A DNA stretch of 64,000 bases from Schaalia canis. Lineage in GTDB: Bacteria > Actinomycetota > Actinomycetes > Actinomycetales > Actinomycetaceae. The stretch is from the NCBI RefSeq assembly GCF_003858455.1, contig NZ_RQZF01000001.1:248001-312000 (forward strand), in the 5' to 3' direction. Of the stretch, positions 1 through 64,000 are shown one piece after another. Numbering within the stretch: the first letter of the stretch is position 1; each line of letters begins with the position of its first letter. Below the pieces are notes generated by a model that searched no databases, was not told the origin of the DNA, and saw only the letters and a list, made by a program, of their open reading frames with translations. Made by a program: the position numbers and the translations under genes.

Positions 1-459
1 GGCATCGACGCATGTTGCATCAGCAGGCGCCGTTTCATTTGCGGTCACTATAGCGGTGGCCCCATCAATCGAAGTGACAGTCACCGCAGTACCAACGGGA
101 AGGCATGCGCCGCTCGCTGTTCGCGCGCTCCAGATCTCTCCGTCAAGACGCACACGACCGTTATCTCCCTCAAGGGCATGTGTGACAACAGCGTTCATTC
201 CAACCAGGCTCATAGCATTGGTGTGAACATTGGGGGTGGACCGTGCAAGGTGAGCCTTTGCCCAAGGTCGGACGAGGAAGAGCAAAAGTAGTGCGACCAC
301 AGCGAAGACAGCCACCTGAACAATAAGCGGCGCGCCCAACGCTGATGCAAGCGCTGCACATAATGCTGCCAATGCCAGCATGAGGAAAATGAAGTCAACG
401 GTCAATAACTCGACAATGCCGAGTCCGACCGCGGCGATCGCCCACCACACCCAGCTCAT
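1..459 (-). CDS. NfeD-like membrane protein (3' end beyond window)
   Basis: The first 153 residues of a leftward gene are visible; its C-terminus lies outside the window. The N-terminus (MSWVWWAIAAVG) opens a run of hydrophobic segments over about residues 1-65. A short basic linker follows, then a small soluble domain (about 85-145) rich in glycine and beta-type residues with a VGMNAVVTHALEGDNGRVRL-like stretch. This is the layout of NfeD short forms: membrane anchor plus OB-fold. In other bacteria such proteins sit next to flotillin/SPFH proteins and act in membrane quality control, so an SPFH gene may follow outside the window. The ATG at 459 is preceded by GAAGGAGG at good spacing, which fixes the start. 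It is absent from long-ORF lists because it runs off the edge. Function is inferred from family only. Confidence 0.75.
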   Translation of the reverse strand, partial: MSWVWWAIAAVGLGIVELLTVDFIFLMLALAALCAALASALGAPLIVQVAVFAVVALLLLFLVRPWAKAHLARSTPNVHTNAMSLVGMNAVVTHALEGDNGRVRLDGEIWSARTASGACLPVGTAVTVTSIDGATAIVTANETAPADATCVDA

Positions 460-532
460 CACAGCCTCCTTCTCGGTCCGCTCTCACAGCGGTTAGAACC
501 TTAATGTTCTGCTCTACAAATAATAGACGACA

Positions 533-1324
533 CTATGCGTCGCGCGGAGAATGAGCGTGCCAGCGTCCGTCCACCCGCGATACGGTCAGCGGCAGACCAA
601 AAACTGTCGAGAGGTTAACGCCGGTGAGAACCTCATCAATTGGACCAGCGTAGGCAATCTGCCCATCCTCCATAAGCGCAGCATGAGTAAAGCCCGCTGG
701 GATCTCTTCAATCTGGTGGGTGACCAGGATAAGTTGCGGAGCACGAGGGCCCGAGATAATTTCCGTCAACGCTCCGACAAGTAGCTCACGGGCGCCTAAA
801 TCAAGTCCTGCGGTGGGCTCGTCAAGGATAAGAACCTCTGGATCGGTCATCAAAGCGCGCGCGAGAAGGACCCTTTGCCGTTCACCCTCTGACAGGGACG
901 AAAAACGACGATCAGCTAGCTCTCCCACACCGAAAGCGGCAAGCAGATCATGTGCTCGTTGGGTATCGGCATCTTCGTAGTCCTCGTCAAAGGAACGCGT
1001 CTGTCCCCAAGCGGCGGTACGCACACAATCCCGAGCTGTCTGTCCAGGAGCAAGACGGGAAGCAACACTTTGAGAACTGAAACCAATAGCAGTCGCCAAG
1101 GAACCTGCAGGGTGTTCACTCACCGGGCGCCCCAACACCACGGCCTCGCCCTCGTCAACACTTTCTTTTCCCGAGGCGACCCGCACGAGCGAGGTTTTTC
1201 CCGCACCATTAGGGCCCATAATGACCCAGTGCTGGCCAACTTCAGTTGACCACGAAATGTCGTGAAGGATTCGTTGTCCGGAGCGAGTCAGGGAGACTGA
1301 TTGAAGGTGAAGAACGCTGCTCAT
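533..1324 (-). CDS. ABC transporter ATP-binding protein
   Basis: Cytoplasmic ATPase of 263 residues of the ABC superfamily. It has a Walker A GPNGAGKTS at residues 37-45, a signature LSEGERQRV near 145, a Walker B LILDEPTAGLD near 168, and an H-loop VTHQ near 203. No permease gene is adjacent, so the transported substrate cannot be read from context. Stand-alone ATPases of this length and pattern (YlmA/molybdate-type class) are common in Actinobacteria. Upstream of the ATG there is no Shine-Dalgarno sequence; instead TAGTCT ends 6 nt before the start, so the mRNA may be leaderless. It is transcribed in the same direction as the NfeD-like gene, 73 bp away. The ATPase assignment is firm; the partner and cargo are unknown. 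Confidence 0.9.
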   Translation of the reverse strand: MSSVLHLQSVSLTRSGQRILHDISWSTEVGQHWVIMGPNGAGKTSLVRVASGKESVDEGEAVVLGRPVSEHPAGSLATAIGFSSQSVASRLAPGQTARDCVRTAAWGQTRSFDEDYEDADTQRAHDLLAAFGVGELADRRFSSLSEGERQRVLLARALMTDPEVLILDEPTAGLDLGARELLVGALTEIISGPRAPQLILVTHQIEEIPAGFTHAALMEDGQIAYAGPIDEVLTGVNLSTVFGLPLTVSRVDGRWHAHSPRDA

Positions 1325-1330
1325 AGGAAC

Positions 1331-1336
1331 AGACTA
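1331..1336 (-). promoter_or_regulatory. Candidate -10 hexamer of the ABC ATPase gene
   Basis: TAGTCT on the minus strand, 6 nt before the ATG at 1324, with no Shine-Dalgarno in between. No convincing -35 was seen. Part of a repeated pattern in this window that suggests leaderless transcripts. Confidence 0.4.
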
Positions 1337-1453
1337 GCCCGCGTTGAGTCGATTAGATATCTCAACGCGAGCTAGTTTCCGAATCCGTCATCACATGTCG
1401 TCTACAGACAAGTTCTCACAGGCGACGGGAGAGGGGCGCATCGAACAAGTGTC

Positions 1454-2677
1454 TTAGATCAGACTCTTGTAGAGCTCAACCGTCTTTTCCCCAATTGCTT
1501 CCCACGAGAAAAGCTCTCGCGCCCGAGCCAGACCAGCTGCTCCCATACGCGCAGCCAAATCCTTGTCTTCAAGAACGCGAATGAGACGCTCGGCCATATC
1601 AGCCTCGAAGCGTTCAGGATCGATAGGGGTGCCTGTTCCGTCTTGGAGTTGCTCAATTGGAACGAGGAAACCTGTTTCCCCGTCCACAATGACATCGGGA
1701 ATACCTCCCGTAGCGGTGCCCACCACAGGCAGACCCAAAGCCATCGCCTCAAGGTTCACAATGCCAAGAGGTTCGTAAACCGACGGCGTGATAAAAACAT
1801 CGGCTGCGTCAAGGATTGCTGCCACCTCTTTTTGTGGGAGCATCTGCGTAATGAGGACAACGCCGGAACGTTCTTCTCTGAGCTTGGCAACGAGGGCATC
1901 AACCTCGGCGGCAATCTCTGGAGTGTCCGGGGCTCCCGCGCACAAAACAATCTGAACATCAGCGGGCAGTTGGCGAGCGGCACGAAGGAAGTGGGGTAAA
2001 CCCTTCTGTCGGGTAATACGCCCAACAAAAACAACGGTCGGACGTGAAGTGTCAATGCCATGCTCGGCACAGACGCGCTTTTGTCGTTCCCGTTCCTCGT
2101 CCGTTGAAGGAGCGTGCCACTTTTGCACATCAATGCCATTGTGGATGACGTGAATCTTCTCGGGATCTACCATCGGATAGCTACGAATAATGTCCGCCTT
2201 CATACCGTGAGAGACAGCAACGATGGCGGCGGCGGCCTCGTAAGCGGTCTTCTCAACGTAGGAGGACAGGCGGTAGCCGCCTCCAAGCTGTTCTGCCTTC
2301 CACGGCCGGAGGGGCTCTAGAGAGTGAGCACTGATGACATGAGGAACATCGTGGAGTAGCGCCGACACATGGCCCGCAAAGTTTGCATACCAAGTGTGGG
2401 AGTGGACAAGGTTCGTGCCCTCGGTAGCTGCGGCCATCTCAAGATCCACTGCAAGAGTTCGGAGCGCGGCATTAGCGTTTCTCAAAGATTCTGGCTCACT
2501 GAAGCCTGTCACACCAGGCTCAGCTCCATCGGTTCCAGGCAGCCGAGGACCATCAAAAGCCTGGACGCGCAGATCATCAACCAGAGGGCGAAGCACTTTT
2601 GCCAATTCGGTGACGTGTACTCCCGCGCCACCGTAGATGTGAGGTGGGTATTCGCGAGTCAGCAGGTCTACGCGCAT
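1454..2677 (-). CDS. glgA: Actinobacterial glycogen synthase / alpha-maltose-1-phosphate synthase (GT4)
   Basis: A 407-residue GT-B glycosyltransferase of family GT4. The N-terminus has the substrate loop YPPHIYGGAGVHVTELA (residues 10-26). The C-terminal nucleotide-binding half carries FVGRITRQKG and the E-x7-E signature EPLGIVNLE, followed by a glycine-rich GTATGGIPDVI segment. This actinobacterial subgroup, annotated GlgA or GlgM, uses ADP-glucose made by GlgC. In mycobacteria the homologue (Rv1212c) makes maltose-1-phosphate for the GlgE route, so the exact product here is uncertain. It is divergent from glgC across 203 bp, the same arrangement as in mycobacteria and corynebacteria, which supports a role in glycogen storage. 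The ATG at 2677 has a strong GAAGGAGG. Confidence 0.92.
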   Translation of the reverse strand: MRVDLLTREYPPHIYGGAGVHVTELAKVLRPLVDDLRVQAFDGPRLPGTDGAEPGVTGFSEPESLRNANAALRTLAVDLEMAAATEGTNLVHSHTWYANFAGHVSALLHDVPHVISAHSLEPLRPWKAEQLGGGYRLSSYVEKTAYEAAAAIVAVSHGMKADIIRSYPMVDPEKIHVIHNGIDVQKWHAPSTDEERERQKRVCAEHGIDTSRPTVVFVGRITRQKGLPHFLRAARQLPADVQIVLCAGAPDTPEIAAEVDALVAKLREERSGVVLITQMLPQKEVAAILDAADVFITPSVYEPLGIVNLEAMALGLPVVGTATGGIPDVIVDGETGFLVPIEQLQDGTGTPIDPERFEADMAERLIRVLEDKDLAARMGAAGLARARELFSWEAIGEKTVELYKSLI

Positions 2678-2867
2678 CAGGGCCTCCTTCAGGATGGGTG
2701 TGTGACCAAGCCTAGCGATTTTAAGGCCTCAGTGCGCTCAAACACCTTAGGACGTTGCGACATTGTCATGCGCCATTCTTCCCTTTGCACCGATCGCAAG
2801 GCCCTACTCCCGAATCGATTTTGAGTTTTCAGCGGCTAATGTGCTCGCCTTCCAGCCTTCAGAGCCC

Positions 2868-2873
2868 TAAAGT
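2868..2873 (+). promoter_or_regulatory. Candidate -10 hexamer of glgC
   Basis: TAAAGT ends 7 nt before the glgC ATG at 2881, and no Shine-Dalgarno lies between them. Transcription from this site would begin at or near the A of the ATG, giving a leaderless mRNA. The -35 region is not obvious. Confidence 0.4.
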
Positions 2874-2880
2874 GTGATCT

Positions 2881-4125
2881 ATGGCGAAGAATTCTGTGCT
2901 TGCGATTGTCCTAGCCGGCGGCGAAGGCAAGCGGCTCATGCCGCTCACCGCTGACCGTGCAAAGCCCGCTGTCCCCTTTGGAGGTCACTACCGAATCATT
3001 GATTTTGCCCTGTCAAATATTGTCAACTCGGGCTACATGAAAGTCGTTGTGTTGACCCAATACAAGTCGCACTCCCTGGACCGACATGTCACAAAGACGT
3101 GGTACATGTCGCCTCTGCTCGGTAACTTCGTCGCACCGGTTCCAGCCCAGCAACGCCGCGGGCCACACTGGTACTTGGGTTCAGCAGACGCGATCTACCA
3201 ATCCCTGAACATCGTCGAAGATGAATCGCCTGAATACATCGTCATCATCGGTGCTGACAACATTTACCGCATGGACTTTTCACAGATGGTCCAGCACCAC
3301 ATTGACTCTGGACTTCCCTGCACCGTGGCAGGTATTCGCCAGCCCATCGAACTTGCCCCAGCACTTGGCGTCATCGACAGCACGGACGGTGTCGTCGAGA
3401 ACTTTGTCGAAAAGCCTGCCTCGGCTGAGAACTTGGCCTTGCCCGATGATCCCAGCAAGGTACTGGCATCAATGGGAAACTATGTCTTCAGCACTGAAGC
3501 ATTGACGGCCGCGCTCAAGGAGGATGCGGCCAACCCTCATTCAAAGCACGATATGGGGGGCAATATTATCCCCTGGTTCGTCGAACGCGGCGAGTGCGGT
3601 GTCTACGATTTCCAGGACAATGACGTGCCCGGCTCCACCGATCGAGATCGCGATTACTGGCGTGACGTGGGTACCTTGGATGCCTACTACGACGCCAATA
3701 TGGATCTCATTTCTGTCCACCCGGTATTCAATCTGTACAACCGGAAGTGGCCGACGATGACGATGATTGACGGGGACCTGCCACCGGCAAAGTTTGTCTA
3801 TGGCTCGGAACACTCCCGAATGGGTCACGCTGTTGACAGCTTCGTATCCCCCGGAACGATTATCTCTGGCGGCGAGGTCTACCACTCGATCATTTCCCCA
3901 GGAACGAATATTCACTCGTGGGCGCAGGTGACGGACTCGGTGGTGATGCACGATGCGCGCATCGGACGCCATGCGATTGTTGCCAAGACGATCCTCGACA
4001 AGGGAGTTGTGGTTGAAGAGGGTGCCACCGTGGGTGTGGACCTTGAGTACGACCTCGCCCGCGGCTACACGGTGACCGAGTCCGGCATCACCGTCGTTCC
4101 TAAGGGAATGGTTGTGACAAAGTGA
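2881..4125 (+). CDS. glgC: Glucose-1-phosphate adenylyltransferase
   Basis: Makes ADP-glucose from ATP and glucose-1-phosphate, the committed step of glycogen synthesis. The 414-residue protein has the nucleotidyltransferase signature [20 protein letters not shown] at residues 11-30. Further family segments are the substrate motif [10 protein letters not shown], then VEKPAS and [18 protein letters not shown] left-handed beta-helix tail (about 300-400) ends the protein. Length is typical for the bacterial enzyme. It is divergent from glgA and overlaps serB by 4 bp (GTGA), so the two are likely cotranscribed. The family is usually allosterically regulated; effector specificity cannot be read here. 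Confidence 0.97.
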
Positions 4126-5009
4126 GCCAAGGCGTGAGCCTGGTTCTCGTTGTTCCTTCTCGCACGCAGTCCGGGGAGTTCCTCCGTCGTCTCGATAACG
4201 CGGGTGTTCTCCCCGGGCTTCGCCCCTACGTTTCCTACGAGGCCACCGCTGAGCTTCCCTCGGTCGATATTGTGTGTCTGCCGCAAGGAACAGACCGTGA
4301 TGCGCGCCTTGTCACTGAAGCCAACGCTTTCGGTGTTGATGTGCTCACCATCCCTGAGCCTGTGGCCACTGGAGGCGCGGGCCTTGTTGTCACCGATGTT
4401 GACTCAACGTTGATCGCCCAAGAGGTCATCGAAGAGATCGCTCACTATGCGGGTACCCGTGATGAGGTTGCCCGCATTACTGAACGTGCGATGAATGGCG
4501 AGCTTGATTTTGCTCAATCCCTTCGGGAACGAGTTGCTACGCTTGCCGGTGTTCCCGAACGCGTCTTTGCCGATGTCAGTCGCGCAATTACTGTCACGGT
4601 TGGGGCGCGCAACCTCGTTGATGCCGTGCATGCCAACGGCGGAGCTTTCGGGATTGTCTCAGGCGGTTTTGACGAGGTCGTGGCGCCTCTAGCACGGAGC
4701 CTTGGCATTGACCACTATTGTGCGAATCGTCTGGAAGTCAAAGACGGCATGCTCACTGGTCGGGTGCTGGGAGATATTGTCACCGCCACCACCAAGGTTG
4801 AGATGCTTCATGCGTGGGCAGCGGCCCATGAGGTGCCTATGGAACGAACAGTTGCTATCGGCGATGGCGCCAACGACATTCCCATGATGCGCACTGCAGG
4901 TGTAGGCGTCGCCTTTTGTGCGAAACCCGCTGTGCGCGAGCAGATCGACAATCACCTGGCGATTCCTCGCCTTGATGTTCTCAGCGTTCTCACTCAGCCA
5001 CTGCCGTAG
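4122..5009 (+). CDS. serB: Phosphoserine phosphatase SerB
   Basis: HAD-family phosphatase of 295 residues that releases serine from phosphoserine, the last step of serine synthesis. The catalytic DxDST motif is TDVDSTL with Asp92 as nucleophile and Asp94 as acid/base. Motif II is VSGGFDEV, and motif III/IV is [12 protein letters not shown]. The first 75 residues form a divergent ACT-like leader seen in longer SerB proteins. The GTG start overlaps the glgC stop in a GTGA junction, so translation is probably coupled. Why serine synthesis is linked to glycogen synthesis here is not clear; the overlap may only reflect compact gene packing. Confidence 0.95.
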
Positions 5010-5066
5010 GGTCTTTCAGCAAAGCCTGTCACATGCGCCTCACGACGATAGGTGACTGACCGCCTG

Positions 5067-5609
5067 TCATGCCTGTGGTGAACGTCCGTCCCACATCTCC
5101 CGCATGACACCATCCCAGCCATCACGCCACTGCGGCGCCAGAGTTGCAAGGCCTTTTGGTGTCAACATAGTTGTTTGCGACAGCTCCTCAAGATCTTCAA
5201 GATCCCACCAGCGTTGCTCATCGATAACTTCGCGCTCGAGCTCAGTCCACCCCTGATCGGATAACTCCGCCGCATCCGTGTGTACGACGAAGAAATGCTC
5301 GTCTTGGCGAGCAGTAACCGAGAGGAACTCAAACTGTGCCCGGCGGTAGAGCACTGGTCCGATCAGTTCCTCCGCACTCACGCGAATACCGGTCTCCTCG
5401 AAAAGTTCACGCACTGCACCATCACGGGGGTCCTCCCCCGGTTCAAGTCCCCCACCAATGGTGAACCACCATCGATGCGGCGGATCCTCTCGATCATGGC
5501 CGTGAACAAGAAGAATCTGTCCCTTGCCGTTAAACACCACCACGCGAGCGGCATTGCGATGCGGGTAACCATCCTCGTCTGGCACCCAATCTGGGCCCAA
5601 GCCCGACAT
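5067..5609 (-). CDS. Nudix hydrolase
   Basis: A 180-residue Nudix pyrophosphohydrolase. The Nudix box G-x5-E-x7-RE-x2-EE-x-GI spans residues 53-75 (starts GGLEPGEDP, ends REL FEETGI). It is preceded by RWWFTIGGG, where the loop leading into the box is expected. Members hydrolyse nucleoside diphosphates linked to another group; the substrate here is not deducible. Its ATG shares one base with the PrsW stop (TAATG), so it is the last gene of the thrS-HIT-PrsW-Nudix leftward cluster. In mycobacteria a Nudix gene (Rv2609c) also lies in the thrS/HIT neighbourhood. Confidence 0.92.
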   Translation of the reverse strand: MSGLGPDWVPDEDGYPHRNAARVVVFNGKGQILLVHGHDREDPPHRWWFTIGGGLEPGEDPRDGAVRELFEETGIRVSAEELIGPVLYRRAQFEFLSVTARQDEHFFVVHTDAAELSDQGWTELEREVIDEQRWWDLEDLEELSQTTMLTPKGLATLAPQWRDGWDGVMREMWDGRSPQA

Positions 5610-6784
5610 TAAATCCTCACTCCCGCTCGTTGAAGGAAAACCTGGCGGTGCTGCGTAATGTCCTGGAGAACCTGACGGTCATGCTCCACACGCAAAGGAT
5701 CCGGCCCTAAACGTCGCATAATCTCTTCATCCAACCCCAAGGTGGCGCAACCATTCAGGAACGCTGTCATGGAGTCATGGGAAGGCTTACCGTATTGTTT
5801 GGCCCAGGCCTGAGCGCTCTTACGACCACTGCGGGTCGTCACCATCTGCACCTCATTGGGCAGAAGCCATCCGGAAGCAACATAGGTTTGGAGGCCGCGT
5901 GCGATCACCTTCGCTTCAGTGGCAGAGGCGCTACGCAAGAAAAGCATCCATACGACGAACATGGGCAGATGGAAGAAGAGGTAGAGGGCAACCCAGGTAC
6001 CCGGAGAAGACAAGACTGCGGTGGCATTCCAGGCGGCATGGATGGCAACAGCAGCAAGCCACCCCAAAGGAATGAGCAAGAAGCCCGTTGAGCGCTGCGC
6101 CATTCGTACAGCCGTCCACCCCGCTGCCAGACCAATCATGGAGGTTGCCATGGGATGAAGGAAGGGGCTCATCACGCCGCGCATGACAAAGAGTATGCCA
6201 ACGCCCCCAATGCCATCAGACATGGCGCCCTGCATGAAGTACATGATGTTTTCGATGAAAGCGAAAGCTGCGCCTGCAACTGCCGCGTAGTACACGCCAT
6301 CCAGGATGGAGTTGAGGCGGTGGCGGCGCTTCCACAGAATCAGCACAACCCCCAAGCCTTTGAGGGATTCTTCAACAATCGGGGCAGCAACAATGACAGC
6401 CAAGGTTTCAGCCAGGGCTGAATCCCCGGTCGCTAGCTCAACAACGAGGGCAAAAGCCGTATTGATAATACTGGAGAAAAACGTGGCAATGCCGCCACCC
6501 CAGATTGCCAAGATCGCCGTCGTTCCCCATGGCTCACGCTCCCAACGGTCAACCGCAGCAAGCACCTGCATAACGACAAGGAAAGGCAAGAAGGCAGCCA
6601 CAGCAAGGAGGGCCGTTGAAATCACGCCACCTTCAAGGGACATGAACCATAACAGTGCCAACATTGCCAGCAGGCCAAAGACCATGACGAGCACTTCAAA
6701 GACACCGGCACGTCGGCGTGGCAGTTGATGCGACCAGTCGGGCGGTTGCACTCCGCTGTACACCGAGATTGTCGGGTGGTTCAC
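5609..6784 (-). CDS. PrsW-family intramembrane metalloprotease
   Basis: Polytopic membrane protein of 391 residues with about eight hydrophobic segments from residue 30 to 290. The PrsW/Abi (CAAX-protease-like) motifs are in order: EESLKG (EExxK) in the middle, FAFIENIMYF (FxxxEN), then HPMATSMIG and IHAAWNA carrying the predicted metal-binding histidines. PrsW cleaves anti-sigma factors in Bacillus; the substrate here is unknown. I chose the GTG at 6784. It overlaps the HIT stop in a GTGA junction and has AGGAG eight bases upstream. The in-frame ATG at 6808 lies deep inside the HIT gene. The C-terminal 100 residues are soluble and likely cytoplasmic. The gene occupies a place where other actinobacteria have phosphatidylinositol genes. 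Confidence 0.88.
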   Translation of the reverse strand: MNHPTISVYSGVQPPDWSHQLPRRRAGVFEVLVMVFGLLAMLALLWFMSLEGGVISTALLAVAAFLPFLVVMQVLAAVDRWEREPWGTTAILAIWGGGIATFFSSIINTAFALVVELATGDSALAETLAVIVAAPIVEESLKGLGVVLILWKRRHRLNSILDGVYYAAVAGAAFAFIENIMYFMQGAMSDGIGGVGILFVMRGVMSPFLHPMATSMIGLAAGWTAVRMAQRSTGFLLIPLGWLAAVAIHAAWNATAVLSSPGTWVALYLFFHLPMFVVWMLFLRSASATEAKVIARGLQTYVASGWLLPNEVQMVTTRSGRKSAQAWAKQYGKPSHDSMTAFLNGCATLGLDEEIMRRLGPDPLRVEHDRQVLQDITQHRQVFLQRAGVRI

Positions 6785-7383
6785 TCTTGTTCTCCTGTAC
6801 GGGTCCATGCCTGCGCCAGACGGTGCCGGGCGTCTTCAAGTAATTCAGGAATAGCTTTGGTTTGAGCGATGATCGGCAAGAAATTCGCGTCCCCCGCCCA
6901 TCTGGGCACGATGTGTTGATGGAGGTGCGCGGCAATCCCCGCCCCAGCAACTGCCCCCTGATTCATCCCCAGGTTGAAACCGTGGGGTTGAGCGACTGCG
7001 CGAGTCACCCGCATCGCTTGAGCAGTCAGTTCTGCCAACTCAACGCGTTCATCCGCGCTGAGCTCCGTATAGTCACTGACATGACGATAGGGACAGACGA
7101 GCATGTGCCCTGAGTTGTAGGGGAAAAGATTCATCACCACGAAGCAATGCGTTCCACGGTGGACGATCAGCCCGTCCTCGTCACTGCGCTGCGGAGCAGA
7201 ACAGAAGGGACATTCTTGCTCTGTACTGTCCACCGGCTTAGATTCACCACGGATATAGGCCATGCGGTAGGGCGTCCAAAAACGAGAAAAGCCATCAGGG
7301 ACGCCCGTAAGAGTACGCGCGTCCTCAGAACTTGCATCCTGAATGTGAGAAGCGTCAGACGGTGCGCCCTCCGCGTGCGTCAT
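6781..7383 (-). CDS. HIT-family protein, probable Ap4A phosphorylase
   Basis: A 200-residue HIT-domain nucleotide hydrolase/transferase. The active-site triad motif is HLHQHIVP at residues 153-160 (His153, His155, His157). A CPFC pair at 58-61 and His/Cys residues near 73-80 may bind zinc. It closely follows the pattern of mycobacterial Rv2613c, an Ap4A phosphorylase, including the SGHMLVCPYRHV block. The first 30 residues are a disordered extension. Position directly after thrS is conserved in Actinobacteria and makes sense because aminoacyl-tRNA synthetases produce Ap4A as a side product. The start ATG has GAAGGAG upstream. Assignment as phosphorylase rather than hydrolase is by resemblance. 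Confidence 0.9.
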   Translation of the reverse strand: MTHAEGAPSDASHIQDASSEDARTLTGVPDGFSRFWTPYRMAYIRGESKPVDSTEQECPFCSAPQRSDEDGLIVHRGTHCFVVMNLFPYNSGHMLVCPYRHVSDYTELSADERVELAELTAQAMRVTRAVAQPHGFNLGMNQGAVAGAGIAAHLHQHIVPRWAGDANFLPIIAQTKAIPELLEDARHRLAQAWTRTGEQE

Positions 7384-7422
7384 GATGGTTCTCCTTCGCT
7401 GGACAGTCCCTTTCAGACCTCA

Positions 7423-7447
7423 GGGAAGCGCCGCTGGGGCGCTTCCC
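7423..7447 (-). terminator. Hairpin between thrS and the HIT gene
   Basis: Perfect 10-bp stem (7423-7432 with 7438-7447) and a 5-nt loop, 8 bp after the thrS stop. It has no U-tract, so it may be a weak terminator, an attenuator or an mRNA-processing hairpin. Confidence 0.4.
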
Positions 7448-7454
7448 CACGACC

Positions 7455-9464
7455 TTACTCCTCAGAGGCGGTCTTCGGCAGGCCTTCAACCTCGTCAGAG
7501 TTCACACGCTGTTCAATATGGGCCACGATCGCAGCCACAGCGTCAGCAACCGGCACACCATTAGTCTGCGAGCCGTCACGGAAACGGAAGGAAACGGCAC
7601 CAGCCTCAGCGTCCTCACCGCCGGCAATCAGGGTGAAAGGAACCTTTTCCTTCGAGGCATTACGGATCTTCTTACCGAAACGATCGTCAGAGAGGTCAAC
7701 CTCGACGCGCACCCCCTGGGCACGCAACTGAGCGGCCACCTCGTTAACGTAGTCGTAGAAAGCCTCAGCCACGGGCACGAGTTTGACCTGCACGGGTGAG
7801 AGCCATGCGGGGAACGCGCCCGCGTAGTGCTCAATGAGCACGCCAATGAAGCGCTCAATAGAACCAAACTTCGCCGAGTGGATCATCACCGGCTGCTGGT
7901 GGGTACCATCGGGGGCGGTGTACTCCAAGCCAAATCGTGCAGGCTGGTTGAAGTCATATTGGATGGTCGACATCTGCCAGGTGCGACCAATTGCGTCCTT
8001 CGCCTGGATGGAGATCTTCGGCCCGTAGAAAGCCGCGCCACCCGGGTCAGGCACGCAGGTCAGGCCGGTTTCCTCAGCGCATTGCTCAAGGATTCGGGTT
8101 GCTTCCTCCCACTGCTCGTCCGTGCCGATGAACTTATCCTTCTTCTTGCCGTCGGTGTCGCGGGTGGACAGTTCCAGGTAGAAGTCATCCATACCGAAAT
8201 CGCGCAGCAGAGTGAGGATAAAGTTCAGCAGGTGCTTGATTTCATCGGCAGCCTGTTCTGGCATGACATAGGAGTGCGAATCATCCTGGGTGATGGAGCG
8301 CACGCGGGTCAGCCCCTGGAGCACGCCCGACTTCTCATTGCGGTAGACCGTGCCAAACTCGAACAGACGCAGAGGCAGCTCACGGTAGGAGCGTCCGCGA
8401 CTGCGGAAGATGAGGTTGTGCATCGGACAGTTCATGGCCTTGAGGTAGTAGAGCTGGCCATCATCATCCATCGGAGGGAACATGCCGTCGGCGTAGTAGG
8501 GCAGGTGACCCGAGGTGTGGAAGAGGTCTTCCTTAGAAATATGGGGGGTGCCCACGTAGAGGAAGCCGTTGTCAATGTGTGCCTGACGGACGTAGTCCTC
8601 CATGACGCGCTTGAGGATGCCGCCCTTGGGGTGGAAGACGGGCAGGCCCGCGCCCAGTTCCTCAGGGAAAGAAAAAAGATCCAGTTCGGCACCGAGACGT
8701 CGGTGGTCGCGACGTTCTGCCTCTTTAATCCGCTCTTGGTAGGCCTGGAGGTCCTCCTTCGAGGCCCACGCGGTGCCGTAGATGCGTTGGAGCGGGTCGT
8801 TGGCCTGATCGCCCTTCCAGTATGCCGAGGACGCCTTCGTCAGACAGAAGCCCTGACCGATCAGACGCGTGTTGGGCAGGTGGGGGCCGCGGCACAGGTC
8901 AGTCCAAATCACCTGATCGTCGCGCCCGACATTGTCGTACATGGTGAGTTCGCCGGCACCCACCTCAACGGAGGCCCCATCGGCACCTGATCCCTTCGTC
9001 TGAACGAGCTCAAGCTTGTAGGGCTGGTCAGCGAGTTCAACAGCGGCCTCGTCTTCGGTGATGACGCGACGCTGGAAGCGTTGGCCTTCTTTGACAATAC
9101 GCTTCATGCGCTTTTCCAGGTCACGCATGAGTTCAGGAGTAACGGCGTCGATATTGCCAAAGTCGTAGTAGAAACCGTCGGTAATGAAAGGACCAATACC
9201 AAGATTTACGTCAGGGAACACCTGTTGAACGGCCTGAGCGAGGACATGCGTGGTGGAGTGACGCAGGATATCCAGGCCTGCGGGGGAATCAATGGTGATG
9301 GCCTCGACGGTGGCGCCTGCGGGAAGTTCGCTGTAGAGGTCACGAGGCTCGCCGTTGATATGGAGGGCGATAACCTCCTTGCGGTCGGCGTACCAGGTGG
9401 TGCCTGTTGTGCCTGCCTCGATGCTGTGGTTGACACCGTCGATAATGACGTCAATAGAAGGCAC
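7455..9464 (-). CDS. thrS: Threonine--tRNA ligase
   Basis: Class II aminoacyl-tRNA synthetase charging tRNA-Thr, 669 residues, with the full bacterial architecture. A TGS domain lies at the N-terminus (about 1-60). The SAD editing domain follows with [10 protein letters not shown]. The catalytic core shows the zinc ligand block KAMNCPMHN, motif 2 ([11 protein letters not shown]) and [12 protein letters not shown]. The C-terminal anticodon-binding domain ends with [13 protein letters not shown] place the start at the GTG at 9464, beginning [10 protein letters not shown], because GAGGAG lies six bases upstream. The upstream in-frame ATG at 9506 would add 14 residues with no family support. It is the first gene of a leftward cluster with HIT, PrsW and Nudix. 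Confidence 0.97.
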
Positions 9465-9588
9465 CTTACACTCCTCGTGAGTTGCGAAATACACTAACCG
9501 CACCATTCTACCTCGTGAGACTATGCCCCTTAATTCACGGCAATCATCCCATGCGTGGATATGGCCACAGGAATGTGACGGCGGCCTT

Positions 9589-10635
9589 TCAGGAGCGGAT
9601 TGCCCGCTTCAACCGCAGTGCAGCCCGTAGTGCCTTGTACAGCGTCGGCTTAAGCGGCATATCCCACGCGCCGGGCACGTCCGTGTAGTGCTGAGCGTAG
9701 CGTTTCTTGTACTTACCCACGCGGAAAAGCTGCGGGATGCGAGGAGAGTGCGCCCCCATCAGATCAAGCCCCCCACTGATCCCTTCTTCTGCAAGGATCA
9801 CGGCCACACCAAAATCAAGGGCGTCTGGACCCAAAACGTGACGAGCTTGGGCGCTGGAAGCACCATAGAAGGCTACTGCTTGCTTATCGTAGACAAGAAC
9901 GAGGTCCCAGCAGACAAGCTCACGTTCCTCCCCTACCCTGACGCCAAAAAGACGCGCATGCTCGGGGCCGAGGGAGGACAGCATGGAGGTGTAGTACTCC
10001 ATGGGGTGAGGTGAGAATCCATCGCGCTTTGCTGTCTCTACCAAAATGGCGTAATACTCGGCAAAATCTGCGCTGGAAAGCCCGGTCTCTTCGACGATGA
10101 CGCCACCGCCCTCGTCCATCTTTTTCTTCGCACGACGAACCGCGCGACGGCCCTCTGTGGTCATTGATTCAAGAACAGAGTTCTCGGAGCCGCCGGAGGT
10201 GTCAATGACGACCGTACGATCGTAGGTAATGATCTGGAGAACGTCTTCGAGGTCCTCAGCGCTGTATGTGGCGTGGAGGCGAATAAACGCCACCGAACGG
10301 TCACGTTTCTTTACCTCGGCGGCAAGATCAGCGCGGAAGGCCGCCTCGCGTTCAGGAGTGGCTTCTTTGAGCCAGACCGGCCCATGCTTGGCCCATAGGT
10401 AGGTCACGCCACGCAAGCTATGGGCATAGAGACTGATAACGGCGCACCGTTTATCGCCTTCGAACCATTCAAAACGTCCCCAATGACGATTGCCTCGGGT
10501 TGTCTCGAAGGCTTCCCATGGGGCCGACTGCTCAATGGGAAGCGGAGCAACACCCGCAGCACCAATACGCATGCCTTCCGCGTCAATGGCGACTAAGCGC
10601 GTCGCGGTAGCGTCAGACTGAGGTGAGGTCGTCAT
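9589..10635 (-). CDS. FemABX-type peptidyltransferase
   Basis: About 348 residues with the twin GNAT-like fold of Fem transferases, which add amino acids from aminoacyl-tRNA to lipid II side chains. Supporting blocks are [13 protein letters not shown] and [14 protein letters not shown] in the first half. In the second half are [27 protein letters not shown] and the glycine-rich [13 protein letters not shown] near the C-terminus. A coiled-coil arm like that of FemA is not evident. The ATG at 10635 fits GAGGAG ten bases upstream better than the TTG at 10644. It lies 70 bp after the ATP-grasp ligase and in the same direction, so they are likely cotranscribed. Together they suggest cross-bridge synthesis. 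The residue added cannot be inferred. Confidence 0.85.
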
Positions 10636-10705
10636 GGCCGTCAAGCTCCTCTGTGATTATGCGCGTTTGCATGTACTGCAGGATGGGTGAACTGTGTGGG
10701 CAGCC

Positions 10706-11956
10706 CTAGAAGGACTGATCGGTGGGTTCAGGGTAGTACCTGGCGAACTTCCGGTGCTGATTCAGCTTCTGCAGAGCAATAATCACTCGGCGCTTCAAAT
10801 CCGATTCCACCTGATATTCCAGAGGGCTAAAGGCATCGCCACGAGCAATAATTTTCTCCACACGGGTCCGCAAAGCATCGTCCCGGATGTAACGCAGCAG
10901 CAGGGAGTTCGGAACAAGCGTGTAGAGGACTTCTGCTCGGGCCTCTAAACGAGGACATTCCTTCGCGTCAATCAGGTCCTCAACCATAACAGTCATAGGG
11001 TTAGCGCGAGCGGCTGTCATGTACCAGTTATTCCGCCCAATGCGAGGGTTCACCTCAAAAAAGAGCGCACGACCGTTACGCGGATCAATCTTGATGTCAA
11101 AGTTTGCGAAACCTCGATAGTCCGTCGCTTCGAGGATGCGACGAGCATCCTCCCAGAGTTCTTCGAAAGGCTCTGTCACCATCGCAACAGGATTTCCGAT
11201 CAGTGTCGGGTCGTGGTCTTCCAAGAGAACTCGTGCCGATCCAATCAGCGTCATCTCTCCGCGAGAATCCACATAGGCGGTGATTGAACGCATGTAGGTA
11301 TTGTCACCAGGAATGAGTTCTTGGACGAGGAAAGTGTCAGCGAATCCTGCGCCTATGAGGGTTTGCCACAAGGACTCTAATTCCGTGGCTGACTCGATGA
11401 ACCAGATCTTACGCTTGCCCTCGAAGGTCAAGGAATCGTAGGCGTCGCCTCGAGCAGCTTTCGCCACCACTGGAAAGGCAAAGGGGATTTCCGGTGCCTG
11501 CCACTGCGACAGTGTTGCCTGCGAGAAATCGACCTCAAGCGTGCTCGGCGTTGCAATATTCAACTCGCTGCAAATTCGGGCAAAGGAGGCCTTATCCGTG
11601 ACAGCATCGACAACATCGGCCGTAGGAAACGGCAGCGCGTAATGGGTGGCCAGTACCTCATAGTTGCGGGCGATAAAGGACGAGAACAGATCATGGTTTG
11701 CCATGAGCACGCGCTCACGCCCAGGGTGGGCGGAGGCAATACCAATGAGGACGGCGAGCAATTCCTCGTCCCCAATACGCGGGGGAATCGTCTCGACGTC
11801 AAAAAAGACAGAGCGCTTAATGGCTTCCGTTGGAGCTGAGGCCACCACGATACAGCGGCAGCCATAAGCCTCATGGAAGGACCGACCAATACCGTAGACG
11901 CCGGTATCCCCACCAATAATCACGGGAAGCAGGGAGTGTCGGCTCGTATCGGTCAT
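10706..11956 (-). CDS. ATP-grasp carboxylate-amine ligase
   Basis: A 416-residue ATP-grasp enzyme. The pre-ATP-grasp domain (1-120) begins LPVIIGGDTGVYGIGRSFHEA. The ATP-grasp core carries FPVVAKAARGDAYDSL (ATP lysine region), VQELIPGDNTYMRS and the metal-binding FFEVNPRIGRNNWYM. This pattern matches the D-aspartate ligase-like group, which joins an amino acid to the peptidoglycan stem lysine or ornithine without tRNA. Substrate cannot be assigned from sequence alone. The start ATG at 11956 has GGAAGGAG upstream; a longer frame reaching 12085 runs into the tRNA terminator and is rejected. Neighbouring FemABX supports a cell-wall role. Another ligase function, such as secondary amide formation, remains possible. 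Confidence 0.8.
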   Translation of the reverse strand: MTDTSRHSLLPVIIGGDTGVYGIGRSFHEAYGCRCIVVASAPTEAIKRSVFFDVETIPPRIGDEELLAVLIGIASAHPGRERVLMANHDLFSSFIARNYEVLATHYALPFPTADVVDAVTDKASFARICSELNIATPSTLEVDFSQATLSQWQAPEIPFAFPVVAKAARGDAYDSLTFEGKRKIWFIESATELESLWQTLIGAGFADTFLVQELIPGDNTYMRSITAYVDSRGEMTLIGSARVLLEDHDPTLIGNPVAMVTEPFEELWEDARRILEATDYRGFANFDIKIDPRNGRALFFEVNPRIGRNNWYMTAARANPMTVMVEDLIDAKECPRLEARAEVLYTLVPNSLLLRYIRDDALRTRVEKIIARGDAFSPLEYQVESDLKRRVIIALQKLNQHRKFARYYPEPTDQSF

Positions 11957-12065
11957 TCGGTTGCGCTCCTTCCAGGCGTCCTCCAAACAGAAGTACCACC
12001 TTGAGATTAGCCTGTCCCTCCCCACTGTGCAGGGAAAACAGTGAACATGACCCAAGCTGTGGGAT

Positions 12066-12095
12066 AAAACAAAAAGGCGGCACATCTGTGCCGCC
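12066..12095 (-). terminator. Rho-independent terminator of the tRNA cluster
   Basis: A perfect stem at 12076-12095 (GGCGGCACA / TGTGCCGCC) followed on the minus strand by TTTTTGTTTT. It lies 5 bp after the last tRNA gene and separates it from the ATP-grasp gene. Confidence 0.92.
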
Positions 12096-12100
12096 TGGAG

Positions 12101-12175
12101 TGGTGGGCGATACTGGGATCGAACCAGTGACCTCTTCCGTGTGAAGGAAGCGCGCTACCACTACGCCAATCGCCC
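12101..12175 (-). tRNA. tRNA-Val (CAC)
   Basis: Cloverleaf with acceptor GGGCGAT/ATCGCCC, D-arm GGTAGCGC, anticodon loop TTCACAC giving anticodon CAC (reads GUG), and T-arm CTGGTTCGATCCCAG. The discriminator A is followed by an encoded CCA, unlike the other four genes of the cluster. Last gene of the leftward tRNA unit. Confidence 0.96.
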
Positions 12176-12176
12176 G

Positions 12177-12247
12177 AGGTGGGTACGGGATTCGAACCCG
12201 TGTATACGGCTTTGCAGGCCGCTGCCTCGCCTCTCGGCCAACCCACC
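12177..12247 (-). tRNA. tRNA-Cys (GCA)
   Basis: Acceptor GGTGGGT/ACCCACC, anticodon loop CTGCAAA giving GCA, T-arm ACGGGTTCGAATCCCGT, discriminator U as expected for cysteine. No CCA encoded. One base separates it from the tRNA-Val (CAC) gene. Confidence 0.96.
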
Positions 12248-12288
12248 GAACATCCCACCGTTCGTCGGAGAGTTTCCGAGGGGGACCG

Positions 12289-12361
12289 AGCGGATGACGG
12301 GACTCGAACCCGCGACCCTCACCTTGGCAAGGTGATGCTCTACCAACTGAGCCACATCCGC
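12289..12361 (-). tRNA. tRNA-Gly (GCC), copy 2
   Basis: Acceptor GCGGATG/CATCCGC, anticodon loop TTGCCAA giving GCC, T-arm GCGGGTTCGAGTCCCGT, discriminator U. Identical over its length to the copy at 12497-12569. No CCA encoded. Confidence 0.96.
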
Positions 12362-12423
12362 GTGTTATCGCTCGCGCGACTGGGGATAACCCCACGTGTT
12401 ACCTGTATTCAAGTAACAACGAG

Positions 12424-12495
12424 TGGGCGATACTGGGTTCGAACCAGTGACCTCTTCCGTGTCAGGGAAGCGCGCTACCGCTGCGCCAATCGCCC
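12424..12495 (-). tRNA. tRNA-Val (GAC)
   Basis: Very similar to the tRNA-Val (CAC) gene. The anticodon loop is CTGACAC, giving GAC (reads GUC/GUU). Small D-arm and anticodon-stem differences exist. Discriminator A, no CCA encoded. One base separates it from the upstream tRNA-Gly. Confidence 0.96.
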
Positions 12496-12496
12496 G

Positions 12497-12569
12497 AGCG
12501 GATGACGGGACTCGAACCCGCGACCCTCACCTTGGCAAGGTGATGCTCTACCAACTGAGCCACATCCGC
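12497..12569 (-). tRNA. tRNA-Gly (GCC), copy 1
   Basis: First gene of the leftward tRNA unit, identical to the tRNA-Gly at 12289-12361. Anticodon loop TTGCCAA, anticodon GCC, discriminator U. A promoter lies about 45-73 bp upstream. Confidence 0.96.
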
Positions 12570-12613
12570 GTGTACACCGTCAGGATTTCTCATCCCGCCG
12601 TGCAACGAGTAGA

Positions 12614-12642
12614 ACTCTAACAACTTCTGAGCCCGCATGCAA
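12614..12642 (-). promoter_or_regulatory. Promoter of the tRNA cluster
   Basis: On the minus strand, TTGCAT (12637-12642), a 17-bp spacer and TAGAGT (12614-12619) form a good housekeeping promoter. Its start point would be about 38 nt before the first tRNA. The rest of 12570-12833 shows no convincing gene. Confidence 0.65.
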
Positions 12643-12833
12643 AATCAGCACCCAAAAGGAGGTTTTAGCTTTGATCCCAACGGAAATCTGAGCATTCACC
12701 ACCAACACAGCAAACGTGAGGTGCACAACACCCCAGGAGATATAAAGCGTGTAGGCACCTTGACTCTCGCCCTCTACACGCAGCTTTTCTACGCACAACG
12801 GCGCGCCTGAATAGCACCACCACACCGGACACT

Positions 12834-12839
12834 TAACCT
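12834..12839 (+). promoter_or_regulatory. Candidate -10 hexamer of the DUF3000 gene
   Basis: TAACCT ends 6 nt before the GTG at 12846 and there is no clear Shine-Dalgarno. Weak alone, but it fits the leaderless pattern seen repeatedly in this window. Confidence 0.3.
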
Positions 12840-12845
12840 GATGGA

Positions 12846-13397
12846 GTGAGCGATACACCCATTCCGGAGGAATTCACCACCGCACTCCTCAGCCTGCGTG
12901 ACACACCACGCTCACCCGAACTCGTTCTCCAAGAGATTCCCCCACCGCGCCAGCTTGCACCCTGGAGCGCTGGCCTGTCGCTACACACCCGCAAGGAAGG
13001 TCACCAAAACCCCCTTGCTACTGGTCGTTTCGTCGTGCTTTACGATCCCGACGGGCAAATCGGATGGAACGGCTCCTTTAGGATCGTCGCTCAGTTACGC
13101 ACTCAAATAGATGCAGAGATGAGCACCGACCCGTTACTGTGCGAAGCCCTGTGGAATTGGGCGCACGATTGCCTAGACGACGCTGGGGCTGGGTACCATG
13201 ACCTCACGGGAACTGTCACTAAAGAGATGTCAGAGTCATTCGGGGGACTTCAACTCACAGACTCAGCCCTCTATGTTGAACTACGGGCCTCATGGACCCC
13301 GTCCACCCCCTATCTGGGTGAGCACCTGAGTGCATGGATGGAACTCGTCTGCCGGACTTCCGGGGTCACCCCAACCCGCCACCTCGAACATATCTGA
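12846..13397 (+). CDS. DUF3000 family protein
   Basis: A 183-residue actinobacterial protein of unknown function. Family hallmarks include the central WSAGLSLHTR, GRFVVLYDPDGQIGWNG and CEALWNWAHDCLDDAGA blocks and a C-terminal LRASWTP. No signal peptide or membrane segment is visible. DUF3000 genes regularly stand directly before ribonuclease D in Actinobacteria, as here with a 6-bp gap, so the two are likely one operon. The name is based on both sequence pattern and this conserved position. Start is a GTG. Confidence 0.88.
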   Translation: MSDTPIPEEFTTALLSLRDTPRSPELVLQEIPPPRQLAPWSAGLSLHTRKEGHQNPLATGRFVVLYDPDGQIGWNGSFRIVAQLRTQIDAEMSTDPLLCEALWNWAHDCLDDAGAGYHDLTGTVTKEMSESFGGLQLTDSALYVELRASWTPSTPYLGEHLSAWMELVCRTSGVTPTRHLEHI

Positions 13398-13403
13398 ACC
13401 TGA

Positions 13404-14648
13404 ATGCGTATCACTAATAGCAATGGTCTTCCCACGGGAGACTCCGACTCTCCTGTGCTCTTGGCAAGCCCTCGTCACGGAGTGCCTGCCATTATCGACA
13501 CGCCCTCTGCAGCACACGCAGCAATCGAGTCACTCCGGCAGGGCGCAACCCCCATTGCCACCGATGTTGAACGCGCCCACGGATTCCGCTACGGCGCAGA
13601 CCCTTATCTGGTGCAGATTCGACGCGAAGACGTCGGTACTTTCCTCTTCGATCCCGTTGCAGTACCTGACCTGAGTGCCCTCATCACCGACCGCGCCACC
13701 ACATGGATCCTGCACGATGCTGAGCAAGACCTGCACAACCTGCGCCAAGTTGGTTTAAAACCGTACACTCTCTTTGACACGATGGTTGCCGCCCGACTCA
13801 TCGGCGCACAGCGTTTCGGCCTCGCTGCCGTCACCGAACAATTCTTAGGACTTTCCCTCGCCAAAGATCACCAAGCCTCAGACTGGTCAGTGCGTCCCCT
13901 CCCCACTGGCTGGCTGCGGTATGCGGCTCTTGATGTTGAAGTTCTAACTGAGCTCTACAGAAAACTCGCAACTCGCCTCCACGACCTTGACCGCTGGGAA
14001 TGGGCTGAGGAAGAATTCGCTGACATACTTCAGCGACCCCGACCAGAAATGAAGCCCGATAGGTGGCGCAAGGTACCTGGCAAAGGTGCGCTGAAATCCC
14101 GTCGTAACCTCGCGGTGCTCCGGGAGTTATGGCTCACACGAGAGACAATCGCAGAAGAGATCAACATCGATCCCAACCGTCTCGTGCGAAACTCCGCACT
14201 CATCCGAGCTGCCTCAATGCCCCCACGGAATCGCCGCACTCTTTTGAGCATTCAGGACTTTCGTTCACCTCTTGCTCGGGAGTATTCCGATCAGTGGATG
14301 CGCGCGATTCACCGAGCACGCTTCGCCAGCGAAGAGGAACTCCCGCTGCGAGGAACATCGCGCCCACAGGCGGGAATCCCCGAAATTCGCTACTGGGCAC
14401 GCCAAGACCCTGATGCCTTTGCACGCCTCCAAAAGGTTCGCGCTGCTGTCAGTGAGTTAGCTGCATCCCTCGACATTGCTCCCGAAGTCCTCCTTGAGCC
14501 CAAAGTGCAGCGTTATCTGTGCTGGGCGCCCCTTGAACGAGGTAGGACGACCGGAGATGAGATCGAGGAACGACTCGTCCACAGTGGGGCAAGAAAATGG
14601 CAACGCACACTCTGTATCAATGCTCTCATTGGCGCACTGACCAGCTAG
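13404..14648 (+). CDS. rnd: Ribonuclease D (DEDDy exonuclease with HRDC)
   Basis: A 3'-5' exoribonuclease of 414 residues for tRNA and structured RNA maturation. DEDDy residues are visible in order: IATDVERAHG (Exo I, Asp and Glu), LHDAEQDLHNL (Exo II, Asp), and YAALDVEVLTELY (Exo III, Tyr and Asp). The second half (about 215-300) matches the HRDC-type helical domain, with LAVLRELWLTRE. A 30-residue leader precedes the nuclease fold. Downstream, dxs is convergent with only 5 bp between the stops, and no terminator hairpin is evident there. Proximity to a tRNA cluster is probably coincidental. Confidence 0.93.
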   Translation: MRITNSNGLPTGDSDSPVLLASPRHGVPAIIDTPSAAHAAIESLRQGATPIATDVERAHGFRYGADPYLVQIRREDVGTFLFDPVAVPDLSALITDRATTWILHDAEQDLHNLRQVGLKPYTLFDTMVAARLIGAQRFGLAAVTEQFLGLSLAKDHQASDWSVRPLPTGWLRYAALDVEVLTELYRKLATRLHDLDRWEWAEEEFADILQRPRPEMKPDRWRKVPGKGALKSRRNLAVLRELWLTRETIAEEINIDPNRLVRNSALIRAASMPPRNRRTLLSIQDFRSPLAREYSDQWMRAIHRARFASEEELPLRGTSRPQAGIPEIRYWARQDPDAFARLQKVRAAVSELAASLDIAPEVLLEPKVQRYLCWAPLERGRTTGDEIEERLVHSGARKWQRTLCINALIGALTS

Positions 14649-14653
14649 AAACC

Positions 14654-16600
14654 TCAGCTTGTTGAGGCGCAAGCCTCCCTCACCTTTGACGCAATGCCGT
14701 CGGCGTCGAGGCCGAGCGTCGCCTTCAAGCTCACACGCGAAGCATGCGGCAGGAAGGAACGTGGAATACCGCAGCTCACCATAGGAACGGGCGACAGAGC
14801 AAGGGCATCACGTAGTGCTGAACCAAAACCTCCATCAACAAGTCCGTCCTCAACCGTGACAACGAGATCCGCTTCCTTGCTCATTTCCACGAGGACGGGA
14901 TTGACGGGGAAAAGCCAGCGCGGATCAACCACACGCATTCTGATGCCCTCATCGGAAAGACGCTGAGCTGCCGTCAACGCATCGGGAACGAGCGCACCGG
15001 TAGCGACACACAGCACGCGCTTCCCCCCTGTCTGCCTCAAGGCATCGTCTAGATGAGCGTCACGATCAGATTCTCCCTCAGGGAAAGTGTCGAAGAGAAC
15101 ATCCACTCCCCCAACGCTACGCACTGCCTTCATCGGCTCGGGCATATCGCCCTTCCGATAGCGCACCACGGTGGGAGCATCATCCACTGCAATCGCCTCG
15201 CGCAGGCAGGCACGCAGGTTTGCCTCGTCACGAGGGGCAGCCAAGCGCAGCCCTGGCACCATCGACAGCATGGCGATATCCCACATGCCATTGTGGGACG
15301 CCCCGTCATCGCCGGTCAGACCGGCACGGTCAAGAACAAAAGTCACGCCCGCCTTATGGAGAGCCACGTCCATAAGCACCTGGTCAAAAGCGCGATTTAG
15401 GAAGGTCGCATACACGGCGAACACCGGGTGAGCTCCTTCAAAAGCCATGCCTGCAGCAGCAGCCACCGCGTGCTGCTCAGCGATCCCCACATCAATGACA
15501 CGATCGGGGAACTCTTCTGACATCGGCCCCAGGCCAACGGGAAGCATCATCGCAGCCGTCACACCAACGACGCGCGGATTCTCACGCGCGATCTGGCACA
15601 TCTCGTCTGCAAAAACACTGGTCCACCCAAAACGGGCGGGGGCAACAGGCAATCCTGTTTCGGGATGGATTTGCCCGACGGCGTGGAAACGGTCGGCAAT
15701 GTCCTCTTCAGCGGGAGTGTATCCTCGGCCTTTCTGCGTGTGCACATGCACAAGGACAGGCTGATTGAGTCCTTTGGCCCGACTAAAAATATTCTCCAGT
15801 GCGGCGACATCATGCCCGTCCACGGGACCGAGATACTTCAATCCAAGATCCTCGAACATCACCTGAGGAATCAAAGCATCCTTCAAACCTGCCTTCAGTC
15901 CATGAAGGGCATCGTATGCTGCACGCCCCGGTTCACCGAGGCCAAGAAGGGCGCGCTTACCCCATGCGAGAGTGCGTTCATAGCCTTCTGAGGTACGCAA
16001 CGTGTCCAAGTGGTGGGCGACGCCACCAATCGTGGGCGCGTAAGAACGACCGTTGTCGTTAATGACAATTAAGACGCGGCGTTCCTTAGATGCGGCGATA
16101 TTATTGAGTGCTTCCCATGCCATGCCGCCGGTTAATGCTCCATCACCGATGACAGCTACTGTCCATGTGGTATCCCCCTGGCGCTCCTTTTCGCGGGAAA
16201 TCCCGTCAGCCCACGATAAGGATGAGGATGCGTGGGAGTTTTCGAGGACGTCATGGTCTGATTCAGCGCGAGAGGGGTAGCCTGAGAGTCCACCTTCTTG
16301 GCGGAGCTGAGAAAAATCGTGGCGGCCAGTAAGAAGCTTATGAACATACGACTGGTGGCCGGTATCGAAGATGAGGGTGTCTTCAGGTGAGTCGAATACG
16401 CGGTGGAGGGCGATTGTCAGTTCGACAACCCCCAAATTAGGACCGAGGTGTCCACCAGTGCGAGAAACCGAGGTTATCAAGTGGCGGCGAATCTCTATCG
16501 CCAAGCGCTTGAGCTGAGGCACCTGAAGACTCTTCAACTCAGCGGGGTGTTGGATGCCCGCTAAAAGAGCGGGCACTGCGTGAAGTCCACTTTCAACCAT
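14654..16600 (-). CDS. dxs: 1-deoxy-D-xylulose-5-phosphate synthase
   Basis: Thiamine-diphosphate enzyme of 648 residues joining pyruvate and glyceraldehyde-3-phosphate, the first step of the MEP isoprenoid pathway. Visible signatures are [10 protein letters not shown], the TPP/metal motif [17 protein letters not shown] followed by NDNGRS, and the C-terminal transketolase segment [16 protein letters not shown]. Length is typical. I use the ATG at 16600 (MVESGLHAV). TAGAAT lies 7 nt upstream and no Shine-Dalgarno is present, suggesting leaderless translation. A longer frame starting at 16630 adds ten residues that would overlap the -10. The product may feed the prenyl synthase encoded at 48.4 kb. 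Confidence 0.96.
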
Positions 16601-16607
16601 GAGCACG

Positions 16608-16613
16608 ATTCTA
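16608..16613 (-). promoter_or_regulatory. Candidate -10 hexamer of dxs
   Basis: TAGAAT on the minus strand, 7 nt before the ATG at 16600, with no Shine-Dalgarno. It suggests a leaderless dxs mRNA and decides the start chosen. No -35 consensus was recognised. Confidence 0.5.
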
Positions 16614-16770
16614 GAGGGCCAAGGCCACATTAGCGCTATCCACGACGAAGCTCGCCATCAAGATGTGCCCGCAACACCATGGAGATCTCCCTTACACAGC
16701 CGCCAAGCATTAGCATGGATGAAGAGGTTTGCCCTTTCTACCGCACCCTTTGGAAAAGAGGTTCCCGCTC

Positions 16771-18768
16771 ATGGCTCCGGTCGTTGCTCCCTATGGTGAA
16801 TGGACTTCTCCTGTCACTGTTGACTCCTTTACGGCACGTTCCGTGACCCTCGCACAGGTGCGTGTCGACGGACCGGACACCTACTGGGTTGAAGGCCACG
16901 CGAAGGACAACGGACGTAACGTGCTGCTCCGACGTGACGCCCTGGGGCAGACTGCAGAGGTCTTGCCCATGATTGATGGCATCCGCCTTCCTGATGTCCG
17001 CACCCGCGTCCATGAGTATGGCGGTCGAGCCTACGCTGTGATCAATGGAATTATCGTCTTTTCTGACGGCTTTGACGGCCGAGTCTACCGCTACGATACG
17101 GATGTCTCCGGAGGCCTCCTGCGTCCTCTGACACCGCTTGATAACCGTCGCTATGGTGATTTTGAATGGGATGACACTCGGGGACTGATCTACGCCGTAT
17201 GCGAAGATCATTCTGTCGGTGAGGAACCAACGAACAGCATGGTTGCCATTCCCCTTGATGGGTCAGCAAGCCGAGATGCCTCTCATATCCTGACCGTTTT
17301 TGAGGGGACAGATTTTGTCTCTGCCCCAACGCTTTCTCCCGACGGCTCCAAGCTCGCGTGGATTACATGGAACCACCCCCACATGCCGTGGACACAATCA
17401 GCATTGCATGTGGGATTGCTTGGACCCAACGCCGAGATCCTCCAGCACGTCAATGTCATTGATCGCGAGGACGTGTGTGTCTACGAACCTCGGTGGACCC
17501 TTGACGGGGATCTCATCCACGTTGATGATTCCTCCGGTTGGGCGAATCTTTACCGCACCGAGGGGTTCACCTCCGCGCACGATGAGGAATCCGATTGGGT
17601 GACACGCCTTCGCACGCGTCCTCTACGTCCAGGGCCTCGCGCTTTTTCTCACCCCCACTGGGCTCTAGGTCTGCACTCTTTCGATAATTTCGATCACGAG
17701 CAACTGATTTGCTCCTGGGCTGAAAACCACACATGGCACCTGGGAACTGTCAGACTCGACAATGGCCTCACCGAAGAATGGCCAACAGGCTGGTGGCCTA
17801 TCGGGAACGTCGCTTCTACCGACGAACGCGTGGTGTTCCTCGCTGACTCGGCGACTCACGCGCCTGCAATTGTTGAAGTGAAGAACGGCATCACTCAGGT
17901 TATTCGCCCCTCTTCAGAGGCAGAAATCAATCCAGCGCTGGTATCTCGCGCACAGATTATTAGCTGGGATACTCGCGACGGCGAAAAATCTCACGGCTTC
18001 TACTACCCTCCGGTGAATCCCGAGTTTGTTGCCCCTGAAGGCGAACTCCCGCCCCTCATTGTCAATGTCCACGGAGGGCCAACAACCGCTGCACGCCCCG
18101 GCCTGTCAGTCCCCCTGCAGTACTGGACAAGTCGAGGCTTTGCCGTGCTTGACGTCAACTACCGAGGCTCCACGGGCGCCGGACGGCAGTATCGTGAACG
18201 GCTCAACGGAAACTGGGGCATTATCGATGTCACCGACTGCGCCGATGGTGCCCTGTATCTCATCGGACAAGGATTAGTTGACCCGGCCCGCGTTGCGATT
18301 CGAGGTGGCTCAGCGGGCGGATTCACTACCTTAGCGGCCCTCGCATCGACAGATGTCTTTACCGCCGGAGTCTCCCGCTATGGCATCGCTGATTTGCGCC
18401 TCCTTGCCCAAGAGACGCATAAGTTTGAATCGCGATACGCCTACCGCCTTGTAGGCTCTGATGATCTTTCTGATCCTGTGTGGGAGGAACGCTCCCCTCT
18501 GTCGCATGTTGATCGCATTACCGCCCCGCTCTTGCTTCTCCAAGGTGAAAAGGACCGCGTGGTTCCACCCTCTCAAGCAAAAGCAATGCGTGATGCGCTC
18601 GCACGCAACGGCCGCGCTGTTGGTACAGTGATCTTCCCTGATGAAGGTCACGGTTTCACCAAGGCGCCCAATATTCAGGTGTCGTGGGCGGCTGAACTTG
18701 GTTTCTATGGGCAGGTCTGGAAACTCGCGACTGATGGCGGGATGGATGTCGAGATCGTCAATCTTTGA
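16771..18768 (+). CDS. S9 family (prolyl oligopeptidase-type) serine peptidase
   Basis: A 665-residue peptidase of clan SC. The N-terminal two-thirds form a beta-propeller-like domain with repeated LSPDGSKLAWITW-type strands. The alpha/beta-hydrolase domain begins near 410 with PLIVNVHGGPTTAARP (oxyanion region). The triad is Ser514 in GGSAGGF, Asp595 in GEKDRVVP and His627 in DEGHGF. Such acylaminoacyl or dipeptidyl peptidases cut short peptides, usually in the cytoplasm. No signal peptide is seen. I chose the ATG at 16771 (MAPVVAPYG), preceded by AGAGG, over an upstream TTG at 16729. A strong terminator follows the gene. It stands alone, so no pathway can be assigned. Confidence 0.92.
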   Translation: MAPVVAPYGEWTSPVTVDSFTARSVTLAQVRVDGPDTYWVEGHAKDNGRNVLLRRDALGQTAEVLPMIDGIRLPDVRTRVHEYGGRAYAVINGIIVFSDGFDGRVYRYDTDVSGGLLRPLTPLDNRRYGDFEWDDTRGLIYAVCEDHSVGEEPTNSMVAIPLDGSASRDASHILTVFEGTDFVSAPTLSPDGSKLAWITWNHPHMPWTQSALHVGLLGPNAEILQHVNVIDREDVCVYEPRWTLDGDLIHVDDSSGWANLYRTEGFTSAHDEESDWVTRLRTRPLRPGPRAFSHPHWALGLHSFDNFDHEQLICSWAENHTWHLGTVRLDNGLTEEWPTGWWPIGNVASTDERVVFLADSATHAPAIVEVKNGITQVIRPSSEAEINPALVSRAQIISWDTRDGEKSHGFYYPPVNPEFVAPEGELPPLIVNVHGGPTTAARPGLSVPLQYWTSRGFAVLDVNYRGSTGAGRQYRERLNGNWGIIDVTDCADGALYLIGQGLVDPARVAIRGGSAGGFTTLAALASTDVFTAGVSRYGIADLRLLAQETHKFESRYAYRLVGSDDLSDPVWEERSPLSHVDRITAPLLLLQGEKDRVVPPSQAKAMRDALARNGRAVGTVIFPDEGHGFTKAPNIQVSWAAELGFYGQVWKLATDGGMDVEIVNL

Positions 18769-18800
18769 GGACGACTAGCTGACATCTCTGTTCACCTACG

Positions 18801-18838
18801 CTGAGGGGGAACGCCACGAGCGTTCCCCCTCAGTTTTT
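18801..18838 (+). terminator. Rho-independent terminator of the S9 peptidase gene
   Basis: A perfect 14-bp stem (18801-18814 with 18820-18833), a 5-nt loop and a TTTTT tract at 18834-18838, 32 bp after the stop. Confidence 0.93.
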
Positions 18839-18862
18839 ATCCTGCCTAGCCGCGCAGGCACA

Positions 18863-18904
18863 GCATTGGGGCCGCATTTCCAAAAGGATACGCGGCCCCA
18901 ATGC
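18863..18904 (-). terminator. Hairpin downstream of the fucosidase gene
   Basis: A perfect 13-bp inverted repeat (18863-18875 with 18892-18904) with a 16-nt loop, 50 bp past the fucosidase stop. It has no U-tract on the minus strand. It probably ends the fucosidase transcript or protects its 3' end. Confidence 0.5.
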
Positions 18905-18954
18905 TTTCTGAGTGTCTATTTCACTGCCGGTAGAGCAGCGAGTTGACTCGCCTG

Positions 18955-21900
18955 CTAGATGTTCTCATTCGCTCGGCTTCGCCTGACGAAGAACACTCCA
19001 GCTCCTGCGAAGATCAGGGCGAGCACGACAACTCCGCTGGCCCAACCAGTCAGTGCGAGCTTCGATGAGGTCCCGGGTGCAGAAGTCGAGGAATTACTCG
19101 ACGGCTGACCTGTCTGACCCTTGTCCGTGTCAGGTGTTGCGCCTACGCCCTTATCGGTGCTCTGTGTTTTGTCACTGCCCGAGGTGTTGGGGGTTTGACC
19201 AGGAGCGGTGTCCTGCTTGGTGTTCCCTGAGCCTGTACTGCCGGGATTAGTGCCGATACCTCCCTGGTTGTTACCAGCGTTGCCATGGCTGTTACCGCCC
19301 TGGCTATTCCCGGCACTGTCTTGCCCTGTACCGCCCTGGTTGTTACCAGCGTTCCCCTGGTTGTTACCGGCGTTATCCTGTCCGGTGCCCCCCTGGTTAT
19401 TGCCAGCGTTCCCCCCTGGCTTCTGGGCAACCGTCACGGGAATACGCGCGGCAAGAACATCGCCTTCCTTCAACACGAGGGCGTGTTCTCCGGCGGGGAC
19501 ATTCTCAGGGATCGTGCCTTCAAAGGTGAGAGTGCCTTCCTCATTACTGGTCGCACTTCCGAGCTGAATAGGGTCGGAATGCAATTCGACGCTGTAGGTT
19601 GTCGTCGGTTTCAGACCCTTCACAGTAAAACGCACTGCTTGCCCTGCGGCGAATGGGGCACTCTCATCCACCTCAAGTGTGGGCAACGCGGGCGCGGGGT
19701 CGGTCGGCGCTGGATCAGTCGGTGCAGGATCAGTTGGTGCAGGCACGATCGGCTTTTCTGCCTTTGTGCGGGTCTCAACTGTTGCAGCCTCGGAGCGGTT
19801 ACCCGCGTAGTCAATAGCGGTCACGGTGAAGGAGTAGGCCGTATCCGCGGCCAGCTCGTCAACCGTTGCTGTGAATTCGCTGGTGGTGAGTGTCCGTTCT
19901 GCGCCGGTTACCTCGTAGTGCTGAACGCCCTGTTCATCCGTTGCGGCATTCCAGGTAAGAACAATGCTGCTGGTAGCCGGATCAGCGACGAGGTTTGTCA
20001 CTGCACTTGGAGGGGTGGAATCCTGTGCAAGCTTGTCCAGGGCCTCCTTCAATGCGGTCGCAGCCGTTTGAGCGTCCTCAGAGGTGAGCTCTTCAGAGGC
20101 GATCGCCAGAACAGCATCAGCGCGAGCCTCCTCAATCGCAGCAAGAGATTCGGGAGTATGAATCTTCGGGTCAAGGGTCGTCCCAGCCAAACGCTCAAGC
20201 TGAGTCTGAATGGGGGCGCGGTCAACGCCAGGCGCGACAATCTCAAAGAAGTCGAGTTCGATCTTGTGGCGTGCACCCGTTGGCATCACCGTAACCGTGT
20301 GGGTTCCGACCTCAAGGCCCGTAAACTCCACGAGCTTTTGCCGATGCAGATCATGGGCGCTGCTACTCGATACGGTTTGACAATTATCCTCACTCAGGCA
20401 GACCTTCACGTCTGCAAGGGTGTTATTCGGGTGGTTGTTGACATTGCCGTAGACGGCAACGCTACTGCCGGTGAACTCGAGTGTTGCACGAGCATCTGCG
20501 CCTCGCGAGTAATGCAAGGTCCGCTTGAAGTTCCGATCGTCACGGTTCCACGTATCCCACGAGCCGGTGTAGTGCACCGCAGGATCAGCGTCATCAACCT
20601 GTCGCGTCACCTCCTGCGCTGTCAGGATCAGCACATCGAAGGTTGCTTTCACCGAAGGATCATCAGCCAGGGCAACCGTGATAGTTACTGCCCCTTCTGG
20701 AGCCTTTGCTGTCACAACACCGTTCTCGACGGTGGCTACCTCGGGATCCGACGAGCTCCACGCAAGTGCGGGTACGTTTCCATCGGTCATACGGCCGTCA
20801 CGAAGGTGGGCACGCAGGGTAAGGGTGCCGCCTTCAGCGCCGATGACGCTCGCACCAGTGACTGATTCGAGGTAGAGTGCGCGGGTGCCGCTTACGATGT
20901 AAGTCTTTCCCTCTTCGGTTGGGAACGTAATGTGAGTATCATCGAGTACCGTGCTTTGGACCTCGGCCCCCTCAGAATCGCGAACGATTGCGCCTCGGGC
21001 TCCTGGCAGTGCCAGTGTCGCCTGAGTGCCAGAGCCTGAGTTCAGGCGAACTTCAGTAACGGCCCCCTTGTTCCACTCGAGATCAACTGTGAAGTCGCCA
21101 CGAGCGCGTAATCCGCTGGCAGTGCCGTTCTGCCAGGCCTGCGGTAGTGCGGGAAGGACGTTGATGTAGTTCGGGTGCGCGTTCTTTTCGAGATCGATAT
21201 AGGTCGAGTTTGACTGCAGCAGCATCTCGTTGACTGCTGAGGTGTACCCGAAGTTTCCATCAATCTGGAAGGGCGGGTGCGAATCAAAAAGATTCGGGTA
21301 GATGCCGTTGGCAAAGAGCGAGCGAATAATGCGGTGTGCACGGTTGCCGTCTCCGGTGCGTGTCCAGGAGTTGATGCGCTGCGCGATACCCCAGCCGGTT
21401 GCCTGGTCGGTGCGACGATCCAATGAGATCTTCGCTGCGTTCATGTAGTCAGGGTTATCCACGGTAATGAGATCACCGGGGAACAGGCCAAGCATGTGAG
21501 AGATGTGGCGGTGCGCCGTCTGATAACCGTTCCCGATGGGGCGCCCATCCTCCCACTTACCCAGTTCGCCTTCGTCGTACCATTCCTTGATCTGCCCAGA
21601 GTCACCAACGACCACTGGCTTGAGGAGGGACAGTGCACATGACCAGGAGCGATTCGCGTCAGGGTCAACGAATGCGCCATGAGCTTGCCAATTGCGACGC
21701 CAGTTGGCCGTGGAGCAGTTTTCAGTATTGCCGATCCGCGAGTCATCAACTTTCAGCACCGAGGCAGAATGGATAGTGTCGGTAAGCAACTGCCAGATAA
21801 TCATCTGCTCGTAGGTGTTGCCGTCGGTAATCGGTCCATGCTCGGGAGAGTAGGCAGGCGAGGATGCGAGACGGTCAACGCCGTAGACATCGGTGGTGGG

Positions 21901-23562
21901 ATGAAGGAAAACGTTGATGTAGAAGTCGCTTTGTTCCTTCAACAAGGGGTAGATCCGCTCACGCAGTAGCTCCTCATCCAGAGAGTACTCGTAAGCCTCG
22001 TAGACGTTCTGGAGAATCCAAGGGATCGAGGCGGGAGACCAGCCCCAACTGAACTGGTGTCCAGGTGCGGTCCATCCATATGGCGTGGTTTCTGTGTGTG
22101 CAGAAAAGCCCGATCCTGGGGTTCCATCTGTTCCCATGTAGACCTGTGCGGTCTTGCGGCCGGGAGCAACCAGTCCTTCGACGTAGCGGATGAGAGGGTC
22201 GGCTGATTCGGAAAGGTTGGCGCTATAGGTGGGCCAGTAGTTCATCTGCAGGTTGACGTTGAGGTGATAGTCGGCCTTCCACGCGTTTTCAGGTCCTGTG
22301 TCATTGGAACGCCGCGCCCACACGCCCTGGAGATTCGCAGGGAGCTGGGAGTTGTCACGCGAGGAACCGACAGTGAGGTAGCGCCCGTACTGGTAGAGGA
22401 GCACTTCCAAAGTGCGCTCTTGTGCTGCAGTTGCTCGACCTGACTTGTATGTCTCAAGCAGAGCATCGGTAGCCAGGGAGTTATCCCATCCTCCAAGGGA
22501 CAAGGCAACTCGGTCCATTAAGCCACTGTGGTCGGTCACATGGGCGCTTTTAACAGCATCCCATCCGGCCTCGGCAGCATCGTTGACCCGCTTTTGAATA
22601 AGGGCGTCGAGGTCTTCGGCACTCGTGCCGTTGCGGTAGGTCGGGTAGGTGTAGGCGAAATCAGTACCCGCAGCGAGGTAAAGGGTGGCGCTCCGCGCAT
22701 TATCAATCCTGACAGCCTTGTCTTGTGCACTGATGCTTCCCCCATCGGTGACGACCGTCAGCTTCGAGTTGTACTTGAGGCCATTGGAATGGAGGGCCCC
22801 TTTAACGGTTAGGGTATTGCCGTTAAACTCCGTTGTTTCGCCGTTTCGGCTGGCATTGTGCTTTGTCGGAAGTGACACTGTCGCATCGAGGCCTTCTCCC
22901 CCGTCAGCGCTCAGGCGAATGACAAGCACATTGTGAGGATGTGAGGCGAGCATTTCACGGGTGTAGTTCACGCCGTCTTTAGTGAAGCTTACTGATGCCA
23001 CGCCGGTGCGTAGGTTCAGGTCACGCCTGTAGTTTTCAACGGAGGGGTTGCGACCGAAACCGTAATCGATGAAAAGGTCAGCGAGGGCCTGGTAAGCACC
23101 TTGCTCAATATTGCGGTCGAAGGCGCCGATGAGCTTCTGTTGTGCGAGGCGTGCAGCGGCAGGGGCGTCGCCTTCCTCAAACAGTCGCTGCACGTCACGT
23201 AGGGTTTGGCCATTGGCACCATGAGCAACAGAGTTTCCTCCGTCGTAAGATCCCTTGCTACCTGGCCCTCCTGTCCAGAGAGTCTTTTCGTTGATGACAA
23301 TGTGCTCCCGTGAGATCTCACCGTAAATGGTGCCGCCGAGATCGCCGTTACCGATGGGGAGCGTGGCCTGCTGCCAAACATTGTCCTGGGCAGGAATGCC
23401 CTCGGATTTCAACTGTGTGGCAGAGGCCGGTTGCCCGTACCACAGCAGTGGGTCGTTGCCGTTCTGCGTACCGCTGCCTGGTTCGGCGTGCGCGATGGAC
23501 GCGCCAGCCACAACAAGGGCTGCAACCGCAAGAAATGCTGCAGATCCGTTGACTATTCGCAT
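18955..23562 (-). CDS. Secreted, wall-anchored GH95 alpha-L-fucosidase
   Basis: A 1535-residue surface enzyme. A signal peptide (1-26, ending AHA) leads into a GH95 catalytic region (about 38-860). Predicted catalytic residues are Asn435 and Asn437 in NVNLQMNYW, Glu585 in GNTYEQM and Asp768 in QIDGNFG. Their spacing is close to that of the bifidobacterial 1,2-alpha-fucosidase AfcA. After it come a Big_2-like domain (WSSSDPEVATVENGVVTAK), a beta-rich carbohydrate-binding-like module, a FIVAR-type helical segment, an FN3 domain, a PTDPA linker, an immunoglobulin-like module and a Gly/Asn/Gln repeat region. It ends with LALTG at 1502-1506, a membrane helix and RRSR. LAxTG signals are typical for class E sortases. 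Likely substrates are fucosylated mucin, milk or blood-group glycans. GAGGAAG precedes the ATG. Confidence 0.95.
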   Translation of the reverse strand: MRIVNGSAAFLAVAALVVAGASIAHAEPGSGTQNGNDPLLWYGQPASATQLKSEGIPAQDNVWQQATLPIGNGDLGGTIYGEISREHIVINEKTLWTGGPGSKGSYDGGNSVAHGANGQTLRDVQRLFEEGDAPAAARLAQQKLIGAFDRNIEQGAYQALADLFIDYGFGRNPSVENYRRDLNLRTGVASVSFTKDGVNYTREMLASHPHNVLVIRLSADGGEGLDATVSLPTKHNASRNGETTEFNGNTLTVKGALHSNGLKYNSKLTVVTDGGSISAQDKAVRIDNARSATLYLAAGTDFAYTYPTYRNGTSAEDLDALIQKRVNDAAEAGWDAVKSAHVTDHSGLMDRVALSLGGWDNSLATDALLETYKSGRATAAQERTLEVLLYQYGRYLTVGSSRDNSQLPANLQGVWARRSNDTGPENAWKADYHLNVNLQMNYWPTYSANLSESADPLIRYVEGLVAPGRKTAQVYMGTDGTPGSGFSAHTETTPYGWTAPGHQFSWGWSPASIPWILQNVYEAYEYSLDEELLRERIYPLLKEQSDFYINVFLHPTTDVYGVDRLASSPAYSPEHGPITDGNTYEQMIIWQLLTDTIHSASVLKVDDSRIGNTENCSTANWRRNWQAHGAFVDPDANRSWSCALSLLKPVVVGDSGQIKEWYDEGELGKWEDGRPIGNGYQTAHRHISHMLGLFPGDLITVDNPDYMNAAKISLDRRTDQATGWGIAQRINSWTRTGDGNRAHRIIRSLFANGIYPNLFDSHPPFQIDGNFGYTSAVNEMLLQSNSTYIDLEKNAHPNYINVLPALPQAWQNGTASGLRARGDFTVDLEWNKGAVTEVRLNSGSGTQATLALPGARGAIVRDSEGAEVQSTVLDDTHITFPTEEGKTYIVSGTRALYLESVTGASVIGAEGGTLTLRAHLRDGRMTDGNVPALAWSSSDPEVATVENGVVTAKAPEGAVTITVALADDPSVKATFDVLILTAQEVTRQVDDADPAVHYTGSWDTWNRDDRNFKRTLHYSRGADARATLEFTGSSVAVYGNVNNHPNNTLADVKVCLSEDNCQTVSSSSAHDLHRQKLVEFTGLEVGTHTVTVMPTGARHKIELDFFEIVAPGVDRAPIQTQLERLAGTTLDPKIHTPESLAAIEEARADAVLAIASEELTSEDAQTAATALKEALDKLAQDSTPPSAVTNLVADPATSSIVLTWNAATDEQGVQHYEVTGAERTLTTSEFTATVDELAADTAYSFTVTAIDYAGNRSEAATVETRTKAEKPIVPAPTDPAPTDPAPTDPAPALPTLEVDESAPFAAGQAVRFTVKGLKPTTTYSVELHSDPIQLGSATSNEEGTLTFEGTIPENVPAGEHALVLKEGDVLAARIPVTVAQKPGGNAGNNQGGTGQDNAGNNQGNAGNNQGGTGQDSAGNSQGGNSHGNAGNNQGGIGTNPGSTGSGNTKQDTAPGQTPNTSGSDKTQSTDKGVGATPDTDKGQTGQPSSNSSTSAPGTSSKLALTGWASGVVVLALIFAGAGVFFVRRSRANENI
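19249..19413 (-). repeat. NAGNNQGG-type repeats in the fucosidase stalk
   Basis: Imperfect tandem units of the NAGNNQGGTGQD kind near the C-terminus, encoded by recurring accgccctggttgttaccagcgt-like DNA blocks. They probably form a flexible wall-spanning stalk and could vary in number between strains. Confidence 0.8.
19689..19744 (-). repeat. PTDPA linker repeat in the fucosidase
   Basis: Three PTDPA units in a row, a proline-rich linker between the FN3 domain and the C-terminal immunoglobulin-like module. The DNA units (ggatcagt[t/c]ggtgca) are nearly identical. Confidence 0.8.
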
Positions 23563-23631
23563 AGGGGCTCACTTCCTCGTGATTACCTCGTATGTGTTTC
23601 TTTTGGGGAGAACTCAGCGACGAGCCCTCAG

Positions 23632-23666
23632 CGTTAACGTTAACGAATCTGTCCATCTGGTCACAA
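23632..23666 (-). promoter_or_regulatory. Fucosidase promoter with LacI-type operator
   Basis: CGTTAACGTTAACG at 23632-23645 is a perfect 14-bp palindrome with a central CG, as in LacI/GalR-family operators. It lies 70-84 bp before the fucosidase ATG. TTGTGA (23661-23666), an 18-bp spacer and TAACGT (23637-23642) form a possible promoter whose -10 falls inside the palindrome, which would allow repression in the absence of substrate. No LacI-type regulator is encoded in this window. The rest of the 322-bp gap (23563-23884) holds only this region and the aconitase terminator hairpin. Confidence 0.6.
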
Positions 23667-23834
23667 ACTCGGCACATGCTCATAGAGGCATATGCACAAA
23701 CGTTCATCGGATACACAGCATTATTCCAGGTAGCATGACATTTTATTTCTTAGCAATCCTGGGTGTTAACTCTACCATTCCGGTAGAAAATCCCCTGTCC
23801 TTCCCCAACAAATCGACCGTCCCTGAAGGGGAGA

Positions 23835-23864
23835 AGGCCCCTAGAGCACAAGCTCTAGGGGCCT
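23835..23864 (-). terminator. Terminator hairpin of acn
   Basis: Perfect 13-bp stem (23835-23847 with 23852-23864) and a 4-nt loop, 20 bp after the acn stop. The minus-strand tail TCTCC is U-poor. Confidence 0.65.
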
Positions 23865-23884
23865 TAAAATCTCCGAGCGCCTTC

Positions 23885-26569
<2,685 letters not shown>

Positions 26570-26622
26570 TGGAACCTCCAAGGGATGAACTGTGTCGGCT
26601 GCGTTCTGACAGGCAGCCAGAA

Positions 26623-26645
26623 AATATCTTGACATCAAGATATTA
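26623..26645 (-). promoter_or_regulatory. 22-bp palindromic operator at the acn promoter
   Basis: AATATCTTGA-CA-TCAAGATATT (26623-26644) has perfect 10-bp arms, 54-75 bp before the acn start. On the minus strand TAATAT (26640-26645) overlaps it and may be the -10, so a bound protein would block transcription. The TCTTGA-N2-TCAAGA core is of the kind bound by dimeric repressors such as MarR-family proteins. In Streptomyces a MarR protein, TamR, controls aconitase. Whether this is the same type of site is inference, and no such regulator is encoded here. Confidence 0.65.
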
Positions 26646-26713
26646 CATGACACCCTGTCAGCGCCACCACTTTCACGAAGTGTCCACTACGTTGCCCACC
26701 ACTGACCGCTACA

Positions 26714-27262
26714 TCACGGTTCAGGAGGGAGCATCAAACTCTTCTCTACCCGATCAAAAAGCGAATCGTAGTCGCCATCAATCACGCAATAGTTCACCTG
26801 ATGTTTCTGAGCACACTCACGGACACGCGCGTTGTCCCTCAAAACCGACTCCAGAGTGCACCACGCGTCATCGACACGGTTTTCAATCACCCGCGCATAG
26901 GCCTTGATGTCAGCAAAATGCTCCCTCACATGGTGTCCACTCATCACCAGACAGACGTACCTGATGTGCTCCAAGTATTCGCGCTCAAATGCCTTTGACC
27001 AGTCGAAAGGAATGTAACATCCCTCCACAATAAGGTTCTGCCGGTTCTCCACTGCGGTCTTGACGATCTCACACACAATCGGCCATAAGTATTGCGTAAG
27101 CTCCTCATCACCACTCATCGAGGTCAAGTGCGTCTGGCCACTACGTATGAGACCCATCTTAAGGTGATCAATAGAAAGGTAGGGAAAAGCATACTTTTCC
27201 ATCAGTCTTTGAGAGAGCGCAGTCTTACCTGTGTGGGATGCGCCCGCTACCAGGATGATCAT
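26714..27262 (-). CDS. Small P-loop kinase of unknown substrate
   Basis: A 182-residue AAA/P-loop NTPase resembling small-molecule kinases. Walker A is GASHTGKT at residues 7-14, directly after the first strand MIILVA. A lid-type region and an IDGDYDSLF segment near the C-terminus follow the pattern of 2-phosphoglycerate- or nucleoside-kinase-like proteins. The aspartate in LSIDHLKMGL may be the catalytic or substrate-binding residue. The substrate is not recognisable. The ATG at 27262 is chosen because the nucleotide-binding strand begins there; 23 upstream codons lack family features. Base composition looks clearly lower in GC than the flanking acn and methyltransferase genes, hinting at acquisition by transfer. 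It stands alone between them. Confidence 0.7.
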   Translation of the reverse strand: MIILVAGASHTGKTALSQRLMEKYAFPYLSIDHLKMGLIRSGQTHLTSMSGDEELTQYLWPIVCEIVKTAVENRQNLIVEGCYIPFDWSKAFEREYLEHIRYVCLVMSGHHVREHFADIKAYARVIENRVDDAWCTLESVLRDNARVRECAQKHQVNYCVIDGDYDSLFDRVEKSLMLPPEP

Positions 27263-27346
27263 ACCGTTGAATCTCCGACTTCTACTTGATGTACTCAGCC
27301 AACCCTCTCCTGCGCGCGATCTCCCATGCACGCAGGAGTCTGTTAC

Positions 27347-28759
27347 TCAACGCCGATTCAACGCAGCGACAAACTCGACGTGGTGCGTATGAGGGAACAA
27401 GTCCCACGCTCGCAAGGACTCCAACTCGTAGCCAGACTCCGTGAGTGCACGCAGATCGCGAGCCCCTGCCGCCGGATCACAGGACACCAACACCACACGG
27501 GCAGCCTCGGAATCAGCAATACGTGCGCACACCTCACGGCCAGCGCCCGTGCGTGGAGGATCACATACCAGCACATCAGGAGCCGAACCCAGTTCACCCA
27601 CGAGATCCGTTACCGCACCCTCATCCACAGCTCCAACGAAAGTGTCGACCGTGCCGTAGGCAGCGCAATTTGCCGTTGCATCAGCAACCGCGTCCTCGGC
27701 CCCTTCGACGCTCACCACGCGGCCCTTCTCCCCCACCTGGGATGCCAGAACCTGTGTAAACAGGCCTGCGCCAGAGTAGAGTTCGGCCACTTTCTCTCCC
27801 CCGCGAAGCCCGGCGGCATCGCTTACCGCCTGAGCAAGGACCTGAGCGCCCTCGCGGTGGGTTTGCCAGAAACCGTCCATACGCACTCGATAATCGAAAG
27901 TCTGCCCGTTGACCTCAATACGCCAGTGGCAGGTATCGTCCTCAACCATCTGACGCTCAGCATCGAAGAGTCCCTGCGGGGTGCGCACCAGGACGCGATT
28001 ATCTCCGGTGTTACTGGCCACCACGCGGATACGATCCTTCGGTGACCACAGGTGACGCCAGGGGGAATCAGAACCGAACAGGCCCAGATCCACAATGTCT
28101 TCAACTGCCAGAGGCATCTCCTTCAGAGGCAAGACAACGCGATCGCGGAAACGATGCATACCAGCATTGCTGTCCTGGTTTGCGACCAACTCAATGCGCG
28201 AGCGACGATGCAGCAATGGATCGTCGGGGGCAGTATCACCAGGAGCCGCCTGGACGCGCACTCCCCCAATATCGCTGACAGCATCGGCCAATGCTTCGCC
28301 ACCGATACGACGAATCTGACCGCGCAGAACATCGGTCTTCCACTGGCGTTGAGCCGCTGGAGCGACATGAGCGAGTTCTCCTCCACCGACACCATGCGGA
28401 CCGGCCTGCGGCCACACAGACGGCACACGGTCCGGCGAAGGCGAGAGAACCTCAATGGCATCGGCCCACGCCAAAGTCTTTTGTGTGGCCGTTACTTGCG
28501 CAACAACTGTCTCTCCTGGCAAAGCGTGACGTACGAACACCACGCGACCACTGTCATCGCGGGCTACGCAGGCACCACCATGAGCGGGTTCACCAACAAG
28601 CAGTTCCAAGGTTTCCTTCGGCGGACGAGGGCGAGCGGGGCGTTGCGCAGTGCGCGCATTTTTCTTTCCCGCTGCCTTGGCGGTGCCACGCTGGGCACCT
28701 CTGGCCTTTGAAGATGCCTTTCCTTGAGGGGAACGCGAGGAGCGACGTGAAGGGGTCAT
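27347..28759 (-). CDS. Class I SAM-dependent RNA m5U methyltransferase (TrmA/RumA family)
   Basis: A 470-residue enzyme that methylates uridine in rRNA or tRNA. A lysine/arginine-rich tail (1-45) leads into a TRAM RNA-binding domain (about 48-110, with LPGETVVAQVTAT). The Rossmann methyltransferase has VAELYSGAGLFTQVLA as the SAM site, DPPRTGAGREV, and the catalytic cysteine in VLVSCDPAAGARDL. The four iron-sulfur cysteines of E. coli RlmD are not apparent. Which RNA is modified is unknown. Its ATG overlaps the APC permease stop (ATGA), so the two are cotranscribed. The same pairing occurs in mycobacteria (Rv2689c/Rv2690c). Confidence 0.92.
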   Translation of the reverse strand: MTPSRRSSRSPQGKASSKARGAQRGTAKAAGKKNARTAQRPARPRPPKETLELLVGEPAHGGACVARDDSGRVVFVRHALPGETVVAQVTATQKTLAWADAIEVLSPSPDRVPSVWPQAGPHGVGGGELAHVAPAAQRQWKTDVLRGQIRRIGGEALADAVSDIGGVRVQAAPGDTAPDDPLLHRRSRIELVANQDSNAGMHRFRDRVVLPLKEMPLAVEDIVDLGLFGSDSPWRHLWSPKDRIRVVASNTGDNRVLVRTPQGLFDAERQMVEDDTCHWRIEVNGQTFDYRVRMDGFWQTHREGAQVLAQAVSDAAGLRGGEKVAELYSGAGLFTQVLASQVGEKGRVVSVEGAEDAVADATANCAAYGTVDTFVGAVDEGAVTDLVGELGSAPDVLVCDPPRTGAGREVCARIADSEAARVVLVSCDPAAGARDLRALTESGYELESLRAWDLFPHTHHVEFVAALNRR

Positions 28760-30798
28760 CGTTGTTCTTCTTTCTCGACAACCTGCGTCGTCGCTTGTGA
28801 ACGTTCATTACTCGGGAAAGGATCGTTCACTAATTGGCGGCCTTCCACCTGATCGTCCTCGCCTAACTTCCACGGGACAGTCGTGATCACAACGCCGGGA
28901 ATGTGTAGCAACGCCCGACGCAGACGCACGGCAGTCTGATTATGCAAAATATTCTCCCACCAGCGGCGCACCAAGAACGCCGGGAGGTACACGATCACGA
29001 GTTCGTGAGGGCGGCGGCGACGCAAGGCACGCACATGAGTCTCCACCACATGCGTAATGTCTCGATATGGAGAATGCAGCAGGGTCAAGGGCGTGGGCAG
29101 ACCAGATTCTTCCCACTCACGCCGAACCAGTGTTTCCTCCGTTTCATCAGCAACGACTGAGACTAGTTCAAGGGAGGAGGGGGCAGATGCGCGGGCAGTG
29201 GAAACGGCGCGCATCGTCGGACGGGCAAAGTTCGATACAAGCACGATCGCGTGAACGCGGGTTGGTAATGCGCGTTGCATATTCCAATCCTCAACCCTGA
29301 GATCTGCCCGAACCTGGTCGTAATGCCTGCGGATGAGACGCTGGACGATGAACACACAGACCATCAAAATGAGCGTAATCCAAGCACCCTGACCAAATTT
29401 CGTTATCAAGACAACCATGAGCACCGAGCCGGTCATCATGAAACCAATGATATTGACCGCGCGAGAACGCAAGACTGTACCGCGTTCAGCGCCTGTCTGG
29501 CGGGTGCGGAGCTGCCGGTTCCAATGCCGAATCATGCCCAACTGAGACAGGGTAAAGGAAATAAACACACCCACCACATAAAGCTGAATGAGCCGAGTGA
29601 CCTCTGCATCAAAGGCGACGATCAACGCCACTGCACCGCAGGCGAGGACGATGATGCCATTGGAAAACGCTAGACGATCTCCACGTTTGTGGAGCTGGCG
29701 TGGCAGGAAAGAATCACGCGAGAGGACCGAGGCCAGTGTGGGGAAGCCGTTGAACGCGGTGTTTGCTGCCAGGACAAGAATGGCGCCCGTCACCACGGTA
29801 ATCAGCAGGAAGAAGATACTGCCCTCACCGAAGACTGTTGCAGCCAACTGTCCGATGGCCGGCGCTAGAACAACGTCTGCGCCAACAGGAGAACCGTTCA
29901 AGAGGAGTTGCGATTCAGGATCCTCAACGAGAACAACCCCCGTTGCGCGAGACAAGATCAGGATAGACATCATCATGACGGCTGCGATACCGCCAAGGAG
30001 AGCAAGTGTTGTTGCTGCGTTCTTTGACTTGGGTGGCGCGAAGGAGGGAACACCATTGGAGATTGCCTCCACCCCCGTCAGCGCCGCACAGCCGGAAGAA
30101 AAAGCTCGCATCATCAAGAAGGCGCCGCCGAGCCCGACGATGCCATCCATGTGGCTGGGATCGGCTACCAGTTCATACTGCGAAGACTCAGCGGCAGAAA
30201 GATTCCCCGTGAACAGCTGGTAGAAACCAACAACGATAAGCAGGGCGATTGCCGCCATGTAGATGTAGGTGGGGATAGCGAATGCTGCACCGGCTTCACG
30301 CATGCCACGGAGGTTCAGAACTGTCAGGATCACGACAAGGCCTACTGCGATCCCCACCTCGTGGCCGGCAAAATACGGGATGGCAGCGGTGATATAACGC
30401 GATCCTGCCGATATTGACACTGCGACTGTGAGGACATAGTCCACCAACAAGGCAGAGGCAACAACCAGGCCCCAGTTGTGTCCCAGGTTAGTTGTGACAA
30501 CCTCGTAGTCTCCCCCGCCTGAGGGGTAGGCATGAACTGTTTGGCGATAGGACAAGACAACAACAGCAAGAACTGCCACTACTGCCACGCCCACCCACAA
30601 GGAGTGGTATCCAGCCAATCCTCCAGCTAATGCCAGGGTCAAAATCACTTCATCTGGGGCGTATGCAACCGACGATAAGGCATCGGAAGCAAAAACCGGT
30701 AGCGCCAGTTTCTTTGGAAGAAGCTGGTGTCCTAGCGCTTCAGAGCGAATTGGGCGTCCGATAAGGACTCTCTTGACGCGGTCATAAGTCTCACGCAC
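28756..30798 (-). CDS. APC-family permease with C-terminal cytosolic domain
   Basis: About 680 residues: twelve or so hydrophobic helices (from LPVFASDALSSVAYAPDEVI to about residue 490), then a soluble tail of about 180 residues containing HAIVLVSNFARPTMRAV and ELVIVYLPAFLVRRWWENIL. This matches the mycobacterial Rv2690c type and the KUP/APC-like transporters adjacent to TrkA genes, so potassium or amino-acid transport are the main options. The N-terminus is uncertain. I use the GTG at 30798 because the protein length fits the family and TACGCT lies 8 nt upstream. The longer frame to 30978 would overlap the divergent trkA gene. Confidence 0.85.
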   Translation of the reverse strand: MRETYDRVKRVLIGRPIRSEALGHQLLPKKLALPVFASDALSSVAYAPDEVILTLALAGGLAGYHSLWVGVAVVAVLAVVVLSYRQTVHAYPSGGGDYEVVTTNLGHNWGLVVASALLVDYVLTVAVSISAGSRYITAAIPYFAGHEVGIAVGLVVILTVLNLRGMREAGAAFAIPTYIYMAAIALLIVVGFYQLFTGNLSAAESSQYELVADPSHMDGIVGLGGAFLMMRAFSSGCAALTGVEAISNGVPSFAPPKSKNAATTLALLGGIAAVMMMSILILSRATGVVLVEDPESQLLLNGSPVGADVVLAPAIGQLAATVFGEGSIFFLLITVVTGAILVLAANTAFNGFPTLASVLSRDSFLPRQLHKRGDRLAFSNGIIVLACGAVALIVAFDAEVTRLIQLYVVGVFISFTLSQLGMIRHWNRQLRTRQTGAERGTVLRSRAVNIIGFMMTGSVLMVVLITKFGQGAWITLILMVCVFIVQRLIRRHYDQVRADLRVEDWNMQRALPTRVHAIVLVSNFARPTMRAVSTARASAPSSLELVSVVADETEETLVRREWEESGLPTPLTLLHSPYRDITHVVETHVRALRRRRPHELVIVYLPAFLVRRWWENILHNQTAVRLRRALLHIPGVVITTVPWKLGEDDQVEGRQLVNDPFPSNERSQATTQVVEKEEQR

Positions 30799-30918
30799 GA
30801 GCGTCCAGCGTAGTCCTTTCCTCTGGGAAGTAAAACCCACGAGGATAAATGCTGCCACCTGTACACAAAGTAGTGAGGACCGTCCAAGTACACAAGCGTC
30901 CAAATGGGGAGTAGCGTT

Positions 30919-31590
30919 ATGGCTGTGCATTTCATTGTGATGGGGTGCGGGCGCGTGGGCGCCCTCTTGGCCACCCAATTAGATTCTGATGGACACTCAG
31001 TCGCCGTCATTGACGCCGATCCCAAGGCTTTCCGTCGTCTCCCCAGTGATTTCTCGGGACGTAAAGTGACGGGGCAGGGGATGGATCGTGACATCCTCCG
31101 CAAGGCGGGAATCAAGGAGGCCTACGCCTTCGCCGCCGTCTCTAACGGAGACAATTCCAATATCATTGCGGCCCGCGTCGCCCGCGAAACCTTTGGTGTT
31201 GAACGCGTCGTTGCCCGCATTTACGATCCCACCCGCGCTTTTGTGTACGAACGCTTAGGGATCCCCACCGTTGCAACGGTGCGTCGCACCTCTGAAGCAG
31301 TGCTCAGATGGATGATGCCACGGGATGCGCATGTGGCGTGGAGTCATCCTGCTGGCAACGTCTCTCTTGTTGCCGTCATGCCGGCACCATCCTGGTACGG
31401 TCTGCCCTTCACCACCGTTGAGGCACTCACTGGGAGCCGCGTTGCCTTCGTATCACGGTTAGGGGCCCTTCAGGTTGCGGCACCTGACTTGGTCATTCAG
31501 GAAGATGACGAGCTTTTCTTTGCTGAAGCAGGTGTTGATTCCACCCGCCTACGCAATCTTCTAACCTCGCCGCCCGAGCTTGAGGAGTAA
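30919..31590 (+). CDS. trkA: TrkA-family potassium uptake protein, first copy (CeoB-like)
   Basis: A 223-residue cytoplasmic regulator of potassium uptake. An RCK_N Rossmann domain begins IVMGCGRVGALLATQLDSDG and ends its NAD/ligand strand in VAVIDADP. An RCK_C domain follows (about 135-220). The ATG at 30919 has GGGGAG seven bases upstream; the ORF opens five codons earlier at 30904. It is followed after 5 bp by a second, related TrkA gene, as in mycobacterial ceoB-ceoC. It is divergent from the APC permease, which may be its membrane partner, although other partners elsewhere in the genome are possible. Confidence 0.93.
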   Translation: MAVHFIVMGCGRVGALLATQLDSDGHSVAVIDADPKAFRRLPSDFSGRKVTGQGMDRDILRKAGIKEAYAFAAVSNGDNSNIIAARVARETFGVERVVARIYDPTRAFVYERLGIPTVATVRRTSEAVLRWMMPRDAHVAWSHPAGNVSLVAVMPAPSWYGLPFTTVEALTGSRVAFVSRLGALQVAAPDLVIQEDDELFFAEAGVDSTRLRNLLTSPPELEE

Positions 31591-31595
31591 CCCCC

Positions 31596-32294
31596 ATGCG
31601 TATCGTTATTGCAGGTGCCGGCTCCGTCGGGCGTTTTGTCGCCAAAGAGCTCCTTTCCCATGACCACAATGTCACCCTCATTGACAATCACCCGGAGAAA
31701 CTGCAAGTCTCCGCCGTTGTCGACGCCGACTGGGTTCTTGCTGACGCGTGCTCTCCTGATTCTCTTGCTGACGCAGGAGTACGCGAGGCAGACGTTCTTG
31801 TGGCTGCCACAGGCGATGATAAAGCCAACCTGGTGATCTCTCTTCTGGCAAAAACAGAGTTCGGTGTCCCCCGCGTGGTGGCACGCCTCAATAACCCGAA
31901 GAACGAGTGGCTTTTTGACGCCTCGTGGGGTGTGGATGTCGCCGTCTCAACACCACGCATCATGACCGCCCTCGTTGAGGAAGCAATCAGCATCGGTCAG
32001 CCCGTGAAACTGTTCTCCTTCAATACTGCAGACGTCTCAATGTACGCCATTGTCCTGCCCCACCGATCCCCTATCGTTGGCAAACGGGTAGCCGATGTCG
32101 ATCTTCCTGCACAAACAGTTCTCACAGCCCTTCTACGCGACGGACGACCAATTCGCCCCGATGATGATGACGTATTCAGCGCTGGAGATGAACTACTGCT
32201 CCTCGTTCCTGACAAGCATGCGGCGCTCATGACAACACTCGCATCTGAAATCGAGGCTCCCGTAGAGCTCATCGAGTCTCTTATCGACGAGTAA
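31596..32294 (+). CDS. trkA: TrkA-family potassium uptake protein, second copy (CeoC-like)
   Basis: A 232-residue paralogue of the preceding gene, with RCK_N starting RIVIAGAGSVGRFVAKELLSHD (NAD-binding GxGxxG), and an RCK_C domain in the last third with VGKRVADVDLPAQTVL. It would form a hetero- or homo-oligomeric RCK ring with the first copy. It lies only 5 bp downstream and is certainly in the same operon. A strong bidirectional hairpin follows the gene. Confidence 0.93.
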   Translation: MRIVIAGAGSVGRFVAKELLSHDHNVTLIDNHPEKLQVSAVVDADWVLADACSPDSLADAGVREADVLVAATGDDKANLVISLLAKTEFGVPRVVARLNNPKNEWLFDASWGVDVAVSTPRIMTALVEEAISIGQPVKLFSFNTADVSMYAIVLPHRSPIVGKRVADVDLPAQTVLTALLRDGRPIRPDDDDVFSAGDELLLLVPDKHAALMTTLASEIEAPVELIESLIDE

Positions 32295-32300
32295 AGTAAC

Positions 32301-32336
32301 GTTCACCCCCGCCTCTTTATCATGGCGGGGGTGAAC
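32301..32336. terminator. Bidirectional terminator hairpin
   Basis: A perfect 13-bp stem (32301-32313 with 32324-32336) with a 10-nt loop, placed between the convergent second trkA and the DUF3159 gene. No strong U-tract on either side. Confidence 0.8.
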
Positions 32337-32359
32337 TGTTGACAGGTGAAACTCACCGC

Positions 32360-33031
32360 TCACGACACTGCATGTGTCTCATCGCTGAAGCGAGCCGAAA
32401 AAGGGCGCAAGCCCATCCACGTCAGCCACACCAGCGGAGCAAAGAGCGGGATGCCGAGAATGAGCTTGGCTACCGCAAGTGCTTCAAGCATCGCAAACCA
32501 CCACAGCGGTAGTTGGACAAGAAAACGAAGAGCAAAAAGCATCGCCCACGCCCATGTGAGCTGGACGCTGCGACGATACAGTGACCGGTAGGAAGGATCC
32601 GACATCCATCCTGCAGGAAGCTGCCACGCGAGCCCACAGCCAAGGGCAATAAGAGGCTTCCTCAGCAGTAAAGACAACACAATGAGGGTGAAGAAGAATG
32701 CAGCGTTGATGAGACCAACTGCAAAGTAATTCTCCTCCCTGCCTGTTGCCAACGCCCACACCACACCAATAGCCACGCCTATGAAGCCTGAGATAGCCTG
32801 AGTCAAAGGCTGGCGCGCCCACAAGCGAACGACACAAAAGACCAGTGCCACCGCACCTGCCGCACCAGCGGTCAGCCAAAGATCTGACGTGAGCGTAAAG
32901 ACCACAACGAACACCAGCACCGGCAGTGCCGATTCAATGACTCCGCGCCATCCTCCGACAGCGGTCTTCCAGGAGAAATCCTCTGAACGTAGCTGTTCAA
33001 AGGCACCGCCAAAAGAAGAGTTTTCAGACAT
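32360..33031 (-). CDS. DUF3159 family membrane protein
   Basis: A 223-residue integral membrane protein with five or six hydrophobic helices, belonging to the actinobacterial DUF3159 family (mycobacterial Rv2693c type). It starts with an acidic, soluble stretch, followed by GGWRGVIESALPVLVFVVVF and later helices ending in LFAPLVWLTWMGLRPF. Function is unknown. It stands next to the TrkA pair and the OB-fold/DUF3710 genes in the conserved actinobacterial block, and its GGAG lies six bases before the ATG. Confidence 0.9.
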   Translation of the reverse strand: MSENSSFGGAFEQLRSEDFSWKTAVGGWRGVIESALPVLVFVVVFTLTSDLWLTAGAAGAVALVFCVVRLWARQPLTQAISGFIGVAIGVVWALATGREENYFAVGLINAAFFFTLIVLSLLLRKPLIALGCGLAWQLPAGWMSDPSYRSLYRRSVQLTWAWAMLFALRFLVQLPLWWFAMLEALAVAKLILGIPLFAPLVWLTWMGLRPFSARFSDETHAVS

Positions 33032-33090
33032 GGCACTCCATTTCCATGCTCGGCACTTTCAGGCTCGCACAAGCTCGCAGCAAAGTCGTT

Positions 33091-33486
33091 TTAGTGTGTT
33101 TGGGGCAGAATACGATACAGCGGATTCATCATGACTAAATGATCCCCTTGAGGGGTGGCAGTCCCCTCAACCTCAAGGTGGAGGCCAACCCGGATTCCCG
33201 GGATGTCACGCCGCCCAAGCCATCGAAGTTCCACTGTGCCCGTACCGTCATAGAGGATGGCGTTAAGCTGTGCGGGACGGCCGATAGCTGAATAGGTGAT
33301 CGACTGTAAGACGCCCGACAAGCACACTTTCTTCCGAGCAACGACCTCCGAGATGGGCGTTGTCCCGCGGGCACCACGTAGAGCGGCCTCGTCCTCGGCT
33401 TCAAGCCGGGTACGCAAATCGCTCGCCACCCGATGAGCAGACCAGCGATCCACAAAACGCCGGTACCAGGAGCCCTTCTCAGGCAT
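33091..33486 (-). CDS. OB-fold nucleic-acid-binding domain protein
   Basis: A 131-residue protein resembling mycobacterial Rv2694c. The first 40 residues are basic and helical; the rest forms a five-strand OB fold with VCLSGVLQSITY, AILYDGTGTVELRWLG and LEVEGTATPQGDHLVMMNP. Such stand-alone OB proteins bind single-stranded nucleic acid, but the target is unknown. The ATG at 33486 overlaps the 3' end of the DUF3710 gene; an alternative ATG exists at 33501. Neither has a strong Shine-Dalgarno, so translational coupling to the upstream gene is likely. Confidence 0.85.
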   Translation of the reverse strand: MPEKGSWYRRFVDRWSAHRVASDLRTRLEAEDEAALRGARGTTPISEVVARKKVCLSGVLQSITYSAIGRPAQLNAILYDGTGTVELRWLGRRDIPGIRVGLHLEVEGTATPQGDHLVMMNPLYRILPQTH

Positions 33487-34129
33487 GGGGAGCCTGCACA
33501 TTATGTTCTGTGAAGGTCACCGGCAGGATTTCAAGGCGGGCACGAGGTTCACTTCCTCGGACTACCACAATTCGATCGATCAGTTTCTCAAACTCTGCAC
33601 CCACCTGAGGATCAACGGCCGCCTGACCGACCATCTTGATGCGAGAAACCCAGCGAGATCCCTCATGTCCAATTTCGCGGACATATGTTTGCCCCTGGCC
33701 GCCATCTGGCATGGTGACTGGAATGGTCACGAGATGTTCAACGCCATACCGCGTTGTTTTTTCTTCTACCTGCGCGCCATGCTGAAGGGCAAGTTCACGC
33801 AAGCTGTGCCGCATGTTGTCCCACACTCCGCCCGACTTCGGTGCCGCGTAAACCTCGATCTCTACGAGCGAGGTCCCGATGGTGAGACGAATGCCTGCGG
33901 CGACGCCCTGAGAAAGAGAGCCGAGAGGCTCCACGCGCATGCCGTGCACAGCAGGAATTTTCACTGCCCCATGATCAATGTATCCAACCGATGTGTCGAC
34001 TTCCTCCGCAGAGCGTGGTCCGGGTTGATCCCAGATTGAATGCTCGTCTGCAAGAGTCGGCAGAGTCACCGTTGCGTCCTCGCTACTGGATTCGACCGGC
34101 GCGGGAGCGTGCTTTTTCCTGCCAAACAT
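33479..34129 (-). CDS. DUF3710 family protein
   Basis: A 216-residue soluble protein of the actinobacterial DUF3710 family (mycobacterial Rv2696c type). Residues 1-50 are charged and probably flexible. The conserved core begins DTSVGYIDHGAVKIPAVHGM and includes VEIEVYAAPKSGGVW and DRIVVVRGSEPR at the end. Function is unknown. It starts 8 bp after the DUF4193 stop and overlaps the OB-fold gene, so these three genes form one leftward operon. No membrane segment or metal motif was seen. Confidence 0.9.
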   Translation of the reverse strand: MFGRKKHAPAPVESSSEDATVTLPTLADEHSIWDQPGPRSAEEVDTSVGYIDHGAVKIPAVHGMRVEPLGSLSQGVAAGIRLTIGTSLVEIEVYAAPKSGGVWDNMRHSLRELALQHGAQVEEKTTRYGVEHLVTIPVTMPDGGQGQTYVREIGHEGSRWVSRIKMVGQAAVDPQVGAEFEKLIDRIVVVRGSEPRARLEILPVTFTEHNVQAPHA

Positions 34130-34137
34130 GGGTCAAA

Positions 34138-34440
34138 TCAGCCAGCGCACTCGGTGCACACAGGAAGGCCTGCGGCACTCATGTGGTCAAGCTGGGACGC
34201 ATGGTGAACAAGGAAACACTCTGAGCAGGTGAACTCATCTTCTTGACGAGGCACGACATGAACGGTGAGCTCTTCCTTAGAAAGATCAGCGCCAGGAAGT
34301 TCATAACTCTCTGCGGCCTCGTTTTCATCCTCATCGACGTTAGAGGAACCAACATCGTTGCGGCGCGCCTTGAGCTCCTCGATTGAGTCCTCTGCAACAT
34401 CGTCATCGTTCTTGCGCGGGGCATCGTAGTCAGTTGCCAC
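34138..34440 (-). CDS. DUF4193 family protein
   Basis: A 100-residue protein with an acidic N-terminal half (NDDDVAEDSIEELKARR) and a C-terminal treble-clef-like zinc ribbon: CSEC near residue 71 and CTEC near the end. This is the actinobacterial DUF4193 family (mycobacterial Rv2699c), of unknown function. Expression should be strong because AAGGAGG precedes the GTG. A 16-bp palindrome lies 20-35 bp upstream. It is the first gene of the operon with DUF3710 and the OB-fold gene, divergent from sepH. Confidence 0.92.
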   Translation of the reverse strand: MATDYDAPRKNDDDVAEDSIEELKARRNDVGSSNVDEDENEAAESYELPGADLSKEELTVHVVPRQEDEFTCSECFLVHHASQLDHMSAAGLPVCTECAG

Positions 34441-34459
34441 GGTCTTTCCTCCTTGGTGT

Positions 34460-34475
34460 CGAGTGTTAACACTCG
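34460..34475. promoter_or_regulatory. 16-bp perfect palindrome between DUF4193 and sepH
   Basis: CGAGTGTTAACACTCG with no spacer lies just upstream of the DUF4193 Shine-Dalgarno, 20-35 bp before its start. It could be an operator for a dimeric regulator or a 5'-UTR hairpin. It resembles no operator I can name with certainty; the arms recall CIRCE-like GAGTG/CACTC but in inverted order. Confidence 0.5.
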
Positions 34476-34643
34476 GGCGGTGCGCACTCCTTCATGTGAG
34501 AGGCGCTTGCGGTGGGAGGATAGCACCTGAGAGCCCTCATCGTCATGTCATGTCGTGCGCGTTTTGGGACACGCGGAGTAAAGTCGAGCAGGACGGGTGG
34601 GAATCTGTCACGATCGTTGTGTTGAGTGATGGAGGACGAGCGC

Positions 34644-35792
34644 ATGATTGAACTCGAGCTTTTAGGTATCGGCGCAGATAGCGAGACATTAGTCTTTAGT
34701 GACGCTGACGGTGAACGCTATTGCGTGCCGATCACCGACGAGCTGCGCGCAAGTGTCCGCCGAGACCGCCCCAAGATCGAGGCCATCACCTCGCCCCAGC
34801 GAAGCCTCCGCCCTCGGGAGATCCAAGCCCTCCTGCGTTCAGGTCTGTCCGCTGAAGAAATTGCCACCGAGCATGGCATGGATGTCACCTACATTCAGCG
34901 CTTCGAAGCCCCCGTTGAGGCTGAAAAGAACTACGCCCTTAATCGTGCGTTGAATTTCCGCATTGGGGGAACCGCCGACGGTCCCGTCATGGGAGAACTC
35001 GTTGTTGATCGACTCGCTGCCCGGGGCGTTTCTCCTCGTTCTTTGACGTGGTCCGCCCGTCGCGACGTTGATGGCCCATGGGAGATCATCGTCACTTTCG
35101 TACAGGGCGCGAGCGAGCACTCTGCTTCTTGGCATGTTGACACGGCAAGCGCTCATCTTGAAGCTATCGACCAGGAAGCTCGTTGGCTGACGGAAACAGT
35201 AGCCGCTGCCCCCACCCAGGCGATTTTTAGCCCCTCTGTTGCCGCACCTGAGACACTCCCGGAGTCTGAGGACGAACTGCGCGCTCGAGATGCACTCCTT
35301 GACCAGCTCAATGCTGCTCGAGGCCGCCGAGTTGAAGTGGAAATCGACGATGAGGACGAGGACGAAATCGCAGCCATCTTTGGCGATGAGCCCTCCTCCC
35401 AGCCCACTCCCCCGCCGTCTATTTCGGCCCGAATCTACTCCATCGCTCAGTCTCGCACGAAGACAACAATCCCCGCTCTTGATCCTCAGTCGGCTCCTGT
35501 TTCTGAAGATTCTCCCCCCAGCGATGGCGCACCCCAACAGGAAATGCCCGCCTCTTCGGCCTCGAACGACAGCGAAAAGGCAGTAGGGTCAGCCTCCCCC
35601 GCACCCGCCTCAACGTCCCCCTCGGAAACATCTTCCTCCAGCAGTAAGGAGGATTCTCAAAGCGGTGACGTTCAAGACTCACTCCTGCCGGGGCTCACAG
35701 TGCCTGAAACGCAGCCCACAGGCAAGAAACGACGGAAACGTCGTTCGGTTCCCAGTTGGGATGAGATCGTGTTCGGTTCTAAACCACAGTAG
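34644..35792 (+). CDS. sepH: Septation protein SepH (DUF3071)
   Basis: A 382-residue actinobacterial division protein that binds and stimulates FtsZ assembly. The conserved N-terminal SepH domain begins MIELELLGIGADSETLVFSD and continues to a helix-turn-helix-like stretch LRPREIQALLRSGLSAEE with MDVTYIQRFE. The middle and C-terminal parts are acidic and Ser/Pro-rich and end in a basic tail KKRRKRRSVPSWDEI, a feature seen in other SepH proteins. The ATG at 34644 has GGAGG eight bases upstream; the GTG at 34626 is rejected. It is divergent from the DUF4193 operon and convergent with the phosphodiesterase gene. Confidence 0.92.
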   Translation: MIELELLGIGADSETLVFSDADGERYCVPITDELRASVRRDRPKIEAITSPQRSLRPREIQALLRSGLSAEEIATEHGMDVTYIQRFEAPVEAEKNYALNRALNFRIGGTADGPVMGELVVDRLAARGVSPRSLTWSARRDVDGPWEIIVTFVQGASEHSASWHVDTASAHLEAIDQEARWLTETVAAAPTQAIFSPSVAAPETLPESEDELRARDALLDQLNAARGRRVEVEIDDEDEDEIAAIFGDEPSSQPTPPPSISARIYSIAQSRTKTTIPALDPQSAPVSEDSPPSDGAPQQEMPASSASNDSEKAVGSASPAPASTSPSETSSSSSKEDSQSGDVQDSLLPGLTVPETQPTGKKRRKRRSVPSWDEIVFGSKPQ

Positions 35793-35804
35793 GGTAATCG
35801 CCCC

Positions 35805-36923
35805 CTAGCTAAGGCGCATGACGGGGATGAGCATCTCATCTTCAGTCAGAGAGCCATGCACGCCGATCAGGCCGATAGCGCCTGGGGTTTGGATACGCGA
35901 ATCGACAATCCCGTGGCGCTGGGCCATAAACACCACAGCGTCGCCTACAAGGTCAATTCCTGGCCCATCACCAAGGTAGTGGCGTGCTTCCTGAGGGCTC
36001 ATCACCCATGCTCGATCCCCTAGATACTGTGCCCATCGCTGTCGGACGGCCTCTCCTTGGCCGGGTTCAGCGTGGACATGAACTGAGCGGGTCTCACCGG
36101 CGATAATTCGGACGCCTTCAGAGAGTTCAGGATCAAAAGCGCAGTCAAGAAGAGTCGATGGCGAGACATCAATCATGCCGTGATCTGCTGTCAATGCGGT
36201 CATCACGCCTCGCGGCAGGCGCGCCAGAAGGTGACGTAGCCCAGCATCGAACTCTTCAAGTGCGCCTGTCCATTCAGAAGACTCCACGCCGTGAATATGA
36301 CCCTGGTGATCAAGTTCCGACCAGTAGAGATAGACCAGAGGAGTTCCTGCACGGAGTTCACGAATCGCGGCCTCACAACGTTGCTCCCACGACACGGCAC
36401 CCACATGCCGTGAGCCTCGTAAGGCGGCTCGTGTCAGTCCTGAATGAGCAAATTGAGGTGGAGAGATGACAGCTACTTCGACACCGGCGCGTGCAAGAGC
36501 CTCAAAATGTGTTTCGCAAGGCTGCCATTGGGCAGGATCGACTCCTTCCTCGAAGGCAAGAAGATTCATCACTCCGTCCCCCTGCGCTACCGAGTAGCCA
36601 ACCATCCTGGTTTGACCGGGCATACAGCCCGTTCCAAAAGCGGTGATACCTGCGGCGGTTGTCGAAGGGATGACAGTGTAGGCGCAGTGCATGTCCTCAC
36701 GGTGTGCACGAAGCACAGGAGCATGTCCGATGCGCCTGTGCAGCGGCAGATAACCTAGACCATCAACAAAAATAACGAGCACCTGTGAGGCATCCGTGAA
36801 GCCGAATCGCTCGGCCGCATAAGCGTCAGCACCTGGCAAAGTTGGATCCACAGAGGCGATGCACGCGCCCAGAACCTGTGTGAGTCGCAAAGCGTCACTG
36901 TCTGGGAGTGCCCACTCAGCCAT
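35805..36923 (-). CDS. Alkaline-phosphatase-superfamily phosphodiesterase/nucleotide pyrophosphatase
   Basis: A 372-residue member of the type I phosphodiesterase/nucleotide pyrophosphatase family. Metal-ligand and nucleophile motifs: VIFVDGLGYLP (first Asp), IPSTTAAGITAF (Thr nucleophile), YWSELDHQGHIHG and LTADHGMID (Asp/His ligands). No signal peptide is visible, so it is probably cytoplasmic. Substrate unknown; members of this family act on phosphodiesters, nucleotides or phosphonates. Its ATG overlaps the DUF5998 stop by 8 bp, so the two genes are cotranscribed. This association is common in Actinobacteria. Confidence 0.88.
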   Translation of the reverse strand: MAEWALPDSDALRLTQVLGACIASVDPTLPGADAYAAERFGFTDASQVLVIFVDGLGYLPLHRRIGHAPVLRAHREDMHCAYTVIPSTTAAGITAFGTGCMPGQTRMVGYSVAQGDGVMNLLAFEEGVDPAQWQPCETHFEALARAGVEVAVISPPQFAHSGLTRAALRGSRHVGAVSWEQRCEAAIRELRAGTPLVYLYWSELDHQGHIHGVESSEWTGALEEFDAGLRHLLARLPRGVMTALTADHGMIDVSPSTLLDCAFDPELSEGVRIIAGETRSVHVHAEPGQGEAVRQRWAQYLGDRAWVMSPQEARHYLGDGPGIDLVGDAVVFMAQRHGIVDSRIQTPGAIGLIGVHGSLTEDEMLIPVMRLS

Positions 36924-37461
36924 GCGTACTCTCCATCAATGTCGAGAGGACATCAACGAATTGCTCGGCTTGAGCGAGTGCTTCAAGGCCATCAGCAGCG
37001 GCAGATACTCGGATCGTGAGGTCGTCAGGGATTGATGAAATGGTGAAACCATGATCGGCCACACATTCTGGGTCGTCACATTGGAGTGTCTCTACATCCC
37101 CACGTCGAGCTGAACCAAGGTTAACCGCAATGGTGATCTCCGTGACGGCACCTCCCTGTTTTTCAGGGGAGACGACGTGCTCCATATAGGACATGCCACG
37201 AATCGCTCGGAGGGGATGAATCGCGGAGGCAACCGATGCACCCCCGTCCTCAAGCTCATCGACATGAAGTTGAACAAGATTAGACGTGGAAACTGCAACC
37301 ACGTTGAGATGACGGAAAAGGGAACCATGATCGAAGCCTGCATCAAGCTGCATCAGCAGAGCGAGAAGGTCTTTCCCACCAAGGGCTCGCCGTAAGGAGC
37401 GAGTGACTAACTCAGGGTAAAAACCAAGCTCTTCGATCTGTGTCCACGTCTTCATGCTCAT
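36916..37461 (-). CDS. DUF5998 family protein
   Basis: About 181 residues beginning MSMKTWTQIEELGFYP, with a leader of helices and a beta-rich domain ending VLSTLMESTHG. This is the actinobacterial DUF5998 family found beside the phosphodiesterase gene and a type IIA topoisomerase. Function unknown. The start is not settled: ATG at 37461 or 37455, neither with a clear Shine-Dalgarno. The ORF reaches 37572, but that part overlaps the divergent parC start and contains many His/Arg codons, so it is rejected. Confidence 0.8.
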   Translation of the reverse strand: MSMKTWTQIEELGFYPELVTRSLRRALGGKDLLALLMQLDAGFDHGSLFRHLNVVAVSTSNLVQLHVDELEDGGASVASAIHPLRAIRGMSYMEHVVSPEKQGGAVTEITIAVNLGSARRGDVETLQCDDPECVADHGFTISSIPDDLTIRVSAAADGLEALAQAEQFVDVLSTLMESTHG

Positions 37462-37497
37462 AATTGTGCATTGCTGCGGCGTGGGAGTCGATACGAC

Positions 37498-40053
37498 ATG
37501 ACCTTTATGGGGACAATAGTGCCCATGCGCGATGTGGAAATGACGATGCCTCTTACCGATGATTCCGGTCATGAAAACATCTCAGAGATTGATGTCTCGG
37601 ACGAGATGCGGGGCTCTTTTCTCGAATACGCGTACTCGGTGATCTACACGCGCGCTCTTCCTGACGCCCGCGACGGTCTCAAACCTGTCCAACGTCGCAT
37701 CCTTTATCAGATGGATCAGATGGGGCTGTCTCCTGAGAAGGGGCACGTCAAATCCCAACGCGTCGTTGGTGAGGTAATGGGTAAACTCCACCCACACGGA
37801 GATTCTGCCATCTACGATGCTTTGGTCCGACTCGCGCAAGACTTCAATCTGCGCGTGCCTCTTATCGACGGCCACGGCAATTTTGGCTCCCTTGACGATG
37901 GTCCGGCTGCGGCGCGTTACACTGAGGCTCGCCTGGCGGCATCCGCCCTCGACCTTGTGGCCGACCTCGACCAAGACGTCGTCGACTTCGTTCCAAACTA
38001 CGACAACCAGTTCATGCAGCCTGAGGTCCTGCCTGCCGCCTTCCCTCAGCTTCTTGTCAACGGTGCCTCAGGTATTGCTGTTGGCATGGCCACCAATGTT
38101 GCCCCTCATAACCTCGCTGAGACGATTGCCGCCTCCTGCCATCTTCTTGATAACCCAGAGGCCACCGTTGAAGACCTCATGCGTTTCATTCCCGGCCCGG
38201 ACCTTCCCTGTGGCGGCGTCATAGTTGGTTTGGATGGAGTGAAAGAGGCCTACGAAACTGGCCGCGGTAAGTTCCGCACGCGCGCCAAGGTTGCCATTGA
38301 ACGCATCACGGCTCGCAAAATGGGTCTCGTCATCACAGAGCTGCCCTACATGGTGGGTCCGGAAAAGGTGATCGAAAAGATTAAGGAGAACGTCTCTGCG
38401 GGCCGCCTCAAAGGCATTTCCAACGTTCAAAACCTCACTGACCGCCACCACGGCCTGCGCCTCGTTGTGGAGGTGAAGAACGGCTTTAACCCCGAGGCTG
38501 TCCTCCAACAGCTATACCAGCGCACGCCCTTAGAAGAGTCGTTTGCAATCAACGCTGTTGCCCTTGTGAACGGTCAGCCCCAGACTCTTGGCCTCAAGCA
38601 TATGCTTCAGGTCTTTATTGATCACCGGCTGAGTGTGACCCGTCGTCGCAGTGAGTTCCGCCTTGCCCAGTATGCCGAGCGACTGCACCTCGTTGAAGGG
38701 CTTTTAATCGCTGTCCTTGACATTGACGACGTCATCGCGATTATCCGTTCCTCCGATGACGCCGCATCGGCACGCGAACGTTTGATGGTGGCCTTTGACC
38801 TGTCTGAGCGGCAAGCAAACCACATTCTTGAACTCCGTCTGCGTCGCCTGACGAAGTTTTCTCGCTTGGAGCTGGAAAATGAGGCCTCTGACCTACGGGC
38901 AAAGATTGCTGAGCTTGAGGAGATCCTCGGCTCCGATATTCTTCTGCGTGACCTTGTGAAAGAAGAAATGAACGAGGTTTCCGCCCGTCTGGGAACGCCG
39001 CGTCGCACCCTCTTGCTCACCGCCGCAGGAGGCGATGCCTCCGTCGCTGCTCTTCCTGGCGGCACTCTGGCGGCTTCAGGCAAATCAAGTGCCGGTGTTG
39101 ATGCTGGCATTGCGCTGGCAGCGGCCCTACCCGAGACGAATACCCGACGTAAGGGACTTGATCTGGAAATCGCTGACGATCCTTGCGTGGTTGTCTTATC
39201 AGCCTCGGGAGGCCTTGCCCGCGTCGCTGAGGGCGAGCCTCTTGAACCGGGACCGCGTGCCGCTCACGATGGCTGGATTGCCCAGCTTTCCACCACTGTT
39301 CGCTCTCAGATTGCCGTAGTGACAGCGGACGGAATAGCGCACCGCGTTGAGGTTGTTGATCTACCGGCGCTTCCCCGCTTTGAAACGGGCCTCTCCTTCG
39401 CTGCTGCAGTTCCTGCGGGGGTACTTGTCCACTCCGATACCCCCGCTGTGGGCCTTCTCGACCCCGCTGCTGACACGGTGATGGCGATGGGAACGCGCCA
39501 GGGCATCGTTAAACGTCTCCGTCCTGACGTGTTGACGCGCGACGAGTGGGAAGTCATCACGTTGGACGACGGTGATGTTCTGGTGGGATTTGGCCCCTGC
39601 TCAGATGATGCCGATCTTGTCTTCATCTCCACCGACGCTCAACTGCTACGCACCCCCGCCGTCAAGGTTCGCCCGCAGGGACGTACTGCTGGTGGCATGG
39701 CAGGAATGAAACTTGCCCCCGGCGCAGAGGCTCTCGGCTTCTGGATTGTTGAAGCTGTCGAGGAATCCGTTGTTGTGACTGTCGCTGCTGCTGCTGGGGC
39801 GCTTCCTGGCACTGGGCAGACCACGGCAAAAGTCACGCCCGCATCAGCGTTTCCCGTGAAGGGGCGCGGTGGCCAAGGCGTGCGCGCCCAGCGTTTCTTA
39901 CGTGGCGAGGATCGACTCGATCTGGCGTGGGTGGGCAACGCTCCTGCGCGTGCCGCAGATGCACACGGTATGCCCATTACCCTGCCCACAGTGGATCTAC
40001 GCCGCGATGGCTCAGGTGTTGGCCTGTCCCATGCGATTGCCACTATCGGTTGA
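37498..40053 (+). CDS. parC: DNA topoisomerase IV subunit A
   Basis: About 851 residues; cuts and rejoins DNA for decatenation or supercoil control with ParE. The N-terminal cleavage domain has EYAYSVIYTRALPDARDGLKP and QRRILYQM. The active-site tyrosine is Tyr141 in AARYTEARL. The QRVVGEVMGKLHPHGDSAIYDA block is where quinolone resistance changes usually fall. A coiled-coil tower with LRLRRLTKFSRLELENE follows and the C-terminal beta-pinwheel has GRGGQGVRAQRF, close to a GyrA box. I call it parC because it pairs with the parE-like gene nearby, although it could be a second gyrase A. The start (ATG 37498) is a best guess among several in-frame starts. Confidence 0.85.
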   Translation: MTFMGTIVPMRDVEMTMPLTDDSGHENISEIDVSDEMRGSFLEYAYSVIYTRALPDARDGLKPVQRRILYQMDQMGLSPEKGHVKSQRVVGEVMGKLHPHGDSAIYDALVRLAQDFNLRVPLIDGHGNFGSLDDGPAAARYTEARLAASALDLVADLDQDVVDFVPNYDNQFMQPEVLPAAFPQLLVNGASGIAVGMATNVAPHNLAETIAASCHLLDNPEATVEDLMRFIPGPDLPCGGVIVGLDGVKEAYETGRGKFRTRAKVAIERITARKMGLVITELPYMVGPEKVIEKIKENVSAGRLKGISNVQNLTDRHHGLRLVVEVKNGFNPEAVLQQLYQRTPLEESFAINAVALVNGQPQTLGLKHMLQVFIDHRLSVTRRRSEFRLAQYAERLHLVEGLLIAVLDIDDVIAIIRSSDDAASARERLMVAFDLSERQANHILELRLRRLTKFSRLELENEASDLRAKIAELEEILGSDILLRDLVKEEMNEVSARLGTPRRTLLLTAAGGDASVAALPGGTLAASGKSSAGVDAGIALAAALPETNTRRKGLDLEIADDPCVVVLSASGGLARVAEGEPLEPGPRAAHDGWIAQLSTTVRSQIAVVTADGIAHRVEVVDLPALPRFETGLSFAAAVPAGVLVHSDTPAVGLLDPAADTVMAMGTRQGIVKRLRPDVLTRDEWEVITLDDGDVLVGFGPCSDDADLVFISTDAQLLRTPAVKVRPQGRTAGGMAGMKLAPGAEALGFWIVEAVEESVVVTVAAAAGALPGTGQTTAKVTPASAFPVKGRGGQGVRAQRFLRGEDRLDLAWVGNAPARAADAHGMPITLPTVDLRRDGSGVGLSHAIATIG

Positions 40054-40080
40054 GGGCTCCTGGGTTCTGCGAGGTCCTCG

Positions 40081-41133
40081 TTAAATGTCGAGGGCGTAAA
40101 GGCGGGTTTGTCCGACGACGCGGAAACCGAGAGACTCGTAGACGGCAAGAGCACTGGATTGATTCCCTGAGCCGAGCCCCGTCCCCACGCGCTCCATCCC
40201 GTCCCGACGTTGGGCGTGCATGGTCGCAATAATGAGGGCGTCGACAACCGCAGCGTGACGCCAGTCAGCCAGGACGCCCATCTGGTCGATGTAGCCTTCT
40301 TTCCATCCCAGTGCGGCCCAGTCCTGCTCATAGCGGGAGGCCAGGAGAAATCCAGCAACCTTCGGGCGGTCTCCTCGGTAATCAACGGCAACAAAAGACC
40401 ATTCGGGGACGAAGGCTGTTCTCCCCATCAGCCACTGTTCCTCGGTAAGAGGACGCCCCCACTCTTGTTCGTTTAGGCGGTTCGCAGCGCGACGAGTGGG
40501 ATCCTCCCATTGTGGCCCCCATTCTTCGATCCGCAAATAGGATCCAAGATCAGGGGTGGCAGGCAGGTCATGAAGTTCAGCTCTGAGTTCATAGTAGGTG
40601 CGCGACCAGTGATATCCCAGGCGTTTGAGATGGTCTTCAAGCTCTTCATTGCCCGGATCGACATTTGTCACCACGCGGCCACTTTGCCCCTCAACGGGTA
40701 GGAGCTGGTGCACGTTCCGCGCAGCATCTGTTTGCCATTGAACAAGAGCACCGCCCAACCCAATCCTGCGGAATCGAGGATCAACGCCACCCTGGCATAG
40801 ACATTCGATGGTTCCCGTGTGGCGGACGACCATCTGCATGAAAGCAACCATTTCGCCGCGGGCCATTCCACGAGATGCGAACGCGGCGATGCCGAACCAG
40901 TCACTTGCCTGAGAAAGCATCTCTTCGACTTCTTCGCAAGAAGTGCGGTACGGAGGATTATCGCGGGCTTCAATACGAGCAATAAGGTTGGATAGAGCAT
41001 GTAAGTCATCGGGCTGAAGCTCACGCCAGTACACCCCGCGTTCGGCGGTGGGGAGCTCAACGTACAGGCGGTGTGGCTCGTGCGTGTGTTCCTCACCACT
41101 GACAGGATTATCAGGCACGGACGCATCATCCAT
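40081..41133 (-). CDS. Two-domain GNAT acetyltransferase
   Basis: A 350-residue protein with two GNAT folds. The first domain has RGMARGEMVAFMQMV and FRRIGLGGALVQWQ (acetyl-CoA loop). The second has YRGDRPKVAGFLLASR and IDQMGVLADWRHAAVVDALIIATM, ending AVYESLGFRVVGQTRLYALD. Tandem GNATs of this type are known from MshD of mycothiol synthesis and from antibiotic-resistance contexts, but the substrate here is unknown. Its paralogue lies immediately upstream. A very strong AAAGGAGGAG precedes the ATG. It is convergent with parC with a 27-bp gap. Confidence 0.85.
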   Translation of the reverse strand: MDDASVPDNPVSGEEHTHEPHRLYVELPTAERGVYWRELQPDDLHALSNLIARIEARDNPPYRTSCEEVEEMLSQASDWFGIAAFASRGMARGEMVAFMQMVVRHTGTIECLCQGGVDPRFRRIGLGGALVQWQTDAARNVHQLLPVEGQSGRVVTNVDPGNEELEDHLKRLGYHWSRTYYELRAELHDLPATPDLGSYLRIEEWGPQWEDPTRRAANRLNEQEWGRPLTEEQWLMGRTAFVPEWSFVAVDYRGDRPKVAGFLLASRYEQDWAALGWKEGYIDQMGVLADWRHAAVVDALIIATMHAQRRDGMERVGTGLGSGNQSSALAVYESLGFRVVGQTRLYALDI

Positions 41134-41220
41134 TGTTGGCTCCTCCTTTCATACGGCCGGCGCACATTTCGTGGTCAGCAGCAAACAGTGACCTACTGAC
41201 AGCATACGAGCGTGCAGCGT

Positions 41221-42240
41221 TTAGTGTTCGATGGCGTAGTAGACCTCTGAGCGTTCGTCAACGAAACCGAAATGCTCATAGATACCGTGAGCGTTACTTG
41301 GCGAGGAAATATCCACGTCCAACCCAATACGGTTCATCCCTGATCGTGCCGCTGCCGCCACCGCTGCGCCCAGCAGGCTTCTGACAAGGCCTTTGCCTTG
41401 GTGTTCAGGGCCAACGCCGATAAGAGACACATAGGCTTCGGTTCGTCCGGTTGCTGCCCAACGTTCAGCAGGGCGAGCACAAATGCAATATCCAGCGAGT
41501 TTTCCTTTAGAATCAACAACACCAAAAGACCAGCGGGGTTCGCATTCGTCCATTGCTTCAGCCCACCAGCGGTCACGCATCTCTGGCCAATAATGATGAG
41601 TGAAAACCTCGCGGTGGAGAAGGTGGGCTTCTTGAACGTTGACGTCGTTCCAGGGAAGCAGGCTGTAGCCGTGCTTCACAGGAGGTGTAGTCTCCGAGCC
41701 TTCAATTTCACGGTACATGATGGCAAAGGTGCGCTTAGCGAAGAAACCCGCTGCGATATAAAGCCGACGCCGATCTGTCATGTGGGAATCGACGGTGTTC
41801 ATGATCTGCGCACGAATGGGGTTATCGGCGCCAAAGTGTTCCACGAGAAGCTGGCGAGCGCGTCCATCTTGCCAGAAGAGGAGGGCACGGCCTAGACCGC
41901 GGCCTCGCCACCGGGGGTGGATAAGGGCGTTAACAACGGCGACGGCCATTTCCTCAACGGAGCGAAGGACACGCACCGAAGCGACCGCGCCAATAACTCC
42001 CTCACCGTCGACACCGACAATGGTGTCGATGAGATCCTCCCCTTGCTTTCCCTCCATGAGGTCAGCAATCTGGGCGGGTGAAATTCTGTGGATTGCTTCA
42101 TCTGCGTCTTCGACCACACGGGCAAGCTCAGCGATTCCTGGTCCGTCAGAGGGAATGAGTTGACGCCACCGTAGTCCAAGGTGAGCCCCTGGGTAAGCCA
42201 CCGAAGCGGGAGGTTGGAGACGCTGTGCAAGTCCAGTCAT
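41221..42240 (-). CDS. Two-domain GNAT acetyltransferase, paralogue
   Basis: A 339-residue paralogue of the adjacent gene. The first domain reads GVIGAVASVRVL and WRGRGLGRALLFWQDGRA (acetyl-CoA loop); the second reads YVSLIGVGPEHQGKGLVRSLLGAA and ends NAHGIYEHFGFVDERSEVYYAIE. In this copy both CoA loops keep the R/Q-x-x-G-x-G/A pattern, while the second domain of the neighbour is degenerate (DWRHAAVVDAL). Start choice: the ATG at 42240 lies 7 nt after TAGAAT and there is no Shine-Dalgarno. An ATG at 42249 also exists, but it overlaps that hexamer. It sits 33-42 bp after the parE stop, in the same direction. Confidence 0.85.
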   Translation of the reverse strand: MTGLAQRLQPPASVAYPGAHLGLRWRQLIPSDGPGIAELARVVEDADEAIHRISPAQIADLMEGKQGEDLIDTIVGVDGEGVIGAVASVRVLRSVEEMAVAVVNALIHPRWRGRGLGRALLFWQDGRARQLLVEHFGADNPIRAQIMNTVDSHMTDRRRLYIAAGFFAKRTFAIMYREIEGSETTPPVKHGYSLLPWNDVNVQEAHLLHREVFTHHYWPEMRDRWWAEAMDECEPRWSFGVVDSKGKLAGYCICARPAERWAATGRTEAYVSLIGVGPEHQGKGLVRSLLGAAVAAAARSGMNRIGLDVDISSPSNAHGIYEHFGFVDERSEVYYAIEH

Positions 42241-42247
42241 GGTATCC

Positions 42248-42253
42248 ATTCTA
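42248..42253 (-). promoter_or_regulatory. Candidate -10 hexamer of the second GNAT gene
   Basis: TAGAAT on the minus strand, 7 nt before the ATG at 42240, same form as at dxs and parE. Suggests an own, leaderless promoter within the short gap after parE. Confidence 0.45.
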
Positions 42254-42282
42254 GGTAATGGACGGCCCTAAGTCCTATTTGC

Positions 42283-44391
42283 TTAAGCATCGATGCGTTC
42301 ACGATCAATACTGGCTGCCCCTTCAACGATGAAGTCACGCCGAGGATCGACAACCTTACCCATCAGAAGCTCAAAGACATCTTCAGCCTGACGGATGGCG
42401 TCTTCGTCGGCCAAGGTAATACGTCGGAGCGAACGATGCTGTCGGTCCATCGTCGTTTCGGCCAACTGATCGGCGTCCATTTCACCCAAGCCCTTGTAGC
42501 GTTGGATGGGCTCTTTCCAGGTTCTACCGGACTTCTCCAGTGAACGTAAGGTGCGATGTAGCTCTTCTTCAGAGTAGGTGTACACCAGTTCACGAGGCTT
42601 TCGCCCGCGTGCAGCGACTTCAATGCGGTGCAGTGGGGGCACCGCAGCGTAGACACGGCCAGCTTCGACAAGGGGGCGCATATAACGGAAGAAAAGGGTG
42701 AGTAGCAGGGTGCGGATGTGGGCACCATCAACGTCAGCGTCGGTCATCAGAATGACCTTGCCGTATCTGGCCTGTTCAAGGTCAAAGGTACGCCCAGAAC
42801 CCGCACCGATGACTTGGATGATGCTGGCACATTCAGCGTTAGCTAGCATGTCCGCGGTGGATGCTTTTTGGACGTTGAGGATCTTGCCGCGAATAGGGAA
42901 CAGCGCCTGATACTGGCTGTTGCGGGCGGATTTTGCTGTGCCGAGGGCAGAATCACCCTCAACGATGAACAGTTCACTTTCAGCGACATCTTCACTGCGG
43001 CAATCAGCTAGTTTTGCTGGCAGGGATGAGGTTTCAAGTGCGTTCTTACGCCGTGAGATCTCCTTGTGCATGCGCGCTGAGATACGCGCTTTCATCTCTC
43101 CGACGACTTTTTCCAAGAGCATCTGCGTCTGCTGCTTGTCGTCACGTTTGGCAGAGGCGAATTTTTTGTCGATCCACTCGCTGATGACGCGGGAGACTAC
43201 AGCGCGCACCTGAGGAGTGCCAAGCACTTCCTTTGTCTGCCCTTCAAACTGTGGCTCAGGAAAACGCACGGTGATAACAGCGGTCAAGCCGGCAAGGACG
43301 TCGTCCTTTTCAAGTCGACCGTCCTTCGTGCCTAGTTTGAGTTTGCGAGCGTTCTTCTCGACCTGCGTGCGCAGTACCTTCAGGACGGCCTGTTCAAAGC
43401 CTGTGACGTGGGTGCCGCCCTTGGGGGTGGCAATAATATTGACGAAGGACTGTAGGTGGGTATCGTAGCCAATGCCCCAGCGGATAGCGCAGTCCACCTC
43501 GCAGGTACGTTCCACCTCGGTAGCGGCAAGATGGCCTGTATCAGGATCAAGTTGTTGGACGGTCTCGGTGTAGGTGCCCTGGCCGGTAATGTGCCAGGTG
43601 TCGGTAACAGGGCCATCAGAGGCAAGCCAGTCAGCGAAGTCCACCACGCCCCCGTCGAAACGGAAGGATTCGGCGGCGGTTTCTTCACCGCGTTCGTCGT
43701 AGCAATTAATTGTTAGCCCTGGGACGAGGAAGGCTGTCTGGCGAGCGCGAGCGAGAAGGCCTTCCCAGTCGAAGCCCTCCGTTGAGGGGAAGATCTGGAA
43801 ATCCGCCCAGAATCGGACGCGAGTACCCGTCACATTCTTTTTGACCTTCCCGACCTTCATCAGTGCTGAAGAATCCACAAAGGGAGTGAAAGGTGAGTTC
43901 GGAGTGCGTTGATGCGTGTCATCGAAAGTGCCTGGTTCGCCGCGTCGGAAGCACATTTGATGGGTGATTCCCCCACGATCCACTTGGACATCCATACGGG
44001 CAGAGAGCGCGTTCACTACCGAGGCGCCCACACCGTGAAGGCCACCAGAAGCCGCGTAGGAACCACCGCCGAACTTACCGCCGGCGTGCAATTTTGTGTA
44101 GACGACTTCCACGCCTGAGAGGCCCACTCCGGGAACCTCATCAACGGGAACGCCTCGCCCGTTGTCAGCAACAGACGCCGAGTGATCGTTGTGAAGGTGC
44201 ACGTCAATAGTGTCGCAGTGGCCTTCAAGGGCCTCATCGACAGCGTTATCGATGATCTCCCACAAGCAGTGCATCAAACCGCGCCGGTCGGTTGAGCCAA
44301 TGTACATACCGGGGCGTTTGCGCACCGCCTCAAGTCCTTCAAGGACCGACAGGTGCCGAGCGTTGTAATCGGATGAAGCTGTAGGAGTCAC
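42283..44391 (-). CDS. parE: DNA topoisomerase IV subunit B
   Basis: ATPase subunit of the type IIA topoisomerase, 702 residues. The GHKL ATP site shows EIIDNAVDEALEG, DNGRGVPVDEVPG and ASGGLHGVGASVVNALS. The transducer has QLDPDTGHLAATEVERT. TOPRIM begins FIVEGDSALGTAKSARN, followed by IRGKILNVQKAS and DADVDGAHIRTLLLTL. The C-terminal part ends with QRYKGLGEMDADQLAETTMD. The start is best put at the GTG at 44391: TAGAAT ends exactly 6 nt earlier. The GTG at 44397 is the alternative. The name is given by pairing with parC; it could also be called a second gyrB. Confidence 0.92.
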   Translation of the reverse strand: MTPTASSDYNARHLSVLEGLEAVRKRPGMYIGSTDRRGLMHCLWEIIDNAVDEALEGHCDTIDVHLHNDHSASVADNGRGVPVDEVPGVGLSGVEVVYTKLHAGGKFGGGSYAASGGLHGVGASVVNALSARMDVQVDRGGITHQMCFRRGEPGTFDDTHQRTPNSPFTPFVDSSALMKVGKVKKNVTGTRVRFWADFQIFPSTEGFDWEGLLARARQTAFLVPGLTINCYDERGEETAAESFRFDGGVVDFADWLASDGPVTDTWHITGQGTYTETVQQLDPDTGHLAATEVERTCEVDCAIRWGIGYDTHLQSFVNIIATPKGGTHVTGFEQAVLKVLRTQVEKNARKLKLGTKDGRLEKDDVLAGLTAVITVRFPEPQFEGQTKEVLGTPQVRAVVSRVISEWIDKKFASAKRDDKQQTQMLLEKVVGEMKARISARMHKEISRRKNALETSSLPAKLADCRSEDVAESELFIVEGDSALGTAKSARNSQYQALFPIRGKILNVQKASTADMLANAECASIIQVIGAGSGRTFDLEQARYGKVILMTDADVDGAHIRTLLLTLFFRYMRPLVEAGRVYAAVPPLHRIEVAARGRKPRELVYTYSEEELHRTLRSLEKSGRTWKEPIQRYKGLGEMDADQLAETTMDRQHRSLRRITLADEDAIRQAEDVFELLMGKVVDPRRDFIVEGAASIDRERIDA

Positions 44392-44397
44392 CCCCAC

Positions 44398-44403
44398 ATT
44401 CTA
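44398..44403 (-). promoter_or_regulatory. Candidate -10 hexamer of parE
   Basis: TAGAAT on the minus strand is followed by GTGGGG and then the GTG at 44391. This implies a leaderless transcript and a start two codons inside the longest frame. Confidence 0.5.
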
Positions 44404-44574
44404 GGAATGTCACACTGGTTTTGACGTCAGGCACCACCTGCAGGAAGGAAATACGCTCATTCTCACCTTCCCCCTTTGGGCGTTACTCGCAGATATTGGA
44501 CGCCGGATTCGGCCCCTGGCGAACATCGGTGGACACGGCAGGAAAAAGTATCTCGGCAGTGATGGGATAGAGAC

Positions 44575-44793
44575 ATGATGACGACAGCATGGATGGAACA
44601 GACGGAGTCTGCTACTCCGGTCCTGACTGCAGCTGACCGCTGCGATCAATGCGGGGCCCGCGCATGGGTGAAGGTGACCTTAAACTCCGGGGAACTCCTC
44701 TTTTGCGCTCACCACGCCAATCGCCATATGGAATCACTGCGTGAAACAGCCGTGACGATTCTTGATGAACGTCATCTTCTGACCGAGGACTGA
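44575..44793 (+). CDS. DUF7455 zinc-ribbon-like small protein
   Basis: A 72-residue actinobacterial protein with a probable metal site: CDQCGARAWVKV near residue 23 and LLFCAHHANRH near 43. This corresponds to the DUF7455 family, usually found beside the ParE and sigA genes. Function unknown. The first possible starts are the ATG at 44575 or 44578; an ATG at codon 7 (MEQTES) also fits. It lies divergent from parE and upstream of the YbjN pair. Confidence 0.82.
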   Translation: MMTTAWMEQTESATPVLTAADRCDQCGARAWVKVTLNSGELLFCAHHANRHMESLRETAVTILDERHLLTED

Positions 44794-44927
44794 CCTTCTC
44801 CACTGCACCTATTCCCCTACGCGGTGAGGTTGTGCCACCGTCAGCCTTCCGACTTCGCTGACATTCGATAAACTGGCGTGGATGCGCGAAGCTGCGTTGA
44901 TACCGTAACAACGAGGAAGTGAGATTC

Positions 44928-45377
44928 ATGGGTTTCTTCTCCCGTAATGAGCCTCAGGAGCAGTCTGTTCCTGCGATTACTCAAGAGCGTTTGACCCAGC
45001 TCTTTGACGAAAAAAAATGGCACTACTTTATTGACAACGAAGGTGACCTGGGTGGTACCTGGGATGACAACCAGTTCTACTTCCTCTTGCGGGGTAAGGA
45101 ATCTGAGATCCTCCACATTCAGGGACGCTGGCACAACACGATTGCTCTAGAGAAGCTTGAAATCGTCCGTGATTTCATTAACCGCTGGCACCGTGACAAG
45201 CTGTGGCCGAAGTGCTACCACCGTATCAATGACGACGGCCGTATTTCCGTGTTCACCGAGGTCCCTATTGACCACGAACACGGCGCAACCAGCGAGCAGC
45301 TATACCAGCAGATCTCCTGCGCGCTGGGTACCTCTGCCCAATTCTACGCAGCACTGGCTGAAGAACTGGATATGTGA
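44928..45377 (+). CDS. YbjN domain-containing protein, copy 1
   Basis: A 149-residue protein with the YbjN fold. An N-terminal tail (MGFFSRNEPQEQ) precedes LTQLFDEKKWHYFIDNEGDLGGTWDDNQFYFLL and EVPIDHEHGATSEQLYQQISCALG at the end. YbjN domains resemble type III secretion chaperones and act in regulation or protein interaction; in Actinobacteria the function is unknown. The ATG at 44928 is preceded by GAGGAAG at 44913. A close paralogue follows 22 bp downstream. Confidence 0.88.
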   Translation: MGFFSRNEPQEQSVPAITQERLTQLFDEKKWHYFIDNEGDLGGTWDDNQFYFLLRGKESEILHIQGRWHNTIALEKLEIVRDFINRWHRDKLWPKCYHRINDDGRISVFTEVPIDHEHGATSEQLYQQISCALGTSAQFYAALAEELDM

Positions 45378-45399
45378 GAGAGGAAGAGGAACACACATC

Positions 45400-45873
45400 A
45401 TGGCATGGTTCTCCCGTAACGCTGAAACAACAGCTTCAGACCCGATACTTCCCCTCACCCAGGAACGCATCGTTGATATTTTCAACGATGAAGAGTGGCA
45501 TTACATCATTGACGACGATGGAGATCTTGGCGGCCGCTGGGGCGACGTCATCATCTACTTCATTATTCTTGGTCAGCAAAAGGAGATGCTCCAGATCGTT
45601 GGTCGCATGAGCACTCCCATTGACGAAGCAAATCACGATGATGCCATGATCTTCATTGAGGATTGGCACCGCGATCACTTCTGGCCTAAGGCTTACACCG
45701 TCTTTGACGATCAAGGAATGATGCGCGTGTGCGCCGAGGTTAACATCGACCATGAGCCCGGTGTGACCAAAGCCCAGCTCCGCCAGCATGTTCGTTGCGC
45801 TGTCGGCACGCAGATGCAGTTCTTCGAGGCGCTGCGTGAGCGTTTTGGCATGCCTCCAATGGACGAGGAGTAA
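45400..45873 (+). CDS. YbjN domain-containing protein, copy 2
   Basis: A 157-residue paralogue of the preceding gene, with the same block order: MAWFSRNAETTA, then LTQERIVDIFNDEEWHYIID and LGGRWGDVIIYFIILG, and ending HVRCAVGTQMQFFEALRERFG. The copies share the DLGG-W-D and F-x-D-x2-G motifs but differ in the middle. The ATG has GAGAGGAAGAGG upstream. The pair probably arises from tandem duplication and may form a heterodimer. A terminator follows. Confidence 0.88.
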   Translation: MAWFSRNAETTASDPILPLTQERIVDIFNDEEWHYIIDDDGDLGGRWGDVIIYFIILGQQKEMLQIVGRMSTPIDEANHDDAMIFIEDWHRDHFWPKAYTVFDDQGMMRVCAEVNIDHEPGVTKAQLRQHVRCAVGTQMQFFEALRERFGMPPMDEE

Positions 45874-45899
45874 ACACTTCTCTTCCAACTGCGACCACG

Positions 45900-45939
45900 G
45901 CGGGTGCACGCAAGTATTTGCGTGCACCCGCTTTGTGTT
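45900..45939 (+). terminator. Terminator of the YbjN operon
   Basis: A perfect 14-bp stem (45900-45913 with 45918-45931), a 4-nt loop, and the tail TTTGTGTT on the plus strand, 26 bp after the second YbjN stop. Confidence 0.85.
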
Positions 45940-45982
45940 GACAGCTCACAGGAAAACACATGCGCAGGCTTGAACGGCCATA

Positions 45983-46023
45983 CAATGTGGGGCGAGAACC
46001 TTTCAGGTTCTCGCCCCACATTG
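45983..46023. terminator. Long hairpin between the YbjN operon and sigA
   Basis: A perfect 18-bp stem (45983-46000 with 46006-46023) and a 5-nt loop. It lies 17 bp past the sigA stop. No U-tract on either strand. Probably the sigA terminator or a shared barrier to read-through. Confidence 0.7.
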
Positions 46024-46040
46024 TCATAGGTGACGTCAGA

Positions 46041-47786
46041 TCAGTCGAGGTAGTCGCGCAGCACCTGGGAACGCGACGGGTGACGCAGCTTCGACATTGT
46101 CTTAGATTCAATCTGACGGATACGTTCACGGGTGACACCGTAAACCTTTCCAATCTCGTCAAGAGTCTTCGGCTGCCCATCACCCAAACCAAAACGCATG
46201 GCGACAACGCCTGCCTCACGCTCGGAAAGAGTGTCAAGTACTCGATGAAGCTGCTCTTGCAAAAGCGTGAATGACACGGCATCTGCGGGGACAACAGCTT
46301 CAGAGTCCTCGATAAGGTCCCCGAACTCAGAGTCGCCGTCCTCACCCAGCGGGGTGTGCAGCGAAATCGGCTCACGGCCGTACTTTTGGACCTCGACAAC
46401 CTTCTCAGCGGTCATGTCGAGTTCCTTTGCCAGCTCCTCCGGTGTGGGATCGCGGCCGAGGTCCTGAACCATTTGTCGCTGAACGCGAGCCAGCTTATTG
46501 ATCACTTCCACCATGTGAACAGGAATGCGGATCGTGCGAGCCTGATCGGCCATAGCGCGAGTAATAGCCTGGCGGATCCACCAGGTTGCATAGGTGGAGA
46601 ACTTGTATCCCTTGGTGTAGTCGAACTTCTCGACGGCTCGGATCAAACCCAGGTTGCCCTCTTGGATGAGGTCAAGGAATTGCATACCGCGGCCGGTGTA
46701 GCGCTTAGCCAAAGAGACGACAAGACGCAGGTTGGCTTCAAGCAAGTGATTCTTCGCGTTCTGCCCATCTTGCGCAATGAAGTGCAACTCGCGGCGTTCC
46801 TTGGCTGTCAGAGCATCCGCTTCATTCTTCAGCTTGTATTCTGCGAAGAGACCCGCTTCAATACGGCGAGCCAGATCGACTTCCTGCTCAGCATTCAGCA
46901 GCGAAACCTTACCGATCTGCTTGAGGTAGTCCTTCACCGGGTCAGCGGTAGCGCCAGCAACAGTAACCTGCTGAACGGGTTCGTCGGTATCGTCAGAGTC
47001 GGAAACAACGAATGATCCCTTGACCTGGATACCTTCAGAAGTGCGCTCACGCAGAGCATTCGCAGAGGATCCTGCCTCTTCAGAATCCTCCTCAGAGTCA
47101 GACTCTTCTTCATCCTCACCGTCGTTGACGTCGTCCGAATCGTCGATCACGATGTCTTCATCGTCGATCTCAACATCGTCAGGCATGTCCTCGTCGTGAG
47201 TGTCCTCATCATTGACGTCAGCCACATCCTGGTCAAGATCCGATGGTAAAGCCTGCTTCTTATCCTCAGCCTCTTGTGCGCTCGACTTCGCAGCGGATTT
47301 CTTCGCTGAAGTCTTCTTCGCGGTCGCTGCCTTCTTTGCCGGAGCTTTGGTTGTCGAGGTATCCGTATCGGATGAGGAAGATGCTTCCTTTACGGCTTTA
47401 GTGCGGCGCTTTGCAGGGGCCTTTTTCGCTGCGGAGGCCGCCTCAAGCTTCTCAACAGCAGCTTCACTTGCTGCGCTGTCACTCTTCTTGGATGCGGAAG
47501 CGCGCTTTGGTGCCGCTTTCTTTGCAGTCTTGCCTGCCGAAGTAGTCTTGGCGTCTTCGACCGTCGCCTCAGACTTGTTCGCGGCGCGTCGCTTGGAAGG
47601 GGCTTTCGTGGCCGTTTTCTTGGGGTCAGATGCAGCCTCGTCGGCGGCTTTTGTTGCTGATGCCTTCTTCGCGGCCGTCGTTGTCACAGCGCCCTTCCTT
47701 GCCGGTGTTTTCTTAACCGAAGCTGCCATTGCGTCATCACCAGATGCGGTGGAAGTCGTGTCTTTTGCGGCCCGAGATGCACTCAC
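46041..47786 (-). CDS. sigA: Primary RNA polymerase sigma factor
   Basis: A 581-residue sigma-70 of the housekeeping group. Residues 1-180 are a long Lys/Ala/Ser-rich tail with repeated KKAAPKR-like units. A very acidic stretch (180-250) follows. The sigma core starts near 280 with [16 protein letters not shown] (region 1.2). Regions 2.3-2.4 are [18 protein letters not shown] and region 3 carries [16 protein letters not shown]. Region 4.2 is [20 protein letters not shown]. In Actinobacteria the primary sigma has such an extended N-terminus. The start is a GTG with an AAAGGG element six bases before it. It would recognise the promoters proposed here (TANNNT-type -10 boxes). Confidence 0.97.
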
Positions 47787-47891
47787 AGGTAGCCCTTTCT
47801 CACGCTAGGAAAAACACGATCCGCGACGCGGCAGTGTTGACAGAACTCGGATAAGTATAGTCCGTAAAAAGGTTAATGCCGACTCGAACGA

Positions 47892-48314
47892 TCACTTATC
47901 CCGACGCAAATGCGTGGTAGTCGTCACCACCGGACAGGGCGCGTCAAGAAGAATCTGCGCTGCTGTCGGGCCGATGTGGGTTCCAGCGAAACCTCCGGGC
48001 CTTAAACCCAGGACAATAAGCTGCGCAGAACTCCTCTCAGCAACCCGTAAAACGGTCTCCGCCATTGATGCACCCGCCGTTGGGCGACGCACATCAACAT
48101 CCAATGCCACGCCACGAAGAGCATCCCACAGGCGGTCCTCAACCTCATCACGGCTGAGGGGCTGATCACCTTCAGCATTGAGCTGCTGAGAGCCAGAGGA
48201 ATTGGAATCGAGTACCACAAGTAGCGAAGTATTCCGTGCACTCGCCTGCGCGATAGCCTCACTGAGGGCCGCGTCTGACTCAATATTGCCGTAATAACTC
48301 ACAACAACCGACAT
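47892..48314 (-). CDS. Universal stress protein family
   Basis: A single UspA domain of 140 residues: MSVVVSYYGNIESDAALSEA at the N-terminus and LIVLGLRPGGFAGTHIGPTAAQILLDAPCPVV near the C-terminus. The G-x2-G-x9-G ATP loop is altered (LRPGGFAGTHIGPTA), so nucleotide binding is uncertain. The function is presumably stress-related. It is upstream of sigA in the same direction (gap 105 bp), with AAGGAG before the ATG. Confidence 0.85.
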   Translation of the reverse strand: MSVVVSYYGNIESDAALSEAIAQASARNTSLLVVLDSNSSGSQQLNAEGDQPLSRDEVEDRLWDALRGVALDVDVRRPTAGASMAETVLRVAERSSAQLIVLGLRPGGFAGTHIGPTAAQILLDAPCPVVTTTTHLRRDK

Positions 48315-48421
48315 TGTGCCCTCTCCTTACCGCTGCTCAACATCCATTCTAAAGGCGTTTCACGACCTTACCGGCGCTGATCCAAGCGGTGAGACCTTGA
48401 GCGTCAACTACCCTTAGAGTC

Positions 48422-49519
48422 ATGAGTTCCTTCGCTTCCACTCTGCCACCCCTTCGGGCAACCATCGACAGAGCAACTCAAGCCGCTGTCGAACGAACCT
48501 GCGCCGCAAGTTTCAACAACGCTACGCTCACTCCTTTTACGCAGGCAGCCTTTCAGGCGAGCGCATCAGGCAAACGCTTTCGCGCAATCTGCACCTACAT
48601 CGGCGCAGCAGTGGCAAGTGGAAACGCATTAGGTCACATTCAATTCGAAGACCTCGCAGCAGCAGTGGAGCTCTATCAGGCCAGCGCGCTCGTCCATGAT
48701 GACGTCATCGACCATGCAGACACGCGTCGCGGAGCCCCTACGCCGCATGTCTCTTTCTCTTACATGCATGAGAGGCAGGCATGGCTGGGAGATTCGCATG
48801 ATTTTGGTCGGGCCTCAGCCATTCTTCTTGGCGATCTACTCTTCTCTGCGGCCGAGGCTGCAATGGTCCGTTTCACCTCAACCTTGCCATCGCCACGGGC
48901 AGCAGTGGTGATGGAGCGTTACACCCTCATGCACACGGAGGTGGCTATCGGGCAATACCTGGACGTTCTTGCCGAACAGCACCCCATCACCGCCGATGAT
49001 GATGACGCTTTTCTCCTGGCCGATATCCTCGAAGTGGTTCGACTGAAGTCCGCGCGTTATTCCGTTGTTCACCCCGTGATCTTAGGGGCGCTGGCTGTCG
49101 GAGCGGGCTTGGAACTCACCACTGCCCTTGAAGCAACTTTGCTACCGTGGGGCACAGCCTTCCAACTTCGTGACGACGATCTTGGCCTCTTCGGCGATCC
49201 CGAGGTCACCGGAAAGCCAGCAGGCGATGATCTTCTTGAGGGAAAACGCACAGCCCTGATGGCCTTCACCTGGTCCAATAGCTCCCCCACAGAGCGTCAC
49301 GTGCTCAGCGAAGCATTTAATTCCTCCCGCAAACGTCGCGTCGAACTGGTGGATACAGTGCGTGAAATCGTGAGTTCACGAGGCCGAAGCGCACACGAGT
49401 CATTCATTGACGAACTGGTGGACAAGGGCGCGGCAGCAGTACCTAGTTCCGAGCTCTCACCTGCATCCATCGAATTGCTCGACGCATTGGGTGAACTGCT
49501 GACACGCCGCCATGCCTGA
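48422..49519 (+). CDS. Polyprenyl (geranylgeranyl-type) diphosphate synthase
   Basis: A 365-residue all-helical prenyltransferase that adds isopentenyl units to allylic diphosphates. The first aspartate motif is LVHDDVIDHADTRRG, the second is FQLRDDDLGLFGDP with the actinobacterial replacement of the last Asp. The DDxxD/DDxxG pair and KPAGDDLLEGKRT follow the IdsA2/GrcC type of mycobacterial GGPP synthase. The product chain length cannot be set from sequence. The gene precedes the Rv2175c-like and PASTA-kinase genes, as idsA2 does in mycobacteria. It probably uses the MEP pathway precursors made with dxs. Confidence 0.9.
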   Translation: MSSFASTLPPLRATIDRATQAAVERTCAASFNNATLTPFTQAAFQASASGKRFRAICTYIGAAVASGNALGHIQFEDLAAAVELYQASALVHDDVIDHADTRRGAPTPHVSFSYMHERQAWLGDSHDFGRASAILLGDLLFSAAEAAMVRFTSTLPSPRAAVVMERYTLMHTEVAIGQYLDVLAEQHPITADDDDAFLLADILEVVRLKSARYSVVHPVILGALAVGAGLELTTALEATLLPWGTAFQLRDDDLGLFGDPEVTGKPAGDDLLEGKRTALMAFTWSNSSPTERHVLSEAFNSSRKRRVELVDTVREIVSSRGRSAHESFIDELVDKGAAAVPSSELSPASIELLDALGELLTRRHA

Positions 49520-49650
49520 GGCACACCCATAGCCGACTTCGCGCTACCGGTGCGTGCAGTGACTGGACAAACAAGTGGCAGACTGCTCGCCCACCCATGC
49601 AAGTGAGCTTTTCAACTCACAGGAAGGCAGGTGAAAAGTGCCCCCTGCGC

Positions 49651-50001
49651 TTAAAGAGCAAGCATGCGCGCAATGTTGTTCACACGGTGATGACGCCCAC
49701 GCAACAGAGCTTCCATTGGTGTTTCTTCCAGCTCTTCTTCATAGGTGTACATCCACGCAGCAACTTCTTCAGCGGAGAAACCACAGTCAGCAAGAACAGT
49801 CAATGTGCCCTGGAGGTTTTCCAATGGAATCCAGTGCCCATCAACGTTCACAAGTGTCTCCGCCGGGATTGCGGGCTTTCCCTCAGGTGTCGAAACAGCA
49901 AAAAGTTGATGCTCACGCAATAGTTGCTTGATCCGGTGGGGAGGAAGTCCCAGTAATTCTGCGGCATCAACAAAGCTCAAAAGGCGCGGTGTTTCACTCA
50001 T
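49651..50001 (-). CDS. Rv2175c-like DNA-binding protein
   Basis: A 116-residue protein homologous to mycobacterial Rv2175c, a winged helix-turn-helix DNA-binding protein phosphorylated by the kinase PknL. The N-terminal part shows FVDAAELLGLPPHRIKQLLREHQLF (HTH) and the C-terminus has LENLQGTLTVLADCGFSAEEVAAWMYT. The ATG at 50001 is preceded by TACTCT at 7 nt and no Shine-Dalgarno, so the transcript is possibly leaderless. It is divergent from the kinase gene across about 95 bp. The same gene order occurs in mycobacteria, so phosphoregulation by the neighbouring kinase is likely, but inferred. Confidence 0.85.
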   Translation of the reverse strand: MSETPRLLSFVDAAELLGLPPHRIKQLLREHQLFAVSTPEGKPAIPAETLVNVDGHWIPLENLQGTLTVLADCGFSAEEVAAWMYTYEEELEETPMEALLRGRHHRVNNIARMLAL

Positions 50002-50008
50002 ATGTCCA

Positions 50009-50014
50009 AGAGTA
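50009..50014 (-). promoter_or_regulatory. Candidate -10 hexamer of the Rv2175c-like gene
   Basis: TACTCT on the minus strand, 7 nt before the ATG at 50001; no Shine-Dalgarno. Divergent from the kinase promoter. Confidence 0.4.
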
Positions 50015-50083
50015 GGGCCTGAAATAGGGGCAAAGCACATCACCACGCCGCCACTATTGAGGGCCAGCCGTGACGACGTCAAG

Positions 50084-50089
50084 TAAAAT
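50084..50089 (+). promoter_or_regulatory. Candidate -10 hexamer of the PASTA kinase gene
   Basis: TAAAAT ends 7 nt before the GTG at 50097, and there is no Shine-Dalgarno. It excludes the upstream in-frame GTG at 50070, which would lie inside the promoter. Confidence 0.5.
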
Positions 50090-50096
50090 CCAGTGC

Positions 50097-52205
50097 GTGA
50101 GTGACATGCACCCTCGTACATCTTTAGGCGCCGCATCTTCGGATGGCGCCTCCATCGACGGTGCCTCCTTCAACGGCGCCACTGAGCCTCCCGTTCCATC
50201 GCCTGCGCCCACCGACGCTTTGCTGGGCATCGTCGTGGATGATCGCTACCAGATCAGCCAGCGCCTCGCGCGGGGAGGTATGGCCTCCGTCTATGTTGCT
50301 CACGATATGCGACTGGACCGTCCTGTTGCACTCAAAGTCATGCATCAGCATCTGGCCGAAGATCCCCTGTTTCTTCAGCGTTTCAGCCGCGAGGCTCGCT
50401 CTGCGGCGCGAATTACTCACCCCGGGGTGGTCTCTGTCTCTGACCAGGGCAGCGTCGACAATCGTCCCTACCTCGTGATGGAGCTTATTGAAGGCCCCAC
50501 CATTCGTGAGCTTCTTCGACAGGAAGGGTCATTTACCCTCGCCCAATCACTTGACTATTGCGAGAACATCCTTCACGCTTTGCGAGCAGCTCACCGCATC
50601 GGGGTGATTCACCGCGACATTAAACCCGAAAACGTCCTTGTTCCCGCTGAAGGACCCGCCAGAGTGACGGACTTCGGTTTAGCACGAGCCGTCTCTGAGG
50701 CCACCATGTCGGTCACCGGAAATATGCTCGGAACCGTAACCTACATGGCACCCGAAGTCGCGACAAAAGGCTCGACTGATGAGCGCACGGATCTTTACTC
50801 CGTGGGAATCATGCTCTACGAGATGCTCACGGGTGTTGTCCCCTGGCATGGAGATAACGCTCTTCATATTGCCTATTCCCACGTCCATGACGATGTTCCA
50901 GCCCCCTCGGATGAAGAACCGTGGATTCCTCGCGAGATTGATGATTTTGTCGCAGCACTGTGCGCACGCGATCCAGCAGAACGCCTCTCTTCAGCTGACG
51001 ATGCCCTCGATATGCTCGGTCGTGTCAACGATTCCATCCCCGCCGAGCTGCGGCATCAGCGGGCTGCAGTGACTGCCACCGCATTGCGACCGCAAGACTC
51101 TGACCACACTGCCGTCCTTTCCCCTCCCACGCAGACGGCCCTTCTTCCCGCTATTAGCGCCCCCTCCGCATCGCCCTCGCCAGCCGCACCGTCATTAAAG
51201 CCACTTACTCAGGCACCCACCAACGCTGAGCGGCCTTCAGAGACTCCATCGACGGCCCTGTCAGTCACGGACTCTTCAACGTCCGCTGACGGAGCACCAA
51301 CAGTGGCCGTAAAGAAACGCCGGACACGTCTTATCCTGGTGATCGCCCTCATTTTCTCCCTCATTTCCGCTGGCGGCGGATGGTGGTGGTGGAGCGAATA
51401 CGGACCCGGTTCCTACCTTGCTCTTCCTGTCACAGACGGCCGTGCAGCCACTGATGTACGCACCGATCTGGAAGCTTTGGGAGTACAGATCAAAGAAGAG
51501 GAAGCCTTCTCCGATGATGTCGTCCCCGGCGTTGTTATATCCTCCCTTCCTGCTTCTGCGTCCTCAGTGCACAAGTACGCCACGGTCACTCTTGTCATTT
51601 CAAAAGGGCCGGATCTGCGTCTTGTCCCCAATGTGGTGAATAAACCTCTCGAAGAAGCTCGCGCTGCCCTGGAAGAAGCAGGTTTGACAGTGGGCGAACA
51701 GCAGGAGGATTGGTCAGAGGAAGTGCCAGCACAAGCAGTGATCTCCCAATCTGAAGCGCCTGAGACAAAGCTGAAAGTCGGATCAGCGGTGAATCTCGTG
51801 CTGTCAAAGGGGCGCGAACCCCGCGCCACTCCTGACTTGGCAAACCGTACGCTTGATGAAGCAAAAGCTGCCCTTGATGAGCTTGCCTTGACCGTTGAGG
51901 TGCGAGAAGCCCACTCCGATTCGGTAGAAAAGGGACGTGTGATCTCACAAGAACCTGCAGCTCAAACACAGCTCTACCGCGGCGATACTGTGATCGTCAC
52001 AATCTCTTTGGGCCCTGAAATGGTGCAGGTTCCTAACGTGTCTGGCAAGAGTGAATCAGAGGCCGTCCAGATCCTCAAGGACGCTGGTTTCGCCGTTGAC
52101 GTTCGCCGCCAACTCGGCGGCGTCTTCCGCACCGCACACTCAACCGATCCAGCCAGTGGGGCTTCGGTCCCTAAGGGGTCCACCATCGTTCTCATCGTAT
52201 TCTGA
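50097..52205 (+). CDS. pknL: Membrane Ser/Thr protein kinase with PASTA domains (PknL-like)
   Basis: A 702-residue kinase for cell-wall and growth signalling. Kinase domain: glycine loop LARGGMASVYVA, Lys80 in VALKVMHQ, HRDIKPENVL catalytic loop, DFGLA, and MAPEVATKGSTDERTDLYSVGIMLYEML. A Pro/Ser/Ala-rich juxtamembrane part follows, then a membrane helix RLILVIALIFSLISAGGGW. Four extracellular PASTA repeats end the protein (units PVTDGRAATDV, VPNVVNKPLEEA, TPDLANRTLDEA, VPNVSGKSESEA), the kind that bind muropeptides or lipid II. The neighbour order idsA-like, Rv2175c-like, kinase, aroG matches mycobacterial pknL. Start chosen at the GTG at 50097, 7 nt after TAAAAT. Confidence 0.93.
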   Translation: MSDMHPRTSLGAASSDGASIDGASFNGATEPPVPSPAPTDALLGIVVDDRYQISQRLARGGMASVYVAHDMRLDRPVALKVMHQHLAEDPLFLQRFSREARSAARITHPGVVSVSDQGSVDNRPYLVMELIEGPTIRELLRQEGSFTLAQSLDYCENILHALRAAHRIGVIHRDIKPENVLVPAEGPARVTDFGLARAVSEATMSVTGNMLGTVTYMAPEVATKGSTDERTDLYSVGIMLYEMLTGVVPWHGDNALHIAYSHVHDDVPAPSDEEPWIPREIDDFVAALCARDPAERLSSADDALDMLGRVNDSIPAELRHQRAAVTATALRPQDSDHTAVLSPPTQTALLPAISAPSASPSPAAPSLKPLTQAPTNAERPSETPSTALSVTDSSTSADGAPTVAVKKRRTRLILVIALIFSLISAGGGWWWWSEYGPGSYLALPVTDGRAATDVRTDLEALGVQIKEEEAFSDDVVPGVVISSLPASASSVHKYATVTLVISKGPDLRLVPNVVNKPLEEARAALEEAGLTVGEQQEDWSEEVPAQAVISQSEAPETKLKVGSAVNLVLSKGREPRATPDLANRTLDEAKAALDELALTVEVREAHSDSVEKGRVISQEPAAQTQLYRGDTVIVTISLGPEMVQVPNVSGKSESEAVQILKDAGFAVDVRRQLGGVFRTAHSTDPASGASVPKGSTIVLIVF

Positions 52206-52284
52206 GAGGCTGGGCTTTCCGATGCTTTCAGAACCTGCTACTCCCCTGCCGAGCTTCAGGGCCCCCGAGGCACCGTAGAGAAAG

Positions 52285-52328
52285 AAAACTCCCTGGCGGA
52301 GCAGCGCAGTGCCCACCAGGGAGTTTTT
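52285..52328. terminator. Bidirectional terminator between pknL and aroG
   Basis: Stem 52286-52295 (AACTCCCTGG type) with 52316-52326, loop of about 20 nt. TTTTT follows on plus and TTTTC on minus, serving both convergent genes. Confidence 0.88.
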
Positions 52329-52354
52329 GTATCGTCACGCCAGGGGCATAATGC

Positions 52355-53773
52355 TTAGCGCAAGAGTTCAGCGACCTGGAAAGCCATTTCCAAGGACTGC
52401 TGGTGGTTGAGTCGAGGATCGACCACAGTTTCGTATCGTTGACGAAGAGAATCGTCGTCTAGCTCTTCAGCGCCGCCAATAACCTCGGTCACATCATCGC
52501 CTGTGAGTTCCACATGGATGCCGCCGGGCACTGTCCCCACGCTGTAGTGCGCGTCAAAAAAGCCCCGGACTTCATCCATGATTGTCTCAAAGCGACGGGT
52601 CTTGTATCCGGTCGATGAGGTAATCGTGTTGCCATGCATGGGGTCAGTCGTCCACGTGACAGGGCGCCCATCGGCTTTAGCCGCCTCAAGAAGAGGTGGT
52701 AGAACCTCGCGAATCCTCTCAGCCCCCATCCGGGTGATAAAGGTAAGGCGACCCTCCTCCCCCTGAGGATTCAGGCGATCCATCAACGACAGCATCTCAT
52801 TGACGGAGGTAGTAGGACCGAGCTTAACGCCGACAGGATTTCGCACACTCGATAGAAGCTCAATGTGAGCACCGTCAAGATTACGCGTCCGTTCCCCCAC
52901 CCACAGGAAATGACCTGAGGTGTTATAGGCCTGGCCTGATCGAGAGTCAATGCGTGTCATTGCTGACTCATACTCAAGGAGCAACGCCTCGTGTGAAGAG
53001 TACAGATCAACCGAACGCAAGGAGTCAAAATCAGCTCCCGCTGCCTCCATAAACTTCACAGCACGGTGAATTTCTGCTGCCAGTGACTCATAGCGCGCAT
53101 AGGCAGGATTCGCAGTGAAACCACGATTCCAGTGGTGGACAAGGCGCAGGTCAGCATAGCCGCCCTTGGTGAAGGCACGAATAAGATTCAGCGTTGACGC
53201 TGCATGGTGGTAGGTATCCACCAGACGCTGAGGATCAGGGATTCGTGCCTCCTTCGTGAATTCAACCGAGTTCACGGCATCTCCACGATAGGACGGCAGG
53301 GTCACGCCATCGCGCGTTTCCATATCTGCCGAACGAGGCTTGGCATATTGGCCAGCAATGCGGCCGATCTTCACCACGGGCATGGAAGCACCGTAGGTGA
53401 GGACCACAGCCATCTGCAGGAGGGTCTGGATTTTACGTCTTAGGTGATCGGCGGTGGCCTCACGGAAGGTCTCCGCACAGTCTCCACCAGTCAGAACAAA
53501 AGCTTCTCCCCGACCTGCGGCAGCAAGTTCTGCCCGGAGGTCATCAACTTCGCCAGCAAAGACAAGCGGCGGCTGCTGACGCAGTAGTGCCGTCACGTCC
53601 TTGAGAGCAGACTCATCAGGGTAGTTAGGCTGTTGCAGGGCCTCATGAGAGCGCCATGTGTCCCAGGGGGCAAGACCCCCTTCAACCGTCTCGTAACTTT
53701 CAGGCGCCGAAGGGCGCAGGGGGCCACCAACGGCCCCACTGCGCCCTTCACGCCACGGCAAATCAGTGCGCAC
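52355..53773 (-). CDS. aroG: 3-deoxy-7-phosphoheptulonate synthase, class II
   Basis: First enzyme of the shikimate pathway, condensing phosphoenolpyruvate and erythrose-4-phosphate; about 472 residues. Class II signatures are LTGGDCAETFREAT, TYGASMPVVKIGRIAGQYAKPRS, TWTTDPMHGNT and ELTGDDVTEVIGGA. The GTG at 53773 overlaps the last 11 bases of the phosphofructokinase gene, giving translational coupling. A GAGG sits upstream, though close. The ORF goes on to 53956, but this lies within the PFK gene in another frame and is rejected. In mycobacteria AroG binds chorismate mutase; no such gene is seen here. Confidence 0.93.
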   Translation of the reverse strand: MRTDLPWREGRSGAVGGPLRPSAPESYETVEGGLAPWDTWRSHEALQQPNYPDESALKDVTALLRQQPPLVFAGEVDDLRAELAAAGRGEAFVLTGGDCAETFREATADHLRRKIQTLLQMAVVLTYGASMPVVKIGRIAGQYAKPRSADMETRDGVTLPSYRGDAVNSVEFTKEARIPDPQRLVDTYHHAASTLNLIRAFTKGGYADLRLVHHWNRGFTANPAYARYESLAAEIHRAVKFMEAAGADFDSLRSVDLYSSHEALLLEYESAMTRIDSRSGQAYNTSGHFLWVGERTRNLDGAHIELLSSVRNPVGVKLGPTTSVNEMLSLMDRLNPQGEEGRLTFITRMGAERIREVLPPLLEAAKADGRPVTWTTDPMHGNTITSSTGYKTRRFETIMDEVRGFFDAHYSVGTVPGGIHVELTGDDVTEVIGGAEELDDDSLRQRYETVVDPRLNHQQSLEMAFQVAELLR

Positions 53774-54989
53774 TTGCCTCAGCCGGTGCAACACTCTGGC
53801 CGATTTCACCCATGAGATCGACGAACCACTGCTGGGTAATGTCGAAGGGCTTACCACCGGCGATACGGGGGAAGGGAATAGCGCACAAGCGGTCGCCGTT
53901 TTCCTCGTCATGACCGATGACGCCAGCTTCACCGCGCAGAGCGCACTCGACAGCAAGGTCAGTCATGGACTTGATCAGACGGAGGTCATCAGCGTTCGCA
54001 CGCGAGGAACGAGAGAAGTAGCCCGACTTTTGAACCATGACCTTCTCGGCGCCAATCTTCTCAGCGAATTGCTTGGCGAACCACTGGCCTGGGTTGATGG
54101 TGTCGAGCTTGACGTGGCCGAAGGGGTCGCGCTGAACCTCGATGCCAGCAGCTTCCATTTCAGCGATGATTTCGGGAACACCAGCACCCTCGGACAAGAA
54201 GATGTTGACGTTGCCGAGCTCATCCATCACGCCGCGCAGACGCTGAGCTTCAGCATCAATATCAAGGGCCATCTCAGGCAGGAACACAGCGTGAACGTCC
54301 CAACGCTCCTTGGACAGACCAATGGAGGGCACCCATTCCTGGGTATCAAGCCACTTGTGGTACTCAAGGGCGCCTGCGGCGGTCAGCCAACCGCAGTGGC
54401 GGCCCATGACCTCGTGGACGATGAGCATACGGGGGTTGGAACGGTGCTCGCCAATGATGTTCTGGGAGTACTCGGATACCTCTTCGGCAGCGGTCCATGC
54501 GCCCAGGGACTGGCGGATTGGCACCACGTCGTTGTCGATGGTCTTGGGCAGGCCCACGACGGTCAGGTGGTAGTTGTGCTCTTCAAGGTAGGCGGCCAGA
54601 TCGGCTGCGGTGGTGTTGGTGTCGTCGCCACCGATGGTGTGCAGGACGTCAACACCGTCCTTGCGAAGCTGTTCAGCAGCCTTTTCAAGGGGGTTTTCAC
54701 CCTCTTCGACCAGTCCGCGCTCAACGAGGTTCTTCGCGTTAGTAAGCTTGACGCGGGAGTTGCCGATGGGTGAGCCGCCGAAACGGTGGAGAATATGGGC
54801 ATGCTTGCGGGCTTCTTCGTCAATGAGGACGTAGTTACCGGTGAGCAGGCCATGGTAGCCATGCTGGTAGGCGATGATCTCGATGGAGGGGTCAATCTCG
54901 TTGTAGCGTTCGATAAGACCGCCAACAGCGGAGGACAGACAGGGGGCGAAACCACCAGCGGTGAGCAGGGCAACGCGACGGACCGACAT
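53763..54989 (-). CDS. pfp: Phosphofructokinase, PPi-dependent type
   Basis: A 408-residue phosphofructokinase. Two residues set phosphoryl-donor choice. The loop reads GGDDTNTT with Asp123, where ATP enzymes have Gly. PKTIDND has Lys149, where ATP enzymes have Gly. Both point to pyrophosphate as donor, making the reaction reversible in glycolysis. A PPi-dependent PFK is known from Actinomyces. Other blocks: GGFAPCLSSAVGG, GRHCGWL and KSGYFSRSS. The ATG at 54989 has AAAGG nine bases upstream. It is cotranscribed with aroG, linking glycolysis to aromatic amino-acid synthesis; this pairing is unusual. Confidence 0.93.
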   Translation of the reverse strand: MSVRRVALLTAGGFAPCLSSAVGGLIERYNEIDPSIEIIAYQHGYHGLLTGNYVLIDEEARKHAHILHRFGGSPIGNSRVKLTNAKNLVERGLVEEGENPLEKAAEQLRKDGVDVLHTIGGDDTNTTAADLAAYLEEHNYHLTVVGLPKTIDNDVVPIRQSLGAWTAAEEVSEYSQNIIGEHRSNPRMLIVHEVMGRHCGWLTAAGALEYHKWLDTQEWVPSIGLSKERWDVHAVFLPEMALDIDAEAQRLRGVMDELGNVNIFLSEGAGVPEIIAEMEAAGIEVQRDPFGHVKLDTINPGQWFAKQFAEKIGAEKVMVQKSGYFSRSSRANADDLRLIKSMTDLAVECALRGEAGVIGHDEENGDRLCAIPFPRIAGGKPFDITQQWFVDLMGEIGQSVAPAEASAH

Positions 54990-55131
54990 GGTCACACACC
55001 TTTCAGTGAAGTCATAGCGGACGCGGGCGCATCCGCTCACGAGCGTTACTAGTTTACCCTTCACTGACGCCTACGGGATGGACCCTTGTCCTGTCCTCCC
55101 CGTCAGACATCAGAGCTGAAGGGGAAAGAGG

Positions 55132-55959
55132 TTATGTTTCTGGAGTTTCCTCAGAAGCATCTGCGTCGTTATCAGCATCAACAAGGCGACCAGCGGGGCC
55201 AACTTGTGGGGAAGCCGGGCCAGCTTGCGGGGAGGCAGAATTCTGAGCACTGTTGGGAACTGGGCCGTCGAATTCGCCGCTAGCCGCAAGTTCAGCCTTG
55301 ACATCCGCAGCATAGCGGTCGACGTATTCCTGTCCCGAGAGCTTCATGAGGTTGTACATGATCTCATCGGTGATGGCGCGCAGAACGTAGCGATCGTGTG
55401 CCATGCCTTTGTAGCGGCTAAAATCCAGCGGCTTTCCGATAATCATGCCAATGTCGGTGCGGCTCGGAATCTTTTGGCCAATGGGCTGAGCATCATGCAT
55501 CCCGATCATGGCCACCGGAATGACCGGAGCGCCGGAGAGAAGAGCTAAGCGGGCAACCCCTGTTTTGCCACGATGTAAACGTCCGTCGGGGCTGCGGGTG
55601 CCTTCGGGGTAGATGCCGAAAAGCTCCCCCTGTGCGAGGCGATCCAGACCAGCTTTAAGTGCAGCTTCCGAGGCGCGTCCACCGGCACGGTCGACAGGGA
55701 TGGTGCCAACGGCGCTCATAAAAGTCTTAGTTGCCCATCCTTTAACGCCGGTACCTGTGAAGTAGTCGGCTTTCCCCATGAATACGACTTCACGGTCGAG
55801 CATGAGGGGGAGGAAGACAGAATCCCATACCGCGTTATGGTTGGAAGCCAAGATGGCTGGACCTTCAGCGGGGATGTTTTCGGCACCTTCGATCCATGGC
55901 TTGTACATGCCTTTGACCAAAGGTCCTGCTCCCAGCTTCAACGCACGGTAGAACCCCAT
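55132..55959 (-). CDS. plsC: 1-acyl-sn-glycerol-3-phosphate acyltransferase
   Basis: A 275-residue membrane-associated acyltransferase that adds the second acyl chain in phosphatidic acid synthesis. The HX4D active-site motif is NHNAVWDSVFLPL, the substrate motif is YPEGTRSPDGRLHRGKTG, and a further conserved block is VIPVAMIGM. The last 50 residues form an Ala/Pro/Asp-rich tail with no motif. A near-perfect AAGGAG lies before the ATG. Related genes (Rv2182c) lie near aroG in mycobacteria. The 72 bp between the pfp start and its stop hold nothing notable. Confidence 0.9.
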   Translation of the reverse strand: MGFYRALKLGAGPLVKGMYKPWIEGAENIPAEGPAILASNHNAVWDSVFLPLMLDREVVFMGKADYFTGTGVKGWATKTFMSAVGTIPVDRAGGRASEAALKAGLDRLAQGELFGIYPEGTRSPDGRLHRGKTGVARLALLSGAPVIPVAMIGMHDAQPIGQKIPSRTDIGMIIGKPLDFSRYKGMAHDRYVLRAITDEIMYNLMKLSGQEYVDRYAADVKAELAASGEFDGPVPNSAQNSASPQAGPASPQVGPAGRLVDADNDADASEETPET

Positions 55960-56088
55960 GAAATCTCCTTAATGAGGGTATATAGATTCCCGTTCCCACT
56001 TTAGAACTCTGGCGACTCCAATGCTCACCATCGCACAAACGTGGGACGATCGTGTCGAAATGTTCAGAGTGTGTCGCCGCACTGAGCG

Positions 56089-56124
56089 CGCGCCAAGCTG
56101 ACAAAGGTTTTCGATCTTGGCGCG
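56089..56124 (-). terminator. Hairpin after the TPR gene
   Basis: 9-bp stem (56089-56097 with 56116-56124) with an 18-nt loop, 46 bp past the stop of the second TPR gene. The U-rich tail TTTCTCTTT is on the plus side, so direction is uncertain. The 210-bp gap up to plsC otherwise holds the plsC ribosome-binding site and probable promoter. Confidence 0.45.
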
Positions 56125-56169
56125 TTTCTCTTTGGAGTCGCAGCTATGACATGCGGCAAGCAACACGGT

Positions 56170-58884
56170 CTACTCTGGTGTGGCATTGCCCAAGATGCGT
56201 ATCAGTTCTTCCGCGCGTGATTTTGCTGCGGACTCTTCCCTGGGAACATCAGCCAGTAACTTAAGCGCTTCTTGAGCATCCGAGAGTGCTTCCCGAGGTT
56301 CGCCGTCCTTGACAAGCAGATTTGCCCGAATCACCAGCGCGGTTGCCCGCCCATGAGCATCACCCAGTTCTATGAAGCGGCTCATTGCGTCGTTGATAAA
56401 GGTCTTTGCCAGGCTTATCCGGGCACAGTTGGCATGGATTTCAGCCATCTGGGAATGCCAGTGCGCATCTTGGAGCTGAGGGTCAAGCGAGGTAAAACGC
56501 AGATAATCCTCTGAAAGGGTCAGAGTTCGCAGCTCATTCATCAGGGTTTCGGCACGCTCGTGATCGTCATGAGAAATCGGATCCGGCTGCCAGCTTATGC
56601 CTTTCGCCAAAGCATGCAGGCATCGCGCTAAAGAAGATGCGCTTCTGGTTGCCTTGGATGCACAAGCTTGGCGTTCCTCTTCTTCTGTTGCTGCGTGATA
56701 GTGCTCCGCATCCGTGACATATGAGTGGCGGGCAATTTCACATGCTTGGGAGAGGACATCGAAAGCCTGCGCAAAATTATCAACATTAAGGAAACACATG
56801 GCGGCATCATGCATAAGATTCGCTGCATTCACCTCATGGCCGTGACGTGAATACCGTTCAGCAGTGTGCAGGTAGTGCCGGGCTGCAATTTCGTCTTGAC
56901 CGATAAGGGCGTGAGCCCGCGCACTGTAAAAGTGCAGCATCGAGGTGACGCCGTCCAGATACGCGTGACGCTCCACAGCGTCAAGCCCGTTTTGAGCAAC
57001 TTCAGCAGCGTAGTAAACATCACCTCGCCGCAGAAGGAGGGCACTGAGGTCAGATGCGGCTTGCGCCATTTCTCCTGGCAGACCAACCAGGGCAGCAAGA
57101 TTAGCCCTTTCTCGGTTGAGCGCAATGGCCTCGTCGTCGGCACCTTGATAGCGGAGCGCATCGGCCCACACTCGCAATCCACGCAGGCGTAAGCCTAGAG
57201 GCTCAATACTGGGAGTGGAGAATGCCTCGTGAACACAGGATATGGCCCGCTCACAGTCATCGGCCGCCATTGCCACCTGAGCGGCGTCGAGTTGGCTGAA
57301 TGCGGGATCAGTGGTCTCCATTGCATGCAGAGCGATGGTGTATCCCGGCACAAAAGCCTCACCCGCCAGATAGCGGAGCCAGCGCCAGGCAACTACCACG
57401 TCTTCTGGGAGGTCATTCTCCATTGTGAGATCTGCATAGCGCGGATCCGACCACATGCGTTCAAGCGCTGTATAAGCCCATATCGTCGGGACACCCACAC
57501 CAGCATTGGCGCACTCACGAAGGAGGTCGTGGAAACTCATTGTCTCCCACGCGCCGTGAAGAGGCAGGGGAACAAAGGAATGAGAAGAGTTGCCGTCACT
57601 GTCCGAAGTTGCGACAGAGTGCGGCTCGGACGCAACGGGGGCTTGCCGGTCTTTGCTGTTCTCCTCGTCAAGGAGGAATGTCAGGCTGGACTGATAGTCC
57701 CCCAGGCCGGTGACGTCCTGAATGGGTCCGTTATCTGGAAGAGCGGCGAGCGGCTGAGGATGGAAGGCGCGTTCGAGGCGTTGATGTTCCCTGCCTGGAG
57801 CTCGATTACCGGGTCGAGCATCGAACTGAGCGGCAATCTTTGTGGCAAGGTGGCGCATCCATTGAGCAGTTTCGGCAATCGTCGGGTCAGTGAGTTCTTC
57901 CGCCTCAACCCATTTCAGGTGTTTGCCGGGTAGGGTCACTGGCAAAACCCGCTCATGCTTCTGCTCTGGAACAGCATCACAAACCAGTGCCGCCGCCGCA
58001 GCAAAATCGCGCACTGCGCTTGGAGTCGAAGCCTCGATCATCCATGGTAGATGCCGACAGAGTATCCGCAGTGCCCGCTCAAGGCGCTGCGGTCTACCGG
58101 CCTGCGCGGAAAGGGTCAGGTACCTCAGGTGGTAGTGCAGATAGTTAAAGTAACGCGCACTGGCCTGGTGTTTCCTGTACGAACGCACATGTGCTGGCCA
58201 TGCCTGAGCATCATCACCGCATCTGAGCCAGGGCTCCAACATCTCGCTGAGCAGCGCCTCCGGTTGGGAGCTACAAAGACGCCCCTCCCCCGCCAAGCCT
58301 TCCTCACCGGCCTGAACTGCCTCTTGCCACAGGCCTTTGTCACTGTAGTGACCCACTATTTGTCCTGGCGCACACCCTTGACAATCGGTCAGGTCTGAAT
58401 GTTCAGCGTTGATCCACAAGTCAAAAGCGCGGGCGGCAGCTTCTTCTTCCCCCATGGCAGTGTGGAGTTGGTACAGGCGGTAGTAGTAGGCGCGCATCGA
58501 ATCACCTACGCCTGAGTAGTGCTCGTGCATCTGTTCAAGGATGGACTCCCATTGGGACACCGGCACCGTTGGTACATGCGCCACAGCAATGAGCACAAAT
58601 TTGTAGAACCACCCGAAACGATGAATGTGGGTTTCTGTGAATAGATCTGGGCGCTCTCGGCGCATTCGATCCAGCCACATGAAGGGAGCAATAACTCGGG
58701 TGATCTCGCCCGCACTTTGATAGGAGGAACACAGCTCGGTGTAAGCGTCAACAGCCAGCCCGAGGCTCCCCTCCTCTTCAGCGAGTGTCGCCGCCTGCGC
58801 CCACAGGGCTGCACGGCTCTTTCCCGCGGGCATCATCCACGCGCGGTTCATCAATTCTTTCAACTCGCGAGAGCGATCATGCAT
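56170..58884 (-). CDS. Large TPR-like protein, second paralogue
   Basis: A 904-residue soluble protein of unknown function, rich in helices that resemble tetratricopeptide repeats (repeated A-x3-A-L-x-A and Y-x-A-E-V-A-Q-N-G-L units over about 600-850). An N-terminal module (LWAQAATLAEEEGSLGLAVDAY) is shared with the paralogue at 58983-61775. Conserved Cys168 and Cys171 (DCQGCAPG) and Cys204 (LCSSQPEALL) may bind a metal. A central RVLPVTLPG block and VPLPLHGAWETM follow. Start chosen at the third ATG: GGAGG lies 5 bases before it, and this numbering aligns the cysteines with those of the paralogue. Last gene of the HSP90-TPR operon. No enzyme motif was seen. Confidence 0.8.
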   Translation of the reverse strand: MHDRSRELKELMNRAWMMPAGKSRAALWAQAATLAEEEGSLGLAVDAYTELCSSYQSAGEITRVIAPFMWLDRMRRERPDLFTETHIHRFGWFYKFVLIAVAHVPTVPVSQWESILEQMHEHYSGVGDSMRAYYYRLYQLHTAMGEEEAAARAFDLWINAEHSDLTDCQGCAPGQIVGHYSDKGLWQEAVQAGEEGLAGEGRLCSSQPEALLSEMLEPWLRCGDDAQAWPAHVRSYRKHQASARYFNYLHYHLRYLTLSAQAGRPQRLERALRILCRHLPWMIEASTPSAVRDFAAAAALVCDAVPEQKHERVLPVTLPGKHLKWVEAEELTDPTIAETAQWMRHLATKIAAQFDARPGNRAPGREHQRLERAFHPQPLAALPDNGPIQDVTGLGDYQSSLTFLLDEENSKDRQAPVASEPHSVATSDSDGNSSHSFVPLPLHGAWETMSFHDLLRECANAGVGVPTIWAYTALERMWSDPRYADLTMENDLPEDVVVAWRWLRYLAGEAFVPGYTIALHAMETTDPAFSQLDAAQVAMAADDCERAISCVHEAFSTPSIEPLGLRLRGLRVWADALRYQGADDEAIALNRERANLAALVGLPGEMAQAASDLSALLLRRGDVYYAAEVAQNGLDAVERHAYLDGVTSMLHFYSARAHALIGQDEIAARHYLHTAERYSRHGHEVNAANLMHDAAMCFLNVDNFAQAFDVLSQACEIARHSYVTDAEHYHAATEEEERQACASKATRSASSLARCLHALAKGISWQPDPISHDDHERAETLMNELRTLTLSEDYLRFTSLDPQLQDAHWHSQMAEIHANCARISLAKTFINDAMSRFIELGDAHGRATALVIRANLLVKDGEPREALSDAQEALKLLADVPREESAAKSRAEELIRILGNATPE

Positions 58885-58982
58885 CATGTCCTCCATAGGC
58901 GCGTGCCTGTAAGAGTCGAGCGAAGGGCGTGACGAGCGAGAACGCTCGTTTAGATTCCTCCTCCAGTGGGCACAAAACCTTG

Positions 58983-61775
58983 CTAGTTTTCATCCGCCTT
59001 ATCAAGCTCTCGCAGAAGCTTGCGGGCATCACGCAAGGCTTCCTCACCCCTATAGGAGGGGTCTGCGAAGAGGTCGATAACTGCCTGCGCTGCTTCGCGC
59101 GCGTTCTCCGGCTGCTCAAGATGATCGTAGAGAGCGGCAAGACGCTGCAGGGATCGTCCTTGAGCACGAGTATCACCCAGATCTTTAAATGCCTGAATAC
59201 TTGCCAGCATGTAATCCACAGCCAAGGTCCTGCGGTACGCATTGGCCATCATGGTACTCATGCGACGATGCCAGTCCGCGTCACGCCATGCGACGGTCTT
59301 GGGCATGTACTCGTCGAATGTCGGATTGGTGACGAAGGAGCGTAACTCGTTCATGAGTTCTTCCATGTGGGAAAAATCCTCATCGGAAATATTGCCCGGC
59401 TGCCACACGAGGATATGCGCGTAATCCAAAAGGCAGGACAGCAACTGCTCAATGGCGTACTTGTAGTTGTCAACTAGTTCTTCTTCAGCAGAGTTCTTCT
59501 CTCTATCTGCTCCGCCTACACTCTCAGCGTCGCCTTCATTCTCTGGTTCAGCCAGCGTCTCATCACCCAGATGCGTGGCTCGGTAGGCGGCTAAGGCCTC
59601 GTCACATTCGGCGAAGTAACGGCGGCTCGCCTTCAACGCAAGGTCTCGAGCAACGATTGCTTGAGAGTACTCGTGACCTTCAGCGTAGCCATCTGCAGCT
59701 TCACCATAGGCACCCGCTGCACCGCGCCAGATCTCCTGGCGTTCGAGGATCATTCCCGCAGCGAAATGACGGTTTGCTGCCGCATCTTTACTGAACTGCG
59801 CGTGAGCCAGGGCAGCCAAACGGTTGAGTTCCACTGCGGGGCCGTACAGGTGCGGGTAGTGCTCAAAAATATCCAGTCCACTTTGAGCGACCTCCGTTGC
59901 TTCGGTATAGCGCCGGAGCTTATGCAGAGTGTTCGTCAAAAGAATGGACACTCCGGCCTGGTCAACCCTGAGACCAAGAAGCGCATTGAGGTTGATGAGT
60001 TCGCGCAGACTGTCAACACTCTCCGCGAGGTAGCCAGAAGCTATAGCCGCCATCGAAAGATTAGTCAGGGCTTCCAAACGGACACCGATAGGCTCCACCG
60101 ACGGGGTGCGCATAGCCTCGTCAGCAAGTTGAGCCGCCTCCATGTACTTCCTCTGATCCAGCAGGTGATCTGATTCCTGCACAAGCTGGTAGGCACGGTC
60201 ATCACAAACTCGCGGATAGTCTGGGAACTCCTCATCTATCTGTTTGACAACGTTAACGTACTCAACGGTGGCATCCCAGTACTGTTGCAAGCGACCTTCG
60301 CCCTGTGGACGATAAGAAGGGTCAATCAGCGTAGGATCCCGGAAGGCGAGCTCGCGAGCCATTGCCACATAGATCGTCGGCACATAGTCGCCATACTCGG
60401 CGGCAGCCTCAAGAAGCTCCATGAAGCCCATCGACTGCCATGGTCCGTTCAGAGGCAGGGGAACCAAGGGAGGTTCATCCTCATCCTCATCGTTAGCCCC
60501 ATGCGGTGCTACCTGGCCAGCGGTAGCACCGACAGCAGAGGTCTGGGTGGTGTCATCAGCAACAGCGAAAGTCGACATCATGGTGTAATCGCCCAGGCCC
60601 GAGGCGTCTTCGACAACTCCTTCTTGCGTCAGTGGCGCAACGGGCTCAGGATCCATCAGGCGCTCCACGCGTGCCCTCATGACACCGGGGTGAGGATGGC
60701 CTGGACGCGCGTCAAAGGCATCCGCCATAGCAAGCGCTAGATCACGCATCCAGTCGCGCGCCTGAGACAAAGTTGGGTTCACCAGTGTTGGGCGAGTGGT
60801 CCACTGAAGTTCGTCGCCTGGCAGGGTCACGGGCAGAACGCGATCATCATGATCGGACTCGAAAGAATCGAGCAGAACGAAGGCCTGGATAGCTGTGTCC
60901 ATAAGCACCTGAGGTGTTTCAGCTTCCTTCCACCACGGCATGTGGCGCAGGAGGATCTTCACACCACGTTCGAGGCGTTGAGGACGACCCGCACGGCCAG
61001 ACAGTGCGAGGTAGCGCAGGTGCTGCTCATGGTATTCAAAGTAGCGGGAAGCCTGCTGATAGCGGCGGTAGCCTCGGATATGGGCAGCCCACGCTTCGTC
61101 ATCACGCCCGCTACGCAACAGCGTTTCTAGAAGGTCAGTAAGCAGCGCTTCAGGCTGGGCACCACAGTGGCGCTTGTCGGAGTTGAGCGTCTCATCGCCA
61201 ACGCTCAATGCTTCGGCCCATTCGCTACGTTCAGCGTGATAGCGGACGCGGTGGCCTGGATCGCAGTGGCTGCAATCGGACAGTGGGGAGGACTCGGCGG
61301 CCAACCAACGCTGATAAGCGGCCTCTGATTCCTCCATCATGCCCATGTCACGGTAGATCTGGAAGGCCCGCATGTTGTAGCTATGCAGGGAATCTCCCAA
61401 GCTGCGGTGGAAACGCTCTGTTTCTTCCAGCAGTGACATGCATTGTTCAAAAGGAACGGTTGGTACGGAACGCACGGCTGAGAGTGCAAATTTGTAGTCC
61501 GCTGCCAAAGACTCCACAAGATCGTCATTAAAAAGATCTGGGCGTTGCTTGTACATGCGTTCGAGCCACATGAAAGGCGCAATACAGCGGGTGAGCTCTC
61601 CGCCCATCATGTAGGCGGTGGCCAACTCGTCATAACAGACAACAGCTTTTTCGAGGTTTCCCTGTTCTTCGGCCAAGGTTGCGGCCTGCGCCCACAGGGC
61701 GGAACAGGCTTTGCCCCACTGGGTGGCGTCAGCGCGGGACATCAAATCTTCGAGATCGTCAAGACCTTCAGACAC
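58983..61775 (-). CDS. Large TPR-like protein, first paralogue
   Basis: A 930-residue paralogue with the same module order: LWAQAATLAEEQGNLEKAV at the N-terminus, Cys168 and Cys171 (DCSHCDPGH) and Cys204 (HCGAQPEALL), RVLPVTLPGDELQW near 320, VPLPLNGPWQSMGF, then helical repeats such as ATEVAQSGLDIFEHYP. Identical cysteine positions in the two copies argue for a structural metal site. The GTG at 61775 has AAGGAG six bases upstream; an ATG at 61793 precedes the ribosome-binding site. It follows the HSP90-like gene by 71 bp in the same direction. TPR proteins are known HSP90 partners, but the link here is by context only. Confidence 0.8.
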   Translation of the reverse strand: MSEGLDDLEDLMSRADATQWGKACSALWAQAATLAEEQGNLEKAVVCYDELATAYMMGGELTRCIAPFMWLERMYKQRPDLFNDDLVESLAADYKFALSAVRSVPTVPFEQCMSLLEETERFHRSLGDSLHSYNMRAFQIYRDMGMMEESEAAYQRWLAAESSPLSDCSHCDPGHRVRYHAERSEWAEALSVGDETLNSDKRHCGAQPEALLTDLLETLLRSGRDDEAWAAHIRGYRRYQQASRYFEYHEQHLRYLALSGRAGRPQRLERGVKILLRHMPWWKEAETPQVLMDTAIQAFVLLDSFESDHDDRVLPVTLPGDELQWTTRPTLVNPTLSQARDWMRDLALAMADAFDARPGHPHPGVMRARVERLMDPEPVAPLTQEGVVEDASGLGDYTMMSTFAVADDTTQTSAVGATAGQVAPHGANDEDEDEPPLVPLPLNGPWQSMGFMELLEAAAEYGDYVPTIYVAMARELAFRDPTLIDPSYRPQGEGRLQQYWDATVEYVNVVKQIDEEFPDYPRVCDDRAYQLVQESDHLLDQRKYMEAAQLADEAMRTPSVEPIGVRLEALTNLSMAAIASGYLAESVDSLRELINLNALLGLRVDQAGVSILLTNTLHKLRRYTEATEVAQSGLDIFEHYPHLYGPAVELNRLAALAHAQFSKDAAANRHFAAGMILERQEIWRGAAGAYGEAADGYAEGHEYSQAIVARDLALKASRRYFAECDEALAAYRATHLGDETLAEPENEGDAESVGGADREKNSAEEELVDNYKYAIEQLLSCLLDYAHILVWQPGNISDEDFSHMEELMNELRSFVTNPTFDEYMPKTVAWRDADWHRRMSTMMANAYRRTLAVDYMLASIQAFKDLGDTRAQGRSLQRLAALYDHLEQPENAREAAQAVIDLFADPSYRGEEALRDARKLLRELDKADEN

Positions 61776-61846
61776 TCTTTCTCCTTCATTCATGTACTGT
61801 GACGGCCATTGTCACTCAACTTCACATATCAATAAGTGGTGGGGTT

Positions 61847-63688
61847 TTAGCCCGCCGAAGGCATACCTGGATCTGACTGCGACCATTGCAAAGAATGGGC
61901 AATCAACGAGGTGAATACTGAGGTACTCCATGAGCGCACCTGAGTGTTCATAGGGTGGCGCCCGGCAAGGAGCGCCTGAACATAGAAACCGCGAACGGCA
62001 CTCTCCATCACAATGGTGTTGTCGATGCATCGCGCAAGCTCGCTGACCACCGTGGCTTTGGCATTGAAGACGAGGCGTGCTTTCGTTTCTCGAGGCTTCT
62101 TCACCGAGGCGGCTCCGAAGGCTTCCAAAAGCCCGTCAAAGGCGCCGGTGGCATTACGCGCTTCGCGCTGTTCGATAAGGCGCCCGGCCAGATCAGACTC
62201 GGGCAGGAAGAGGACGGGCATGGTGGCCGGCTCGAAAGAGCGTACCTCGACAGAGACGTCCTGGCCTTTCAGTGCCCCTTCCGCAGCGTCGATCAAAGGT
62301 AGAAGGGCGGCCTCTTCAGCAATGTCGAGGGGTTCGAGGGCTCCCAGAACCTCCATCGGGTCAAGTTCGCTAATGCGTGCTTCAGGCCGATCCAATGCCA
62401 GTTGACCGAGCAGCTCCTCATCGAAGGCGAAGCCAGCGTTGAGGATGCACAGACCATTAGCGGCCGCCACCGGCTCAAGAGTGCGGAATTCGTTGTCAGT
62501 GCGGGTGAAGCGGATCGCCCCGTGTTGACTCATCACCTCATCGAGCGTCATAACGCCCATTGATGTCTCGTAGTACAGAGTCGAGGCAACGAGTTCACGC
62601 GTCGGGCCGTCAGTAATCGCCAGAGCCTTGAGGCCGTTGACATGAAGTGCGGTGAATTCACGGAAACGACGAGGCGACTCGTGCGCTAGTCGTGTCAACC
62701 ATTGGCGGATCTGATCGCCAAGGTACTGGCGGGTATGTTCAAGGAGCTCGTCGTCGAAGAGCTGCTCACGCGATGCTGTGGGCTTGAGGTGTTCGGTATC
62801 GACAACGACTCTCACGAAGTAAGCCCAGTCGGGAAGGAAGTCCGTGGCCTTCTGGGTAAGCAACATACGACGTAGGTAAACATGATGGCGCAGGCTTTGG
62901 CCGGGGGAAGCGCCATTTGCCAACACATAGGCGACGCCTTTGACACCGGAGGTGGGAACCTCAACCTCGAAGGACTCAAAGGGCATGAAGCCAAAGTTTT
63001 CCGCACACCAACGATCACGCTGCATGTGGGTCATTTCCCACGGGGCTGCGGGCAGGGTCAGGGGCTCGCCTGGCTCCTGCGAGTCAGCTCGCTCGATGGT
63101 GACATTCACCGGCAAGTACTGGCCGTAGTAGCGGATCAACTCCCGTAGCACGCCATACTCGAAGAGTCGTTCACCGGGAAGGGCATCGAGAACAACGGTA
63201 GTGCCTGCATCGCCCAGTTCTGTGGGGATTTCTGAAGGGTCAGCAACGCTAACACTCCATGTGCCGTTCTCTCGTCCGACCCAGCGGACAACAGCAGATC
63301 CTGGGTGACGAGCTGAGCGAGAGTAGACGAGAATCGTGGGTGACACCATGAAGCACGACAGCAGGCCGATTCCGAATTGGCCCAGGTAGTCAGAACGGGC
63401 AAGGCCAAGTTCATCGCGCTTTGATGATGCCCCAATGGTAGCCAAAAGGTTGCGTGCCTCGTCGAGCGTCAGCCCTACACCGGAGTCAGTAATACGAAGC
63501 TGATTCCCGGTGGTGATGAAACGGATATGTGAGGGGGCTTCTGGATCAATCTCGTGACGAGCAGTGATGGCATCCAGGCCGTTTTGGAGGAGTTCTCGGA
63601 CAAAGACTCGAGGCCCTGAATAGAGGTTGCGAGAGAGAATCTCAACAACGCCGCCAAGGTCAACCTGAAAGTTCTCGTTCTGTGTCAT
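61847..63688 (-). CDS. HSP90-family protein (HtpG-like, noncanonical)
   Basis: A 613-residue protein with the N-terminal HSP90/GHKL ATPase: ELLQNGLDAITAR (Glu32 and Asn36), ITDSGVGLT (Asp68), and the lid/loop GQFGIGLLSCFM (103-114), then GTTVVLDALPGE. The middle domain keeps VVVDTEHLKPTASREQLFDD, the HSP90 client/catalytic loop region. The C-terminus is less conserved and ends in GMPSAG with no EEVD-like tail, so it cannot recruit TPR partners by the eukaryotic tail mode. Its sequence differs from standard HtpG. No Shine-Dalgarno is evident before the ATG. First gene of an operon with two large TPR-like proteins. Confidence 0.88.
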   Translation of the reverse strand: MTQNENFQVDLGGVVEILSRNLYSGPRVFVRELLQNGLDAITARHEIDPEAPSHIRFITTGNQLRITDSGVGLTLDEARNLLATIGASSKRDELGLARSDYLGQFGIGLLSCFMVSPTILVYSRSARHPGSAVVRWVGRENGTWSVSVADPSEIPTELGDAGTTVVLDALPGERLFEYGVLRELIRYYGQYLPVNVTIERADSQEPGEPLTLPAAPWEMTHMQRDRWCAENFGFMPFESFEVEVPTSGVKGVAYVLANGASPGQSLRHHVYLRRMLLTQKATDFLPDWAYFVRVVVDTEHLKPTASREQLFDDELLEHTRQYLGDQIRQWLTRLAHESPRRFREFTALHVNGLKALAITDGPTRELVASTLYYETSMGVMTLDEVMSQHGAIRFTRTDNEFRTLEPVAAANGLCILNAGFAFDEELLGQLALDRPEARISELDPMEVLGALEPLDIAEEAALLPLIDAAEGALKGQDVSVEVRSFEPATMPVLFLPESDLAGRLIEQREARNATGAFDGLLEAFGAASVKKPRETKARLVFNAKATVVSELARCIDNTIVMESAVRGFYVQALLAGRHPMNTQVRSWSTSVFTSLIAHSLQWSQSDPGMPSAG

Positions 63689-63841
63689 GCCGTGTTTTTA
63701 CTCTCGTATTTTTGTCTTTACCGGGTGTCTTTTGAGAATGATCCTGCCTGAGCATGGGGAGGCGAGCAACACCTAGTCGTGGGTTCTCGCTGGCCAACAC
63801 ACTGCCTAGTCCAGAAGCGATACGCAGTACTTCCCACTAAG

Positions 63842-63881
63842 GGAGGGGCACAGCCAGGAAAAGCTCTGGCTATGCCCCTCC
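63842..63881 (-). terminator. Hairpin downstream of the edge gene
   Basis: 16-bp stem with one mismatch (63842-63857 with 63866-63881) and an 8-nt loop, 60 bp past the stop of the partial gene at the window end. No U-tract. The remaining gap up to the HSP90 gene (63689-63841) shows nothing else clear. Confidence 0.55.
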
Positions 63882-63940
63882 ACTTTGTCAGATCCTGTAA
63901 CGGAGGCGAGGGATTCGCAGCTTCCTCACTCTCGAGGCTT

Positions 63941-64000
63941 TCAGTCGTCGCTTTCTGAACGACGCTTTTCCTCAATACCGAGGTCCTTGACGTAGGCGTC
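63941..64000 (-). CDS. C-terminal end of an unidentified leftward gene
   Basis: The last 19 codons and a TGA of a gene that enters from beyond the window: the tail reads DAYVKDLGIEEKRRSESDD. Charged and hydrophilic, too short to identify. The reading frame is supported only by the stop being followed by a hairpin and by the absence of other coding signals; a different frame is possible. Confidence 0.4.
   Translation of the reverse strand, partial: DAYVKDLGIEEKRRSESDD

Follow-up and report, generated by a model that had tools for sequence, protein, structure and literature searches.

In the 64,000-nucleotide stretch of Schaalia canis DNA analysed here (the window), and nearly wherever this HSP90 occurs across the class, the gene for an HSP90-type ATPase lies beside a gene for a large TPR protein. 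We consider it probable, on comparative sequence grounds, that the TPR protein is a dedicated adaptor, whose N-terminal domain would work with HSP90 while its exchangeable arm would recruit clients.

The HSP90 gene and its cluster

The HSP90 gene (positions 61847 to 63688 of the window, minus strand) is an open frame of 613 residues, whose product belongs to family NF010683 ('HSP90 family protein', PRK14083). It is followed by TPR-B (58983 to 61793, minus strand; 936 residues from the first ATG) and by its paralogue TPR-C (56170 to 58896, minus strand; 908 residues from the first ATG), the two being 37% identical (515 bits). The preliminary description of this DNA had reported an HSP90 and two related proteins of more than 900 residues lying in one direction, and all three frames are indeed open, on the minus strand, at these coordinates. 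If the first possible ATGs of TPR-B and TPR-C are used, the intergenic gaps amount to 53 and 86 bp. As we read the sequence, an SD-like AAGGAG or GGAGG precedes a GTG at 61775 for TPR-B and an ATG at 58884 for TPR-C, and the gaps of 71 and 98 bp given previously are consistent with these SD-supported starts.

The window edge cuts through a YbjN gene. In the window genome's own locus, fetched past the window end (L006), the cluster was found to run on with a pair of YbjN genes and one more TPR paralogue, all on the minus strand: Y2 (3' end at 63941 to 64000 of the window, whole gene at L006 8942-9415), Y1 (L006 9422-9916) and TPR-A (L006 10007-12787; 926 residues, 43% identical to TPR-B). The order of transcription is TPR-A, Y1, Y2, HSP90, TPR-B, TPR-C. 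The two YbjN genes matched PF10722 with 51.0 and 28.8 bits, the cut-off being 22. Y2 and HSP90 are 252 nt apart; the gap in L051 is similar, and in several relatives the second YbjN ORF almost abuts HSP90. A scan for promoters and terminators returned fewer sites than the mean of the shuffled sequences. Directly upstream of the cluster lies a large ORF (L006 13109-15640, minus strand) with a C-terminus that by eye is of the sortase type; its homologue in G001, 76% identical, matches Abhydrolase_1. Outside the cluster, an ORF at 50070 to 52205 of the window (plus strand) resembles by eye a PASTA-repeat serine/threonine protein kinase.

The window HSP90 matched NF010683 with 601.5 bits (cut-off, 455) along residues 3 to 602 and is a full-length family member, while its score against the HtpG model NF003555, 143 bits, falls far under the cut-off of 371. 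No second HSP90 was seen in the window genome, where the sole other match to NF010683 scored 18 bits. Residues E32, N36, D39, D68, G70, G72, Q104-G108 and R307 were invariant among 48 sequences (alignment A3); E32, N36, D68, G70, G72 and Q104-G108 we take to be the ATP site, and R307 presumably is the middle-domain arginine. The HSP90 profile aligned to TRAP1 almost end to end (3-564 of 591) and to HtpG in two blocks, of which HtpG 295-609, where the C-terminal dimerisation region was examined, aligned weakly. Mean identity by region was 58, 49 and 41%, the C-terminal third being the least conserved. By sequence, this HSP90 appears to be an intact N-M-C ATPase. The absence of an EEVD tail, already remarked upon for the window protein, turned out to be general, since an EEVD-like C-terminal tail was found in 0 of 84 distinct loci.

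Pairing, distribution and genomic setting

Among 58 genomes of relatives, the same 10 carried both an NF010683 match over the cut-off and TPR-B homologues, and within the genus the cluster is patchy, being present in 10 of 35 genomes including the window genome. In a phylum sample of 396 genomes, NF010683 was matched over its cut-off in 12 and the N-terminal part of the TPR protein (TPR-N) in 13 among the matches listed, with 11 genomes common to both. A further 41 genomes held sub-cut-off HSP90 matches only, and one of these (G258) had TPR-N among the matches listed. The full-length TPR profile matched 110 of the 396 genomes, among the matches listed and with two candidates scored per genome; because these included generic TPR matches, the test was redone in the class with a profile of the N-terminal domain (A4), built from the named loci and the window.

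The class sample (335 genomes) was drawn independently of the named loci and shares genomes with the phylum sample. Three control genomes matched HSP90 at E 1e-60, two of them over the cut-off, so that at least one belongs to a phylum other than Actinomycetota. HSP90 was present in 40 genomes and TPR-N in 42; 39 had both, 1 had HSP90 alone and 3 had TPR-N alone (Fisher, 3e-46, a figure that ignores relatedness). The co-occurrence check proposed at the outset thus came out in favour of homologues found together, not apart, in line with the dedicated HSP90/TPR machine put forward in the preliminary description. At 44 of 45 HSP90 places, a count from which a fragment of a split HSP90 (G706, 319 bits) was left out, TPR-N lay directly 3' on the same strand, the ends of the two matches being separated by -8 to 95 nt. 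In the 5 genomes with two HSP90 copies a TPR gene lay beside each copy. Conversely, 6 of 50 TPR-N places did not lie immediately 3' of an HSP90, two of them being the extra copies of the window genome. The exceptions were HSP90 without TPR in G378 and L049, TPR-N without HSP90 in G225, G258 and G700, and a second TPR-N copy in G606. Co-occurrence of this kind argues for functional dependence, not for contact.

The named loci were the best 80 of 507 confirmed candidates; together with those of the genus, and after six loci identical to named ones had been dropped, they gave the 84 distinct loci, on which the TPR HMM was trained. The TPR gene adjoins HSP90 in 80 of the 84. In the other four, it follows 947 nt on (L033), 1336 nt on (L090), as a fragment 682 nt on (L121) or not at all (L049). 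In 53 of the 80 adjacent loci, an ATG or GTG in the TPR frame makes the two genes overlap by 4 or 1 nt at the HSP90 stop, and a start codon in any frame was found at offset -4 in 58 of the 84 loci, the next commonest of the 63 offsets reaching 17.

In the HSP90 tree, made by a quick method, the window copy and that of G001 joined Corynebacterium, a Propionibacteriaceae MAG and further Actinomycetaceae in a clade of 11 rows, while the remaining 8 copies of the genus grouped with Actinomyces; both this tree and that of TPR-N drew long-branch warnings. The TPR-N tree (64 rows; about 30 loci, mostly Actinomadura, and partial matches were left out) repeated the split of the genus, and the position of L046 differed between the two trees. 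Around the cluster runs a backbone of genes for an M20 peptidase, a kinase-like, an ErpA-like, an FKBP and a response-regulator-like protein, then plsC, PFK and DAHP synthase, all named by eye except plsC, which was assigned by Pfam (Acyltransferase). G030, G003, G004 and G016 retain this backbone, and the 13 kb fetched from them contained nothing that matched the cluster genes; for G015 the plsC side alone was found. The cluster's slot measures about 0.7 kb in G016 and is filled by other genes in G030 and G003. Since these relatives keep the backbone without the cluster, the window cluster has either been inserted into a variable slot or replaced what stood there, and it looks as though it was acquired horizontally in the window genome, with two lineages in the genus. 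Elsewhere the setting looks vertical: 27 of the 84 loci, all from Thermomonosporaceae, have a gene of the malate dehydrogenase type upstream on the same strand (within 400 nt in 17 of them), and folD-type and DUF3017 genes are common to 23 or 24 loci.

We considered phages and plasmids as a source and rejected both. Of 48 candidate stretches in the viral_contigs collection, 3 proved to be relatives of HSP90, each through a short local match. The phages collection gave 32 matching records, of which 2 covered at least 80% of the HSP90 query, namely, an unannotated 1.6-kb 'Listeria phage' record and MT837560. Four plasmid records had partial TPR matches, none covering 80%. A full HSP90 and a TPR gene were seen at 1915-6488 of MT837560.1 (L150), a 6.6-kb unverified 'Bacteriophage sp.' faecal contig, which may be bacterial DNA.

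The TPR family and the YbjN genes

The TPR proteins, about 790 to 1080 residues long, consist of two parts, a conserved region corresponding to residues 1 to 370 of TPR-B and a variable C-terminal arm; mean pairwise identity was 34% over residues 1-370, 20% over 371-560 and 22% over 561-936. The N-terminal domain is encoded at 60684 to 61793 in TPR-B and at 57727 to 58896 in TPR-C, both on the minus strand. TPR-B matched TPR_8 with 35.1 bits (cut-off, 25.7), TPR-C matched TPR_12 with 20.8 bits, under the cut-off of 30.1, and TPR_12 matches (E up to 0.01) were obtained in 33 of 50 family members. Apart from such TPR-type or marginal matches, Pfam returned nothing on the 50 members; NCBIfam gave no matches on TPR-B and TPR-C, and we found no family of either collection covering the N-terminal domain. 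The C-terminal half of the profile matched solved TPR structures, including that of the Streptomyces regulator AfsR, with the best stretches beginning at profile position 418 or later (best 60 of 159 PDB chains). A short TPR_8 match at residues 137-162 of TPR-B hints that the N-terminal domain is perhaps partly repeat-like itself.

Residues P111, G151, C174, C177, C210, A234 and R363 were invariant among 50 sequences (alignment A2). In a wider set of 81 copies, C174, C177 and C210 were each kept in 78, H238 in 78, H258 in 79 and R363 in all 81. The resulting pattern, SDC-x2-C ... C-x2-QP ... H ... H, points to a putative metal or redox site; in TPR-B this site would comprise C174-x2-C177, C210, H238 and H258 (61020 to 61274, minus strand); TPR-C carries the same C-x2-C...C...H signature. 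The same three copies lacked all three cysteines, namely, TPR-A of the window genome and the upstream copies of L058 and L060, and a joint loss is what would be expected of one shared site. No copy without the cysteines lies directly 3' of HSP90. These upstream paralogues (L006 10007-12787, minus strand; L058 4651-8781; L060 4798-8607) are possibly a natural variant without the putative site.

In 21 of the 84 loci, the fetched flanks contained YbjN genes on the strand of HSP90, mostly in pairs, as counted with a purpose-built HMM trained on these same loci. Sorted with the HSP90 tree, they occurred in 18 of 24 rows of Actinomycetaceae, Corynebacteriaceae and Propionibacteriaceae, with tandem pairs in 16 of these 18 loci, in 3 of 6 Micromonosporaceae and in 0 of 54 others. 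The matches in L033 and L090 were weak, the L033 ORF scoring 13.5 bits, under the Pfam cut-off of 22. Since YbjN was not found in the fetched flanks of 63 of the 84 loci, it is not obligatory at the HSP90 locus. L058 and L060 have a YbjN-YbjN-TPR arrangement, after which come a second, weaker YbjN-YbjN pair, HSP90 and TPR.

In L104 and L114, the ORF after HSP90 joins TPR-N to a YbjN domain at the C-terminus (66 and 68 bits) and has no TPR repeats, and in L091 the TPR-N and YbjN parts are split over two frames. Fusions of the same kind were found in one ORF of G258 (C1:2666031-2667146; 61 bits) and in G606 (C4:898456-899559; 38 bits by the purpose-built HMM). A separate YbjN gene lies upstream of each fusion in L104, L114, G258 and G606. 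These fusions indicate that YbjN is tied to the TPR-N domain and that the repeat arm is exchangeable. Near the G258 and G606 fusions no HSP90 match was obtained within the fetched 20 kb, and the two are possibly an HSP90-free branch of the system. No YbjN was found near the orphan TPR-N of G225 and G700.

Several loci departed from these arrangements. In a Corynebacterium locus (L048 1171-7319), YbjN matches extend over 8 consecutive ORFs beside HSP90 and two TPR genes, one of them only partly matched, an unusual expansion. At L034 2569-4320, near the divergent copy of G014, there is an ORF with a Fic/DOC domain together with a 343-residue protein whose YbjN match is just over the cut-off. In L027, an EamA-type transporter gene by Pfam (7350-8321) lies between the upstream TPR gene and HSP90; L028 to L030 have similar-looking ORFs at this position, and no YbjN was found at L027 or at L028 to L030.

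A candidate adaptor machine, its rivals and known systems

In the machine that we propose, the TPR protein would be the dedicated partner of HSP90, and its N-terminal domain, bearing the C-x2-C...C...H signature, would be the part working with HSP90, probably as a zinc-stabilised helical domain. The variable TPR arm, or the YbjN domain replacing it, would catch particular clients, with separate paired YbjN proteins assisting capture in some lineages, and the clients would be presented to HSP90 for ATP-driven maturation. One HSP90 could serve several adaptors, such as the three TPR paralogues of the window genome. What the sequences establish is the pairing and co-occurrence of the genes, the overlap of starts with stops, the conservation of the domain and the YbjN pairs and fusions; from these we infer a physical complex, a docking domain, metal binding and client recruitment, the metal being suggested by conservation. 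Docking through a tail of the eukaryotic EEVD type was rejected, since the lack of any such tail in the 84 loci does not fit that mode.

The main rival to an adaptor machine is that the TPR protein is an obligate client, that is, a fast-evolving repeat protein folded or active only with its own HSP90, whose function, in regulation or scaffolding, would be the output of the system. The stronger conservation of HSP90 (58, 49 and 41%) than of the TPR protein (34, 20 and 22%) is in line with this, as is the match of the TPR C-terminal half to the regulator AfsR among other TPR structures. However, the N-terminal domain persists where YbjN has replaced the repeat arm, which would be odd if it were the repeats that need folding, and TPR-N is present without HSP90 in G225, G258 and G700; we regard an obligate client as unlikely. 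Mere co-regulation, in which HSP90 and the TPR protein serve one pathway, for instance in stress, and do not work together directly, draws on the fact that co-expression can be selected in any operon and that the contact between the two proteins is only one that we infer. Against it stand the near-absolute pairing across families, including both copies in two-copy genomes, and the 4-nt overlaps between HSP90 and TPR genes; overlaps of this size are more usual for subunits made in a fixed ratio. We find this explanation highly improbable.

If HSP90 and the TPR protein kept an effector in check, forming a conflict or anti-phage system, this could account for the patchy presence of the cluster in the genus (10 of 35 genomes, the window genome included), for its apparently horizontal origin in two lineages of the genus and for its variable slot in a conserved backbone, and in L034 an ORF with a Fic domain is located some 4.6 kb from HSP90. 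Yet PADLOC, run on HSP90, TPR-B and TPR-C, gave weak matches, all of them for HSP90 (best 36 bits, TmtA, residues 10-124); TPR-B and TPR-C had none. Conserved neighbours formed 23 groups, two of which were HSP90 and TPR themselves; ten representatives were scanned with Pfam, one without a match, and no effector was recognised among them (for group 15, which lies downstream in 16 loci, Pfam gave no match). The malate dehydrogenase-type neighbour of the Thermomonosporaceae (27 of 84 loci) moreover looks like a vertical housekeeping setting. With neither PADLOC support nor an effector in the ten groups, we rejected defence, which seems to us very unlikely. The adaptor machine is the reading that we retain.

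According to a passage of one paper (PMC7926864), no co-chaperones that act in protein remodelling have been identified for bacterial Hsp90. A TPR partner rarely found apart from its HSP90, and in some lineages accompanied by or fused to YbjN, makes that statement testable in common laboratory actinomycetes. Part of another paper (PMC1525184) describes how S. coelicolor and certain other bacteria possess two HTPG genes, which fall into different groups, and E. coli HtpG is treated in PMC4428384, here in excerpt. A term search of the main text of a genome-scale study of bacterial Hsp90 co-evolution (PMC3708813) returned no TPR, tetratricopeptide, YbjN, operon or actinobacteri. Our literature search, covering open-licence papers, found among the papers listed no account of an NF010683 HSP90 with TPR or YbjN proteins. 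We hold it to be an evenly balanced proposition that this is the first dedicated bacterial HSP90 co-chaperone system, with a probably metal-bearing adaptor domain outside Pfam encoded beside this HSP90 nearly wherever it occurs across the class, with exchangeable arms in the form of a TPR superhelix or YbjN, and with paired YbjN proteins in some lineages, making it an EEVD-independent parallel to eukaryotic HSP90/TPR. It would offer a new HSP90 partnership to set against the eukaryotic one, and the YbjN family would gain a concrete setting.

With HtpG, the NF010683 HSP90 shares its HSP90 architecture and ATP-site motifs. The window protein is a full member of NF010683 (PRK14083), a model whose name states neither partner nor function. 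As with the eukaryotic Hsp90 co-chaperones Hop/Sti1, Cpr6 and the FKBPs, a TPR protein is partnered with HSP90; unlike them, the system described here has no EEVD in 84 loci, TPR proteins of about 790 to 1080 residues and a different conserved N-terminal domain. YbjN has a dimer fold like that of type III secretion chaperones and is thought to work via protein-protein contacts, as set out in part of PMC5398634. The neighbours and the fused domain found here match PF10722, as do YbjN/AmyR, but they stand next to HSP90 and TPR, either paired in tandem or fused, while in the AmyR paper HSP90 appears in a reference title only. Finally, CnoX (YbbN), as described in part of PMC10490939, joins an N-terminal CXXC domain to a C-terminal TPR region, and the proteins studied here likewise have a cysteine-bearing N-terminal domain ahead of a TPR arm; unlike CnoX, the 50 family members had no thioredoxin family among their Pfam matches, and their N-terminal domain carries a third conserved cysteine.
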